Part shown: in pieces, positions 1 through 64,000 of the stretch
Layout of the letters: every line of letters begins with the position of its first letter
Numbering within the stretch: position 1 is the first letter of the stretch
Assembly (NCBI GenBank): GCA_903813345.2
Contig: CAIIXF020000009.1
Span: 19,803,759-19,867,758, forward strand
DNA length: 64,000 nucleotides
Direction of reading: 5' to 3'
Source: Owenia fusiformis
Taxonomy: Eukaryota; Annelida; Polychaeta; Sabellida; Oweniidae
Translations under genes and position numbers: made by a program
Notes under the pieces: model-generated
The model's database searches: none
The model's input: the letters and a program-made list of their open reading frames with translations, nothing else
What the model was told of the DNA's origin: nothing

Positions 1-583
1 ACATAAGATATCAAATTACCTTTTCATACAGGTTGAGTAATATCACCAAAATGATTCTGATGATTTTCCAGGTTAAATCCTACAGTGAATCTTTCTCCAA
101 TAAATAGTGTTGTTAAATCTAGCAGACATGTGTGTTTGTAAGCTCAACATTGGCAGAAAGAAAATCTATAAGTAAGTCATTGTTAGGCTCATTGTCAGGT
201 ATTATGACAACCAAAAGGGTTCCCTGCTATACATTGTTTGCACACCATTTACTATAATCAGATCAATAAACAGTGGTATATTTAACATTCAACTCCCATA
301 GGCAGATAGGCACATTATTTATATCCAAGCAGAATTATGAATTGGGGTAATTTCTCACTTATAAGTGTAAATTCCCCTGAAAATATTTTAACAAGAAGCA
401 TTTTAATATTACATAATTTGTTTCATGGTGAATCTATCATTGACAACATGGTGTCAGTTAGTTATATTTAAAGGTCATCATGCTAATAAGCTATTAAAGC
501 AACAGGGTCTAGGATAAGCCTATTGATATTCTGAATGATAACCCTTTGATAAAAAACATTGCACTGTTAGTTGGGTCAAAAGT
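1..583. other. AT-rich intergenic DNA, nothing recognised
   Basis: No open frame with coding character, RNA gene or clear repeat pair was seen here. The sequence is AT-rich with short homopolymer runs. Confidence 0.5.
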
Positions 584-768
584 TGGCCTGTATCCAGCAG
601 TTTCAGCAGGGGGGGGGGTTACCAAGGGGAGGGGGTTGCAAAGTTTTTGCCAAGGGGTGGGGGAGCTTTTTCACAGTTTTTGGCAAAAAATCGTGCTCAG
701 AATGGTGAAAAACTGCATGATTTTGAAAGAATTTCTGGCCATTTCTCCCCCCCTGGCTACAGGCCTGG
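584..768. mobile_element. Short hAT-like MITE with GGCCTGTAGCCAG-type ends
   Basis: The left end reads TTGGCCTGTATCCAG and the right end, read in reverse complement, CAGGCCTGTAGCCAGGGGGG. The two ends form an imperfect terminal inverted repeat around ~185 bp containing poly-G runs. Ends of the type CTGTAGCCAGGGGG are common in small hAT-related non-autonomous elements of animals; that class call is inference, because no clean 8-bp target duplication was found. The open frame across it is not coding: it starts at one inverted end and runs through the G-tract. Confidence 0.45.
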
Positions 769-1166
769 GATATGATGGATACACACTAAATGCTTTTTGC
801 AATCCAATAAAACCATTGGCTAGGGATTTTGAATACAAGTAGAGGCAGAGAAATTTGATTTTTAGGGTTATTAAACTAAATATTCTCTTGAATACGAGTA
901 ATAATTGTTAAAGACACAAAGTAATGTTACATTATCCTACATAAGATCATAAATATTGTATTTTTATGATTAAATGCTTAAATTGGTGGGAATTATGATA
1001 TATCTCTCATATATATCTGTCTTCAATTATCTGCAAATAAGAGTAGAGAAGATGGTGGATATTATCTTGTGACAGATTCATGAATACTATGTTTGTTGGG
1101 ATTTGTTTCTTCTTGCAGTTTTCTAGTAGTATCATATTATTTGAGTTATTTATTGTCATAATTATA

Positions 1167-2332
1167 TCGTGTGTCCCAAAAAATGAGCCACGTTTTGACA
1201 AGTTTTATCTCAGCAACTGATACACCAAAGGTTCATGTGCAGTAGTAAAATATGATAGTAAAATATCAATTCCACTCTCTGAAAAATTATGGATTAGGAC
1301 CCCATCTTGTCACTTTTTAAAAAATGTAAGGCTTATTTTCTAAAAAGAGGATCTTGTTTTTCTCAATTTAAATGTCTCAAAAGTTTCTTCTACATTATAT
1401 TACAAATGTATTAATAACTTCTGAAAAGGGGATGGGTATTGAATGCTTTAAAGTTAAAATTTCCCATGTTATTTTCCTATAGGGAAAACTCATGCTATCC
1501 ATTGTTTTCAGCATGATTTTGGTCATCGAAAATTGATATCTTCAAAACTAGACTTTCAATACGATTCTACTTTTGAAGATGTTTTAGACCCCTTGTTGAA
1601 TAATGTTTTCGTGCATTAAAAATCAGAAAAAGAAAATCCTCTTTTGAGCAAATAAGTTCAACATTTTGAAAAAATTGTTGATATTTTATCATCATGGGGA
1701 TTTCACTTGAAAGAAAACATATTGATTTAATAAAAACCACTGTATTTATGCCCAGAAAGTACTCATGGTGAAAGATATGACTGTCTAAAATAACTTGCCA
1801 TCCTGCACATGGGGCTTTACTGAACATTTGTACGAAGCAGCCCAAGAGTATCATTAGCAAGTTATAAGAATATAAAAAAGATCAAGTAAATATTCATTGA
1901 GTACTAAGAAATTCAAAATAGCATGTCAAAAATTCTTATACTCTGATATGAGACCTCTATAGTGTTTGTACCAAGAATAGATAGCTTGGACATATATTAA
2001 TAAGTGACTTTTACATTGATATTGGTTATTTTGACATACTGTCTTTAATTCTAAAATTCACACATAATATGAGACCAATCTCTTACATATTTATGGCACA
2101 AGCAGAAGATACCCTAAAGTGCTTCAGATAAAGTTTTTTTTATCTATTGCTGAGAAATTACTTCTCATTTCTTTAGGTACAAACGCTACGAAGTTCTCAC
2201 TGCGTTGCTCCAGTACGGGATATTATGACATGCTATCTTGAATTTCTTAGTTCTCACATAACATTTACTTGATCTTTTGCGTATTTTTGTACCTTGCCTT
2301 GTCAAAAAGTGGCTCATTTTTGGGACACCCAA
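1167..2332. mobile_element. TA-flanked inverted-repeat element with GGTGTCCCAAAAA ends
   Basis: The left end is TCGTGTGTCCCAAAAAATGA and the right end, reverse-complemented, TTGGGTGTCCCAAAAATGAG. Both continue into a GCCACNTTTTGACAAG stretch, and both sit beside TA, as expected for a Tc1/mariner-type insertion. A second member lies at 41313-42201. Inside there is a nested inverted pair (about 1877-1929 against 2231-2284) and a ~600-bp segment (about 1240-1840) shared in opposite orientation with 25740-26320. No transposase is recognisable, so this is a non-autonomous, compound element. Short open frames in it follow the repeat and are not genes. Confidence 0.75.
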
Positions 2333-3575
2333 TATATCCATTGCAATATAATTTCTAACTATGGTATTATTATTATAAGTTACATAAAAATATTAATATT
2401 TCAACATTAATTTGCACAATGCCTGCTTAGATCTTCAGGCAGTTCATTTTAGACATTTAAATCAATTTACTAATTGCATATGTTAATGCAATGAATACTT
2501 ATCTTAAAACTACTCAATAAACTAAATGTTTTCATGTGTCCTCTAGCAACCATCTTTTAATCTGAGTTTACCCTTGTACTATTTTGTGTACATAAAAGCT
2601 TTCATATGATTAGATCACTGTATAAACATCAAAATCACATTCCCTATATCATAGACTTGTGACATGCTGTGGACATTCTGATCTGATTTACTATATTCCT
2701 TTATCTATATGTCATGCATAGGCATAGCCAGGGGGGTGCGATGTGTGCGATCACCCCCCCCCCTGACTGAACGCTGACTTCGCCCCTGTCATGATAGACT
2801 GATTTATCATATGATACACCAAATTCATGTATTCCTGTAGTGAATCTCCACTCTCATTTGGCTATATGTTATGTTGACAAGATAAGAAAACTGTCTATAT
2901 TTTATGCTCTCATGGTAAGATTTTCTTGTAGTAAAACCAAGTACTAATTTTTAGCCAACCTTAAGGTAGTCACACACTTTCACAAAAGTTGAGAAATGTT
3001 GGGTCAGATGCTTGTACATGTTCATTTTAAACTATATATTATACATTACATGTAAATATTGATAATAAAATGTGAAAAATCTTCTCATCACATGGACCTA
3101 CTTGATCAACAACCCTATTATCTTTTTATTAAATTCTGTACAGTGAAATGTTAGGCATTACATGTATATTCACAACATAATTTGATAATACTGAAAGAAA
3201 GAAATGCTAATATATATTTAAATGCTGTTATTTCAACCATTGACATTTCAACAATCACAGGAAATTGCATTTATCTGGCTTATATTTCCAGACAAATTTG
3301 GGGACAAATTCTAATAACATAGAATTAAGTTTTTACACAATAATATCTATTTGTAGAAGCCTATCTAATAAGTAGGTCTAATAGTTAATAACTGTATCCA
3401 TAAGATCTGTTGTAATCAGCATTAGAATATCAGATGAGAAAATAATATTAGGGTGATTGGAAAGATAATATTTAAGTATACTTTCAAATGAATTAGTACA
3501 GTATGGAAGGTGTTAGTTGTGTATTTATTTGAGAATACTGTTTTCTGTATGTTACATTTTTTATGAGTCTCACAA
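2333..3575. other. AT-rich DNA with one small G/C-tract repeat fragment
   Basis: A fragment near 2705-2790 begins GGCATAGCCAGGGGGG and ends in CGCCCCTG after a C-tract. It looks like a short decayed hAT-type MITE, but no exact target duplication is visible. The remainder shows nothing recognisable. Confidence 0.4.
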
Positions 3576-3577
3576 CC

Positions 3578-3593
3578 TCTATTATATAAAAGG
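3578..3593 (+). promoter_or_regulatory. TATA-box-like sequence
   Basis: ATTATATAAAAGGCC matches the animal TATA consensus (TATAAAAG) and lies ~450 bp upstream of the plus-strand exon candidate at 4042. In such AT-rich DNA a chance match is quite possible. There is no independent evidence of transcription start here. Confidence 0.2.
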
Positions 3594-4041
3594 CCTGCAA
3601 TAGAACTATGTTCATCAAATCCAGCATCAATCAGTGTGTTTAATCAGTCATACAGTACCTGCGTCCACTTTATGGCAGTGATAGAGTCCCAGGGATAAAG
3701 TCTATGTTAGGTAGTTTTTACCAGCAATAGGTGTCTCCACAACGGACATATAAATTTCATGATATCACAATTTTGAAAAATATCTGTTGCAGTGCGGTAC
3801 ATAATTAGCAAACTATTAGACAAAGAAACATACAGTATATGAAATTGAAAATTGAATAATAAAAAATGAAGTCATTATTTTCCTGTAAGCAAAATTAAAA
3901 AATCCAGTCATTCAGTTTTAGATACGGCCTCTTAATACCCTATGCTTCTATTCCCTAATAGGGGGGTCGAAATGTTTTCTATCTTCAAGTAAAAAACGAA
4001 GTTTAAACTTATAGGCTAACTTAAGTTTGCTTTATTTTCAG

Positions 4042-4243
4042 TAAAGTGAAGGTGATGTTCAAGTTTACAAAAGCTGGAGGAAACAGAACTCAAAGTGAAA
4101 CACAGAAAATGCTGAATGTCCTAAAGGCGAATGATGAAGATCAAGCTGTCTTGAGATATTGGATGACTGGACTTAGTGTACAATATAGAACTCATATGTT
4201 AGCAGCTTCAATGAACCAAGTCAGCCAATCCACATTAACTTGA
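4042..4243 (+). CDS. Candidate 3'-terminal coding exon, product unknown
   Basis: The stretch follows a good acceptor (TTTATTTTCAG, ending 4041). It then stays open for 67 residues to a TGA. The frame needs two bases from an upstream exon (phase 2 donor). The peptide is lysine- and glutamine-rich at first (KVKVMFKFTKAGGNRTQ), then helical-looking, with an RYWMTGLSVQYRTHM segment. I do not recognise the family. A canonical AATAAA at 4846-4851 follows ~600 bp downstream in a sequence that reads like a 3' untranslated region. Upstream exons were not located. The absence of repeat copies elsewhere in the window favours a single-copy host gene, but this is inference; a chance open frame is possible. 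Confidence 0.4.
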
Positions 4244-4845
4244 TCTGATTGTGGAAAATATATGGAGACTGACAGGCACAACAGGACACATGGGCAAAAA
4301 AATCTCAAACTTTTCTCATGATTTTGAAAGATATTTTGAATTTTCCAACCCTCTGATTATTCCTATCACTTCGTTCAATAGGAGCCAGGACGCATATAGA
4401 TGGCAGTTCACTCATTTTCTCTCATTGGTTATTCTGCACATCTGTCCCATTGGTTTATGTGTAGATATTGCTGTCTTTAAAAACTTTGACTACACTACAT
4501 ACAATGTATATCAAACTCATGTTACATTTACTCTTCAAAATTATGTTTTACTTAATATATCATGTTTCAATTTCATAAGGTTTTGGATATTGCCATTGAC
4601 ATTTAGGCTATATATATTATTAGATATGAAGCAATTTCTACATGTTAAATTATACAATTAAACCCCATGAATTATTTGCAGTCTATTGACAGTTCTTACA
4701 CCATTGATATGTTATGATAACAACAGAAACAATGTATTTTTAATTACGATGTTATATTTTTAATCCAATTTATTTAGTTACACTTTGTACACTTTTTACA
4801 CCCCTACTTGTGCATGAATGTCCTGATCACTGCCTAACAATGTGC

Positions 4846-4851
4846 AATAAA
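4846..4851 (+). terminator. Polyadenylation signal AATAAA
   Basis: A canonical AATAAA within TGTGCAATAAAGG lies ~600 bp after the stop codon of the exon candidate at 4042-4243. If that exon is real, 4244 to about 4870 is its 3' untranslated region. Confidence 0.35.
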
Positions 4852-4870
4852 GGACTCACATTATGTGAAT

Positions 4871-6205
4871 ATGTTTGCAGTATCAGTGCCAATTAATAAT
4901 TAGGCCCAATGACAGGAAGACGTTGGGATCCAATATGGAATTCCTTATGACTTGAGATGGAATGTGAAGATAACACATTGCATTGCTAAAAGTGTACAAC
5001 TTGTAGTTTTGGAAAGGTGATCATAAAGATGTCATAAGAAAGTGCTTCTAAACTTTCTCTATCAATACCTAAGAGAGTGGGCTACAATGCCAACCCCCCA
5101 AAAATGTTAAGTAAATTGAAAAGTATACTCAGAACATGTAAAAATGTACTAGAAGACCACGAAAGGTGGGAAATGCCTGAAATGATTATAAAATCATTTC
5201 AAATTTTATAGGATTATTTTAATCATCAGCTTTGAACTGTATAGTTGCTTACAACCGTTATTTCAATATGATTGTCAGGAGTATTTTGTATGGAGGATTT
5301 TTTAGCAAAATATAATTAATACCTGTTTAACACTTTAGGATTTTATGGTGTGAAATCTTTCATTGAATGAATGAATTGAACAACCAGAAAGCTAATTATA
5401 CATGCTATTATATTTTATCTTAAAATGTGACAAAATCACAAATACCTTTTTTTGTACTAAATATGGCAATTAATACTAGAAAGTACAGCCTACTTGTATT
5501 TGTATTTTGAACTAATAATTTGCAATAAAATAAACTGAATTAAAAATGCAGCTTGTTATGATAATAAATTATTATGTGTATTTTATCCATCAGTTTCTGA
5601 TGAGTACATAGTTACATATTTATATATTTGTACACTTATACAAGTATAATTTCAAAATTAAGCATAGAAATACAAGGTGGTCCAAAAAAGCGAACCCCTG
5701 CAACAGGCTATCTTCCTTAATACATGCATAAATTGGTTCACAGAAATTGTTGTAGAAGCACATTGGATGATCTTTACAAAGCTTACAGTGAGAGATACAA
5801 CATACCATATGACAAATGTGGAGTAAGACGTTTCTGGTGATGCATTTAATAGTAGATAACGTCTTAGGAAACTTTTTCTCTTGCAATAGAGATCAAAGAT
5901 ACATTACCTAAGATCTCTCCTACATCAAACATAAATCTCAGTTTTTATTCATCGTTCATTGTATTACATCTGTATTCCTCTACAATATCATTAAAGGAGA
6001 ATCATAAAATGAGTGACAAAATTGCAAGGAACATGAACAGTTGACCGGCCAATATATTCCTTACAATCTCGAATATAAGACCTCCCAAAATATCCACGAT
6101 ATGTTATAGATTGGTGAAGCTATTAAGGATTCAAAGTGCCAAAATGGGAGAAATAATGTTTAATGTCGAGCAAATAATAATAATGGTCTGCATGTATTTA
6201 TAAAA
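4871..6205. other. AT-rich DNA with one unpaired mariner-like terminus
   Basis: At 5671-5692 the sequence TACAAGGTGGTCCAAAAAAG resembles a mariner-type element end beside TA. No matching opposite end was found. A related terminus in reverse orientation sits at 46020. Otherwise nothing is recognisable. Confidence 0.3.
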
Positions 6206-6212
6206 AATGAAT

Positions 6213-7400
6213 GCATTTTTATCCCACCGAACGAAGTTCGAGGGGGATATAGAGAAGCCGTCCGTCCGTCCTTCCGTTCGTCCGTGTGTCCAGGCGATAA
6301 CTCCAATACCGGTTGACGGATTTGGTTCAAATTTTATAGGCTTATGCCTTATGAGTGTAGGACCTCTGCTCGAGAAGGAATTTTCAATATGGCCGCTCAA
6401 TTCAAATGGCCGCCATTTTTCGTAACTCAAATACAAGTTGACGGATTTGGTTCAAATTTTATATGCTGATGCCTAGGGACAAGGTGTCACTCCTGTAAAT
6501 CATTGAAAAATATTGAAAAAAATCACAAAATTCAAGTTCTGGGGTACATATCGCCATTTTCGAACGAACTAGCCCATACAATGACTATATTTCTGCGTTC
6601 CCCTATACATAACCTTCATCTTGACACTATATTTAACATAGGGTTTGCGTCTCGATTTTTATATATCACTACGCCAACATAGGGACTCATTTTCAGGTAA
6701 AATCCCTGCTTCACCGATGAAAATTAACGAATAAAGTAGTTCCAGTTTACGGGACTATATTCTTGCGATTTTTTTCTTAAAATGACACATTTAGAAAGTA
6801 CTTGGCCTCAGCTTTACATACATACCTCACATGGCCACATTGCATACACGTAAACCTACTATACACACCATTCAATTTGGCTTACATGTAGCTTCGTTTT
6901 TAAAGTATTAAAAAACACTGTCCTACCTATTTACCGGAGTGACACCACAAAGGAGTTTCGCACAAAAAGAGATTTTCAAGATGGCCGCTTAATTTCAAAA
7001 TGGCGGCCATTTTTCGTAAAATATGTAATCTTTGATAACTCAAATACCAGTGAACGGATTTGGTTCAAATTTTATATGAGGATGCTTAGGGACACAGTAG
7101 CTATGTTTGACAAAACATTTTCAAGATGGCCGCTTAATTTCAAAATGGCGGCAATTTTTCGTAAAAAACGTAATCTTTGATAACTCAAATACCAGTGAAC
7201 AGATTTGGTTGAAATTTTATATGATTATGCCTAGGGACACAGTAGCTCTGTTCAAGAAATAATTTTCAAGATGGCGGCTGAATTTGAAGATGGCGGCCCA
7301 TATTCGTAAAAAACGTAATCTTTGATAACTCATATACCAGTGCACGGATTTGGTTCAAATTTTATATGATGATGCCTAGTTCACAATGGTATAAACTAAC
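6213..7400. repeat. Tandem ~145-bp repeat block with CCGTCC simple repeat
   Basis: After a (CCGT)-rich tract at 6255-6290, a unit containing AAGATGGCCGC, ATGGCGGCCATTTTTCGTAA and GGATTTGGTTCAAATTTTAT recurs. Clear unit starts are at about 6978, 7122 and 7267 (spacing 144-145 bp), with more diverged units upstream near 6300-6470. Both strands give open frames through the simple repeat, which are not genes. Related AAAATGGC blocks occur at 37650-39290 and 25550-26800, so this looks like a dispersed repeat family rather than a local satellite. Confidence 0.7.
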
Positions 7401-8124
7401 TTTGTGCCAAATTTCATGCTTCTATCACAAAGTGCACAACCATTTCAATATTTACATTAGCTATAATAAGCATAATATGTTTTGTTCGGCGGGATTTGCT
7501 ACTCCGTGGAGTTGCTGTTTTTCTAGTTTTAATCGTTATTTATCCTCAAACACATCCATGTAAAGTATCTGTATTCAAGATCCAAATTATATTTGCATCT
7601 TGAAAGTGATATAGTTTTTGTTTCTACAGAGGCGTCTTTGAGAGAGTGGGATAAAATATCTCCATGATTGTTGTGATCACTGAAAATATAAAAACAGTGA
7701 TACAGGGGCACATTTTCCAGTTTTTTTTATTGTACTACATGTAGTAATACGTTTGTTTATAAAAAATATCCTGTGACATTCTATCAAAATCTATAGACAC
7801 CTCGTATGTCAGACATCTTACACAGCATGAAGTATGAAAATGAAATAACAAATCGTATATATACGGACTTCAAATTATGATTTATATAACAAATTACATA
7901 CATCTAAACTATATATCATAGCACCGATTCTAGTACTTGTTGCATAGTGCAGACGATTCTCAAAAAGTAATAAGTCGTGAAATAACTTTGACCATTTTTT
8001 ACCTTCAATATGTTGCCAACACCATTTGTGTTCTAGTTTGATAACAATATTGGCCTTGAAAACTTTACTTTTAAGACAAGTAGATATTTTGTGATTGAGC
8101 TGACTTCGGATTTGGATCCAAAAG
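7401..8124. other. No gene seen; short repeat shared with 9433
   Basis: A segment near 7487-7520 (GGGATTTGCTACTCCGTGGA) recurs at about 9439-9466 with few changes, indicating a dispersed repeat fragment. The rest is AT-rich and featureless. Confidence 0.35.
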
Positions 8125-8588
8125 ATCAGTTTGAAAAATCAACTTATTGACCTTTTGAAGGTCAATGAACCAAAGATCAAATCTCAAATGTAAAGTGATT
8201 TGAACTTCTGAGAACTTGTACGAACATGATTTTGATAAAAAAAAAATCGGTCAGTTAGAAGCGAGTTGAAAAACACTTTTTTGTCCATTTATTCAATGGT
8301 AACAGATATTGGCAGAAATGTGTTGGAATTCATGTATTAAATTACATACTGGTGTATGACAGTAAACATTTTAAGTCAGTCTGAACAGTGCTTGATTTAA
8401 AGTTAATTGGATATTATAGTAAGAATTTGCTAGAGACACCATAAGAATTTGTTACAGACGCCAACCGCCCAACTCTGAACGTCAACCATCAACCGCCGAA
8501 CACAAAAAAGTTGGAGACCGTCACAATATGTCACCACTTCTGTTGGTGACATAATAGTGACAAAACATTTTAAGAAGGCTTCTCTTAC

Positions 8589-8725
8589 TCTTTTCAGGTC
8601 CGTGTTGTGCCAGCAATAGAACCAGCACTTTTATGTCGTGTTCTTCGATGGCTTGTCCCGGGAGTCGCTTGTGAAGAATTTGGAGGGGTCCCACCAAAGC
8701 GGCTTGCACATCCATGAGGCAACAT
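8589..8725 (-). CDS. Possible internal exon, product unknown
   Basis: On the minus strand an acceptor-like TTTAG precedes 8725 and a good donor (AAAAGA|GTAAGAG) follows 8589. One frame is open throughout and extends beyond both sites. It encodes a leucine-rich helical peptide with MDVQAALVGPLQILHKRLPG and then EEHDIKVLVLLLAQHGPEK. GC content and codon pattern look more coding-like than the surroundings. The family is not recognised. It lies inside a long inverted repeat, so it could belong to a transposon or be a captured host exon. A chance open frame cannot be excluded. Confidence 0.3.
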
Positions 8726-8785
8726 CTAAACACGAATATTGTTTGATATATGGGATGTCTGACAATATAATTACACTCTACTAGG

Positions 8786-9470
8786 CGTATGTTCTCGAAA
8801 TCGGCCCTAAACTGTGTACAAACGGATTGGACGTTTGGGTCCTATTCAAAAACGTACTCGAATGGGGAGGTTCTCCGAAGAGCATTCTCAAAATTTTCTG
8901 GTGGTTGCAACATTCTGCAATAAGAACGAGTTACAGCGTATGGGACAGCGGGGCAAGACGGACACCCTAAGAGCAGTCAGTTTTAACAGCTTGTAAAGAT
9001 ACTTTGCTCGATTTTTGATTTGCTACTATGTCCCTCACTTTTGAAAAACGATTTTGTGTGGTTATGGGGCAAGAAGGGCCCCTGTGAGGCAAAAAGGGCC
9101 GTTCTATCAGAATCCTTCAATGAATTGTAGACTTTACCAAAGTCTTACAGAAGTGGGGCAAAAAGGGCCACTTTTTGGGGAAAGTATAGCAAAAATATAG
9201 CTATCTCACTAAACTAGTTGACAATTGTCATTTGGCATTTGCGTTCTGCGATCTATGTTATGTATTACGAACTACATGGCCGTGCTCGGACGGGGGATTT
9301 AGATTTTGAATCAATTTAAAATTCGATGGCGACCATATCGTTCTGTGATTAGATCGTGTGACAACGGTCTTCGAACCAAGATGACCTACAATACTAAACT
9401 AGGCCGGAACTTCAATGTGATTCATACATTGCTCGTTGGGATTTGCTACTCTGTGGAGTTGAAGTTTTTT
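8786..9470 (+). mobile_element. Broken copy of the CTATCACACC MITE family
   Basis: The segment 8786-8945 matches the left half of the family (ACTGTGTACAAACGGATTGG, then repeated GAACG/ACGTAC motifs). The segment 9260-9400 matches the right half, including the conserved core TTTGAATCAATTTAAAATTC and GATGGCGACCATA. Both terminal CTATCACACC sequences are absent. Between the halves lies unrelated GGGGCAAAAAGGGCC-type sequence, so the element was interrupted or rearranged. Confidence 0.55.
9045..9182. repeat. Short GGGGCAAAAAGGGCC direct repeat
   Basis: The motif GGGGCAAGAAGGGCCC, GAGGCAAAAAGGGCC and GGGGCAAAAAGGGCC appears three times within ~110 bp, with a related GGGGCAAGACGGACA at 8950. The role is unknown; it may be the core of a separate insertion within the broken MITE copy. 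Confidence 0.35.
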
Positions 9471-10165
9471 AACACCATAACATTAGTTAACAACCAAATT
9501 TAGTTTTCACCGCGCAGAATTGAAAATACGATTTTTATAATGAAGTCCAATGGGAAAAATGACTTAAGGTGTTTTACCGGCGATTACTAGAGTGCTGCTA
9601 ACTCGATAAAAGGCTGGCGCTGGCTAGAATTGTCTATGGTTCTAGCCAGGATAAAGATACCAGTTCTTCAACTCGACAATGGGAAGAACTGCTCTACCTT
9701 AGTGACTAATATGTCATGATATGACATCTAAAGAGTCAATAAAAGATATATATAATGCTGCTTATCTTTTCATGAAGCCACTCAGTAAGATTACGATTTC
9801 TCTTCACCCTGATGTCCAATCAATATCATTCGAGTATCTATGTGTATTCGAGTATCTTTTTTTAAACATTAGGTTTATTTCATTGATATATTTTTCATGG
9901 CATAATACACAATCATGCGGCAAATCGCCTTTTGGCATTTTATGTCCGCTTTCAATTACAATGTTACATATACATTACATAGTAGAAGTATGTTTAAATT
10001 CTAATTTGCACCACCTGTAATGAAAAATACTTTTTGACTGATTTCTATTTTTTTCAAAATTCTCTAAAAGTTCTCAGAAGTTCAAATCTCACTTAAGATT
10101 TGAGACTCAACCTTCAGTGAGCTTCTCAATGTCAAAAAGGTATTTTTCAATTTGCTTCAAAATAT

Positions 10166-11175
10166 CTGATTTTTCTGATTGAATGGAATTTCGTTCTGCC
10201 AAAATACAAGCAAAATTATTATTATTTACAAGTATATACAAAGTCATGTTACAAAAATGGGTAATTTTTGTGTAGAATCCAGGTTGTCGTGCCTGTAAAG
10301 GAAATGGACGACATTTAGAGCACATCATGGAACACTCATAAAATCTAGATGAGCTAGTCATCTAAAACCTTTTGTTGAGTTGCTCCAGGGAGGCTATTTT
10401 AATGCCCATAACAAATCAGATATCACAAAGACAAAAAAGTTATGCAACATTATGTGGGAGTTTTATTGTTTTGTGTCACTCTGTATAACTATTTTTGACT
10501 TTACGATGGGTGATCGTGAAATTCCCAGAACGTGTTTCTCTTTTCAATAGCGTTCAATTTTAATGTGATTTCACACAATACATAGACTGACCAAAATAAT
10601 CCAGTAAAATATTTAGTAATAAAGAGAACTATTTAACAATAAATAGTTGCCATAGTTACCAAAACTCAATGGAGCTGGGCCAAATAAGAAAATTGAAGAA
10701 TGACGTATGATAACTTTATAAATACTTCTAGTTGATCACATCTTGAATTAAGAAAGACTAAAATACGACACAGGGCCTTCATGGGGCCTTCAAGTATACC
10801 TTAACACGCCCCACCTTAACCAACCAATTACATAATATTGAAACAATATATGGATGATGCAATGGTTGCTTCTCTCTAACCGTAGTAGCTGTGGAATATA
10901 GAACGTCGATGAAAGTTACTTGCATGTTTATTGCATTTACTGAGTTATAATATTATGTCTAAACCTAATAATAAGGATAGAACCTTGTACGTGAGCGTGT
11001 AATATTTCGAATCCCAGGGATTGCAGTCCCACTCTCAATTCACTTTCCTAGTGACTTAATTACAATCATTTTCGCCAGGTAAACACCACAAATGGAAGAA
11101 CTAATTAATCCATAGAGGACCATAATTCTCACCAATTCTACACGTTCTCGTACAAGTTTTTTTTCATCTATTTAC
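10166..11175. other. Region downstream of the opsin; terminal exon not found
   Basis: This stretch should contain the opsin C-terminal exon and 3' untranslated region, if they are separate from exon 5. I examined 10981-11175 on the minus strand and found no convincing acceptor followed by an open phase-0 frame. A terminus-like GTGTCACTCTGTATA at about 10475 resembles a mariner-type end without partner. Confidence 0.35.
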
Positions 11176-11294
11176 CTGGACTAACGACTTTCTCATTTTG
11201 TCGTGTAGAAATACATATATCACGGGGTTGTAACACGTAGACGTCTTCGCAAAGATTGAGGGTAGTGCTGCGCCCGTGAAGCTCACATGTTGAC
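11176..11294 (-). CDS. Opsin exon 5 (TM7 with retinal lysine)
   Basis: The acceptor TTTAAAG|GT completes Gly272. The exon encodes GQHVSFTGAALPSIFAKTST and CYNPVIYVFLHDKMRKSLVQ, with Lys288 as the chromophore attachment site and NPVIY at the base of TM7. The tripeptide after NPxxY is HDK, unlike NKQ of ciliary or HPK of rhabdomeric opsins. The donor CCAG|GTAAAT is phase 0. Without splicing the frame ends after only Val-Asn-Arg. Confidence 0.9.
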
Positions 11295-14200
11295 CTTTAA
11301 AGATATATGGCAAAAATTATTTTTCTTGAATTTGTAGATGTGTGCTCCTTTAACGCTCCTTCGAATGCATTTATGGATATGTTTTCACAATCTTTTGACT
11401 CTAATTCATTGCAATAAAGCTCGGGGAATATCGCCCATAACCGTCAATGTCTCGTGCGTACCTAGTACCACCATGAGGCTCATTACAGAGTAGGGCATCC
11501 ACGCTAGTAGGTAGCCCGACACAAGTAGAGCCGTCATTCTTACCAATCGCCACTCCCTGGAAGAGAAATTCATATGCAATAGACACTATATCTTTACATT
11601 TATTATTTTCAAATCATAGTTCTAATTTTACTTGCGCAATCACTTACTGTTTCATCAAGGACCTTGTTGTGTTCTCGCTGCTTTCAAAGACTACATTGTA
11701 GATAGTCTTCCGATACGTATTAAAGATTCTAGCATAGCAGAACAAGAGAATGCCAACTGGAATTAACACAGTGAAGACGAACAGACAGACCACGAATGAA
11801 TTGGTATTGTTGATGTTCCTTTCCCATGTGACGCTACACCAAGTGCCAGGACCTTCTGGACTGTAACTTGACCACCCGAAGATGGGGAAAATAGACCAGA
11901 TAATGCAGTATAGCCACGCAAGACAAGACATCAGAGTCGCTCTTTTTATTGTACTCTCTGGAGTTAAAAGTTGTATTAAAGTATAGTAACAATCACGCCC
12001 GATGATCGGTAAAGACAACATTGCTGAGAATAAATTGATAACAATTTCAAATTAATGTTATTGTACTTACTAATATCATGACATATGACACAGTAGCGAT
12101 CCACAGCAATCATCGCGTGTGTCACCAGCGAAACAAGACCAAAACATGTATTTGCAAAGCCGTACCTGAAAAAGGTAATAATAGACGTGAGAGTGTTTAC
12201 ATTGTCAGAATGTATTTAGAATTTGCCTCCTTTCCCCTCGTCTACACCGTCAAAAATAACAAATACGTAAAGCTCTCGTACGATACAAATTTGATTTTTG
12301 CCCCCTGTTTCCCTACAAATTAGATTTTATCATTATTCAATAAATACAATTTGTCGAGAATTCAAAACAAATCTGACACGTTTTCTAATGATCTTATTAT
12401 GTTATATAGTCGTATTTTTCGTTTTTTTGTAAACCGGGTACCGGGTACCAAGTTTGAACCCAGCATGGAGGATTTACTAGATAATATAGTAGAAAACCTG
12501 ATGGGTTAATATTTATTGATGAAAATGAGTTAATTTCTCGAGCAAAAGTTTAACCCTAAGGTGTTAGTTTATAATAAAATTGCGTTAGAGTGGGTTTCAA
12601 ACGACATATACGCAATCTTACAACAACACCATGAACACTGTGCACTGATTTTCGGCAACATGATTTCCTAAATACGACAGAAATACGAGCGACTTCTTGA
12701 TTTAGAATTGTGAACAATTTACAGCATTAAAAAACTCCGAACATTTAACTATTTTATTAAAGTCCCCGTGTAAAGTTTAAACCACTTTGGCTTATATTGT
12801 AGTCTTACCCAATGTTATTAAAGTGTGATATGTGAATTTTTTTTTTAAATTTCAAAAAGTGGTTTTTGATAGACTTTTTGTTCCAAAATTTGTGAATTTA
12901 TTTAAAACTAACTTTTAGAGGTCACATATATCTTTTAAATAGCCACAATTCATACCAATGCATAGCATTCATCCTCACATGTTTTTTGCCCAAAAAAATT
13001 GAGAAAATCGGTTCATAAATAAGCGAGAAATGAACTTATCAGTGCAAGAAAATGGTTCTGAGAAAAAGGCATTTCAAAATTTTAGTTCTCATAGAAACCA
13101 ATGGTACAATGATATCTAAAACATAATATATTTTTCTTTTTAATGTAATAAGACAATCAACATTGATTGATTATTGAAGTCTAGCATATCGAGAAAAGAT
13201 AGACACCGAAAAAAAAATATCAATTTTTTTCAAAAAGTTTTTGGTACCTTTGTGACATCACTAATGTTTCAAAATATTTTTGATATGCTAAAACATTGAA
13301 GTAGCCCATTAAATATGGCATTTTATTATTGAAATAGCGTGTCCTTTGTTCAATCTTTGCATTTGTGTTAAAAGGATAATCTTTTTTGAAATGCATTAAG
13401 AAATATTTGATGATTAAAAGATTTCAACTTTTTTTGAAAAATGGCGGGAAATTTGAATATTTGAGAAATGAAATGCTCACAACATTTTTTTGAAAAAAAT
13501 TTTTTTTTTCAAAAATCTCTAAAATAACTTTTTAAGGATGTTCCCTGGACGAAGTTGAAAACGATGAACACCAACCCCTAATTTTTCTTTTAAAAATGTG
13601 AAGTACATAGCATAACTAAGTGTTTCTGTGAGTTTAAGAAAAAGTTAAATATTCAAAAGTGTGTTTTGGGGTGAAAACCTGATTTTTAACATGGGTTTCA
13701 ATGAGAAAGTGCCACGCCCACTTTTGTCAAATATTGACACTTTAGAGGCCTCTTGCTCAGAAAAAAGCACACTAACATATGGTTTTTAAAGTTTTAATAT
13801 TCTTTGTTGCCCGTGAGAATCCCAGAAAACCATTTTTGAGAAAAAGTTAAATACTATTGAATATTTTCCTATCTGACCAGGGAACATCCTTAAGTCATGA
13901 CAAATAGTAAATGAATGATAAAAAAATATTTTCAAACTTTAGACGGGGACTTTAAAGAGAGAATCAGGGATAGCGAGCAGGCTAAACAAAAAATTGTTCC
14001 AAATTTAGAATATTTTTGGCTCATGTCATTCCTTGTCATATCTATTTTCTAAAAAATCACAAAAGTGCATACTTTATTCCAGGAAAACTAAAGATTTTTA
14101 CAATAATGTATTATTTTTCTATAAGAATGGTTACCATTCTTATTATTTGGGAGAATTTAAACATTTTTCACTCATTTTTGCACTATGAATCATAAATAAC

Positions 14201-15430
14201 TTCACCAATTTATAACATATTGTGAATCTTTTAGGAGATATTGTATTTGATATTGTAAGGAACAGATTGGTAGGTCAATTATACATGTTGCTTGTAATTT
14301 TGTCACCCCCTATAGATCAGATTCTGCCTTTAATATCTTCGGAGAACGAGAATCAAATTGACCCATCTTCACTTTTTGATATGTTTGGGTGTTTTCTAAG
14401 AGGTCCAGGTACAATTTAAAGATCTTAATCAGTTCAAAATTACAACCGCTTTAAAAGTAAGCATCCCTATTTATCAATACAATGCATTACAACACTGCAG
14501 ACATCTCCTTCACACGAGCCTTCATTTTTTTTAAATGATCTCTTGTTTAACACGTACATTGTTTTATTTGTTTCATATAATTGCTTTACGTATCATTTTA
14601 CTGGAATTATCTGCCCATTGCGTGCAGTTTACGGAGTTAAATTATTATTCATGCATAATTCTACTTATGTTAAAAGTAGGGAAAAAAGTCTACCCATTTT
14701 CAGGCCCAGTTGCGTTATGTTTGATAATCCTGTTACTAATTACCGATCTTATAGTGGGCGCGCGCCCACTCAAAGTTAGATATAAAATATGTTGAAATAT
14801 CGAAAAAACATTTGTTTATTGATGTAAGATAAGTCTGAAAATTATATTCCTGATCATTTCAAGATAAAAAATAATCAACATATATGATAATAGATATAAA
14901 ATATTTATTTTGATCATAAAATACGATTCCATGATTGAAACTTAATAAATAAAGAGGAATATTGAATTAGCATAAATCAAAGTAGATATAATTCGTATCT
15001 ACGCGAAATATTCCAAATCATTTTAATTAAAATGAAGATAGGGTTATAGAGAAAAATGTTTCTTCCACACGACAAAAGTAATATCTCTAGTTTAGTCATA
15101 CACCAGCATGGCTTACCAATGACAAAGCGTGAGTCCGAAAAGCCATCTCATAGCCAGACTCGATGACGCAGAGAAAGGGTTGCCAAAAACCGAGATTGCC
15201 AAATCGCTAATTGTCATCGATAGCAAATGCACATTTGAAGGAGTTCTCAGTTCTTTATTCTTCACGAATAAAATGATCACCATAGCATTTGTTGTCATGC
15301 CAATTATACCGATGAGTGCTATAACTAAACCCAATGTGGTATATGCAGCGTGGGACCATACATCGTCGGCTTCAGCCTGAGCATTTGTAATAGTCGACAG
15401 CGTGGTCGATTCACTCCAGTTACCTTCCAT
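11176..15430 (-). CDS. Opsin (retinal-binding G-protein-coupled receptor), five exons
   Basis: This gene encodes a seven-transmembrane light-sensing receptor of the plasma membrane. It should bind retinal and couple to a G protein. Exons at 15430-15117, 12165-12071, 11957-11648, 11556-11462 and 11294-11176 join with matching phases (2, 1, 2, 1) into 311 residues. An N-terminal NWS glycosylation site lies at residue 4 and TM1 at about 30-56. C103 and C177 form the expected disulphide. DRY is at 127-129, a TM6 AWMPY at 258-262, K288 is the Schiff-base lysine (FAKTSTCYNP) and NPVIY is at 294-298. E171 aligns with the ancestral counterion position 181, whereas the vertebrate 113 position is Tyr106. 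Residues such as WYGFAN and PEGPGTWC suggest a ciliary-type, TMT/encephalopsin or xenopsin-like subclass; this is inference. The C-terminal tail is unresolved. Confidence 0.93.
11462..11556 (-). CDS. Opsin exon 4 (TM6)
   Basis: The acceptor TCTTCCAG|G completes Gln240. The frame then gives EWRLVRMTALLVSGYLLAWM and PYSVMSLMVVL. This is the cytoplasmic end of TM6 with the rotamer-switch Trp259 and Pro261. The donor is CTAG|GTACGC, phase 1. The frame continues to a stop shortly after if unspliced, which supports the donor. Confidence 0.9.
11648..11957 (-). CDS. Opsin exon 3 (TM4, ECL2, TM5)
   Basis: The acceptor AACTCCAG|AG joins exon 2 to give Lys137. The exon encodes TM4 (about 144-163), the second extracellular loop with PEGPGTWC (Glu171 at the counterion-181 position, Cys177 for the disulphide), TM5 (about 191-212) and the third intracellular loop to Gln240. 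It ends at ACA|GTAAGTG, phase 2. The longer open frame upstream of 11957 is intron. Confidence 0.92.
12071..12165 (-). CDS. Opsin exon 2 (TM3 and DRY motif)
   Basis: This 95-nt exon lies between TTTTTCAG|G and TTA|GTAAGTAC. It completes Trp105 and encodes YGFANTCFGLVSLV, then AMIAVDRYCVICHDI, which is TM3 ending in the DRY G-protein contact. The spacing from Cys103 to DRY matches rhodopsin without gaps. Entry phase 2 and exit phase 1 agree with both neighbours. The overlapping plus-strand frame is not coding. Confidence 0.92.
12761..13951. mobile_element. TTAA-flanked inverted-repeat element in opsin intron 1
   Basis: The ends AGTCCCCGTGTAAAGTTT (left) and AGTCCCCGTCTAAAGTTT (right, reverse-complemented) are flanked by TTAA at 12757-12760 and 13952-13955. 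TTAA duplication is the hallmark of piggyBac and Kolobok elements; which of the two is undetermined. The interior is very A/T-rich with poly-A and poly-T tracts and has no transposase, so it is non-autonomous. A second TTAA element is nested in it. Confidence 0.75.
13536..13889. mobile_element. Nested TTAA-flanked MITE
   Basis: The ends GGATGTTCCCTGG and CCAGGGAACATCC are exact inverted copies, flanked by TTAA on each side (13532-13535 and 13890-13893). The 354-bp element lies within the TTAA element 12761-13951, so it inserted later. It has no coding capacity. Confidence 0.8.
13956..15116. other. Opsin intron 1, remaining AT-rich part
   Basis: This part of intron 1 shows no recognised exon or transposon ends. 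The open frames at 14222-14419 and 14535-14795 overlap one another in different frames and lack family resemblance or splice context. Confidence 0.5.
15117..15430 (-). CDS. Opsin exon 1 (N-terminus, TM1-TM2)
   Basis: The exon starts at ATG 15430, with an in-frame TAA two codons upstream, which fixes the start. It encodes residues 1-104 and two bases of Trp105. It contains the NWS sequon, TM1, the LRTPSN loop-1 motif, TM2 with Asp76 (D2.50) and Cys103. The donor is CATTG|GTAAGC, phase 2. The plus-strand open frame over it is a shadow. Confidence 0.92.
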
Positions 15431-15969
15431 TAATTAAATGTTACCTGTTCTCAAGCAAGAAATGAACTTCATATCGAAAGCAAATGTGGTGACATGGAAG
15501 ACTGTGAAATGTAGCTGTTTAAAGATGTTATATCCTTGCGACGATCTCGATCTAACTAATTTTCTCAATACCTATATTGCTTCTTATATACTCATTGAAA
15601 CCCACGTTTTCGCCAATGTGACTTCTGCTAATATTATATTGTCTTAGTTGATGTCATCTAGTTGTTATTGAATTAATATCAATTAAATTGAATATATCAA
15701 GGAAGCCGTGGTTACCGTTCTTGTTACATGAGACAAATTTAATTTCACTTCTAACTTCCCATGTAATCCAAAAAGAAGGGATTGACTCGTAACAAATAAG
15801 ATCATTTTTTGAAAATCATTTTTCCCTACTCTGTTGTTTCAAAAAGATACATTGGTCGGCCATTTTGACTTTCCAAAAGCACAAAATAAAAATGATTTAT
15901 GTTTCTGATGCATGTACTATTCAGTATTCAATACGTTTTGAAGAGATCTCAAATAAATTTTTTAATTTT
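15431..15969. other. Opsin upstream region
   Basis: This is the presumed 5' flank of the opsin gene on the minus strand. AT-rich, with no clear TATA-initiator combination or upstream untranslated exon that I can support. Confidence 0.4.
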
Positions 15970-16541
15970 ATCGCCCGGTATTCGGAAATATGGGACGGAG
16001 AGGGGGGCAGGCAAATTTTACTAGAGAAATTATGAAATCTGCAAGATTTTTCTTTTTCAGGAGAAAGTTCACAACTTGATTACTATATAAATGGGCGCAT
16101 GGTATGGTAAAATATGTTAGGTCTTCTATGCTTTTTTGAACCGACACTCTTCTAAGATACGAGATATCTTAAAAAGGCGCAACACCACCAACACGCACAA
16201 GCCAATGTTTTTGCTATGAATCAAGCAACGATGGTCTATGTGCATAAAGTCGGCTATGAAATTAATTTTGTGATGATAATGTCACTCACAAGTATTTATT
16301 ACAGGTCGTGTAGACCATTGTTGCTTGATTTATAGCAAAAACATTGACTTGTGCACGTTTAAGAGACATTGTGCCTTTTAAATAGATTTCATATCTTAGA
16401 CGCGTATGGGATCAAAAATCATTAACATATTTCACCATAACATGCGCCTATTTGTATAGTTAAACGTTCTCTTGAAAAATGACACTGTCATTTTTTTAGC
16501 AGAAATTGCATACTCCCACCTCCCAATCCGTCCCGATTTTC
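15970..16541. mobile_element. GGGACGG foldback element, copy 1
   Basis: Two ~270-bp arms are reverse complements. The left begins ATCGCCCGGTATTCGGAAAT, then TGGGACGG and a G-tract. The right ends with a C-rich stretch, CCGTCCCGAT. Shared internal blocks include GGCGCATGGTATGGTA, AATATGTTAGG and AAGCAACNATGGTC. The arms meet around 16250-16270 with almost no spacer. Other members are at 32761-33791 and, decayed, at 56650-57200. No coding potential. Confidence 0.8.
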
Positions 16542-16701
16542 TAATCAACAGTATATCTCGAGCCATTCAAGGAAATGAAAGGGAATTTGTCATTTCAATT
16601 TCTAAAACTTCACTTTTTCATTCCCCTTACCTTACCTTAGTTGAACCATGACTTATTTCCTAATTAAACAGTCTTCGCCACAAACCACATAACATATCCC
16701 C

Positions 16702-17391
16702 AATTTACACTACGCGCAGCATTCCAAGACGTTTTGGCTAAAACGTTTTAGAAAAATTAAGTTGAGTTTACATTACCATTTTCAAGACGTCTTAGGAAAT
16801 AAGATTGAGTTTACACCTGTTTTCCTAAAACGTCTTAGAGATATGTAGGTGTACATGTAAAATGAAAAAAGCAGTTCAGTACTGGTTTAAGGACGGTTCA
16901 GTCAATATAGCTATTCCTTTCCCCCCTCCATACTTTGTACTGAAGAATGCATCGGTTTCAGAAAAATATGTCCTCTACTGACAGCATTGTTAAAAGCATT
17001 AAAGAGAACTGGAAGATTTTATGCCTAAATTAGGATTAAGATAAATCAGCAGGCAAATAAGTTTTCTCAATAATTTTGAGATGATATTAGGAACAAGGGA
17101 TAAGACAAAATAAAGGACCATGCGACATATGCAAATGGAAAGTTTCAAATGTTTCGTTCGGCGCAACGCAAAAAACGGGCTAAGAGCTCTTAGCTAAACC
17201 CGATGGATTTACACTCGCTTGTAAAACGTTTTAACGTTAAGACGTCTTGGCTATGACTAGGGTCCTAAAACGTTTTAGCTAAGCGCTCTTAGCCTACAGC
17301 TCTTGAGTAAATTTGGATTTACATTACATTTGTAAAACGTTTTAACGCTAAAACGTTTTTGCTAAGACGTCTTAGCACGCTAGTGTAAATC
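16702..17391. mobile_element. Palindrome-rich inverted-repeat element
   Basis: The ends read ATTTACACTACGCGCAGC and, in reverse complement, ATTTACACTAGCGTGCTAAG. Inside, self-complementary motifs AAAACGTTTT and AAGACGTCTT recur many times, interleaved with GCTAAG and AGCGCTCTTAGC. The segment resembles a non-autonomous element whose subterminal palindromes could be transposase-binding sites; that function is inference. No open frame of note. Confidence 0.6.
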
Positions 17392-17966
17392 CAACAAATA
17401 CCACATAGGCCTATATTATAGGATTAGATTCGAGCCAGCGGCCCGCATTTATTGGAATAGCGTTAAGTACAACTGATACAAAGAATGAGTGAAAAAATGA
17501 AAAAATGTAGCCAGTTCGCGATGAATCCAGGTACCTATGACGGCCACGATGCTAATGTCATAGCGGCCACGATGCCGATGGCATTAATGCCAAAAACCTC
17601 TTAGGTTCAAATATACTCAACATCCATCCTCGGCTCCCAACCTCGCTGCTGATATACGATGTCAACTGCCTTTAAGACATCATTTTAAGGCACTGTGTAC
17701 TTAATTAAAACATTTAAATCCAACAATTACCCATATCCAATGATCAACTGTTTTAAAGCCATTGTGGCTACACGTTTGTTTACACGTCAAAGATCTCAAA
17801 TAAATTCACAAATTTCGGAATAAACCAAATTCTTAATTGTGACTGTACCTGTCAACTTACAGTTATAAAAACTTGTAGAAGGACTATACACATATACATT
17901 GTATATTGCCCTCTAGCACTACCTCACTATCTAATACACTAATCACACACTGTCATTAATACTTAG
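17392..17966. other. No feature recognised
   Basis: Contains a small local duplication near 17535-17580 (GCGGCCACGATGC repeated) and otherwise plain AT-rich sequence. Confidence 0.4.
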
Positions 17967-18083
17967 CAGTTATGTCCCTATCATTGGATTTATGCCTAAG
18001 GTCTGTCACCAATATAGCCCGAGCTTGCGAGGGTTATATTACGACAGACCGAAGGCATATATTCAATGATACGGACATAACTG
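17967..18083. repeat. Hairpin repeat with ~41-bp arms
   Basis: Arm 17967-18007 (CAGTTATGTCCCTATCATTG onward) is the imperfect reverse complement of 18042-18083. The loop carries CGAGCTTGCGAGGG. This would fold into a long stem in single-stranded form. It is probably a tiny foldback MITE. A further short inverted pair, GTATTACATAC and GTATGTAATAC, frames 18088-18289. Confidence 0.6.
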
Positions 18084-18289
18084 TTGTATTACATACTTTT
18101 ATATCATGGCTACGTTATATCAATGACGCCACGTGTCTGTGTGCGAGTGAAATTAGGAAGAAATGAAACATGACGTCCCGATGACGTCATAAGATTGTCA
18201 TGGTAAAAGGTTTGGCGGCTATACAAGAATATATAGCCGACCTTCAGCTCCATTGACTTCAATACAAATGCTTCGCTGGGTATGTAATA

Positions 18290-18828
18290 CATTACAATAA
18301 TCCTAATCACTGTCTACAGACTTGCACTGTAACCATAACATTGTCTTTTGGAAAAAACGGACTTTAGAAAATTAATGAAACTTACTTCCTTAATAGACTG
18401 TCGTAATGTGCGACATTGTAGGTCACAATAGACAAAAATTCCGTGATAAGAATACACGAACGGACTACAAAAATCCTACGATCTTCTAAACTATATTGTG
18501 ATGAACAATATAATATCTGGAAAGCACCATGCTTTGCAAACCCTTATACCAACTGATCTCGTATTGCAACAAAGGCAAAATTACAATTCTTCGAAACGTT
18601 GTAAATCTAAATACTAGTACTATAAGATCTGTTTCATATAAAATGCAATTACTGTAGCTGACAAACACTTCTCTAAATGTCTTTGTCACACTAATAGAAC
18701 ACAACTACTGTAAATGTTGTTAAGGAACACCACTATCTTCTTAAAATACCAAAACTTGATGCCCTTCTGGAAATAGATATTACATATTATCCTATGCCAA
18801 GTAGAGTTTTAGGGAGATTAGTTGGTAA
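18290..18828. other. No feature recognised
   Basis: AT-rich sequence without a supported gene. Open frames on the minus strand here lack splice context or family resemblance. Confidence 0.4.
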
Positions 18829-19470
18829 CCCTACTATCACACCAAACTAGTTCTCACTGCGTTCTCGAAAACGGGCTTCAACTGTATACGAACGGACTGG
18901 ACCTACTAAGAACCGTTTGGGATCTATTTACAAACGTACGAACGTACTCGAACGGGTAGGTCCTCTAGAACTTAGACAATGCTCAAAATGTTCTCGTGGT
19001 CGTCACGTTCTACAATTAGAACGAGTGACAACGTACTAACGACGAGCTGGACGTACTACGAACGGAACCGTCGTACTTCAATCCTACTAGGGACGTTTTA
19101 ACAACGAGTTGAACTGTCTGAGGACGTGTTTAGAACGAGGTTGAACTAATGAACGTAGCTGCAATTTTTAAGGTCTATTTACGAACTTTATGAACGTTCT
19201 CAGACGGGAATGTGATTTTAGAATTTTGAATCGATTCAAAATTCGATGGCGACCATACCAGACTAAGGGACGCGTTCTACGACGTTGCACACCGACGTGG
19301 TGCGACCTGAACGAACTGCGAACGAGATGGACGTATTGAAAACTGTTTAAGAACGAAGAAGTTAATTATTTCAGACATATTTCCCGACCACAGCCAGATT
19401 GAGCCCGTTTTACGACGTTTTCGTAGGACTGGCAAGAACGGGTAAGAACTAGTTTGGTGTGATTGGGGGG
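18829..19470 (+). mobile_element. CTATCACACC MITE (PIF/Harbinger-like), copy A
   Basis: Ends CCCTACTATCACACCAAACT and (reverse complement) CCCCCCAATCACACCAAACT are flanked by TAA on both sides (18826-18828, 19471-19473). Three-base TWA duplications are typical of PIF/Harbinger. The interior carries dozens of GAACG/CGTTC and ACGTAC motifs, and a 24-bp palindrome centred on ATCGAT near 19230. Compared with copies B and C, a central part is deleted. The minus-strand open frames inside recur in other copies and are repeat shadows. Confidence 0.8.
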
Positions 19471-19827
19471 TAAGATATATCCCGTATCTTGATTTTGAGG
19501 TTTCCATATCCAGAACCTCCATATCTCCCGCCATATCTCCCGCTTCGGTGCATATCTTCCCGCTTCCGGTAATTTCACTTCACAATTATTTTTTCAAAAT
19601 TTTTTTTAGAATTATTTTTCACATTTTTTTCAAAATTTCTTTTTTCAAATTTTTGGATATTGTTAAACAACACTTTTGTATTTCAAAAAGTTATCAATGT
19701 ATTTAAAATTTAAAAGTGGAAATGCAATAAAATGACTTTGCATATGAATGATTTGTTTGTTTTTACACATTGTACTATTCAAATGGCCATATGCCCCTGA
19801 AAACTCTACTTGGTATAGGATAAAGCA

Positions 19828-19966
19828 GTTATGTACGGTCGGTTTGGATATTGGGTTCATCCCTCGTGAGATATGCACATCTACCTTCGGTCCCTACGGT
19901 CCCTCAGGTAGATATGCATATCTCCCTCTGGATAAACCCCATATCCAAAACCTCCCAGTACATAAC
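19828..19966. repeat. Foldback hairpin repeat
   Basis: GTTATGTACGGTCGGTTTGG at the left pairs with the right arm ending CCAAAACCTCCCAGTACATA. The inner parts (GATATGCACATCTACC and GGTAGATATGCATATCTCC) also pair, leaving a ~20-base loop rich in CGGTCCCTACGGTCCC. It is a compact palindromic element of ~139 bp. The open frames across it are artefacts. Confidence 0.65.
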
Positions 19967-20154
19967 CCTTATTTATCTAAAAATTTGAAGGACTTTCGGA
20001 TATAATCAATATCTCTTCTGCCCTTCTCGAAACAATATGACAGAAACGCACTTAAATAGTTATTACATGTTTATTCACTTAGATACATTGCGTCGTCAGT
20101 AAAAAGCCATGCCTTGAGATCCAGATTTATATGCAAATTACATAACTGCTTCTA

Positions 20155-20610
20155 ACACCCCAGTCACATTTCCTACGGCGACCTTGCGGTCTATCATTTC
20201 TGCGGCCAGTAGCTTTTCTACGCTCGCCGCAGAATTTCTGCGCTCTCATACTTTTGCAGTCACATTTCCCACGGCAGCCGCACGGTGAATTTTAAATTTC
20301 TATTGATAAATAATAGTTTTTTTCATTTTATTTACATCAGGACAATTTATAAATGTTATTCAAAGTGCTAGGATGTAATATCAAATGAAAAGTGATCGTG
20401 AAACATTGACAAATAATGATTCAATCTTGTTGAGCCAGTTGATTTCTACGGGGACTCCAGAAATGAACAAATATTATAACTCCGAGTTATAATTTCTACG
20501 CCTTCCCTGCGGCCTGTAAAAAGTTTTTCTACGCTCGCCGAAGAAATTCACCGATTTAATTGTTCTGCGGTCGACTTGCGGCCGCCGTGCGACAAATGTG
20601 ACTGGGGTGT
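20155..20610. mobile_element. Inverted-repeat MITE with ACACCCCAGTCACATTT ends
   Basis: A 17-bp perfect terminal inverted repeat (ACACCCCAGTCACATTT) bounds ~456 bp. Subterminal parts are unusually GC-rich with repeated TGCGGC and CTACGCTCGCCG motifs. No clear target duplication can be read. A single related terminus (CTCAGTCACATTTGCCACG) sits at about 61358. No coding capacity. Confidence 0.7.
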
Positions 20611-21608
20611 AACACGATCCTATCGTGCATCTAAATGTACTCACATAACCTACTCATGATCACATCATGTCATCCAATCAGTTGAAATCGCGTTCGATTT
20701 CACTAACGTTACGACGTTATATCAACCGGAAATAAAATAATTCAACTCTAATTTCAAACGTGTTGAATTTTAATTATCATCATTTGCTTCTGTAATTACA
20801 ACGAAAACCTTTGGGGAAAAGCTTCCCTTTGCCTTCCATCTATAAATTCCAAGTCGAAATAATTGTGAAAGCAGTAATATATTTATATGACCCCATGTTC
20901 AGAATCAGATCCGAATTGATACTTTATGACATTTACACTTTAAAAAGATGGCAGCACCAAGCATTTTAGGTAACAAGGATTGTTCACAAGAGAGTAATTG
21001 AACATGTCTAATAAGTCTGATCCGCTGTCAAATCAATCTACTATACTCCTTGGTGGGCTATAAATCGTTGCATCGTTTCCTAATTGTTAAATCTAAGGGA
21101 TGGCTGTCTGTATAGAGTAATAAGGCAAACAAATACATAGGAATTCAGTATTTGAAAAGTAAAATTCATGTAAACGATATAAAAATCAATGCGTGTATAT
21201 GTACCTTTTTTCTTTACAGAGAGTATACTCTTTCGTAATCAGCAATTTGAAGTTTATTTTGGTATAATTGAAGTGACGAATAATGTAATTGGTTATCGTT
21301 ATTGATACATTGAATAACATTTGGGCTGGATTTTTGTATGACTGCAGAGCCAATCAAGCCAATTCAAAAGTATAATTTATTATTTATTTAATGTATATTA
21401 TCAGTGAATTTTAAGTGATTGCTAAATGGGACCAAGAACTAAAAAATATAGAAAATAATATACAAAGAGTCAGCGGATATGTCTTTCACTTTGACTTTCG
21501 GCGATAAAAAGAGGGAGTTATACGCTTGAATCATGGAAAGTTAGGTAATTTATTGATTTAATTATAAAATACTGTAGCAACCTGGAGGAGACGTCAATAG
21601 CCGGCAGT
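20611..21608. other. No feature recognised
   Basis: AT-rich DNA; no gene, RNA or repeat pair could be supported. Confidence 0.4.
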
Positions 21609-21613
21609 TGTTT

Positions 21614-22076
21614 CACTGATGATCCAATCGATTACGCTGGAACCGTTTCGGTAAAAAAAATGTCGGAACGTCGAAGGTACTTTTTTCCTTATTTCACACG
21701 TTGTAGGCAGAATTTCCACGACATTTTTATCCCAAACGTGTATCAGTATCATATGTTTAAGAAAATGTACACATTTGCGAACAAATAGTTCAGAAGACAG
21801 CGGAATCGTCGATTCAATTCCTCACTTAAGTTACATAAACGGTATTTCGAAAAACAGTTAAGATCTGCTCTTTTAACTCAAGCTATTTTGTCGCAATCAT
21901 GTACATTTTCTAAAACATATCATACTGATACACGTTTGTGAGAAAAAATGTTGAAGGTATTCTGCCTACGACTCGTGAAATAAGGAAAAAAGAAAAATCG
22001 TACCTTCGACGTTCCGACATTTTGTTACCAAAACGAACCGTTTCGGTAACCAGCGTAATCGAGCGGATCACCAGTT
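21614..22076. mobile_element. CACTG-ended foldback element, copy 1
   Basis: The left end CACTGATGATCCAATCGATT and the right end, reverse-complemented AACTGGTGATCCGCTCGATT, are followed by ACG, GGTAACC and TGTCGGAACGT blocks. Flanking TGTTT occurs at 21609-21613 and 22077-22081, a 5-bp target duplication. Arms of ~200 bp extend almost to the centre. The plus-strand open frame at its right end is repeat-derived. Confidence 0.8.
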
Positions 22077-22668
22077 TGTTTGGCTGGATGATTTCACTAC
22101 TTGAAAAACAGTTACGTTAGGCCTAAAGAGACATCTATACATAAGATTTATTTTTAGACGCAGGAGCCGTGGTTACCATGCCAAGGTAGAGTTATATGAA
22201 GACAATTGAAATAAAGTGGATATCATTCCTGGCCAATATCATCCAGATAATAAAAATACGATATTATATTAAATTATACTTTGCGAAGTTTGTGACCGAG
22301 CAATTTTACCGACTGATTACATTTGCTAATATTTTGTTCGAAATAATCAGATTTTATCGCCCAATAACAATGTAATAAATTTCTATTACAAGCATTGAAT
22401 AGTTCTATGAGAACACACATTCACATCTTTTGCTCTGAACAATGCTGCGTTTCAAAATGAAGTAATGATCATTGACATAGAAAAGAACATGTAATTCCTT
22501 ACAATAATCAGTGTTCCACACTCTAGTCACTTCGACTGGTCGGTTACGAGGACTATATCGTGTATCAAATTATCTTCGTTCAAATATGCATGAGCTTCTA
22601 TTGAATCCTAAACAAAGTTCTTTAAAAGACATTCTGTTTGAGAATGATTTAGTTCAATTCAGTTCAGT

Positions 22669-23205
22669 CACTGGTGATCCGCTCGATTACGCTGGTTACC
22701 GAAACGGTTCGTTTTGGTAACAAAATGTCGGAACGTCAAAGGTACGATTTTTCTTTTTTCCTTATTTCACGCGTTGTAGGCAGAATCCCCACGACGTTTT
22801 TTCACACAAACGTGTATCAGTATCATTTGTTTTAGAAAATGTACATGTTTGCGAAAAAATAGCTCAAAAGAGAACAGAATCGTCGATTTAATTCCTCACT
22901 TAAGTTACATAAACGATTTGGGTCAAAAGTGCAGATCTTAACTGTTTTTCGAAAAACCGTTTATGTAACTTAAGTGAGGAATTAAATCGACGATTCTGTT
23001 GTCTTCTGAACTATTTGTTCGCAAATATGTAAATTTTCTTAAACATATGATACTGATACACGTTTGTATTAAAAATGTCATAGGAATTCTGCCTACGTGA
23101 CGCGTAAAATGAGGAAAAGAGAAAAATCGTACCTTCGATGTTCCGACATTTTGTTACCAAAACGAACCGTTTTGGTAACCAGAGTAATCGAGTGGATCAC
23201 CGGTG
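22669..23205. mobile_element. CACTG-ended foldback element, copy 2
   Basis: CACTGGTGATCCGCTCGATT at the left and its reverse complement at the right bound 537 bp. The flanks carry TCAGT on both sides (22664-22668, 23206-23210). The two ~250-bp arms include TTACCGAAACGGTTCGTTTT, AAAATGTCGGAACGT, TTATTTCACGCGTTGTAGGC and CGTGTATCAGTATCAT. The centre is a short TTTGGGTCAAAAGTGCAGAT spacer. Confidence 0.85.
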
Positions 23206-23210
23206 TCAGT

Positions 23211-24168
23211 TATGTAGCTTGATTTCCTATACGTTTGATGAATCCTCGTCACAGAAAGCGATATTTGGTTAATTTTGATTTTAGGGCGAGTCAATATTGA
23301 TTGTGTCTGGACAATTGGGAACAGAAAATCGTAGATAAATTTCCGTAAATTACTGCTACTATATAAAAAACAAATGAGAATTTAGAAAATAAAACATTCC
23401 ACCAAAATCTCCGACCTCAAGGTCACCCATCTTGAAACGGAGAGATGTTGTCGTCGTAACAGTCTAGTCCCAAGTGGTTATATTTTTGATGTGGAATCGT
23501 TCAATTACGTAGAAACTATCACGAAAAAGTGACCCTTAATTTTGTGCACTCTGTTGGTTAACGAACTGAAAAAACATCGTTTGTAACAATTTGAAACACT
23601 GATGTTTAAAAATGAGGTTTAAATTAGAGAATTAGATTTGTCTACAAACCTTCATGTGCGCTCTTTGCAATTATCTATTAAGATACAGTATCCCCTTAGG
23701 ATACAATGGATACCTATCGATGTTCTTCCAATGTCACTTTGAAATGATATTAACTCCTCCAGGGGCTAAATAAACCAAACAAAGCATTAACCAACATTTA
23801 CCCGGGATTCCGTTTATCGTGGATATAGGTTCCCATCTATATTTGAAGGGCTGTCTGAAATACTAATGAGTCAACGGAACTATAATGGTGTGCTTTGACA
23901 TTGGAGCATTTATAACAGTTTCAGCTATGACCGAGAGAACGTCGAGATGATCCATCACAGAGGGAACAACCTTTTCCCTTTTGTTAGTCGAGACAAGAGC
24001 GAGAAAAGGAACTTCGCCGTTCGGGTTGATCTTCCTAAAATAATGGATCACTAGGCTTTCAAAGTGATACGATTTTCGCATTAACTTCAGTTCCAAGCCG
24101 CAGTCACTAATATATTGCGAGTTATAGTGCGCGTTTCATGGAATACAAATTGAATGAGGGAGACAAAT
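23211..24168. other. No feature recognised
   Basis: The minus-strand open frame at 23863-24096 has no family resemblance or splice signals that I can support. Confidence 0.4.
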
Positions 24169-25262
24169 CGTCCCATTATTTCCACATTGTTATAACTCAC
24201 TTTTTACAGATTTTGAGATAAGTATACTATCTTCCTCAATTTTTCACGAGGAATTCATTTCTGAAGTCCATTTCAATGGATCTAATCTCCTTTTGGAGAT
24301 TTCCAGTGCCACATTGTTATAAGTGCAAAATGAGCAAACAAAGTTAGGCCCACCTTGTCATATCCGTTTGGGTAGGCAGCAGAGCCAATCAGATACATAA
24401 TTTTGATCATGTGACTAATATAGTTATAACAATGTGGAAATAATGGGAGGATCACTTACTAGATAAGTATACTTGCAGGTAATTAACAAAGGAGACCATA
24501 AATCATGACACCATATATTTTAGTCGAACAAAAGAAAGCAGATTTAAAATTATTTGTAACAATTACTGACATGTTGTACCCTTTTTTAACCTTTGTCATT
24601 TACCTTTAAGATCTTATGAATTTATCCAAAATATTTACAATTTTCGCACTTAAGTTGTGTCGTTATGGCAACCACTTGACCAATCATGATCACTTGTCAT
24701 AGCAACTAAATATAATTATATATTGATACATAATCTATGTATGGCTGGGATTGAAGGTATGTAACAGAAATTGTTGATGATTATCATAGTACTCCCTCAT
24801 AAAGGTAGCCGGGGGGGGGGGGTACATGGCAATAATTCGCAGATGCTGAAAAAATAGACCCTGTTTTCAAAATCAATGAGAAATGTTATACTACAAATAA
24901 TCAACATAATTAGAAAAATGCAATACGCAAAACATGGTTCACCGACTGTATTATTATTATTCTGTATAATTTGATGGGCAGAATAATGGTATGCGAGACA
25001 ATAACAAAATGGAAGTGAATAAAAATTCAGTTCTCGGGGTTATTTTGATATTTCAAAAACAAGAAACCATAAAAAAAGTTGTGTTTTATTTCTTGTTAAT
25101 CAGTGTTAATTTTTGCTGTGCAAGGCCTACATATTGTATACATATGATTACCCATACGAAAAAATAAGTTTTTAAAAATTACTACTAAAAAGTTATGAAG
25201 ACCTAAACTTCAGCTAAACATCAGCTAAAATATTATTGTAACAATGTGGAAATAATGGGACG
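24169..25262. mobile_element. Inverted-repeat element with CGTCCCATTATTTCCACATT ends
   Basis: The terminus CGTCCCATTATTTCCACATT at 24169 is matched in reverse complement at 25262. A third copy, also inverted, ends at 24448 (with CCTCCC). AAAT flanks both outer ends, possibly a 4-bp duplication. Either a ~1.1-kb element contains an internal end, or a 280-bp element (24171-24448) lies next to a solo end. An internal CCACATTGTTATAAGTGC near 24312 adds a fourth partial match. No transposase. Confidence 0.6.
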
Positions 25263-25529
25263 AAATATAGATCAATTTACAAAATGCTTGTGTATATATT
25301 TTCTTATACAAATTGATCGGGAGGGTGGGGGGCAAACCTTCTTCGAAATTCTATTTATTCACTTCCATTGATCTGTTTTTTAAATGAATTGGAATATTCC
25401 ATTACTTTCAATTTAAGGATATGGTTAGTTCACCAACGACTCTGATTTAGCATGTCTCTTAAGTGTGATACCTCTGAAAGTATCAGAAATGTATTTCATG
25501 ACTGTCGATACCATCAAGTAGAAACGAGG

Positions 25530-26810
25530 ACAAGATTTTAGGACATATAATCCAAAATGGCCGCCTTAACATTTATCAAGAATGCCCAAAACCATTTTAA
25601 GACATTCATACAAGGAATCGTCACACAATTTGAAACCGATCCTTCAAACGGTTTTCCTGAAAACGCGTAGACAAGACTTTACAGACAAGATTTTAGGATG
25701 GAAAATCTCAAATTCCCTCATCTTAAAAGGTCCATGTGCAGTATGGCAAGTGATTTTTGACAGTCATATCTATAACCATGACTACTTTCTGGGCATAAAT
25801 ACAGTGGTTCTTATTAAACAATATGTTTTCTTTCAAGTAAAGTAAATAATAAAAATTTCAATCGAACAATTCGAAAAATTATGAATATGGACCCCATGTC
25901 AACATTTTTTTTTCAAAATGTTGAACCTATTTACTCAAAAGAGGGTCTTCTTTTTCTGTTTTTTATTGCATGAAATGATTATTCAACAAGGGGTCTAAAC
26001 ATCTTCAAAAGATGAATGGTATTGAAAGTCTAGTTTTGAAGATATCCATTTTCGATGATCAAAATTATGCTGAAAACAATGGATAGCACGTGTTTTCCCT
26101 ATGGGATAATAACATGGGATATGTGGTTTTTAATTTTAACGAATTTCAATACGCATCACCTTTTCAGAAAGTGTATAATGTAGAAGAAACTTTTAATTTG
26201 TTTAAATTGAGAAAAAACAAAAAGATCCTCTTTAGAAAATGAACCTGACATTTTTAAAAAGGTGCCAAGGTGGGGTCCTAATCCATAATTTTTCAGAGAG
26301 TTAGATCGATATTTTACTCATCTTGATTCTCAAGGTATTAGTTGCTCCAACTTCGTATAACCACTTGGAATTCGAAGATGTATTTTACTATCGTGGTGAC
26401 TTCACTTGAAAGAAAACATATTATATAATTAATAAAAACTAAGTATTGATGGCCAGAAAGTAACCATGGTGAAGGATATGACCGTCTAAAATCACTTGCC
26501 ATACTGCAGATGGACCTTTACCCAGAATGCCGAAAACTGGTCAGTTCGAGATTTATATACGAAGAATCACCTTTAAAAATCTGAGATAGATCCTTCAGTC
26601 AGTTCGCCTTTAGGTGCAGTGAAGATCTTACGGACAAGATTGTACGTAGGACTCACTCAGATTTCCCAAAACATATTCAATTCGAGATTTGCAAACACAA
26701 AATCATCCCTGAAAATTTGAAATCGATCCGTCAAACATTTCACCTGGAAACGCGTAGTCGAGTTTGTATGAGGGAAAAATCCAAAAATGGCTGACAATGA
26801 AAACAGATAA
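25530..26810. repeat. Compound repeat: large palindrome between AAAATGGC repeat units
   Basis: The outer parts (25545-25700 and 26520-26800) carry units also found at 37650-39290: CCAAAATGGC, AACGCGTAGACAAGACTTTA and ACAAGATTTTAGGA. The inner 25725-25845 is inverted-repeated at about 26397-26520 (CTTTCAAGT, ACTTTCTGGNCATNAATAC). The ~550-bp between the arms matches 1240-1690 in opposite orientation. The predicted peptide at 25582-25845 resembles that at 1567-1860 only because the repeat is shared. Confidence 0.65.
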
Positions 26811-26862
26811 AAGTTTTTTTTCCAGATTTTTATTGATAAGATATTTCTTGTTGCCTTCCTTA

Positions 26863-27668
26863 CCCCCCTATCACACCAAACTAGTTCTTACCCGTTCTTG
26901 CCAGTCCTACGAAATCGTCGTAAAACGGGCTCAATCTGGCTGTGGTCGAAAAGTATGTCTAAAATAATTAGCTACTTCGTTCATAAACAGTCTTCAATAC
27001 GTCCATCTCATTCGCAGTTCGTTCAGGTCGCACCACGTCGGTGTGCAACGTCGTATAACGCGTCCCTTAGTGTAGAAGGTCATCATGACCTGATTACAGA
27101 ACGGTATGATCGCCATCGAATTTTGAATCGATTCAAAATTCTAAATCACATTCCCCGTCCGGGAAAGTCCATGAAGTTCGTAAACAGACCGTAGAACGTT
27201 GTAGCCGTTCGCACACAGTTTAAAACCAGTTTTGAAGAACGCAGTGGCAACTTGCTTGGTGTGATAGCATTATTTTTGCTAACTCGTTGATAAATACGTT
27301 CTTAATCAGTTTTAACCCGTTTACAATTAGAAACTTCTACCCCGTTCTCAATACGTCCTCAGACAGTTCAACTCGTTGTGAAAAAACGTCCGTAGTAGGA
27401 TTGAAGTTCGACGGTTCTGTTCGTAGTACGTCCAGCTCGTCGTTAGAAGGTTGTCACTCGTTCTAATTGTAGAACGTGACGACCAAGAGAACATTTTGAG
27501 CATGTTCTAAGTTCTAGAGGACCTACCCGTTCGAGTACGTTCGATGAAGTTTGTAAATAGACCCCAAACGGTTCTAAGTACGTCCAGTCCGTTGGTACAC
27601 GGTTGCAGCCCGTTTTCGAGAACATAGTGAGAACATTAACTACATTGTACTTTGGTGTGATAGCAGGG
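26863..27668 (-). mobile_element. CTATCACACC MITE (PIF/Harbinger-like), copy B
   Basis: The element is flanked by TTA at 26860-26862 and 27669-27671. It starts CCCCCCTATCACACCAAACT and ends with GGTGTGATAGCAGGG. It lies in the opposite orientation to copies A, C and D. An internal GGTGTGATAGC at about 27256 followed by TTTTTGCTAACTCGTT marks a fused second end, so the longest form of the family is a head-to-tail composite. The palindrome centred on ATCGAT is at about 27130. Open frames are repeat shadows. Confidence 0.8.
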
Positions 27669-27715
27669 TTACATAAAATTTCAAGTATCTCTTACCCGTT
27701 CTTGACAATTAATCT

Positions 27716-27856
27716 CAGGTTTACACCTTATTGATGCACCGTAGCGTATTGTAGCGTTTTCATATCTGTAAAGGAGATGCGTTATCTGAATGGACTATTC
27801 CGATGACAATAAAAAGAAGTTATGAGTTCTAATGATAGCTTGCTTGATTTACTGGG
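27716..27856 (+). repeat. Local direct repeat, unit 1 (uninterrupted)
   Basis: The ~140-bp unit contains TTTACACCTTATTGATGC, GTAGCG, TATCTGTAAA, ATGGACTATTCC and ATGATAGCTTGCTTGATTTA. It recurs ~490 bp downstream at 28211-28320, where a mariner-type element has inserted, and resumes at 29387-29412. This copy therefore approximates the pre-insertion sequence. Confidence 0.7.
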
Positions 27857-28322
27857 TATACTTCTTGGATGTTGTATTTTTTTGTTTTTCAAATATTGTC
27901 TGTCAGGTTTGATCATAAAGTCATATAAATATTTTTGTTATTAAAAATCGGAAACGTGTTGTCCCTTTGGGTAGATTTTTTGTTTTGCCCTGAGAAAATT
28001 CCGATATCCGTTACATGAACATCATAGTTTGTAAAGTAATCTATAAATACGCATCATTTACCAACGCATCATTTACCATTTACCTTCCATTGCTGGTGAT
28101 TGTGGGAAATGTTTCAGATGATGATACGATCAGAAGTCAAGATATTCTGTTACTATTTCGAGGTACTTCTTTCGCAAACTGAAACTACCTATAACACGTT
28201 CTTCACTATTAAGCTCATGTTTACACCTTATTGATGCGCTAACGTAGCGTTCTTATATCTGTAAAATGAGCTTTTATCGGAATGGACTATTCCACGAACA
28301 ATAAAATGAAGAGTTACGAGTA

Positions 28323-29386
28323 CGAGGGTTGTCCCATAAGTCTTGAAATTTTTATTCTAATTCAAAAAGATTTTAATGAATCTTGCTGAAAATTGGTATG
28401 TATCAAGATCAATCAATTATCTTCAACATGTGATAGTTTCAAAACAAAATTATGAACTTAAGTAACTATTATGGTTGCTATGGTAACCAGGGGAGTCGTG
28501 GGGTGGGGCAGTAATGAAATATAGTAAAAATGTAAAATGGAGCCATGGGATTATTATGGATTTTAAAGGATGGTATGCATCTTAAATTGTGAATCACCTG
28601 TCAAGATTGACAAAAGCACTGTATTCTTGGTAAAATCTTATGAAATACCTCTGTGATGTCATAATAAACTAGCACAATTGCTCAATTTGGTACAGAGGCA
28701 CAGCATTTAGAAAATCAAAATGGCAGGGATTTTGTCACCAGATGTTCAATCTTTGCGTACAGTTGTGCAATACCACGCCTCCTTAGGGCATACACCTACA
28801 CAAACAAGAACAGCCATGGAAAAAGTATAAAGACAGTAAACTCCGAGTGCCCCTACAATATGGAGGTGGCAGAAGAAGTTAAAAACTGGAGATACCAGCC
28901 TGGAGGATGCTCCTAGAAGTGGAAGGCCAAAATCCAGTGACGATCTCATATCACACATTGCAGAGAGTATAAGGGCTGAAAGGAGAACTAATCAGTGTAG
29001 GAATATCGCCCTAGACTTTGATATTAGTAAGAGTACTGCTCACAGAGTGATGAAGAAAGACCTTGGGATGTCAAAGGTAGCCCCTAGATTCGTTCCACAT
29101 ATTCTGACAGAGGAGCAGAAAAGGCAACGTGTTGAGCTGAACCAGGGGTTCCCAAATCCTTAATTTTTACGTCATATTTGTATTTTTTATCCTGTTTTCT
29201 GCCCCGGGTACCCCCAACATTCCATTTTAAATCATCTGTAACATTGCCAAATGATCTTACTATGCTATGAAACTTACAGAGATAGTAGAAATATATCTAA
29301 GTTACAAAATGTGAAATTTTTATTATTGTATCTCAAATATTCTATGAATTAGAATAAAAATTTCAAGACTTATGGGACAACCCTCG
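28323..29386 (+). mobile_element. Mariner-type transposon relic, internally deleted
   Basis: Nearly perfect inverted ends (CGAGGGTTGTCCCATAAGTC, continuing through TTGAAATTTTTATTCTAATTC) bound 1064 bp, flanked by TA at 28321-28322 and 29387-29388. It retains the N-terminal DNA-binding half of a mariner transposase but not the catalytic half. It is therefore a defective copy that would need a transposase supplied elsewhere to move. Confidence 0.92.
28720..29163 (+). pseudogene. Mariner transposase N-terminal fragment, pseudogene
   Basis: From ATG 28720 one frame reads MAGILSPDVQSLRTVVQYHA and onward to TAA 29161, interrupted by in-frame TAA codons at 28828 and 28837. The later part has TSLEDAPRSGRPKSS, a helix-turn-helix with DISKSTAHRVMKKDLGMSKV, and FVPHILTEEQKRQRVEL. 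These match the paired-like DNA-binding region and linker of mariner transposases (LEDEPRSGRP and WVPRLLT-type motifs). The catalytic DDD triad domain is absent; the frame ends soon after the linker. A minus-strand open frame here is a shadow. Confidence 0.88.
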
Positions 29387-29412
29387 TATATATGATAGCT
29401 TGTTTGATTTAA

Positions 29413-30022
29413 CGTTCCGGGGATGGCAACTTGGCGGAATTATTTCGCAAATAATTTTTCGGAATAAGTAGATCATAGTACCCAGGGGGCTAATTGGACA
29501 TGGCGATGATTAAGAGACCCAGTGGTTGGTAGCTATGGCTTCAACTGCAAACGTCGATCGCTAATGAATTTTAAGGTTAATTCGCTAGTCTATCATTCAT
29601 TGATGGACTCTCATTTGCATTAACTGTAGAAGCGGACTCAGGACCACTGTCCTTTGTTTTAAAACCCTACAGGGTTCTTACACATTTCCAATCGTTAAAC
29701 GAATAGGTTTAAATTGGCAATGGCCTTTTCTTTTTTCCCATGGTTCACTTGATTGATTTCTTCAGAATACTATCGCTATTCTCGTCATTCCTTGGAGTTT
29801 GGAATTAAGGATTGTGATCAGTAAGCAACGGTTGTATAGTGTTCGACGTCTCTTGAAAGTTCTCTTCGGTTTGTAAATTGACGATGTCACGTTATTGCCA
29901 GAATATAGCCTACTTTTGACCGTCTCTGCATAAGAGGAGGGAAAGCCCCAGAGTTTAAAGATGACAGACATAATTACGTCTCTTGCTTACCACCTTCGTT
30001 CGTTCGAATTTTTATCGGCTAG
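29413..30022. other. No feature recognised
   Basis: The minus-strand open frame at 29762-29971 has no supporting features. The region borders the LINE 3' end. Confidence 0.4.
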
Positions 30023-32760
30023 TTCAATTTCAATTTCAATTTATTAAATATATATGCATACAACAATACAAAATTGATGAAGGGAGCGAGACACCACTGA
30101 AAGGTGTATGGTGCCCCCTGTAACAATAAAAAATTCATATGAATTAGCAATTGAAGATGACAAATAGGTATATGAATGGAAAAAATCCTTGAACAATTAT
30201 ATTAAGTAAAAAAGGTTTTGTTCCTGCGATTTCAGCTATGATACAAAGCTGTTTTGGTCTCCTCCCAATGTCCCCGTTTCCTGATATAGTTGGTGTTCAT
30301 GCTAAAGATAAAAAACAAAGATAAGAATTCTTGAGATCAAAAGTGCCAGAAAATGCCAAATGGAATGGTGCGTTGGGAATTTTATTGTAATCAAACAACA
30401 TGTGAGCACCTCAAAGTCTTGGTTGTGGCTGAGTTAATAGATGATGAAAATATTTTGATTTGAATAATTTTTCTGAGTTCAATGATCTTATATTCTCGGG
30501 GATTGAATTCCAGATGGTTTTGCCTTGAGGGCTAATAGAGAATTTGCCTATGTTTGTGTTAAACTTGGGGCCTCTCAGGTCAAATTTGTTTCTTGTGTCG
30601 CGGTCATGGATGCTATAATTGGTTGTAAAGTAAGAAGAATAAAGATCATCCATTAGGTCATTATTGCCCTTTACACATTTGAAAACAAATAAAGCAATTC
30701 TCAACTTAACAATTTGATGAATATTTAGCAATTTATGTTCAATAAAGAGTGGTTTAGTTGGATCTCTATAGTGATGAGATTTATCGAGCATACGTATAAA
30801 CTGTTTTTGAATTGAATGAAGCTTATTTAAGAGAGTTTCAGGCACACATCCCCACATTATTATGTCAGAATTAAAATTGGAGTAAATAAGGGAGTAATAG
30901 AGAGTTTTAAGACTTGCAATATCCAGTAGATGTTTGACTTTATGCAATGTTCCAATAGTTTTTGATAATTTATTTTCAAGCATATGAATATGATGTTTCC
31001 AATTCAGTCTGTCATCAATAGTTGCACCAAGGAAATTGATTTTTTCAGTTTGTTCAACAATATTATTATCCATGATGATTTTATTTGAGATGTTATAGTT
31101 ATGTCTATTGTTTTGGGTTTTAAAGTGAATAAATTTAGTTTTTGAATTTGTTAGCTTTGAACCACTGATTTACATGTATGAGTTCATTGTTCAAGATTTT
31201 ACATAGGGTGTTTAGATTTTGATGACCAACTAAAATATTTGTGTCATCTGCATACAGAATCATGTCAAGTTTTTCAGAACAAAGATGTATATCATCCATG
31301 TAGATTATAAAAAGCAATGGTCCTAAAATTGAGCCTTGAGGAACGCCACATGATGTTGTTTGTTTATTAGATGAATTAGTATTGTTATATGTCACATATT
31401 GTTTACGGTCGGACAAGTCACTTTTAAACCATTGTGAAGAAATACCACGAATGCCATAAAAACCCAATTTTTGTAATAAGATGCTGTGATCTAGGGTATC
31501 AAAAGCCTTAGACAGGTCTAGGAATAATCCAATACAATGAGTTTTAGTTTCAAGAAAAGTTCTTATTTTTTCAACAAAATTCAAAATGGCCATAGAAGTA
31601 GATCGATTTTTCCTAAATCCATATTGCTGTTTGTAGAGGATCTTGTATTTTTCGAGATATTTAGAAAGTCTATTATACATCAGTCGTTCAAGAAGTTTTG
31701 AAAAAAATAGAGAGCAGAGATATTGGCCTGTAATTAGCAAACTGATCTTTTTTCCCTTTTTTAAAAATTGGGATAACCTTAGCAACTTTTAAAGAGTTGG
31801 GAAAGAGTCCCTTGGAAAAAGATAAATTAAAAATGTGAGTAAGAGGGGAAACAATTGCTTCACCACATGTTTTTATGAGTTTTGGTTTTATGTCGTCGTC
31901 ACCTGATGCAGAGTCCTTCAGCTCCTTGATAAGTTTAGAAAGTTCAAAATGAGTTACAGGTGACAAAAACATGGAGTTAACATTTCTTTTTAGTTTACTC
32001 ATAAGCTCAGCAGGTGATTTATCAGCATTTCCTATTTTTTTTAGCCAAGGTGGCACCAACAGAGGCAAAATATTCATTGAAAGTATTTGAAATTTTTGTA
32101 TCATCAGATATTTTAGAGTTAGATATAGGACAAATAAAAGAGTCACATAAATTAAGATTTTTCTTTTTTTCTTTTTTCTGGCTAGAATTTCATTAAGTGA
32201 GTTCCAGGTTTTTTTATATTGTTTCTAGCATTAGCTATTCTATCAGAGTAATATAGTTTTTCAGAATGTTTTAGTATTTGTTTGAAATTTTTCTTGTATA
32301 CTTTGTATTCTTTAAGTTTATATGGAGTAGGATCTTTTAAATATTGTTTATACAGTTTGTTTTTCTTTTTTGATGGAGTTACAATACCAACAGTTATCCA
32401 GGGTTTGGAGTTATTCTTTATCATTTTAATTGTTTTAGTTGAAATTGGAAAGCTCTCATTATATTTAGTTTCGAGCAAGGTCTGGAAATTGGAGCAGGCA
32501 AGGTCTGGACTGGTTGTCTCATTTAATACACTTTCCCAGTTGGTGTTTTCTAATGAATGTTTAAACTGTTGGATATTGGGATCATTCATAATTCTAAATT
32601 GTATTTGCTTGGTAATTTTTTGAGTTAAAATTCTTTCAGTTAACACATATACTCTTCGATGGGATGTTTTAATTGATATAGGCATATTCCGTACACCTTT
32701 CTTTATCTTGATGTGAAATGAGAAGCTATGATATTGGTTAACACGCCAGAAATGAACATA
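30023..32760 (-). mobile_element. 5'-truncated LINE (CR1/Jockey-like non-LTR retrotransposon)
   Basis: On the minus strand the element runs from the region just before reverse transcriptase to a 3' tail of about three TTGAAA repeats (30023-30043). The upstream endonuclease domain is missing, as in incomplete target-primed insertions. The 5' break falls somewhere in about 32700-32760, immediately beside the end of a foldback element at 32761. Clade assignment (CR1/Jockey-like) rests on motif style only. Confidence 0.88.
30411..32700 (-). pseudogene. LINE reverse transcriptase, frameshifted pseudogene
   Basis: Four minus-strand frames together cover one polyprotein region in order. A pre-RT linker (to about 32182) has KPWITVGI. 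RT motifs start with IPIFKKGKKDQFANYRPISL (about 31720-31790). Next come YGFRKNRST, FLDLSKAFDTLDH and GVPQGSILGPLLF (about 31330), and the catalytic YADD at 31243-31254. After these come the thumb region with FLGATIDDRLNWKHHI, and the C-terminal part to 30411. Frame changes near 32150, 31710 and 31135 inactivate it. It would have copied element RNA into DNA at the nick site. Plus-strand frames across it are shadows. Confidence 0.9.
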
Positions 32761-33791
32761 ATCACGCCCGGTGATCGTGAATATGGGACGGAGGGGGGGG
32801 GGGGGGGAGCAGGCAATTTCTGCTAGGAAATTCAACAAATCTGGAAGATTTATTTTTTCAAGAAAAAGTTTACAATTGAATTGCTAAATGGATAGGCGCA
32901 CGGTATGGTAGAATATGTTAGGTTTTCTGGGATTTTTTCTGAAACGATACGCATCTAAGGTATGAGATCTATTAAAAAAGGCGCAAGGCCATCAACAGGC
33001 ACAAATCGACGTTTTTGCTATAAGCCAAGCAACAATGGTCTGGACGACCTGTAATAAATACTTGTAAGTGATGTTATCATAACTAAATTAATGTCATTGC
33101 TGAATTTATAAAATAAGTTTCCATATGTGAAATAAAAAATAATCGAAAATAATGAATTTGGGACGGAGGGGGGGGGGGGAGGGGACGGAGGGGGGGGAGC
33201 AATATGTATATAAGACACGATTAGAGAAGTTTCGCGACTTTAAGTCCTTTTACTCCAAATGTCCCCATTTTTCAGTCTCCAGGGGTATATCATCCAGTTT
33301 CTTACTAAATTAATGAGTTCATTTTTCAAATACAACAATTCGTGTGAATTTGTTTCACTTTATAGAATTATTACTCCCCCCCCTCCGTCCCCTCCCCCCC
33401 CCCCCTCCGTCCCATTTTAATTATTTTCGATTATTTTTTATTTTACGTATGGAAATTCAGCAATGACATTAATTTAGTTATGATAACATCACTTACAAGT
33501 ATTTATTACAGGTCGTGTAGTCCATTGTTGCTTGATTTATAGCAAAAACGTTGATTTGTGCCTGTTGATGGCCTTGCGCCTTTTTTAATAGATCTCATAC
33601 CTTAGATGCGTATCGTTTCAGAAAAAAATCCCAGAAAACCTAACATATTCTACCATACCGTGCGCCTATCCATTTAGCAATTCAATAGTAAACTTTTCTT
33701 GAAAAAATAAATCTTCCAGATTTGATGAATTTCCTAGCAGAAATTGCCTGCTCCCCCCCTCCGTCCCATATTCACGATCACCGGGTGTGAT
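32761..33791. mobile_element. GGGACGG foldback element, copy 2 (long arms)
   Basis: Arms of ~420 bp (about 32761-33197 and 33374-33791) are reverse complements. The outer ends are ATCACGCCCGGTGATCGTGA and its near-complement, then TGGGACGGAGG with a poly-G run. The inner arm ends carry a second GGGACGG plus G-tract. The spacer is ~175 bp. The proline- and glycine-like peptides predicted here translate the G/C tracts and are not real. Confidence 0.85.
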
Positions 33792-34011
33792 AATATTATT
33801 CGAAGCGTATTTCGAAAATTTTGAACCGCCATTGATGACTTCATTTGTTTGTCGACTTTTGACCAATCAGCGACGATGTCATCTCAATACAGATTTACAT
33901 TATAAGCGTACATGTATGTCATCTTTGAACCCTGGTGTTTCTCCCCCTCTGTCTATGCATATAATCTAATCTATGGTTTATACGTGTACAGGTGAATGCT
34001 GAGGCCTCGTG

Positions 34012-34432
34012 CACTGGTGATCCGCTCGATTACACGTTTCGGTAACAAAATGTCGGAACGTGGAAGGTACGATTTTTCTTTTTTCCTTATTTCACGTGTT
34101 GTAGGCAGAATTCCCACGACATTTTTCTCACAAACGTGTATCAGTATCATATGAATAAGAAAATGCACATGTTTGCGAACAAATAGTTCAGAAGACAACA
34201 AAATCGTCCATTTGATTCCTCACTTAAGTCACATAAAAGGAATTTCGAAAAACATTTAAGAACTGCACATTTAACCCATTCCGTTTATGTAACTTAAGTG
34301 AGGCATTAAATCGACGATTCTGTGTTTGTGAGAAAAATGTCGTGGGGATTCTGCCTACAACGCGTGAAATAAGGAAAAGAGAAAAATCGTACCTTCGTCG
34401 TTGCGACATCGTAATCGAGCGGATCACCAGTG
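34012..34432. mobile_element. CACTG-ended foldback element, copy 3
   Basis: CACTGGTGATCCGCTCGATT at the left is complemented by the right end at 34432. Flanks are CTCGTG and TTCGTG, a 5-bp match with one neighbouring mismatch. Arms share TGTCGGAACGT (TTGCGACAT on the right), TTATTTCACGTGTTGTAGGC and the ~30-base TCACTTAAGTNACATAAA segment. This copy lacks the GGTAACC block of copy 2. Confidence 0.8.
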
Positions 34433-36114
34433 TTCGTGGATGATAACGTGCCTTTAACAACGTATATCAACGAATTTTATATGTAGACTAATGATTGTAT
34501 GTTTCTAGCTAGGATGGAATTAACATATTCGTGCATACTACTGTAGATATAATAGTAAATAGGCAAACGTATATCTCATGAACTAACGAATACAATGAAA
34601 ACCCAGTAAAAGTATAAAAAGCGTGTTCTGCCAAAATCAACGCCAATATGTGGGGAAATGACCTTTGACCCTTCAGTGACATCTTCAGTCCAGGGATATT
34701 TCACTTCTAAGCTCAGCGAAGCCCAATCTTGCAGGATGCCTCTGTTGTGATTAGTATCGTTCCGTAACAGTCAGATGTATATGACAGCGTATTAAAAAAA
34801 ACTGAACTCGTTCCTGCTTGACGCACAATCAAAGACCTATCCAATCAATATAACAAACATAGGTACTTAACTGAGTATGACATATCTTCTAATAATGCTA
34901 ATATAATATGATATGTTTTACTCAGTGTTTTCCCAAGCGGTTAGTCAAATCTTGGTGAATATGTTAAGCCAAAAATGAATGCTATTCATTTTACAATATG
35001 CTCTTGACATCAGAAGTTATCAATATGAACTTAAGATTGTCGATGTGAAAGTACATTCATAAAGTTGTCAAAGACCAAAAAGTGCTAAAATATAGGAACG
35101 TAATCAGTCATAGAAATTATCTCCAGTACCCTTAATCATTGTCTAAAAGAAAGCAATCCCCAATACCCCAAACTATGACTTAACATAGAAAGTAATCTAC
35201 AATACCCTCAACTATGATTCAACATAGATATTCCAAAATACCCTTAACAATGATTTAACATAAAAGTAATCCCGAATACCAAATGAACAGATTCAACGTA
35301 CTGGCCGAAAATGAATTAATATTCCCTCCCGGCCTTTCAGGAATCATTATCACAATACAAAAACACAATTAAGATCATGGAAAATTAGAATATTTGTCAA
35401 AAGTAGCCGGAAAATGTATTAGTTTTCATATTCAAATGTTTGTGTACATCAAATTTTGTCTCTCCGATTTCAATCACAAACTTTAGGTAGACATTGTCAT
35501 TCCCGTATGCCCAAACGTCTTATGAATATACATGTAGAATTAGAAACACATACAACGGGTACCCGAATGATCTTGATTAGATGTCATGGTGCAGAGAAAT
35601 CGCAATTCTACTCAGTGGCTCCACGAATTAATAAAAAAAGTTATGGGCCACCTTAATTCTCGCATCTCATGGGTTTTGAGTTGAAATAACAATTGTTATA
35701 GGTATGATGAGGATTGAGGATGAGGAACAATTTATTTTTAATTGTACATTTTATATGGAAATAAGGAAAACATAAAATCACCAAATTTTTGAAGAAACAG
35801 AATCAACTACGGATCAAAAGTTTCAGTATTTATTTGAAAAAATGCCTAGGCAAGCTGCTCATTTTGTTAAACTTTGTTATTTTAAAAGAAGAAATGACAT
35901 TTATAATCATGTATGTGTCTAAGAAATTTATGCTAGTATTTTTTTTAATTGTTTGTTATGAATCTAATTGTACTTTTTAACATTAGTGGTTGATAAGCCC
36001 AAGTGGGCTGGGTTGCTTTTTATTACTTTTCTTTTGTATTGTATTGTATTGCATTTTATCGTATGATCTGTAAAATGAAGCCCTCTGATTGGTCAGTTCT
36101 TGTGCTGTACCAAT
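34433..36114. other. No gene seen; small minisatellite at 35118-35280
   Basis: About four imperfect ~50-bp units containing AATACCC, CAACTATGATT and AACATAGAAA occur at 35118-35280. The remaining sequence is AT-rich without a supported gene. Open frames at 35456-35656 and 35789-35980 lack any recognisable features. Confidence 0.45.
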
Positions 36115-36362
36115 CTGTATTGCTACTGAGATTGTCCCCGTTGATCAGCTCCGTAGCAATACAGAAAATATTTGTACGGAGGGGACAATCTCAGTAGCAA
36201 TACAGAGGATCACACGATAAAAACGTTATTGAATGATATGAAGTGCAATACAGGATATATTCTGTCTCGATATTCTGTATTGGTACTCGACTTCGTCTCG
36301 CTCCAATACGGAATTTCTCGAGCAGAATATATCCTGTATTGCACTTCAAATCATTCAATAAC
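36115..36362. repeat. Two adjacent hairpins forming a foldback element
   Basis: The first hairpin has arms 36115-36138 and 36182-36205 (CTGTATTGCTACTGAGATTG and complement), exact over 24 bp. The second has 40-bp arms at 36225-36264 and 36323-36362 (GTTATTGAATGATATGAAGT onward), with one or two mismatches. Inside it is a further CTGTATTGG/CCAATACGG pair around CGACTTCGTCTCGC. Open frames through this area translate the repeats. Confidence 0.75.
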
Positions 36363-37120
36363 TTATGGTATTGAACCTACCACTGTAAATAACAATAAAA
36401 CTAAACTACTAAACTATAGGTATGATGACGTGTTTGATAAATCCAGCAATGCCGCATATGTAGCCTGTATGTTTTAAATCTGAATACTGTCGATTTCCAA
36501 AGAGGTAAGAAAATCCAACGTTCAAGCGAAACAAGTATTGTCTGATTCCACGGTGAACTAATTAAATGAAAACAAAAGGTGGTGCAACGCATGCTTAGTT
36601 CTCAGCAAGTAGTTTGTCAAAATCAAGAATTGACATGTATACAACTCTTGTCTTGGTTGAATAATCATAGTCCTATCACTTTTTACCCTACATGTAGTTG
36701 GCGGATATTTTGGCAGTTTATCGCCTTAATAATGTTTAGTTATGGCATGGTCACATTTGCTTCGATCTTTAACACCGGCATTCGGCTTATTAGTATTTTG
36801 TTCAAAACTGAATGCAAATTTGTACACCGGTCCTGAAATTCAAAGAAAATGTGACCACGGCGTTAATAAAGGCAAGTGTCAGCAAGATAACCCATGGCCA
36901 CGTACTTTCGGGACACCCAGTATATGTACCCAATGCTTTATTTCCTCTAGTCAGGTAGATATATTATATATCCTTTGGGTACAATTTTTATTCCACTTGG
37001 GATAATATTTCTTTCACCTAGGAAGATATATTTTTTGTTTTTAAACTTTTAGCAGACACTCTTCTACTGAAACAACGCAATTGTTTATTTATTTTACGGA
37101 GTCAGTATCAATTCTAAATA
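36363..37120. other. No gene seen; unpaired mariner-like terminus
   Basis: At about 36909-36924 TCGGGACACCCAGTATA looks like the right terminus of a GGTGTCCC element beside TA. The opposite end is not evident. Short overlapping open frames on both strands lack support. Confidence 0.35.
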
Positions 37121-37639
37121 TAGGGTGGGCAAAAGAGGTAAGCCAAACAAAGGATTTAAAATCATATTTGACACAATTAGACCTTGATCAAGGTTATTTC
37201 TACCAAGCTTCAGTTGTCGATCATCTATGGTTACAAGTTCATGGAAAGGATGGGTATCGATATGGAGAACCCTTTGAACACACGTTTCTCTTAAACGAGT
37301 CATAAAAAATCTAAAAATGTAACACATGATCGTCAATTTAATGGCCATCTTTTGAATGGTAACAATATAATTTGAAATATATATATATACTTTCATCTAT
37401 AGGCCTATTGTTTTGGAAAACACATCAAACACTTGTTTTGTTCTTGGTATCATGTTTCCAGAGTGAAATGAAACATCTTTCCGAACTTCATTGGAACAAA
37501 ACGGCATAAACACAACATGTTTAGGTCTCTGAATATTGTAATTGTACAAAGGAAATTTTGGTTGATTTTAAAAAAGTATCTTGTTAATGAAATACAAGAA
37601 CACAAATGTGTACAAAATGTCCCCACCTATGGGTGATCC

Positions 37640-38160
37640 CGTCAAATGGTTATCCTAAAAATGAGTAGACAAGACTTTACCGACACAATTTGAGGACGGA
37701 AAATCCAAAATGGCCACCTTAAAATTTACCAAGAATGCCAAAAAATTAGTCAGTTCTAAATTTTCATACTAAGAACCACCGCTGAAATTTTGAAATTGAT
37801 CCGTCACACAGTTAACCAGAAAACCTGTAAACAAGACTTTACAGACAATATTTGAGGACAGAAAATCCAAAATGGCTGCCTTGACATTTATCCAGAATGC
37901 CAAAAAACTAATCTGTTCCAGATTTTCATACTAAGAATCATCCCTGAAAATATGAAATTGATCTACCAAACGGTTCACCTGGAAATGTGTAGACAAGACT
38001 TTGCAAACAAGATTTTAGGACACAAAATCCAAAATGGCTGCCTTGACATTTACCCAGAATGCCCAACAAGGCACAGGACGTGAACGAGATCACACCATCA
38101 AATAGGCAGACACTATGAACCAGGAAAACTGTTCTCCTATTATGTCTACAAATTTCAAGA
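37640..38160. repeat. ~150-bp tandem repeats, AAAATGGCTGCC family
   Basis: Units contain GAAAATCCAAAATGGC, TTGACATTTANCCAGAATGC, CATACTAAGAATCATCCCTG, GAAATTGATC and AGACAAGACTTTACAGACAA. About three units lie here, and the family resumes at 38815-39290. Confidence 0.7.
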
Positions 38161-38715
38161 ACAAGAAAACAAGATGGCCGCCCAAAAGTTAATCAGCTCT
38201 AGTACTTGATATCCTCTATCATTTGTGTAAATATGAAGGAAATCCGATGAGCGGTTTTCCTGAAATGGCGATGACAAGATTTTTCGAAAAACCTTCAAAA
38301 TGGCCACCAGAAAACAAGATGGCCGCCCAAAAGTTAATCAGCTCTAGAACTTGATATCCTCTATCATGCGTGTAAATTTGAAGGAAATCCGATGAGCGGA
38401 TTTTCTGAAATGGCGATGACAAGATTTTTCGAAAAATCTTCAAAATGGCTGCCAGAAAACAAGATGGCCACCCAAAAGTTAATCAGCTCTAGTACTTGAT
38501 ATCCTCTATCATTTGTGTAAATTTGAAGGAAATCCGATGAGCGGTTTTCCTAAAATGGCGATGACAAGATTTTTCGAAAAACCTTCAAAATGGCCACCAG
38601 AAAACAAGATGGCCACCCAAAAGTTAATCAGCTCTAGTACTTCATATGCTCTATCATCTCTGCGAATTTGGAGAAAATCTGATGAGCAGTTTTCCTTAAA
38701 CGGCGATGACAAAAA
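38160..38715. repeat. ~145-bp tandem repeats, GGAAATCCGATGAGCGG family
   Basis: About four units contain AACAAGATGGCCNCCCAAAA, TTAATCAGCTCTAGTACTTG, TATCCTCTATCAT, GGAAATCCGATGAGCGG and GCGATGACAAGATTTTTCG. The similar minus-strand peptides predicted at 38219-38443 and 38509-38712 arise from neighbouring units. Confidence 0.75.
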
Positions 38716-38717
38716 GC

Positions 38718-38790
38718 GGGACGATCACGATCACGACCACGATCACGACCACGATCACGATCACGACCACGATCACGACCAGTATGACGA
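38718..38790. repeat. GATCAC/GACCAC simple repeat
   Basis: About 70 bp alternate GATCAC and GACCAC hexamers. In the plus frame this reads Asp-His repeats, which is only a by-product of the microsatellite. Confidence 0.85.
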
Positions 38791-38814
38791 CTATATCCCA
38801 CCGATGGTGTGATA

Positions 38815-39290
38815 AAAACTAATCAGATCTAGATTTTCATATTAAGAATCATACCTGAAAATTTGAAATTGATCTACCAAACAGTTCACCTAAAAACGCG
38901 TAGACAAGACTTTACGGGCAAGATTTTAAGACGGAAAATCCAAAATGGCTGCCTTGACATTTATCCAGAATGCCAAAAAACTAATCAGATCTAGATTTTC
39001 ATACTAAAAATCATCCCTGAAAATTTGAAATTGATCTACCAAACGGTTCACCTGGAAATGCGTAGACAAGACTTTACAGACAAGATTTTAGGACGGAAAA
39101 TCCAAAATGGCTGCCTTGACATTTACCCAGAATGCCCAAAAACTAATCAGATCTAGATTTACATACTAAGAATCATCCCTGAAAATTTGAAATTGATCTA
39201 CCAAACGGTTCACCTGAAAACGCGTAGACAAGACTTTACAGACAAGATTTTAGGACGGAAAAATCCAAAATGGCCGACAATAAAAAAGTG
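38815..39290. repeat. ~150-bp tandem repeats, second block of the AAAATGGCTGCC family
   Basis: Three units are nearly regular, each with CTAATCAGATCTAGATTT, AAATTTGAAATTGATCTACC, ACGGTTCACCTG and GTAGACAAGACTTTAC. They are more alike than the units in 37640-38160, suggesting recent local amplification. Confidence 0.75.
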
Positions 39291-39752
39291 ATTATTAGTT
39301 TTTGCTGATTTCTTCTTACAAAATTATCACATATAACTACTGTTAACAATAACATAGGCTTTTACAACAAAGTACACCTGAAATTATTTATAAAGCTACT
39401 AAATAGTTAAAGTATGAAAACTGAAAACACCATTTAATATGATACAAAGTATTATCGTGCGCTAACTTTTCTTAAAACATTCAAAATGGCTGACATGATT
39501 GAGCTAACAGGTCCAAAACCTAATCAGATCTAGAATGAAGTGAGCTGAACAAGATGTTAAAGTTTTAAAAGCAACTGTGAAGCCGTTTTTCTTAAAGTTT
39601 GCAGACAAGGATTTTAGCATTTGACTTCAAAATGGCCGACAGGAAGTAGGTATCGAGTTAATTTTTTTTCATCCACATCTGTATGCACTCATTAGTTATC
39701 CCTGAAAATTTAAAGGTGATATCTGTAGCGGTTTTGGAGAAAACTGCCGGAC

Positions 39753-39818
39753 GTACGGACAGACGGACAGACGGACAGACAGACAGACGGACAGACAGAC
39801 AGACGGACAGACGGACGC
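39753..39818. repeat. GACA/GACG simple repeat
   Basis: A purine-rich run of GACGGACAGACAGACAGACG units is followed by CGCGCCTAGGCCGACAATAT and GTGGTGGGGACATAA. It gives repetitive Arg/Thr/Asp or Ser/Val/Cys frames on the two strands, neither a gene. It mirrors the CCGTCC tract at 6255-6290. Confidence 0.85.
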
Positions 39819-40394
39819 GCCTAGGCCGACAATATGGCCCCACACTATGTGGTGGGGACATAAAAAGGTTTATCTTCATTTTTGTCTATTTTGGGGGATT
39901 TTGTATTAATTTTTTGAATACTTTTTAAAATCAACCAAAAATTCCTTTGTATAACCATAATATTGAGAGGTCTAAAAACATGTTGTATATGCTATTTTAT
40001 TCCAACCAGGTTCGGAAAGACATTTTATTTCATTCTCAAGAATTGGTAGAAAGGAGCAAAAACAATATCACTAAAAAACAAAAAATGTTAACAAAAACAG
40101 TTACATAAAATATTTCTAAAGAATTTTTGCATTAAATTGTTGTCAATCAGTCAACATTACATAAAATACCGTGTTTTATTACAGAATGTTTTCAATGATT
40201 GGTTTAAGAGAAAAACATTGTTGAATTCAGTTCGCCATATCGATACCACTCCTTTACAAAACAAGCTTCAAATAAGCCTTGGCACTTTGGAACAGGAGGT
40301 AGGGAGGATCCAGGAAGATGTGAGCCATGACACGTGATGCTGAATGCCTGAGTAATTAAGATTTGTTTGGGTTCCTCTTTTATGGCTCACCCTG

Positions 40395-41312
40395 TATTAA
40401 ACACATCATGGCATGGTTGTATCACAATTACAAATAGATGGATTTAATGATGTGACAATATACTGATAATAAGTAATAGCTAGTTGTTAACAGTGTTAAA
40501 TCCTAATAAAGAAATTAAAATACTCGATATTATCCAAACTGAAAATAATCACTGTAATGCTCGAAAATGAGGCAGTTGGAGGAAAAGTCTCAGGTGGTCT
40601 ATGTTCACAATGCTAAGATGACAGTCTAATCTTAAAGTTGTACTTTAACTCAAAATAATTACAGTGAATAGTGAAAAGTAGATTGATCGTTGCCAGTTTC
40701 TACTTTATGTAAATCAAGAAATGGTATTTCCAAATCATGACTCCGACCCACTACAATTCTGTGATGAAGGAATGAATAGTGTTTCTGATTGTTTCAGAGT
40801 TTGACAAAACATTCAACAAGACATTGGTATTTTAATGAGACACATTTTTGTTCTTTGATCCATTTGAATTATGAGGTTGTCAATTCTTTGTGAGATCGGT
40901 AAAACATCTTACCATATGGATGCTATCCCGATCCCAATCGTCTATTATCTTTGGAAGCTCCAAAACAGTATACATGGTCTATGCAGAGTATGGGAAATGA
41001 TCCATTAATATAATTTCTACTGAACCCAACGATTATGTTTAAAGCAAGCGCCAGATCATTAAGCTTTTATTCATATAAGTAATATTTGTATCTGGAATCA
41101 CGAAGATACTGATAACTGAACTATCGTATGAACCAAAGACATTGAATGAAATCTCCAGATTATAGATAAGAATGAGCAGAACCCAAATAGCACAAGAAAT
41201 TAATGTATCTTATTTCGAACCGTGTTTTGCATAACTCTCGATGTATTACCTTGAGATGTACAAATGTATGCTTGTTACGTAAATCATGGATTTTATTCAT
41301 TTTACGTATGTA
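40395..41312. other. No feature recognised
   Basis: AT-rich interval between two inverted-repeat elements; nothing supported. Confidence 0.4.
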
Positions 41313-42201
41313 TCGGGTGTCCCAAAAAGGTGAGCCGTTTTTGACAAGTATGTTCTAATCAATAGATTAGCCGAATTCTTTGAAAATCTGTATTTGAAAA
41401 CTATATATAGGGTATCATTAGGAAGTGTTTTAAAGAAAGAGATCAGTTCCATATGATGTGAGTATTGTCAGATTAAAACTCCATGCAAAACTATCTAATA
41501 TCAATGGAAAATAATATCTAATATCAATGGAAAAGTCATCCATTTCAAGTTTAAAAGAAGCTGATTTTGACAAGTATTTTCTCAGCAATAGATTAGCCAA
41601 ATTCTTTGAAAAAGTTATCAGACGTGTACTATGTCATGTTATATTTATTTCCATATTATAATTACAAGTACATGTATATGAGCAAAGGATATCATTAGCC
41701 AATGATATAAATATGAAAGAGATTGATTGCATATTGTGGAAGTATTGACAACTTAAAGAACCAAGCCCAAATTATCCAATATCAACGGAAACGTCACTTA
41801 TTTCAGTCTGAAAGAAGCCGAAAGAATTGAAGTAGAAATGCTTGTGTATTCATTCCGACGATATATATAGCCTTCCATGACATGTTTATCCCTATCTCGT
41901 ATGCATGTTGAATGTGTAGTGTATTTTTACACATTGTTTATCCTTCCAAACTGAAATTTGGGATTAGGGATAAAGAGAGCAATGAAACAAATCAATAGAC
42001 CTGACATACTGACAAGCTATTAAGACTGAAACTGATTGACAGATGCTATTCACATTACATGTATATGTGGTTCCTTTCATATTTGTACCACTTGCAAATG
42101 ATACCCTAAAGGCTACTTTATTGAAATTTTCAATGAGTTCGAGTTATCTATTGCTGGGAAAATACTTGTCAAAAAGCGACTCACTTTTTTGGGACACCCG
42201 G
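41313..42201. mobile_element. TA-flanked GGTGTCCC element, copy 2
   Basis: The left end TCGGGTGTCCCAAAAAGGTG and the right end (reverse complement CCGGGTGTCCCAAAAAAGTG) are flanked by TA at 41311-41312 and 42202-42203. Inverted similarity continues ~60 bp (TTTTTGACAAGTAT, CAATAGAT). The interior contains a direct duplication of ~230-250 bp (about 41340-41565 and 41570-41830). It belongs to the same family as 1167-2332. No transposase. Confidence 0.8.
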
Positions 42202-42535
42202 TACCAGACAAACATTCCAATCAATGAATACGATCGATATTTCCTTGAAGGAATGTGTCCAATGAAAATATCGCTGTTTTTCAAACTAAACGTATGACGA
42301 AATTATCAATTAAAATCATTTTTTTGTTTTGTTGTACTACAAAGGTTTTTCTGAGGTACATGTAGCTTCTTTTATTGAATTGAAATATGATGCGGAAGAT
42401 GATTTCCAGTGGTGTGTTAAGTGTCAAGTTTATCGAACTTGCAATTGTTCGTTATATCTCAATGATTAAACTAAAACGATATGCACGATAATGGACGTCT
42501 TGAGATCTTATGAAAACAAATACAATCCCGACTCG

Positions 42536-43600
42536 ATATTTCACCTTACCTGACCTCTAACCTTATCTGACCTCTCAACTCAACTAACATTACACTCCCA
42601 AATACCCCCACAGTTTGAAATTTCACCCAACCTGACTTCTAACCTTATCTGACCTCTCAACTCAACTAAAATTACACTCCCAAATACCCCCATAGTTTGA
42701 CATTTCACCTAACCTGACCTCTAACCTTAATCTCCCAAATACCCACACAGATTGACATTTCACCTAACCTGACCTCTAACCTTATCTGGCCTCTCAACTC
42801 AACTAACATTACACTCCCAAATACCCACACAGTTTGACATTTCACCTAACCTGACCTCTAACCTTATCTGGCCTCTCAACTCAACTAACATTACACTCCC
42901 AAATACCCACACAGTTTGACATTTCACCTAACCTGACTTCTAACCTTATCTGACCTCTCAACTAACATTACACTCCCAAATACCCACACAGTTTGACATT
43001 TCACCTAACCTGACCTCTAACCTTATCTGGCCTCTCAACTCAACTAACATTACACTCCCAAATACCCACACAGTTTGACATTTCACCTAACCTGACTTCT
43101 AACCTTATCTGACCTCTCAACTAACATTACACTCCCAGATACCCACACAGTTTGACATTTCACCTAACCTGACCTCTAACCTTATCTGGCCTCTCAACTT
43201 AACTAACATTACACTCCCAAATACCCCCACAGTTTGACATTTCACCTAACCTGACCTCTAACCTTATCTGACCTCTCAACTCAACTAACATTACACTCCC
43301 AAATACCCCCACAGTTTGACATTTCACCTAACCTGACCTCTAACCTTATCTGGCCTCTCAACTCAACTAACATTACACTCCCAAATACTCCCACAGTTTG
43401 ACATTTCACCTAACCTGACCTCTAACCTTTTCTGACCTCTCAACTCAACTAACATCACACTCCCAAATACCCACACAGTTTGACATTTCACCTTACCCGA
43501 TCTCTCACCTCATCTGACCTCTCAACTCAACTAACATTACACTCCCAAATACCCACACAGTTTGACATTTCACCTAACCTGACCTCTCACCTCGACTGAC
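42536..43600. repeat. 82-bp minisatellite, about 13 copies
   Basis: The unit reads CACAGTTTGACATTTCACCT, then AACCTGACCTCTAACCTTAT, CTGGCCTCTCAACTCAACTA and ACATTACACTCCCAAATACC. Most units are 82 bp. Some lack five bases in the CTCAACTCAACTA part (77 bp), and one is largely deleted near 42720. Units differ mainly by TGGCCT/TGACCT and CCCACA/CCCCCA, with an apparent higher-order alternation of these variants. The strand is strikingly G-poor and pyrimidine/adenine-rich. Confidence 0.9.
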
Positions 43601-46221
43601 GTTTCTTCTCGCCCTATATTTTCATTATTGACCTTATTTAATTTGAATGATGCTGTCATATCTCCAATGGCCAAACTATTAATTGGGTGTTCCTATAATT
43701 TTATGGAACGCGCATTTTATCTCGTGCAGATAACCCTACTTCCATTCTCGGTGTTGTAGAGTGACGTCTCGATTATTGAGTGGATGCAATAATAGAACAA
43801 CTATATTAGGGAGCTGTCCAAGAAGGATTGGTCCCAAGACCTCCAAATCGATATTCGACCTTGACCATGATCGACGACAACATTGAAAATATCGTTATTT
43901 TCAGACATTATAACTAACTATAAATTCACAATCACCGATCCAAAAGATTTGAACTAATATTTTGATCATTTCTTGTGTGTTATGAATTTTTTGTTCGGAA
44001 ATAAGATCAAAACTCTGGGAGCCTATCCTCGAGTTGTCCATGGATTGCAGATGTATGATTGTGCTTTGTATCACCATCTAACACAATTAAAACAGGACCG
44101 TATTCAGTTTTAAATCAGTGTTTTATTATTTTGTTTCGAATTCTTCAACAATTCATAACTTATGAACAGTGTAAAGAATAGGCAATGTCATAGTGTTTGA
44201 GTTTAAAATAGTCTATTGTTATTTACTATTCTTGAATAACGCCACGAGTAATAACTAATAAGTGTAGTTTCGTCATCAAATAACAAAAAAGAACACAACG
44301 GGGCGAATTCACAATTACAATTCATGAAATCGATAACAAACAAAACAGGAAGAGCAATTCCTAATGTAACAGAATTAGAATAAGAGCAGCGATAGTAGTT
44401 GCTTCTGCCGAAGATATCTCTGGCAGAAGATGAGGAGCTGCAGGCATAATCGCAGAATTCGTGCGCTTTTTACCACTGAAGACGTCGTTTGCTGTTTCTA
44501 GCAATATTCTCTTAACGTGTAGTATCCAGTGGATAAGTAACGTTTTAAACTAATCATTGAGCACTACTGGCGCTCTGCGGCACCGTAAACTATTCCAATT
44601 GTAAGAAAGCGATAACACAAGATGTTGTGATGATGACCAGTGGCGAATTATTGATGAAACAAGAAAGGTGATCGCTCCGATTTATTACTCCCACAAACGA
44701 AAAAAGGTAAGTTGCAAACTTGATTCTAATTTCAAATAAGTTATATTTGTAATTTTATAATTGTTCGGTATAGTTGATGTATTACAGACTAAATTAAGAT
44801 TTTACATATTGTTTAAACCAAATTGAGCGAAAAATAAATCCGATTTGACAGGCGCATGGTATGGTATATAACAGTATAAGTTGTGATTATTTGGAGAAAT
44901 TTGTTTCTTGCTATCGCAATAAAGATGTTGAAATTCTACCTGCAACACATGGTATGTCCCACATAAGGTTCAATTTACTTCCAAACCTTGAAGGTAAACA
45001 CACAATTAGACATAATTTCACCAACCAGATGGATTAACGTGCCATTTAGAACAAACCTAATTGATTTTTTCCTTTTTGTTGGTTTAATATTAATATTTTA
45101 TTTTGTAATCACTTATTGAGAGCCACTGTTCTGTTTTTACATAAATCTCGTCGATTTAAGCATTACGCACGTTCAAATCCTGCAAGCTGGTGCAAAATAA
45201 ATTGATTGTGCACTTAGACCTTTTAAACTAAATTTGATTTAAAAAAAGTCAAATATTAATATTGAATTTGCCAATCCAGGCAAGAACCTTGAAGATAATT
45301 CAGAAAAAATCGAATAAGACAATAACAAAATGCATAACCTATACTGTTCTTCATAAGTTTGGAACATTCGATCCTTATAAACCAATCATTTGTGAAGAGA
45401 ACATTTGTTAACATTTTCGCTGCCGAGGCATAAAATTAACTTTTTCTTAACAACGATGGAATGTTCTTGATTTTTCTAGGCAGATATAATTTGAGAAAAA
45501 AACGTTTTCAATTGAGTATTCTCTCGCATTTTAGTCGTACACAAGATCTCTTTGGAAAAACTTCACATATAAACATTATCAAATAGTTGAGGCATCTATC
45601 GATCACTTTTGTTTATATTACGTCGCTACAAGATTACGTAAAATATTAATTTACTCTGATAGAAAGAGTAACATGTAAGGATGCTATGTGGTTGATGGCT
45701 CAATTCATTTATTTGTATTGATTTTTCACAAATGATAAAATTGCATACACAGATTACACAGTACATGTATACAGTAAAATACAAAACAATATTATATAAC
45801 AATATAATATGAGCCACTACATAATATCTAAAGTAAGATTGATGATATCTGGTGCACGTTTTGAAATGAGTGTAACGTTTGGCAGCTGTAGTGTTTTTAT
45901 GATTGACACTTGTCAGCGCGAACAGGTTTCGACTGATAGTTATATTTATGCCAAACACAAAGAAGTTCTCACATGTGTGAATGAAAGCCATGGATATTTT
46001 CATACGCGTGTTGCATTTTTTGGACCACCCTGTATATGTCTTTGAGCAGTTTCTGACAAAGTGACAATTTCTATATAGAGTGAAAACGATCGAGACTTAG
46101 GTATACCTAATTGTTGCCAAGGGGGTTGTGAATCGATCATACATAGTAATATCATACATCGAGTTGTCCTGTTTGTGTATATAGAAGGTCAACAATATCA
46201 TAACTCTTGAAGGAGTCATTA
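43601..46221. other. No gene seen; unpaired mariner-like terminus
   Basis: Near 46013-46035 TTGCATTTTTTGGACCACCC, followed by TGTA, resembles the reverse complement of the terminus at 5671, with no left partner found. At about 44838-44870 a scrap of the GGGACGG foldback family (GGCGCATGGTATGGTA) is present. Open frames here show no recognisable domain. Confidence 0.4.
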
Positions 46222-46410
46222 CACTGGTGATCTGCTCGATTGCGCTGGTTACCGAAACGATTCGTTTCTCGTTTCTGTAGTAAAAAATGTCGGAACCTCA
46301 AAGGTTCGATTTTTCTTCTTTCCTTATTTCACGCGTTGTAGGTAGAATTCCCACAATATTTTTATCACAAATGTTTTTCATTATCATATCTTTCAGAGAA
46401 CGTACATATT
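46222..46410. mobile_element. CACTG-ended foldback element, solo left arm
   Basis: CACTGGTGATCTGCTCGATT begins a single arm that follows copy 2 through the GGTTACCGAAACG, AAAATGTCGGAAC, TTATTTCACGCGTTGTAGG and ATCATAT blocks, then stops near 46410. No right arm follows, so it is a truncated member. Confidence 0.75.
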
Positions 46411-49400
46411 TGGGAGCAAAATAAATTGTGGTTTATACTTTATATGTGGCCTTTAACAGCTGGCACTTGTTTTCTCAGCAGAGTAATAGTTTTGTTGATA
46501 GAACGGAGGAGTTCATAAGTTGTTTGATCCAATTTACATATAACAGAAAACAATCGTATTGTAATGTCATGAATACGGTCATGATAAAACTAATTCAACG
46601 AAAAACAAGAAAAAGACATTAAACGAAGCTTGTAGCGATATATCCTTGACTTTTCCCAAGAGCATAAATATCAATAGATTGAAAGAGACGAAGCAAACGG
46701 TAATTGACAAATATTTTGTAATTCAACTAATACAGGTCGTCAAATCTAAGAGCAATGTATATGGAACTTGTGATCATTAATGATGTGATTATGTTAATCT
46801 GTATTAATTATTTTCCTACCGAAGGAAAATCTATACAAGTGCGTTCAATTCAAATTTTATCTTTTATGTGCCATATACGTGAATTTGGTGAATATCTTCA
46901 GCGCTTTGAATATGATGTGCTTTATCAGTTACAGAAAAAGATATTAGCAACAGGCTTTGCCACACAGCGTACTACCTTCAAGAATTAATTTGATAACATT
47001 TTGATTTTCCTGCAGCTGACAGAAGTAAAGGAATGGAAGCATCAGTCATCATATATAAGAACTCCTCACGTTATTGTTATTGTATTCCCAGGAAACAATG
47101 TTTTATCAAGTTTATTTAAAACAACTGGTATACCATCCTAGATTCTATGTATATTTCCCAAGGTGTTCATTAGTTAGGTAATTTCTATATTCTTCAATCC
47201 CGGGGTGATATCACTTACCTGCATTCCGGAAACCTGAATATAAAAGACAAATACTGACGAAGCTGCATTATAACTTTCTGATACAACACAACTAATTCTT
47301 CCTCGTGCAGGAATTCTTCATTTTGCCTAAATTCTATTTTCCACGGTTGAACGCTGTCAAATTTAATCACGCAATCAATCAACACTGGTAAACTGTTTTG
47401 ATTGGCTTAATTTATTTTATTACAGGGTCAGGTGACATCATTAATAATTAAAGTGGATTTGTCGGTGATTCTACTTATCATGATTATCATGATGGCGAGG
47501 GGGTCAAGAAGCTTGTTACAAAGCTTTTGTGCAATAGAACTGCTGTCGCAAAATTGACAATTTTTAAAATACATCTCAGAAGTTATTATTGTTTTTTTCG
47601 ATATCATGGAAATTGAAGATATCTATTTATTCAAGAATGTAGTACTTTCAATTATTTGGGTGTATCCAGTACTCATGATACCAAATCATACATAATGACC
47701 AACTTTGTTCAATGATACTTCATAATTTTTAGTCTCTATAGTAGGAAAATGTTATACTCATATGTAATCATGAGTAATTTCATTAAGGTAGTAGGAAACT
47801 TAATTTGTCATTCCTGCCATAAGCAGAAATAGCGATGATCAATTCGTAACATACAGAATGTTGGTCATTTTGCAATTTAATTTTTTTTCAAAGAATTCAA
47901 CCTATCGAGTTCCCCTGTTGATCATGATCTGTTTCACAACTTCTGGTGTTATTTCCGATCGTGGATTTAAACGAAGCAGATTATCCCAGTTGACGTTTCA
48001 AAAATGAGCACAATGTGTCTTGCTAGACTCGTGTCTCTTTATCACTGATCATTTGACGGCACCATTACGCTGCAAGCGAGATGATAAACAATCTCCCGTC
48101 TTCTCATGCTAGATTCTGGCATATATTCTGATAAGGCTTCCTGTCGTTGGAACATTGAAAATGTCAATCTCGGCACCTAATATATATGCAGTGAACCCAA
48201 TCTTTAGGCCCCGCTTTAGGCATGTGCTTTTTGGTGGACAAATTTTGAGACCGATCGTTAAGAATCGATAAGGTTCTGTTGACACCTTAAAGCTAAATAA
48301 AAGATACTTTTAACATTACATTGAATTAAACAAGTCAATCTCTGTCGGAATTAAACATGAAATTGGGGTAAATATAACTACATATAGATTAACTGTGAAA
48401 TCTTCAGATTTTGGAATTTTTAGCTGTATTACCATGACTTTATAACATTTTTTCAATAGCCTTTCGGCAAGTGATCATTTTTTCAGCAATAACTACGACC
48501 ATTCTACCATTTTTGATCAGTAATTGACCCCTCGGGCGTCTAGTACCCTTTACTAGCGATTGATCTTTTGCCAGTGTCCTTGGCATAAGACATGTGTTGA
48601 AAATAATGTTTTTATAAGAAAAGAACACAATTTTAAAAGCGGAAATAATAGCAAGAACAGAATAACTAGGAACCATTTAGATGAAATAATGAAGGTTTAT
48701 TATTTGACATAGAACGATATTGATGGACGTTAATTTAATTGATCAGATATTCCATTTGCCGCGATAATATTTTTATACCTAAGATCCATCTGATAAATTG
48801 CATTTTCTTGTCAAATCAGCCACAACGTTTATTCCATCTTACATGACTGAACAGCCCCTTACTGTTTTAATTTTTGACGCTCTATCATCTCCCTAACGAC
48901 TTGCATTAACTGCATTATTCATATTGATACACGTCCATATTTATCACATCTAAATATTTCCATTTACGTAATGGAGAAGATTTGTGTCTGGGAATTACTC
49001 TGGGAGGGTTATTACGAAAGGCTTGTTATTGCAATGTATGAGTAATATATTTGACCGAGGGTTAATGATTTACGTTGAAGACAATGTTTCAGAATTTTAT
49101 CAATTGATAAGATTAAAGGCAGTTTTCAGAAGGCCATCAAAATAGTGATTTGTTCCCTTCGACTGCCTCATTCCAATTGCCGCTTGGATCTCAAATCAAC
49201 TGAAACTGTTAAATCAGGCATAATTTCATTTTATACGAAATCCCACAATAGTTGCTGAGTAAAATTGGAGGAATCTTCAAAGGAAGCCAATCTAATGAGA
49301 AGATTGACTCAAGAATTAACTGTTTTGAAAACCAACATGATCACAAAAAGCCAATATGCCATAAAATACACTCTCTGGATAAACTTCCGTAACGTAGTAG

Positions 49401-49926
49401 GTCCTAACATGCTCTTTCAAAGTCAACTTCGCTTCGGCTAATCAACTGTAAACTTAGTTCCTGAGTTTCATCTCAATTTCCCTGGCCGAGGATGTCATTC
49501 TTAAAGCAAATGTTAATAAATATGGCTTAAAGTGGCTTGTCGGAAGAATTTTCTTGAACATCTTTCATTGCTTCTGGTTGACGTAACTATTGTAATGATC
49601 GTCAGCCTCGATGAGATTTCTTATGGATCAAGGTTAAAAATAACCAAACCATTTCCGTTTTTGTAATTTATTTTATATGTTATTCAGAAATTGAATAATG
49701 ACTCTCATGTATAGCAGCAGGGCAAGGCTGAGGCCAACGTATTTCTTCATCATACTTTTATGAATTTCCCATTCTCAATTAGAGACATGAATTATGAGAT
49801 CTTGTCATTTATATACCATTGACACCTCATTATCAACAAATTAAGACTATACAAAGCATTTGAACCTTTAAGATGTTTTCACCAATTTAGCATTGACATT
49901 AACGCAGAATGACAATCAGTATAGCA
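46411..49926. other. AT-rich DNA, nothing recognised
   Basis: No exon, RNA gene or repeat pair could be supported over this 3.5-kb interval. The scattered open frames of 60-80 codons match chance expectation for such DNA. Confidence 0.4.
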
Positions 49927-50156
49927 CACTGGCGGATCCAGAAGTTAACAAGGGGTTGGGCAAATAATCAATCTGAAAAACATTTTTTGAAAAACTAAGG
50001 CCCTGTTTTGATAGTATGGCCTAAAAAGGCCCAAAAAGGCCAATTAATGACCAAAAAGGCACACTTAATTATCGAGAAACTACAAAATTGTTGGGCCCAA
50101 ATTTTTTCTCTGGCCCCATCCAAGGGAGAAGGCATGGTCCCCCTGGATCCACCAGT
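49927..50156. mobile_element. hAT-like MITE with CACTGGCGGATCCAG ends
   Basis: The left end CACTGGCGGATCCAG and right end CTGGATCCACCAGT are inverted copies around ~230 bp. The interior has repeated AAAAAGGCC motifs. Ends of the CAGTGGCGGATCCAG type are widespread in animal hAT MITEs; the family call is inference, since no 8-bp duplication is clear. A related fragment lies at 54413-54470. Confidence 0.6.
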
Positions 50157-50171
50157 TTAGTTTACTTAAAT

Positions 50172-50845
50172 GCAAGGTGTCCCATAAATAACAGAGTACA
50201 GAATTAATGCTGGTATTTGCTAATTCTGCACCAGTTGTGTTTTCCTCTGATATATGACTATATATGATATATGACCATGAAGACAGGTATATCTTTTAGG
50301 TCTATGATCAGTATCTCAAATAATAATAAAGTTAAACGGACTTGGAGATATATAACTAGCAATTAACGCAACAACACACTTTTTCAATGGTGTTGACCTC
50401 ATTTTCACAAAAAAGGCAATCATCTTTTCCTTTTAGGAAAAAAACATGTCCCACAACACATTTTAATTATGCATTCAACAATATAATAAAATGTTGCATT
50501 TTTGGTGAAAATTAGGTCAACATTTTTGAAAAAGTATGTTGATTGGTCCATAGCCCCTTTTATATTACTTAGGTCTGATTAACTAAATCATCATTATATC
50601 CACTTTTCTTGAAAATGGCAGATGGGTCTAAAAGATACACCCATGTTAATGATCAGAAAATCGTCAGTATTCAAATTAGAATCGTTTGAAATTGTTTGCG
50701 ATAACCTACGTGATCCTTTCACAGGAAAATTTTTCATGAATCTTCATTATGAAATATTATCATTTCTAGTCACAATATCAAGAAAGAATATTCAGTAAAA
50801 ATGTAAACGTTATTGAAGTGACAACGCCAATTTAGGGACACACTG
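50172..50845. mobile_element. TA-associated inverted-repeat element with internal palindrome
   Basis: The left end CAAGGTGTCCCATAAAT and right end (reverse complement CAGTGTGTCCCTAAAT) pair. TA follows the right end; the left flank is TG, presumably mutated. Inside, 50375-50420 and about 50495-50545 form a further inverted pair (CACTTTTTCAATGGTGTTGA and TCAACATTTTTGAAAAAGT), so a second palindromic unit may be nested. Confidence 0.55.
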
Positions 50846-50847
50846 TA

Positions 50848-53800
50848 TGTACATATAAATACCAAATACTTAAAATGATCCTTACGTATCTTCAAGTTCT
50901 TTATTTGCAGCAATTCGTAAAATATAAAAATACAATATTTGTTATTAGATAACACGTATTCCTATTTTGAATAACAACTTTTAGGTAGTAATTTACTGTA
51001 AATGATTACAAGCTTGGTTAAATGTCAACCATTTTACAAATGTTATTTCACATTTATTGTATATTGTATGACGCCCTTCCAAATTAAAGAAGTGCTATTT
51101 GAAAACGAAAATGCACCGAACGAAAATCAATCAGACATTGAGAACAATTCTTGCATACCAATTGATAAGAACATCACAGAGTCATTATAATTGTATTTAC
51201 GATTACTTTACAGAGAGAAAAGCTTCTGTCGAAACATAATTTTCAACCATAATTTCCTTTTCTAAATGAGTCGACATAACAGAGTAATATTACAGTTGTC
51301 AGATGAAAATAACGGCGCTTTAATGGTCGTGGAAAATGTGTGATCTTCGTTTAATGAAGAGAATCTGGCCTTATATGCACTTGTTATACATGCACTTCAA
51401 AGTATAGATGCAATTGGCACTATTCAAAATCTCTTCATCCGACAGCGACCTCACCAATTTATCATACACAAAACTACTAGTTAAGTCTAGGCGTTTTGCA
51501 TGGAAATCCGAATGTACAGGTTCTTTTTGTTACTTTATTATTTATTTTCAAGATTATTGTTATTAGTGGAATATATTGTGGATATGGTCGATTGTATTTC
51601 AGACTTGTGCAAGTGACGTAATATAAGGCATAATGATGAGGTTGACAATATGCAGGTGATCTTTATCATCCTACACACGAATATTAGACACTAAAGGATT
51701 CATCGTGCTGACAATTCATTTGCGCAAGAGAGAATTGGATCAGCTAAATTGCGTGTCAACTAGACGTTTTAATTACCTCTTAAAGTACATAAATATCATA
51801 CTGTATCGGCATGCTATCATGCGATACTAACGTTATCAACAAATAAAGAAATCATTACGTTCTGATTTGAGACTATTTATCGAAAAGTTTGATGGTTTGT
51901 TCCGTCACAAAGTCTTAATCAAAGGAAAGTAGAGAGAGCGATAGTGTTTGAAGGATGGGGTCGCTGCAAGTTTTGACTTTCAATGAAGTTTTGGAAAATT
52001 TTAAGCAACAGTAACCTGAACTAACAGAATGGAATGAATAAATGGCATAACATGTCATTTGGAATATTTTACTATTGATTCCATCGATTCCAATGTGCTC
52101 TTAACTTTTCAAGAATGAAGATTTTTAATTTTTTTCACAGAATAGTCATATTGAATAAATGGAACGCTTTTGTGATTAACAACATTTTTCACTTCCCAGT
52201 AATTTACCAGATTTAACTGAATTTTTGGGAATAGATGCCTGGAATAAATTTCTTCACTGAAATTTCAGGTTATTTTTGCATACTTTCATGCAATATTGTT
52301 AGCAAAGAAGTGCACTGATAGCGGGATACATTAAAAATTATACCCACCCGCTCTCTAGATATATATATTTTTATACATCTGCACGTAATTTTGTACTAAG
52401 TACCAAGGAAGGTATGGGATACCGTGTGTTATCCCATGGCTGTGAGAATATACATCGAATGATGTAGTATCCAGCTCAAGGCAATAATTTGTTTCAAAGA
52501 AAAATTTGGTAAAATTTACTTTTAGATATTTTGATTTTTCTAAACGTTATTAGGCTAATTAATTAAGTTGAATAATGTCTGAACTTATTCATTACACTAA
52601 TTTATCTGATATGGCTAATCATGGTCATATATATAGCTAATTGGAATGCTGAATGGCTAACACACGAGGGGACTCTACGTCATTAGACATGTGATCAGAG
52701 AGAGGAATTCCCCCATGGTGTTTCCCAACTTAATTAATCGGAATTAAAATATCAATTCCAAAACAATTGGAATAATCTGACCAATTACGTTGAGAATCAC
52801 AATTGCAATGGAGAATGGCGAATGACTCGCTGCTGATGGCACCTAATGTAATAGTAAACAAGAAGATAAGATAAAATATATCTGATCATCTAAGACCAAA
52901 ATAATAATAAAATCAGGAATTATCTACATTTATTTTTTATAGTACACAAATCAATTCTGTATAATCACTGAAATAAACTATGAACTTTGGGATGTTCATA
53001 AAACAAAATTCACCGCTAAAAAGATACATTTTAGACAATATTGGAAAGTTGCTAGATGTCAGCCTTTTCTGCTTTAAATTAGTACAATATCGCTGCTTGG
53101 ACAAACTTGTTTGCGTATAAGGCCGTATCTGCGAGCATTCATATGTATTCCGCTAACACAGCTCCTTATAAAGCATTGTCTTACAATCGAGACCTGAATT
53201 AGCTCGTTGGATACAGATTTTGCGTCTCCATAATCCCCGTATAATTGCAAAAATGTCTCTCGTTCTTATGGCTCACATAGCTCCTAGGATAGGTGGTTAG
53301 TTTGCTTCCGTGGATCAATTTTTCAACGTCTCTGTAATACTTCCTTTTATTATAACGTCTAAATGGAGCTGATTTTACAAGCATCAATTACATTCCCTAT
53401 GACATGTTAGAATAAGGACGTGTGTTTTTTCATGTTTGCTTTTCTGATTGAAATTAATAATCGAGTGACATGATTAGCTCAATCTTGAAAATTGCTCACT
53501 TACAACTTATGAGCTGAGATTAATTAATAAGGGATTACCTTACTTTATGCAGGATTGATTCACCCAAAAGTTAAATCATTTATGTCACTCGTTAAATGTT
53601 AATCGTTTACGCTCGTTCAACTTCGCTTTAAATTAAAACAGAGCTTCGCATTCATTCCCTAGTTTACAACAAATGTCTAAACTCATTGTGCCAATCAGAG
53701 TATGTCACGGACGACCTTTTAGGTATGGTCATTCTGACGTCATCGCATAGCTAATGAGCCCTAGCTCGCTGATTGGTTGAGAAAAGGTCAACGCGGTAGG

Positions 53801-54412
53801 TTTGAAATGAGTTATGAACCATCATAGACGAGTAGCAGCCGGCAATATTTGAAGAGATTAAACCTCCGAAAGGTTACTGGCTAATCTTGGTACCGTTGGA
53901 AAGCTTAACTTCTGCACTAACATGCTTGATGACTAAAAACATTCAGAACAGGTGGAAAAGTTCTTAAAAATGCTAGTTTCCATGGTAACTGCAATGTTGT
54001 CACTTTTAAGGCCCATGAATATACTTTTGAACATATCTAGATAACGCTTTGACCATATGTCTTGATAAAAGTATCACTGTAAAGATAATTTGACACAGTT
54101 TTTGAAAAAATGTATTTTTTGGATTATTGGACTCATTGTGATGTCATAGAACTAGAAACGGCTGATTTTTCGGTGATTTTGACAGAATTTAGACACGTGT
54201 CGTATGGTAATGTAAGCTACATTATCTAATAAAACTATTTTGTGTTTAAAAGTGACTTAACACAACACTTATATGTATATTATCGGGCAAACAATATCAT
54301 TATGATTGTGATGTCATAATACAAAGAGATAGAGGCCTAATTCAAATATCTAATATCGAGATTTTTGACAAATCAAGATATATTTGAGGCATCGGTCGTG
54401 GGGACGGGGTTG
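50848..54412. other. AT-rich DNA, nothing recognised
   Basis: Open frames at 51002-51190 and 53199-53387 have no recognised domain or convincing splice context. A CCAAT-type motif occurs near 53770 but no linked gene is visible. Confidence 0.4.
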
Positions 54413-54470
54413 CTGCTGGCGGATCCAGAAGCCAACAAGGGAAGGGGGCCCAAATTTCAACTTTTTAGTC
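54413..54470. mobile_element. hAT-like MITE fragment
   Basis: GCTGGCGGATCCAGAAGCCA followed by ACAAGGGAAGGGGGCCCAAA matches the left part of 49927-50156. No right end is present. Confidence 0.45.
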
Positions 54471-56649
54471 TCGAGAGGTACATGTGAGATAAGTCTATAT
54501 TAGCAAACAATCTAAACCATTTGACTTGGTTTTATCACGGACTCTTTAAAGTCCGTGGTTTTATGGTAACATGAATACCCTCATTATGTCGATCATCGTT
54601 AACCCACACTCTGTATCTGCTTCATCTTTACATTTTATCTAGCATACTGACAGTTCATTGCTCACGTTATCTCAACATAATTTCATGCTGTGTAGATTTG
54701 AACCACAGAATATTATTGAAGGTAAATACCGTATTTGGAAAAGGATCATACAGATTAAAAATGGATCATACAAATTAAAAAATCAATCGATTCCTAATGG
54801 AATCAATTTATTGTATTAACCCATTTGCTCTGCGGTTTGTGAACTGACTGGTGGAGGGTTTTTAATGTTCGTACAGATATTGGCAGAAAATGTCGATCCG
54901 TTACACCTCTCTCCATCTAAAACAAATAAGCCTCGCATATGATGCTAATCTCCGCTCATGCACAAATTCTTTAAACTGAGACGTATATATCATTCAAATA
55001 TGGCATCCAAGTATTCATACTATTGTTTACAATATTGGTTTGTTTAAACTGGAAATTCAATCTCTTTAGATTTACGTGGAATACATCTAAATAAAAAAAA
55101 CTATATATACTACTATATTTGGATAAACGATTGCATACGGTACTTACTAGACTATTATGCCATATTTTCACTTATTTATGAAAGAACTGATTGAATTTGG
55201 TGTAAAATAGCTTCTTTATGAAACTTCATGTTTCTGCTGTTCGCGATTGACAGCTGCTGTGTGTCAGTTTATTGCTTTCGTCAATTAATACATCGTATAA
55301 AAACACAAGGATAAAATGACGATATGTGAATGTTGGGTGTAGAATTCATGTGCAAAAATTCTAAGATTGACTCTAATCTGGAAGATTTAATTCAAAATAA
55401 AAAAACCTACATCGTCACTTGGGAAGTGACATTTCCTATCTGATCGTTACATCAAACCAATGGGATATAAAACTAAAAAAAGTCAGAGGCGTAACCTGGA
55501 TTTAAATATAGGCAAGACAAATCTTAATAGGCAAATATAAAAATATGGCAAGGTGAATATTTTTCAGTAAAATATCAGGTAGAGCATATTTTGCAAATTA
55601 TTGGAGGGGCAATCGCTCCGCCCGCATCACGCCTTGCTATATCCATGAAGTTACATCGCAAATCCAAATGATCAAATACTGATATCTGCAGCACAAGTCT
55701 TATCGCTCTCCTCTAATTCGACTAGTACATTTATATGAATGAATCAAATAAAGCCCTGGAATACTCTTTGATAAGCTGGACTTCAATGTTTTGGAAGCCT
55801 AGAAACAATTACCATTTATACCTCGGTAGTTTATTCAGATGCAAGTAGCGCTCGTAAATCCCATAATTGCAGCGTTTTTATGTTTTGTTTTTATAAACCA
55901 ATGTTTCTGGAAAAGCAGAACACATACGAGGAACGTATATCATATTTAGAGCTTTATATAGGCTTTATACAATTACGCATGTTTTATAGGCATCTGTTCG
56001 TGTAAATGATGGTTAACTCATTCGGGCCTGAAGTATAAACTACATGCATTACCAATACCTCTGATTTTTTCCTGGTTTCATTTACATTATTCTATCATGA
56101 TCGCCATTCTTTAACCAATTTGACATGAACATGAAATAAAAATATTGCACACTGGGCCACACAGGAGGATGTCCATTCATCCATGCTTCTTAAAATCATT
56201 TTGGATTTGTTGATAATTTGGGTGCATACATGTAGACTCGGTTCGACTGATTCAAGCGTTTTTGGGTAATTCGTCTCGTAGTTTTTAGTTCACTCGGGTT
56301 AGCTCTTCAAGACTAATATTTTATGCTTTTAAACATTTTCCTGATACATCGATTAGGCAATTTACAACTAGCCCTGTGTGCGATGATCAAGTGAATCCAA
56401 AACAGTTTACCATTCTGGCACATTCAATACCAATGACATCGTACGGTCTGGTAAATAGCCCCAAAGGTTTTCACAGCTTTATTACCATGCCAATCTACTC
56501 AAACAAAATGCTTCATTACAATCGCGACAATATACGACTTGTTTCCAAGATCAATTCTCAGACTGGATTTCTACCATTTTACGCAATGCTAAGAGAACAT
56601 ATTTTCCAAGTTTGAACAACCAAACTTCATAATAAAATTCCACAAAGAA
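54471..56649. other. AT-rich DNA, nothing recognised
   Basis: A short GGCGTAACCTGGATTT / GGGGCAATCGCTCCGCCCGC pair near 55490-55630 resembles a decayed MITE. No gene is supported; the plus-strand frame at 56376-56615 has no recognised feature. Confidence 0.35.
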
Positions 56650-57200
56650 TAATAAACAAAATTTCAAAAATGTCATGGATGGTTGAGATTTTTGCAAGAA
56701 AATTCAACAAATCTGCAAAATTTTGTAAAACGGTTTACAAAAATTCGATAAATGAATAAGTCTTGTTATGGTAGTAGGTGTTAAGCATTGTATGAATTTT
56801 TTGACCGCTATGCTTTATGGTGAATGGTCTATTGAAAAAGCGAAACGTTGCCAATATGCAAAATACAGTTTTCACCTAAATCAGGCAGGCCCGTAGGAAT
56901 TTTCTATACAAGGTGCCTCAAACTTGTTTTAGCCCCATCACCTATTTTTCGTTTTAAATTTGGAGCTGCATTGCTCTGAATCAATCGCACGAGGTCTATG
57001 TACAATTTGTAGATGACAGTAGGTATAGTTTACTTTCCGAACTGCTGCTTGGAAAACGAGTCTTTCTTTTGTCGATTTCATTTGGGTACATCCATGCAGG
57101 GCCTAACATATTTTATCATATCATGGGATTATACATGTACATAAAATATATTTCTTTCTCATGGAAAATAAATCTTTAATGTTTGTTGAATTTTCTTTAA
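56650..57200. mobile_element. GGGACGG foldback element, decayed copy
   Basis: AAATTCAACAAATCTGCAAA, then a TTATGGTAGTAGGTGTTA stretch, follows the left arm of copy 2. On the right, CCTAACATATTTTATCATA and AAATAAATCTTTAATGTTTG followed by TTGAATTTTC follow the right arm in reverse. The terminal GGGACGG and G-tracts are lost. This is an old, diverged member. Confidence 0.45.
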
Positions 57201-59268
57201 AAAATCCTCCGATTTACCCTCAACACATTTTGTACATTTACGGCGTGAAAATACCCGGAAAATCTGTACAAACGACGATTGGATTAACCCACTCTTTGTA
57301 GTCTTGTTGATGAAATACAGCCGTATTTATTTATGTGTGGTAACAGATAGAGATGTGGCTGTCAAATTATGTCTTTCTTTCCACCCATTTGCTCAAAATT
57401 CCTTAGAATGAAATGCGTAAATGAAAACTAGAATAGTCGAGAGGGTTGCACGTGATCTCTTTGAATTGCTTCCAGGTCAATCGGATTTACAATTAGCGGA
57501 GCTTACCAAATAGATTCGATTCAGAACATAAGTATTACGTAATGTTAGACTAATGTATGGGCAGTTAACCTCGATTTAGTTTCAAGTTTTACTCTAATCC
57601 TTTAGAATAGTAGAGAAGTATGCTCTGATATCGATATAGGGGTTAATAAAAACATTCATAAAAACAAGATAGGGAGATTTAAATAGCTTATCACGATCTT
57701 TTTAAATGCTATAGAAAACGGTCTTAGATTTTCAAAGAAATTGATGATGACAATTTAATAAGATCGTGCAATTAAATGGTCTAGACCAATAAACCATGCT
57801 TAAGTTATTTTGTAGAACAGTATTGGTAAATATACTTTTTCTCTTTGGGGACTTATTACAAATAAAAATCCTAACTTGATAACAGATCGATACAACAAAT
57901 GTGGATATTTTGGATTGTACAACTAATTATGTAAACAGATTGAAATGTTCATCTGGATTATGCATGTTCATATATGCTGTATATAACTTTATATTCAGCT
58001 CCGAGCATGATTCTGGGCTCCAAAAAAGAAAATAATTATATTTAAGAATAAGACCATAAAATTTAGTTCTCCGGGATATAAGCAGTGTTGATATGAATAC
58101 CCAATTAAAATATTTACTCCAAAAGTCATATCATTATTAAGGATTTGCGTCAGTGTATATGGCATTTTGAAGTCAAACGCAGATTTCATTATTGCCCGAT
58201 AAAGCGCCATTTGCCTTCTGTATCTCATTATTTTTGCGCAAAGTCTCTGATCTTTGATTTCCCAAGTGATCGTTTTTATCATTTAAGTATCAATAGGGCT
58301 ATAGAGTATACGTCCACACGAAATAATTGTGCTTGCTTATATTTCACCTTTATCTAACGGTATTAATTGGAGCAATTCCATCTTGAAATTCGAGTTGATA
58401 CCTTGAGTCGAGTATTGCGTCGTTATTTTCTGATTTATTGGATATTACCTGCGCTTAGAATAATTCCCCTTTCTCGTTTTCAATTATATTTTTCTGCTTA
58501 GATTTAAAAATGGCATATACACTATCGTAATCCTGAAATGATATGACTTTTGGAGTATATCTTAATTGGATATTGACATCAATACTACATCTCCCGGAGG
58601 AATAAATGTTATACACCAACTCAAATATGAAATCAATCAGCTGCTGTATTCTTTTATTTTACGTTTAAAATAATAAACTCTCACAAATATATGTAATTTA
58701 TTGGGCACGTAGTACTCAATATTTTGTGGTGGCATATTCCATATTGCGTTCATGAGTATCAAAGTTTTATTTAGGGTTAATTCAATTAAAACCAGCTCGC
58801 GTAATTCTTTCAAAAAGAAAACACTTTATGCCAATACCAATATAAGATATGTCAATACTAGTAAAAACATGCTCATCACGTTAATCTGGAATGTTTCTGG
58901 TGGGCTGTTCTAAAACAAGAAGAACGCTATTCAAAAAATTCCAAACATATGTTCCAAGGTGCTTCACATATCATCCGCTCATCTAGCTTATATCTTGTTA
59001 TCAACATCATGTTAACATGGAAGAGTCTAACTTTTGAGGTTGCCCGTAGTGGATAATTATTAACAATGCTGGTGATGAAATAAAGCTGTGATATCTTCAG
59101 GTTGTACTGACAATGTTAAATCCGAATTGATTGTTTAGGGGTAGATCATAACTGAACTGACTATGAGTAAAGGATATGATACTACGAATTCAATTTTGGT
59201 AAAATATCACAAAAAGTGGCCGTTGGTTACGTGTCATCCATGATCCAACCCATTTGTTTTCTGCTCGC
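57201..59268. other. AT-rich DNA, nothing recognised
   Basis: Overlapping opposite-strand frames at 57995-58357 show no domain. Short direct and inverted similarities (e.g. 58130-58140 with 58545-58580 around TCCAAAAGTCATATCA) suggest a degraded inverted repeat. Confidence 0.35.
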
Positions 59269-59271
59269 TTA

Positions 59272-60070
59272 CCCTACTATCACACCAAACTAGTTCTCAC
59301 TACGTTCTTGAAAACGGGCTTCAACTGTGTACGAACGGACTGGACGTACTAAGAACCGTTTGGGGTCTATTTACAAACTTCATCGAACAAATTCGAACGG
59401 GTAGGTCCTCTGGAACTTAGAACATGCTCAAAATGTTCTCGTGGTCGATACGTTCTACAATAAGAACGAGTGACAACGTACTAACGACGAGCTGGACGTA
59501 CTACGAACGGAACCGTCGTACTTCAATCCTACTAGGGACGTTTTAACAACGAGTTGAACTGTCTGGGGACGTATTGAGAACGAGGTTGAACTCATTGCAA
59601 ACGGGTTTAAACTGATTAAGAACGTATTTAAGACTGCTTATGAACGAATTAGCAAAAATATAGCTATCACACCAAACAAGTTGCCACTGCGTTCTTCAAA
59701 ACTGGTTTTAAACTGTGTGCGAACGGAATGAACGTAGCTGCAACTTTCTAAGGTCTATTTACGAACTTCATGGACTTTCCCGGATGGGGAATGTGATTAA
59801 GAATTTTGAATCGATTCAAAATTCGATGGCGACCATACCGTTCTGTTATCAGGTCATGATCACCGTTTAGACTAAGGGACGCGTTATACGCTGTTGCACA
59901 CCGACGTGGTGCGACCTGCGAACGAGATGGACGTATTGAAGACTGTTTATGAACGAAGTAGCTAATTATTTTATACATATTTCCCGACCACAGCCAGATT
60001 GAGCCCGTTTTACGACATTTTCGTAGGACTGGCAAGAACGGGTAAGAACTAGTTTGGTGTGATAGGGGGG
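59272..60070 (+). mobile_element. CTATCACACC MITE (PIF/Harbinger-like), copy C
   Basis: The element is flanked by TTA (59269-59271) and TAA (60071-60073). It is the longest well-preserved form. The left end is CCCTACTATCACACC, with a second internal end GCTATCACACCAAACAAGTT at 59664. The palindrome centred on ATCGAT is near 59813, and the right end is AACTAGTTTGGTGTGATAGG. The minus-strand open frame 59748-60035 parallels that in copy B and is not a gene. Confidence 0.82.
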
Positions 60071-60221
60071 TAATGACATTTTGTAGTCTCTTTTAATGTC
60101 ATGAATGCGCCATTGTTTGGCCCATCATGAAAATACTTGGGCATTCTGGTCCTGACATTCAAACTAAGTGACTGTTAACGAAAGCTAAGGCTACTAGAAC
60201 GAGTAGGTCCTCCAGCACTTA

Positions 60222-60720
60222 CCCTACCATCACACCAAACTAGTTCTCACTACGTTTTTGAAAACGGGCTTCAACTGTGTACGAACAGACTTGACGTACT
60301 TAGAACCGGTTGGGGTATATTTACAAACTTCATAGAACGTACTCGAACGGGTAGGTACTCTAGATTGACACCAAGTAAACTGTGTGCAAACGGAATGGAC
60401 GTAGCTACAATGTTCTACGGTCTGTTTACGAACTTCATGGACTTTCCCGGACGGGGAATGTGATTTAGAATTTTGAATCGATTCAAAATTCGATGGCGAC
60501 CATACCGTTCTGTAATCAGGTCATGATGATCTTAAGCTTTTAGACCAAAAGGACGCATTATACGACGTTGCACACCGACGTGGTGCGACCTGAATGAACT
60601 GCGAATGAGATGGACGTATTGAAGAGTGTTTATGAACGAAGTAGCTAATTACTTTAGACATATTTCCCGACCACAGGACTGGCAAGAACGGGTAAGCACT
60701 AGTTTGGTATGATAGGGGGG
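60222..60720 (+). mobile_element. CTATCACACC MITE (PIF/Harbinger-like), copy D
   Basis: The element is flanked by TTA on both sides (60219-60221, 60721-60723). Ends are CCCTACCATCACACCAAACT and the complement of CCCCCCTATCATACCAAACT. It lies only ~150 bp after copy C. The central composite part is deleted and joined at TCTAGATTGACACCAAGTAA. Confidence 0.82.
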
Positions 60721-60723
60721 TTA

Positions 60724-61470
60724 GTAGACTATTTGTAGATACAAATGATGATATTATACAAAATATAAATATATATCAATGGCGTGGATACAGTGGTAGA
60801 GAGAGTGATTGTACAGAGTGGTGTCTGGTAATAGATTTGATCGATTTAATGGTAGCCATGATCAAGCATCTTCGAGAAAACAAGATATCTGATAAATTGT
60901 CAAATAGAAATGATCAAGTTCACAAGGGTCTCAAGGGAACAATAATGACTCTCAGGACGCCAATCGAAAAAATAAATAAATTTTGCGATTCTGTTATCGT
61001 ATGATACATAGAAAGTTAAGGTGTTAACATCGTCCTAGGTATTCCAACATTATTTTGATATAAATTGGAAGTCAGGATGGGAGTTTTGCATTGTCGATAT
61101 TTGACGAAAACGTCATGTCGACCTCATCATAAGGACTCAATCGAACTTTTATTTTGTCTGCATAATTTGATTAAAAGCTTACTTTTTGTTTTTATCAACT
61201 TTTAGTTTCAACTTTAACATTTGGGTGCTTATTTTGTATCATAGCCCACGGTATGACTTATATATCAACAATCCTTAGAGAATATTAGGAAAGCGATAAT
61301 TGATCTGTTCTTAGAGTAGAACAACACGTTTTTCATTTTTCTAGATAGTCAGTTAGGCCTCAGTCACATTTGCCACGTCGGCTGAGGGTCTAAAAAATAT
61401 ATACAGTATATGGCTCATTGGGATTAAAGGACCACTGCAGTATTCCCACCGTCTCTGTAGAGTGTATGTG
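60724..61470. other. No gene seen; scrap of CAGTCACATTT terminus
   Basis: GCCTCAGTCACATTTGCCAC at about 61353 matches the terminus of 20155-20610. Nothing else is recognised. Confidence 0.35.
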
Positions 61471-61471
61471 T

Positions 61472-62312
61472 CCCCCCCCCTATCACACCAAACTAGTGAA
61501 CTCATACCGATCTTTCCAGTCACACAAAAAGTTGTAAGACGGGCTAAATCTGGTTGTGGTCATCTCGTTTGAAATACGTTGTCACACGATTGTCACAGAA
61601 AGTGTGGTCGCCATGGAACTTTGAAATGATTCAAAGTTTTTAATCACCTTCCCGTCCGAGCACGTCAATGACGTTCGTAAATAGACCCTTCCGTTCGCAC
61701 ACAGTTTAAAACCAGTTCGACAACATTTTGAAGAACACATTGGCAATTAGTTTGGTGTGATAGCTATATTTTTGCTAACTCGTTCTACCTCGTTCTCAAT
61801 GATTCAATTCGTTCTAAAAACGTCCCAAGTAGGATTGAACGACGTTTATTCCGTTCGCACACAGTTTAAAGCCCCCCTCACATATGAACGAATCCACTAA
61901 ACGCAGTCTTGCGAATAGGAATTGAGTAAAATCAGTTCCCATTAGTATGTGTACGTTGTACATCGTTGGGGTGTTCGTATGTGTAAGTTTCCTCTCGGAA
62001 AGCTTCGGAAGCATGCGCAAAGATGTGCTCCGGTAAGCATGTTTACGTTCCCAATCGCTAGAAATGACATCGCAAGACTGCGTTTGGTTGATTCGTTCAT
62101 ATGTGAGGGGGCCTTTAAGCCATATCGACAACGTTTTGAAGAATGCAGTGACAACTAGTTAATTTGGTGTGATAGCTATTTTTGCTAACTCGTTCATGAG
62201 CAGTCCTTTTTCCGTCTTCACAACGTATCCAAGCAGTTCAACTACGTATTTAATCAATTAAAACTCGTTGGCAATTAGTTCTATCTCGTTTTAAATAAGT
62301 CCCTAGTAGGAT
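61472..62312 (-). mobile_element. CTATCACACC MITE family, rearranged copy E
   Basis: It starts CCCCCCCTATCACACCAAACT and contains two internal GGTGTGATAGCTAT ends (about 61752-61767 and 62165-62180), each followed by TTTTTGCTAACTCGTT. It stops near 62312 without a proper far terminus. A TTAA element has inserted in it at 61870-62114. Sequence divergence from copies B-D is high, so this is an older copy. Confidence 0.7.
61870..62114. mobile_element. TTAA-flanked MITE nested in copy E
   Basis: Ends AGCCCCCCTCACATATGAAC and (reverse complement) AGGCCCCCTCACATATGAAC are flanked by TTAA at 61866-61869 and 62115-62118. The inverted similarity extends over CGAATCNACNAAACGCAGTC. The three open frames overlapping it on both strands simply read through this 245-bp element. 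Confidence 0.8.
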
Positions 62313-63013
62313 TGAATACATATATTAATCGTGTAAGTTATTTTACAGTGAAAACTGAAAGCTGATTATCCTTTATTATGATGTAAGTGTTTCTATTATC
62401 TGTTTCTATAAGTATAGATATACTTTATAGCATATTTATTCCAAAGGTTATAATTCATAAATATAATGAGTATTTGGACTTGAATACCTTTGATTTTATA
62501 TTTCACTCAATTTTGTTAGCATTGATCAACCAATCGTGTGGCCTTTTATTAATCTATTGACGCCGAACGAGATTGAGTAAACACTTTGGAAATCCATCAG
62601 AACTAATCGAATAAAGTGCTCCTGCTGGAAAAAACTTCAACTCAATCGAATTTAGACGTTTGAATGACGATTGCAGATTCCTGTTTTAACGAAGTTGAAT
62701 TGTGGTCCATGTGTCTAGAGAATTTTATTGGACTTATCCCATGCATCACTCCCAATTATACCTGGTTCTCTGGGCATAAAATGAAACGTTTAGACGGCAT
62801 TGTCAGAGTCATTATTTTACATAAGATATTAAACTATTTGATTGTATTTTAATCTAATCACATAAACAGAGTCAGCATAATAAAGACATAATTTCTAATT
62901 TGTATGAAATATAAGATTAACTCTCGGAAATTGGTCGGTTGATGTTGGAGTTGGACCCACCATGTTGAACACGTTAAGAACAAACGAATATTAGTTTGGT
63001 TAACTAATATATA
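62313..63013. other. No feature recognised
   Basis: AT-rich; no supported gene. Confidence 0.4.
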
Positions 63014-63115
63014 GCCTTGCCCAAGTCGGTCTCTTTTACTTATCTTGATTTCTATTATGACCGGCGGTAATAATTCAAGATCACATAAGTAAAAGAATAC
63101 CGACTTGGGCAAGGC
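63014..63115. repeat. Hairpin with GCCTTGCCCAAGTCGGT arms
   Basis: GCCTTGCCCAAGTCGGT at 63014-63030 is perfectly complemented at 63099-63115. Weaker pairing extends inward (CTCTTTTACTTAT with ATAAGTAAAAGA) and outward (TTAACTAATATA). The ~102-bp unit would form a stable stem-loop and is probably a small palindromic repeat. Confidence 0.7.
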
Positions 63116-64000
63116 TAACTAATATACTAATTTTTACTCTATCGTCTTGGAGATAGAGAAAAATGTAAGGTATATAATACTACCACATCGAGGTGGAGCT
63201 TTCAGATAATAGATGTTTGAAAATTTGCATGAAACAAAAGGGGGACGCGGAGATGGTAAATATGAAATCAAGAATATTGCTCTAATTTTTTATCTCCTCT
63301 TACTGTAGCTGCTCCTTTTCCCATAGTAACTGGGAAAAGCTGGTTGATTTTCAGGGTCAATTAAGATGAGATATTATCGTTTTTACAGGGGCATTCTGGG
63401 GATTGAAAAACTCGTCTTGAGTTGGATCTCAGAGAATACTATAATAGCTATTGCAACCGTTCTTCCCTTTCGTCTAAAACAAGACTAATTTACGTCTAAA
63501 GTAACACCTGAACGTGAAGCGTGTATTCATTAAATATCAGGATTACGAACAGACTAGCCATATGTCTAGCATTTTCTTGTTTGCAGTTCTTTCTCCATTA
63601 AAACTGTTTCCGATCATCCATGCGAACATGCTTTTTATCTATATAGAATGCTTCATTTACAGGTTAGATACATCTGATTAGTGTTAATGCTTAAAAGTAA
63701 ATACTAGTATCAAGTACAGTGGCGTAGTCAGCAATTGGTTCGATGTTTTATGTTATCCACAACCCTCCCCCTTTATCGGTGTACCTCACATAAAAGCATT
63801 TTCTGTATTTGTCATACATACAATTCATTCTTTAGAGTTCATTCATAGATATGTCAAATTCTGAAACATGCGATTCCCACACTTTTAGCTTATTTTTGAA
63901 AAGATTCCAAATCAAAAGATGTTTATTTCATTTTGTTATAGAGGAGTTCCTAATAACCTCATGAACTTACAGTAACTTACTGAATACTAGTATATTCAAT
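63116..64000. other. No gene seen; MITE-like scrap
   Basis: ACAGTGGCGTAGTCAGCAAT at about 63717 resembles a common hAT/SINE-type end. Nothing else is recognised to the window end. Confidence 0.35.

Follow-up and report, generated by a model that had tools for sequence, protein, structure and literature searches.

The 64,000-nucleotide stretch of DNA analysed here (the window) contains, by its sequence, a genuine animal opsin gene that appears to be intact. Our best guess, held with about as much confidence as doubt, is that it encodes a Go-type opsin or another tetraopsin (group 4), which would serve non-visual light sensing through Go/Gi. The gene occupies positions 11176-15430, as given in the preliminary description, and lies on the minus strand, which had not been stated there. 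Five exons with GT/AG borders join in phase, and the spliced translation has exactly the 311 residues of the seven-helix opsin proposed earlier. Exon 1 (15117..15430, minus strand, as are all features below) begins with the start codon at 15430, with an in-frame stop two codons 5' of this Met. It encodes the N-terminus with the sequon NWS, TM1, TM2 and the beginning of TM3 as far as C103 H W, and ends in phase 2 (codon 105) at the donor gtaagcca. Intron 1 (12166..15116) is 2951 bp long, while the other introns measure 113, 91, and 167 bp. Exon 2 (12071..12165; acceptor ...ctttttcag, donor gtaagtac) carries TM3 with Y106 and DRY and ends in phase 1. Exon 3 (11648..11957; acceptor ...aactccag, donor gtaagtga) covers loop 2, TM4, the second extracellular loop with E171 and C177, TM5, and loop 3, and ends in phase 2. 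Exon 4 (11462..11556; acceptor ...ctcttccag, donor gtacgcac) contains TM6 with W259 and ends in phase 1. Exon 5 (11176..11294; acceptor ...tctttaaag, donor gtaaatag, phase 0) supplies TM7 with K288, NPVIY, HDK, and helix 8.

Homology of the product to opsins is clear. In a phmmer search of the PDB the best match was a rhodopsin (E 8.6e-53), and among the best 60 of 595 matched sequences the top 31 were opsins or opsin chimeras, the first non-opsin being a galanin receptor at 94.4 bits. The Pfam family 7tm_1 was matched with an E-value of 2.3e-47, as expected for a rhodopsin-family 7TM protein. Residues were numbered on a sequence that we take to be that of bovine rhodopsin. On this scale K288 corresponds to position 296, the TM7 lysine of animal (type 2) opsins, C103 and C177 to 110 and 187, D127-R128-Y129 to 134-136, W259 to 265, and N294-P-V-I-Y298 to 302-306. 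The earlier placing of the retinal lysine at K288, of Glu171 at 181, and of Tyr106 at 113 holds on this mapping, and the tripeptide following NPVIY is indeed HDK (H302-D303-K304, positions 310-312). The residues of an ancestral-type counterion arrangement (E181, Y113) are thus present, from which that arrangement is predicted; E181 has been described as the counterion in peropsins, retinochrome, and amphioxus Go-opsin (PMC4289182). A tblastn search of the window for a second opsin copy returned the known exons and three matches only at E-values of 3.6 to 9.6, and tRNA and Rfam scans of the window gave no matches.

That the locus is a decaying or mis-modelled opsin copy is hardly credible, as 311 codons are read without a stop or frameshift, the splice borders are canonical, the key residues are kept, and the GC content of the exons (0.43-0.53) is clearly above that of the introns (0.28-0.36). 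What speaks for such a copy is the 3' end, where a simple scan down to position 4000 revealed no convincing C-terminal exon. The 311-residue model stops at a good donor closing exon 5, so that either the model lacks an exon for the C-terminal tail or this donor goes unused. Of the "full" opsin announced earlier, the seven helices stand, while the end of the protein is incomplete. With the donor unused, read-through (11164..11175) would add V N R and a stop right after exon 5, giving 314 aa; an AATAAA lies at 10932 on the minus strand. The scan for a tail exon considered phase-0 acceptors behind a pyrimidine-rich tract and one terminal exon of 8-150 codons, filters that could miss a real one, and no opsin-like tail was recognized by eye among the 25 best candidates by codon score (11175 down to 4000, minus strand). 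The poor fit of the TM7 tail remarked on earlier may perhaps arise because the model breaks off at the 11176 donor. When the TM7-helix 8 stretch (43 residues) was folded alone, one helix with a mean pLDDT of 65.8 was obtained, to which we attach no weight. For exon 3 there is also another acceptor in the right phase, with 12023 as the first base of the exon, and its use would lengthen loop 2 by 22 residues, giving 333 aa. This long form scored 7.1 to 17.5 bits below the short form against all 12 reference opsins and was set aside for that reason.

On the bovine scale the introns fall at 112 (phase 2), ~147 (phase 1), 246 (phase 2), 278 (phase 1), and 319 (phase 0). None of the five lies at 121, 177, 232, or 312, which we take to be the rhodopsin intron positions from human RHO exon lengths; the relationship to TMT/encephalopsin suggested earlier is therefore disfavoured. 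The c-opsins, including encephalopsin and TMT, are described as having three conserved introns in common, and xenopsins as sharing a different pair, of which the first lies close to c-opsin intron 2 (PMC5648526). From bovine 147 to 246 the opsin is uninterrupted and so has no intron near ~177, where the first xenopsin intron would be expected. That the gene encodes a xenopsin or a c-opsin of the TMT/encephalopsin type accordingly seems improbable to us, even though OPN3 was the second-best reference and the length of loop 2 (24 residues) is equal in the opsin and OPN3, as it is also in RGR.

The references comprised 12 opsins, 10 of them as provisional sequences and only one, from scallop, a Go-opsin; bathyopsin, chaopsin, xenopsin, cnidopsin, anthozoan, and TMT sequences were not among them. 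Scores lay close together: 179.5 bits for squid rhodopsin, 173.1 for OPN3, 171.7 for OPN4, and 167.7 for RRH, all of these exceeding the 162.8 of scallop Go, which speaks against Go. In the small tree of these mostly provisional sequences, groupings of the opsin with c-opsins, r-opsins, and tetraopsins all survived. The best trees set it beside the three c-opsins without support (56/37 in one, 41/9 in the second), while in the second tree these three grouped without it at 95/92 and the four sampled r-opsins formed a clade excluding it at 99/97. As far as these sequences go, the opsin belongs to neither crown, that of the c-opsins or that of the r-opsins sampled. Holding it with OPN3 alone gave a p-AU of 0.056. 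Grouping with scallop Go lowered lnL by 3.7 (p-AU 0.27) and was neither preferred nor rejected; grouping with the tetraopsins, likewise neither supported nor rejected, gave p-AU values of 0.21 with five rows (first tree) and 0.32 with three (second tree).

An r-opsin-type (Gq) receptor, with HDK as a P-to-D variant of HPK, draws on the PDB search, where the top match reached 182.7 bits versus 132 for the best-placed bovine-type rows (among the best 60 of 595); we presume the best entries to be squid rhodopsin, followed by kumopsin. A position as sister of all four r-opsins was also retained (p-AU 0.44). On the other hand, besides the exclusion from the r-opsin clade, holding the opsin with squid alone cost 16.4 lnL (p-AU 0.042) and with OPN4 alone 14.9 lnL (p-AU 0.043), both values being uncorrected with ten groupings examined. 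Its loop 3 (Y223-M257) is too short, with 41 residues versus 47-49 in all four r-opsins and 43 in scallop Go. An r-opsin is thus unlikely. The W265-K296 stretch has 30 residues in the opsin and, among the 12 references, in scallop Go only; it has 32 in nine of the others, 31 in one, and 33 in one. Such weak clues lean towards a Go-type tetraopsin.

The tripeptide had been read as a possible mark of a divergent subclass with altered coupling, which is not borne out. HDK differs from the NxQ that is typical, though not universal, of c-opsins and is not HPK, but it has the form HxK. This is the classical r-type pattern, which minor groups may carry too (PMC4289182), and HMK occurs in a scaphopod Go-opsin (PMC6800502). 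According to earlier work cited in a Nematostella paper (PMC10512536), exchanging the tripeptide of a box jellyfish opsin changed the dynamics but left Gs signalling functional. In open-licence full text, no mention was found of the opsin tripeptide HDK or of the opsin peptide AKTSTCYNP. HDK is an HxK variant, which alone shows no new coupling and is no new coupling signature. Since it fits a known pattern, the opsin looks like a member of a known family rather than a new kind. A lineage beyond all described classes, with an intron pattern of its own, HxK, a short loop 2, and a short third extracellular loop, appears very improbable; it would represent a further ancient member of the animal opsin repertoire or an opsin confined to one lineage and coupled in an unusual way.

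A possible, though doubtful, identity is membership of the bathyopsins or chaopsins (echinopsin A/B), which are small clades of ancient origin lying apart from the classical classes, or of the cnidarian-type opsins (cnidopsin, anthozoan-specific). The close scores to r-, c-, and tetraopsin references without firm placement are in line with it. The reported sister group of the bathyopsins is the c-opsins (PMC10733189), which our opsin adjoins, unsupported, in the best trees; bathyopsins also possess a separate set of conserved introns (PMC5648526). However, the tripeptides described for two chiton bathyopsins are NSR and NST, and that of Amphiura opsin 5, a chaopsin by PMC6233551, is NxQ. Introns are absent from both ASO-I genes of Nematostella and from 5 of its 12 cnidopsins, and its ASO-II is said to have an intron structure in common with ciliary opsins (PMC10512536). 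A bathyopsin or chaopsin would enlarge clades with very few members (four and seven sequences, respectively, in the study discussed by PMC9368030) and would be informative about which opsins the ancestral bilaterian had.

As a Go-type or other tetraopsin, the product would be a membrane photoreceptor binding retinal to K288 through a Schiff base, which the ancestral-type counterion E171 (E181) would stabilise. Light would then lead, by way of DRY, NPVIY, and helix 8, to activation of a heterotrimeric G protein, with Go/Gi as the presumed partner and non-visual light sensing as the presumed role. As it stands, the gene is one more opsin with an exon map, of use for intron-based classification. 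No relatives were confirmed among viral contigs (2 pattern matches with the protein query, 88 with the alignment (A1) query) or genome contigs of prokaryotic and viral collections (48 and 19, respectively), and tblastn matched none in phages; as these collections are viral or prokaryotic, nothing is implied about rarity in animals.

Bathyopsins and chaopsins stand outside the classical classes, into none of which our opsin falls with the references used, and differ from it in their tripeptides by published descriptions. The r-opsins (squid rhodopsin, melanopsin) gave the highest scores, with 35% identity for squid, and have HxK and Y113/E181 as in our opsin, but they carry HPK instead of HDK, have a longer loop 3, and form a clade without it. 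OPN3 is 34% identical and has the same loop 2 length; its tripeptide is presumably IRK, with D at both 181 and 113, where our opsin has HDK, E, and Y, and NKQ is the ciliary tripeptide. The Go-opsins agree in K296, E181, and Y113 (scallop Go), in the HxK of one member (HMK), and, in scallop Go, in the short W265-K296 stretch. Scallop Go is nevertheless only 31% identical and was not grouped with our opsin by the tree, and the scallop sequence used here has NAN and CRY in place of HDK and DRY.

The predicted protein of the five-exon gene is a real opsin, with no novelty demonstrated. A PDB search gave a top match at an E-value of 8.6e-53 and 595 distinct sequences under 1e-5, and the first 31 of the best 60 were opsins or opsin chimeras. 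The match to opsins is thus beyond chance. The Pfam match was 7tm_1. Y106, E171 and K288 correspond to bovine rhodopsin positions 113, 181 and 296, exactly as numbered in the preliminary description, and these residues, together with the PDB and Pfam matches, bear out its reading of the gene as an opsin. C103 and C177 are equivalent to bovine 110 and 187, and W259 to 265. DRY is present, NPVIY occupies 302-306, and the tripeptide HDK occupies 310-312.

The five exons are on the minus strand, at 15430-15117, 12165-12071, 11957-11648, 11556-11462 and 11294-11176, and end in phases 2, 1, 2, 1 and 0, respectively. All borders from the end of exon 1 to the acceptor of exon 5 are GT/AG, and the exons have a GC content of 0.43-0.53 vs 0.28-0.36 in the introns. 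When spliced, the 933 bases encode 311 residues free of stops. Use of a second in-phase acceptor at exon 3 would make the protein 22 residues longer; against all 12 reference opsins, the shorter version gave the better fit. The 3′ border of exon 5, CAG/gtaaat, is a good phase 0 donor. Splicing there would mean that the model lacks a tail exon, for which a simple scan of the phase-0 acceptors as far as position 4000 yielded no convincing candidate. If the donor is unused, the opsin stops three residues on (V-N-R-stop), and an AATAAA is found about 230 bases beyond that stop.

Upstream of the gene, an inverted repeat at 16190-16359 has 49-base arms, 90% complementary and spaced by 72 bases, and 15974-16238 is related to 33518-33785 (80%). 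Elsewhere in the window, four overlapping minus-strand ORFs, adjacent ones in different frames, occupy 30414-32883; one carries a reverse transcriptase domain (RVT_1, E-value 1.3e-27), and we take them to be remains of a non-LTR retrotransposon. A plus-strand HTH_32 match (28840-29160, E-value 1.3e-06), which scores below the curated cut-off, presumably marks a fragment similar to the helix-turn-helix region of a mariner/Tc1-like transposase. A satellite-like array of an 82-base unit spans 42538-43592, its main row (42721-43592) holding 10.8 copies with 93% matches. Further tandem arrays have units of 145 bases (6972-7379 and 38164-38712) or 162 bases (37665-38063 and 38814-39274). One dispersed family comprises 26860-27634 and 59293-60073, with related pieces at 18828-19147 and 19260-19474, its copies being 89-94% identical and in both orientations. 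The stretches 22669-23205 (87%) and 21644-22035 (75%) match themselves in reverse and are foldback or MITE-like, with relatives at 34035-34409 and 46221-46423.

HDK had been regarded as odd by comparison with NKQ and HPK alone, a view that did not hold, as reference and published tripeptides span a wider range and HDK lies inside it. The 12 references, mostly provisional sequences, carry IRK, NKQ (twice), HPK (four times), DYK, NKK, NEM, NAN and TAR. HxK is described as the r-type pattern, which minor groups may share (PMC4289182). HMK is reported for a scaphopod Go-opsin without K296 (PMC6800502), and a Nematostella paper gives HMK as the canonical r-opsin tripeptide and HKQ as that of a box jellyfish opsin, in which, as it relates from earlier work, a tripeptide swap changed the response dynamics while Gs signalling was still active (PMC10512536). 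In open-licence text, no paper on HDK in opsins was found.

On the bovine scale, the introns fall at 112 (phase 2), about 147 (phase 1; this position hinges on how a shortened loop is aligned), 246 (phase 2), 278 (phase 1) and 319 (phase 0). Human RHO coding exons of 361, 169, 166, 240 and 111 bases place its introns at 121 (phase 1), 177 (phase 2), 232 (phase 0) and 312 (phase 0). None of the Owenia introns agrees with these positions, which disfavors the TMT/encephalopsin likeness proposed earlier. Three introns are described as common, in position and phase, to protostome c-opsins, encephalopsins, TMT opsins and vertebrate visual opsins, and two others to xenopsins, the first lying near the second c-opsin intron (PMC5648526; PMC7529461). 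The pattern also weighs against a xenopsin, less directly than against TMT/encephalopsin.

Against the references, 10 of 12 being provisional sequences, the top phmmer scores were near one another: squid rhodopsin 179.5 bits, OPN3 173.1, OPN4 171.7, RRH 167.7, scallop Go 162.8 and pinopsin 161.8, followed by OPN5 143.4, kumopsin 140.7, bovine rhodopsin 132.0, Rh1 116.1, RGR 84.5 and retinochrome 61.9. In the 13-row tree, the opsin fell outside the r-opsin (99/98) and c-opsin (95/91) clades and had no supported partner; the best topology joined it to c-opsins at 56/37, and grouping with r-opsins (raw AU p 0.41) or tetraopsins (0.21) was not rejected. An 11-row tree with two long rows removed agreed (c-opsins at 41/9), with raw AU p values (uncorrected for multiple testing) of 0.44 for r-opsins, 0.32 for tetraopsins, 0.27 for Go, 0.38 for RRH, 0.15 for OPN5, 0.056 for OPN3, 0.042 for squid alone and 0.043 for OPN4 alone. 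Therefore, little is ruled out except nesting among the sampled r-opsins or among the sampled c-opsins. The missing placement is no evidence for a new class, because poorly sampled invertebrate classes could behave alike against these references.

The opsin likely works like others combining E181 with Y113: retinal would be bound at K288 with E171 as counterion, and light would cause a rearrangement that activates a G protein via DRY, NPVIY and helix 8. E181 is described as the counterion in peropsins, retinochrome and amphioxus Go-opsin (PMC4289182). As a guess from the sequence, coupling might be to Go/Gi, since there are three weak clues, namely HxK, a short W265-K296 stretch and a third loop that differs from that of r-opsins. 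The W265-K296 stretch has 30 residues here and in scallop Go, and 32 in nine of the 12 references. This single Go sequence, provisional and with NAN as its own tripeptide, gives thin ground for the guessed coupling.
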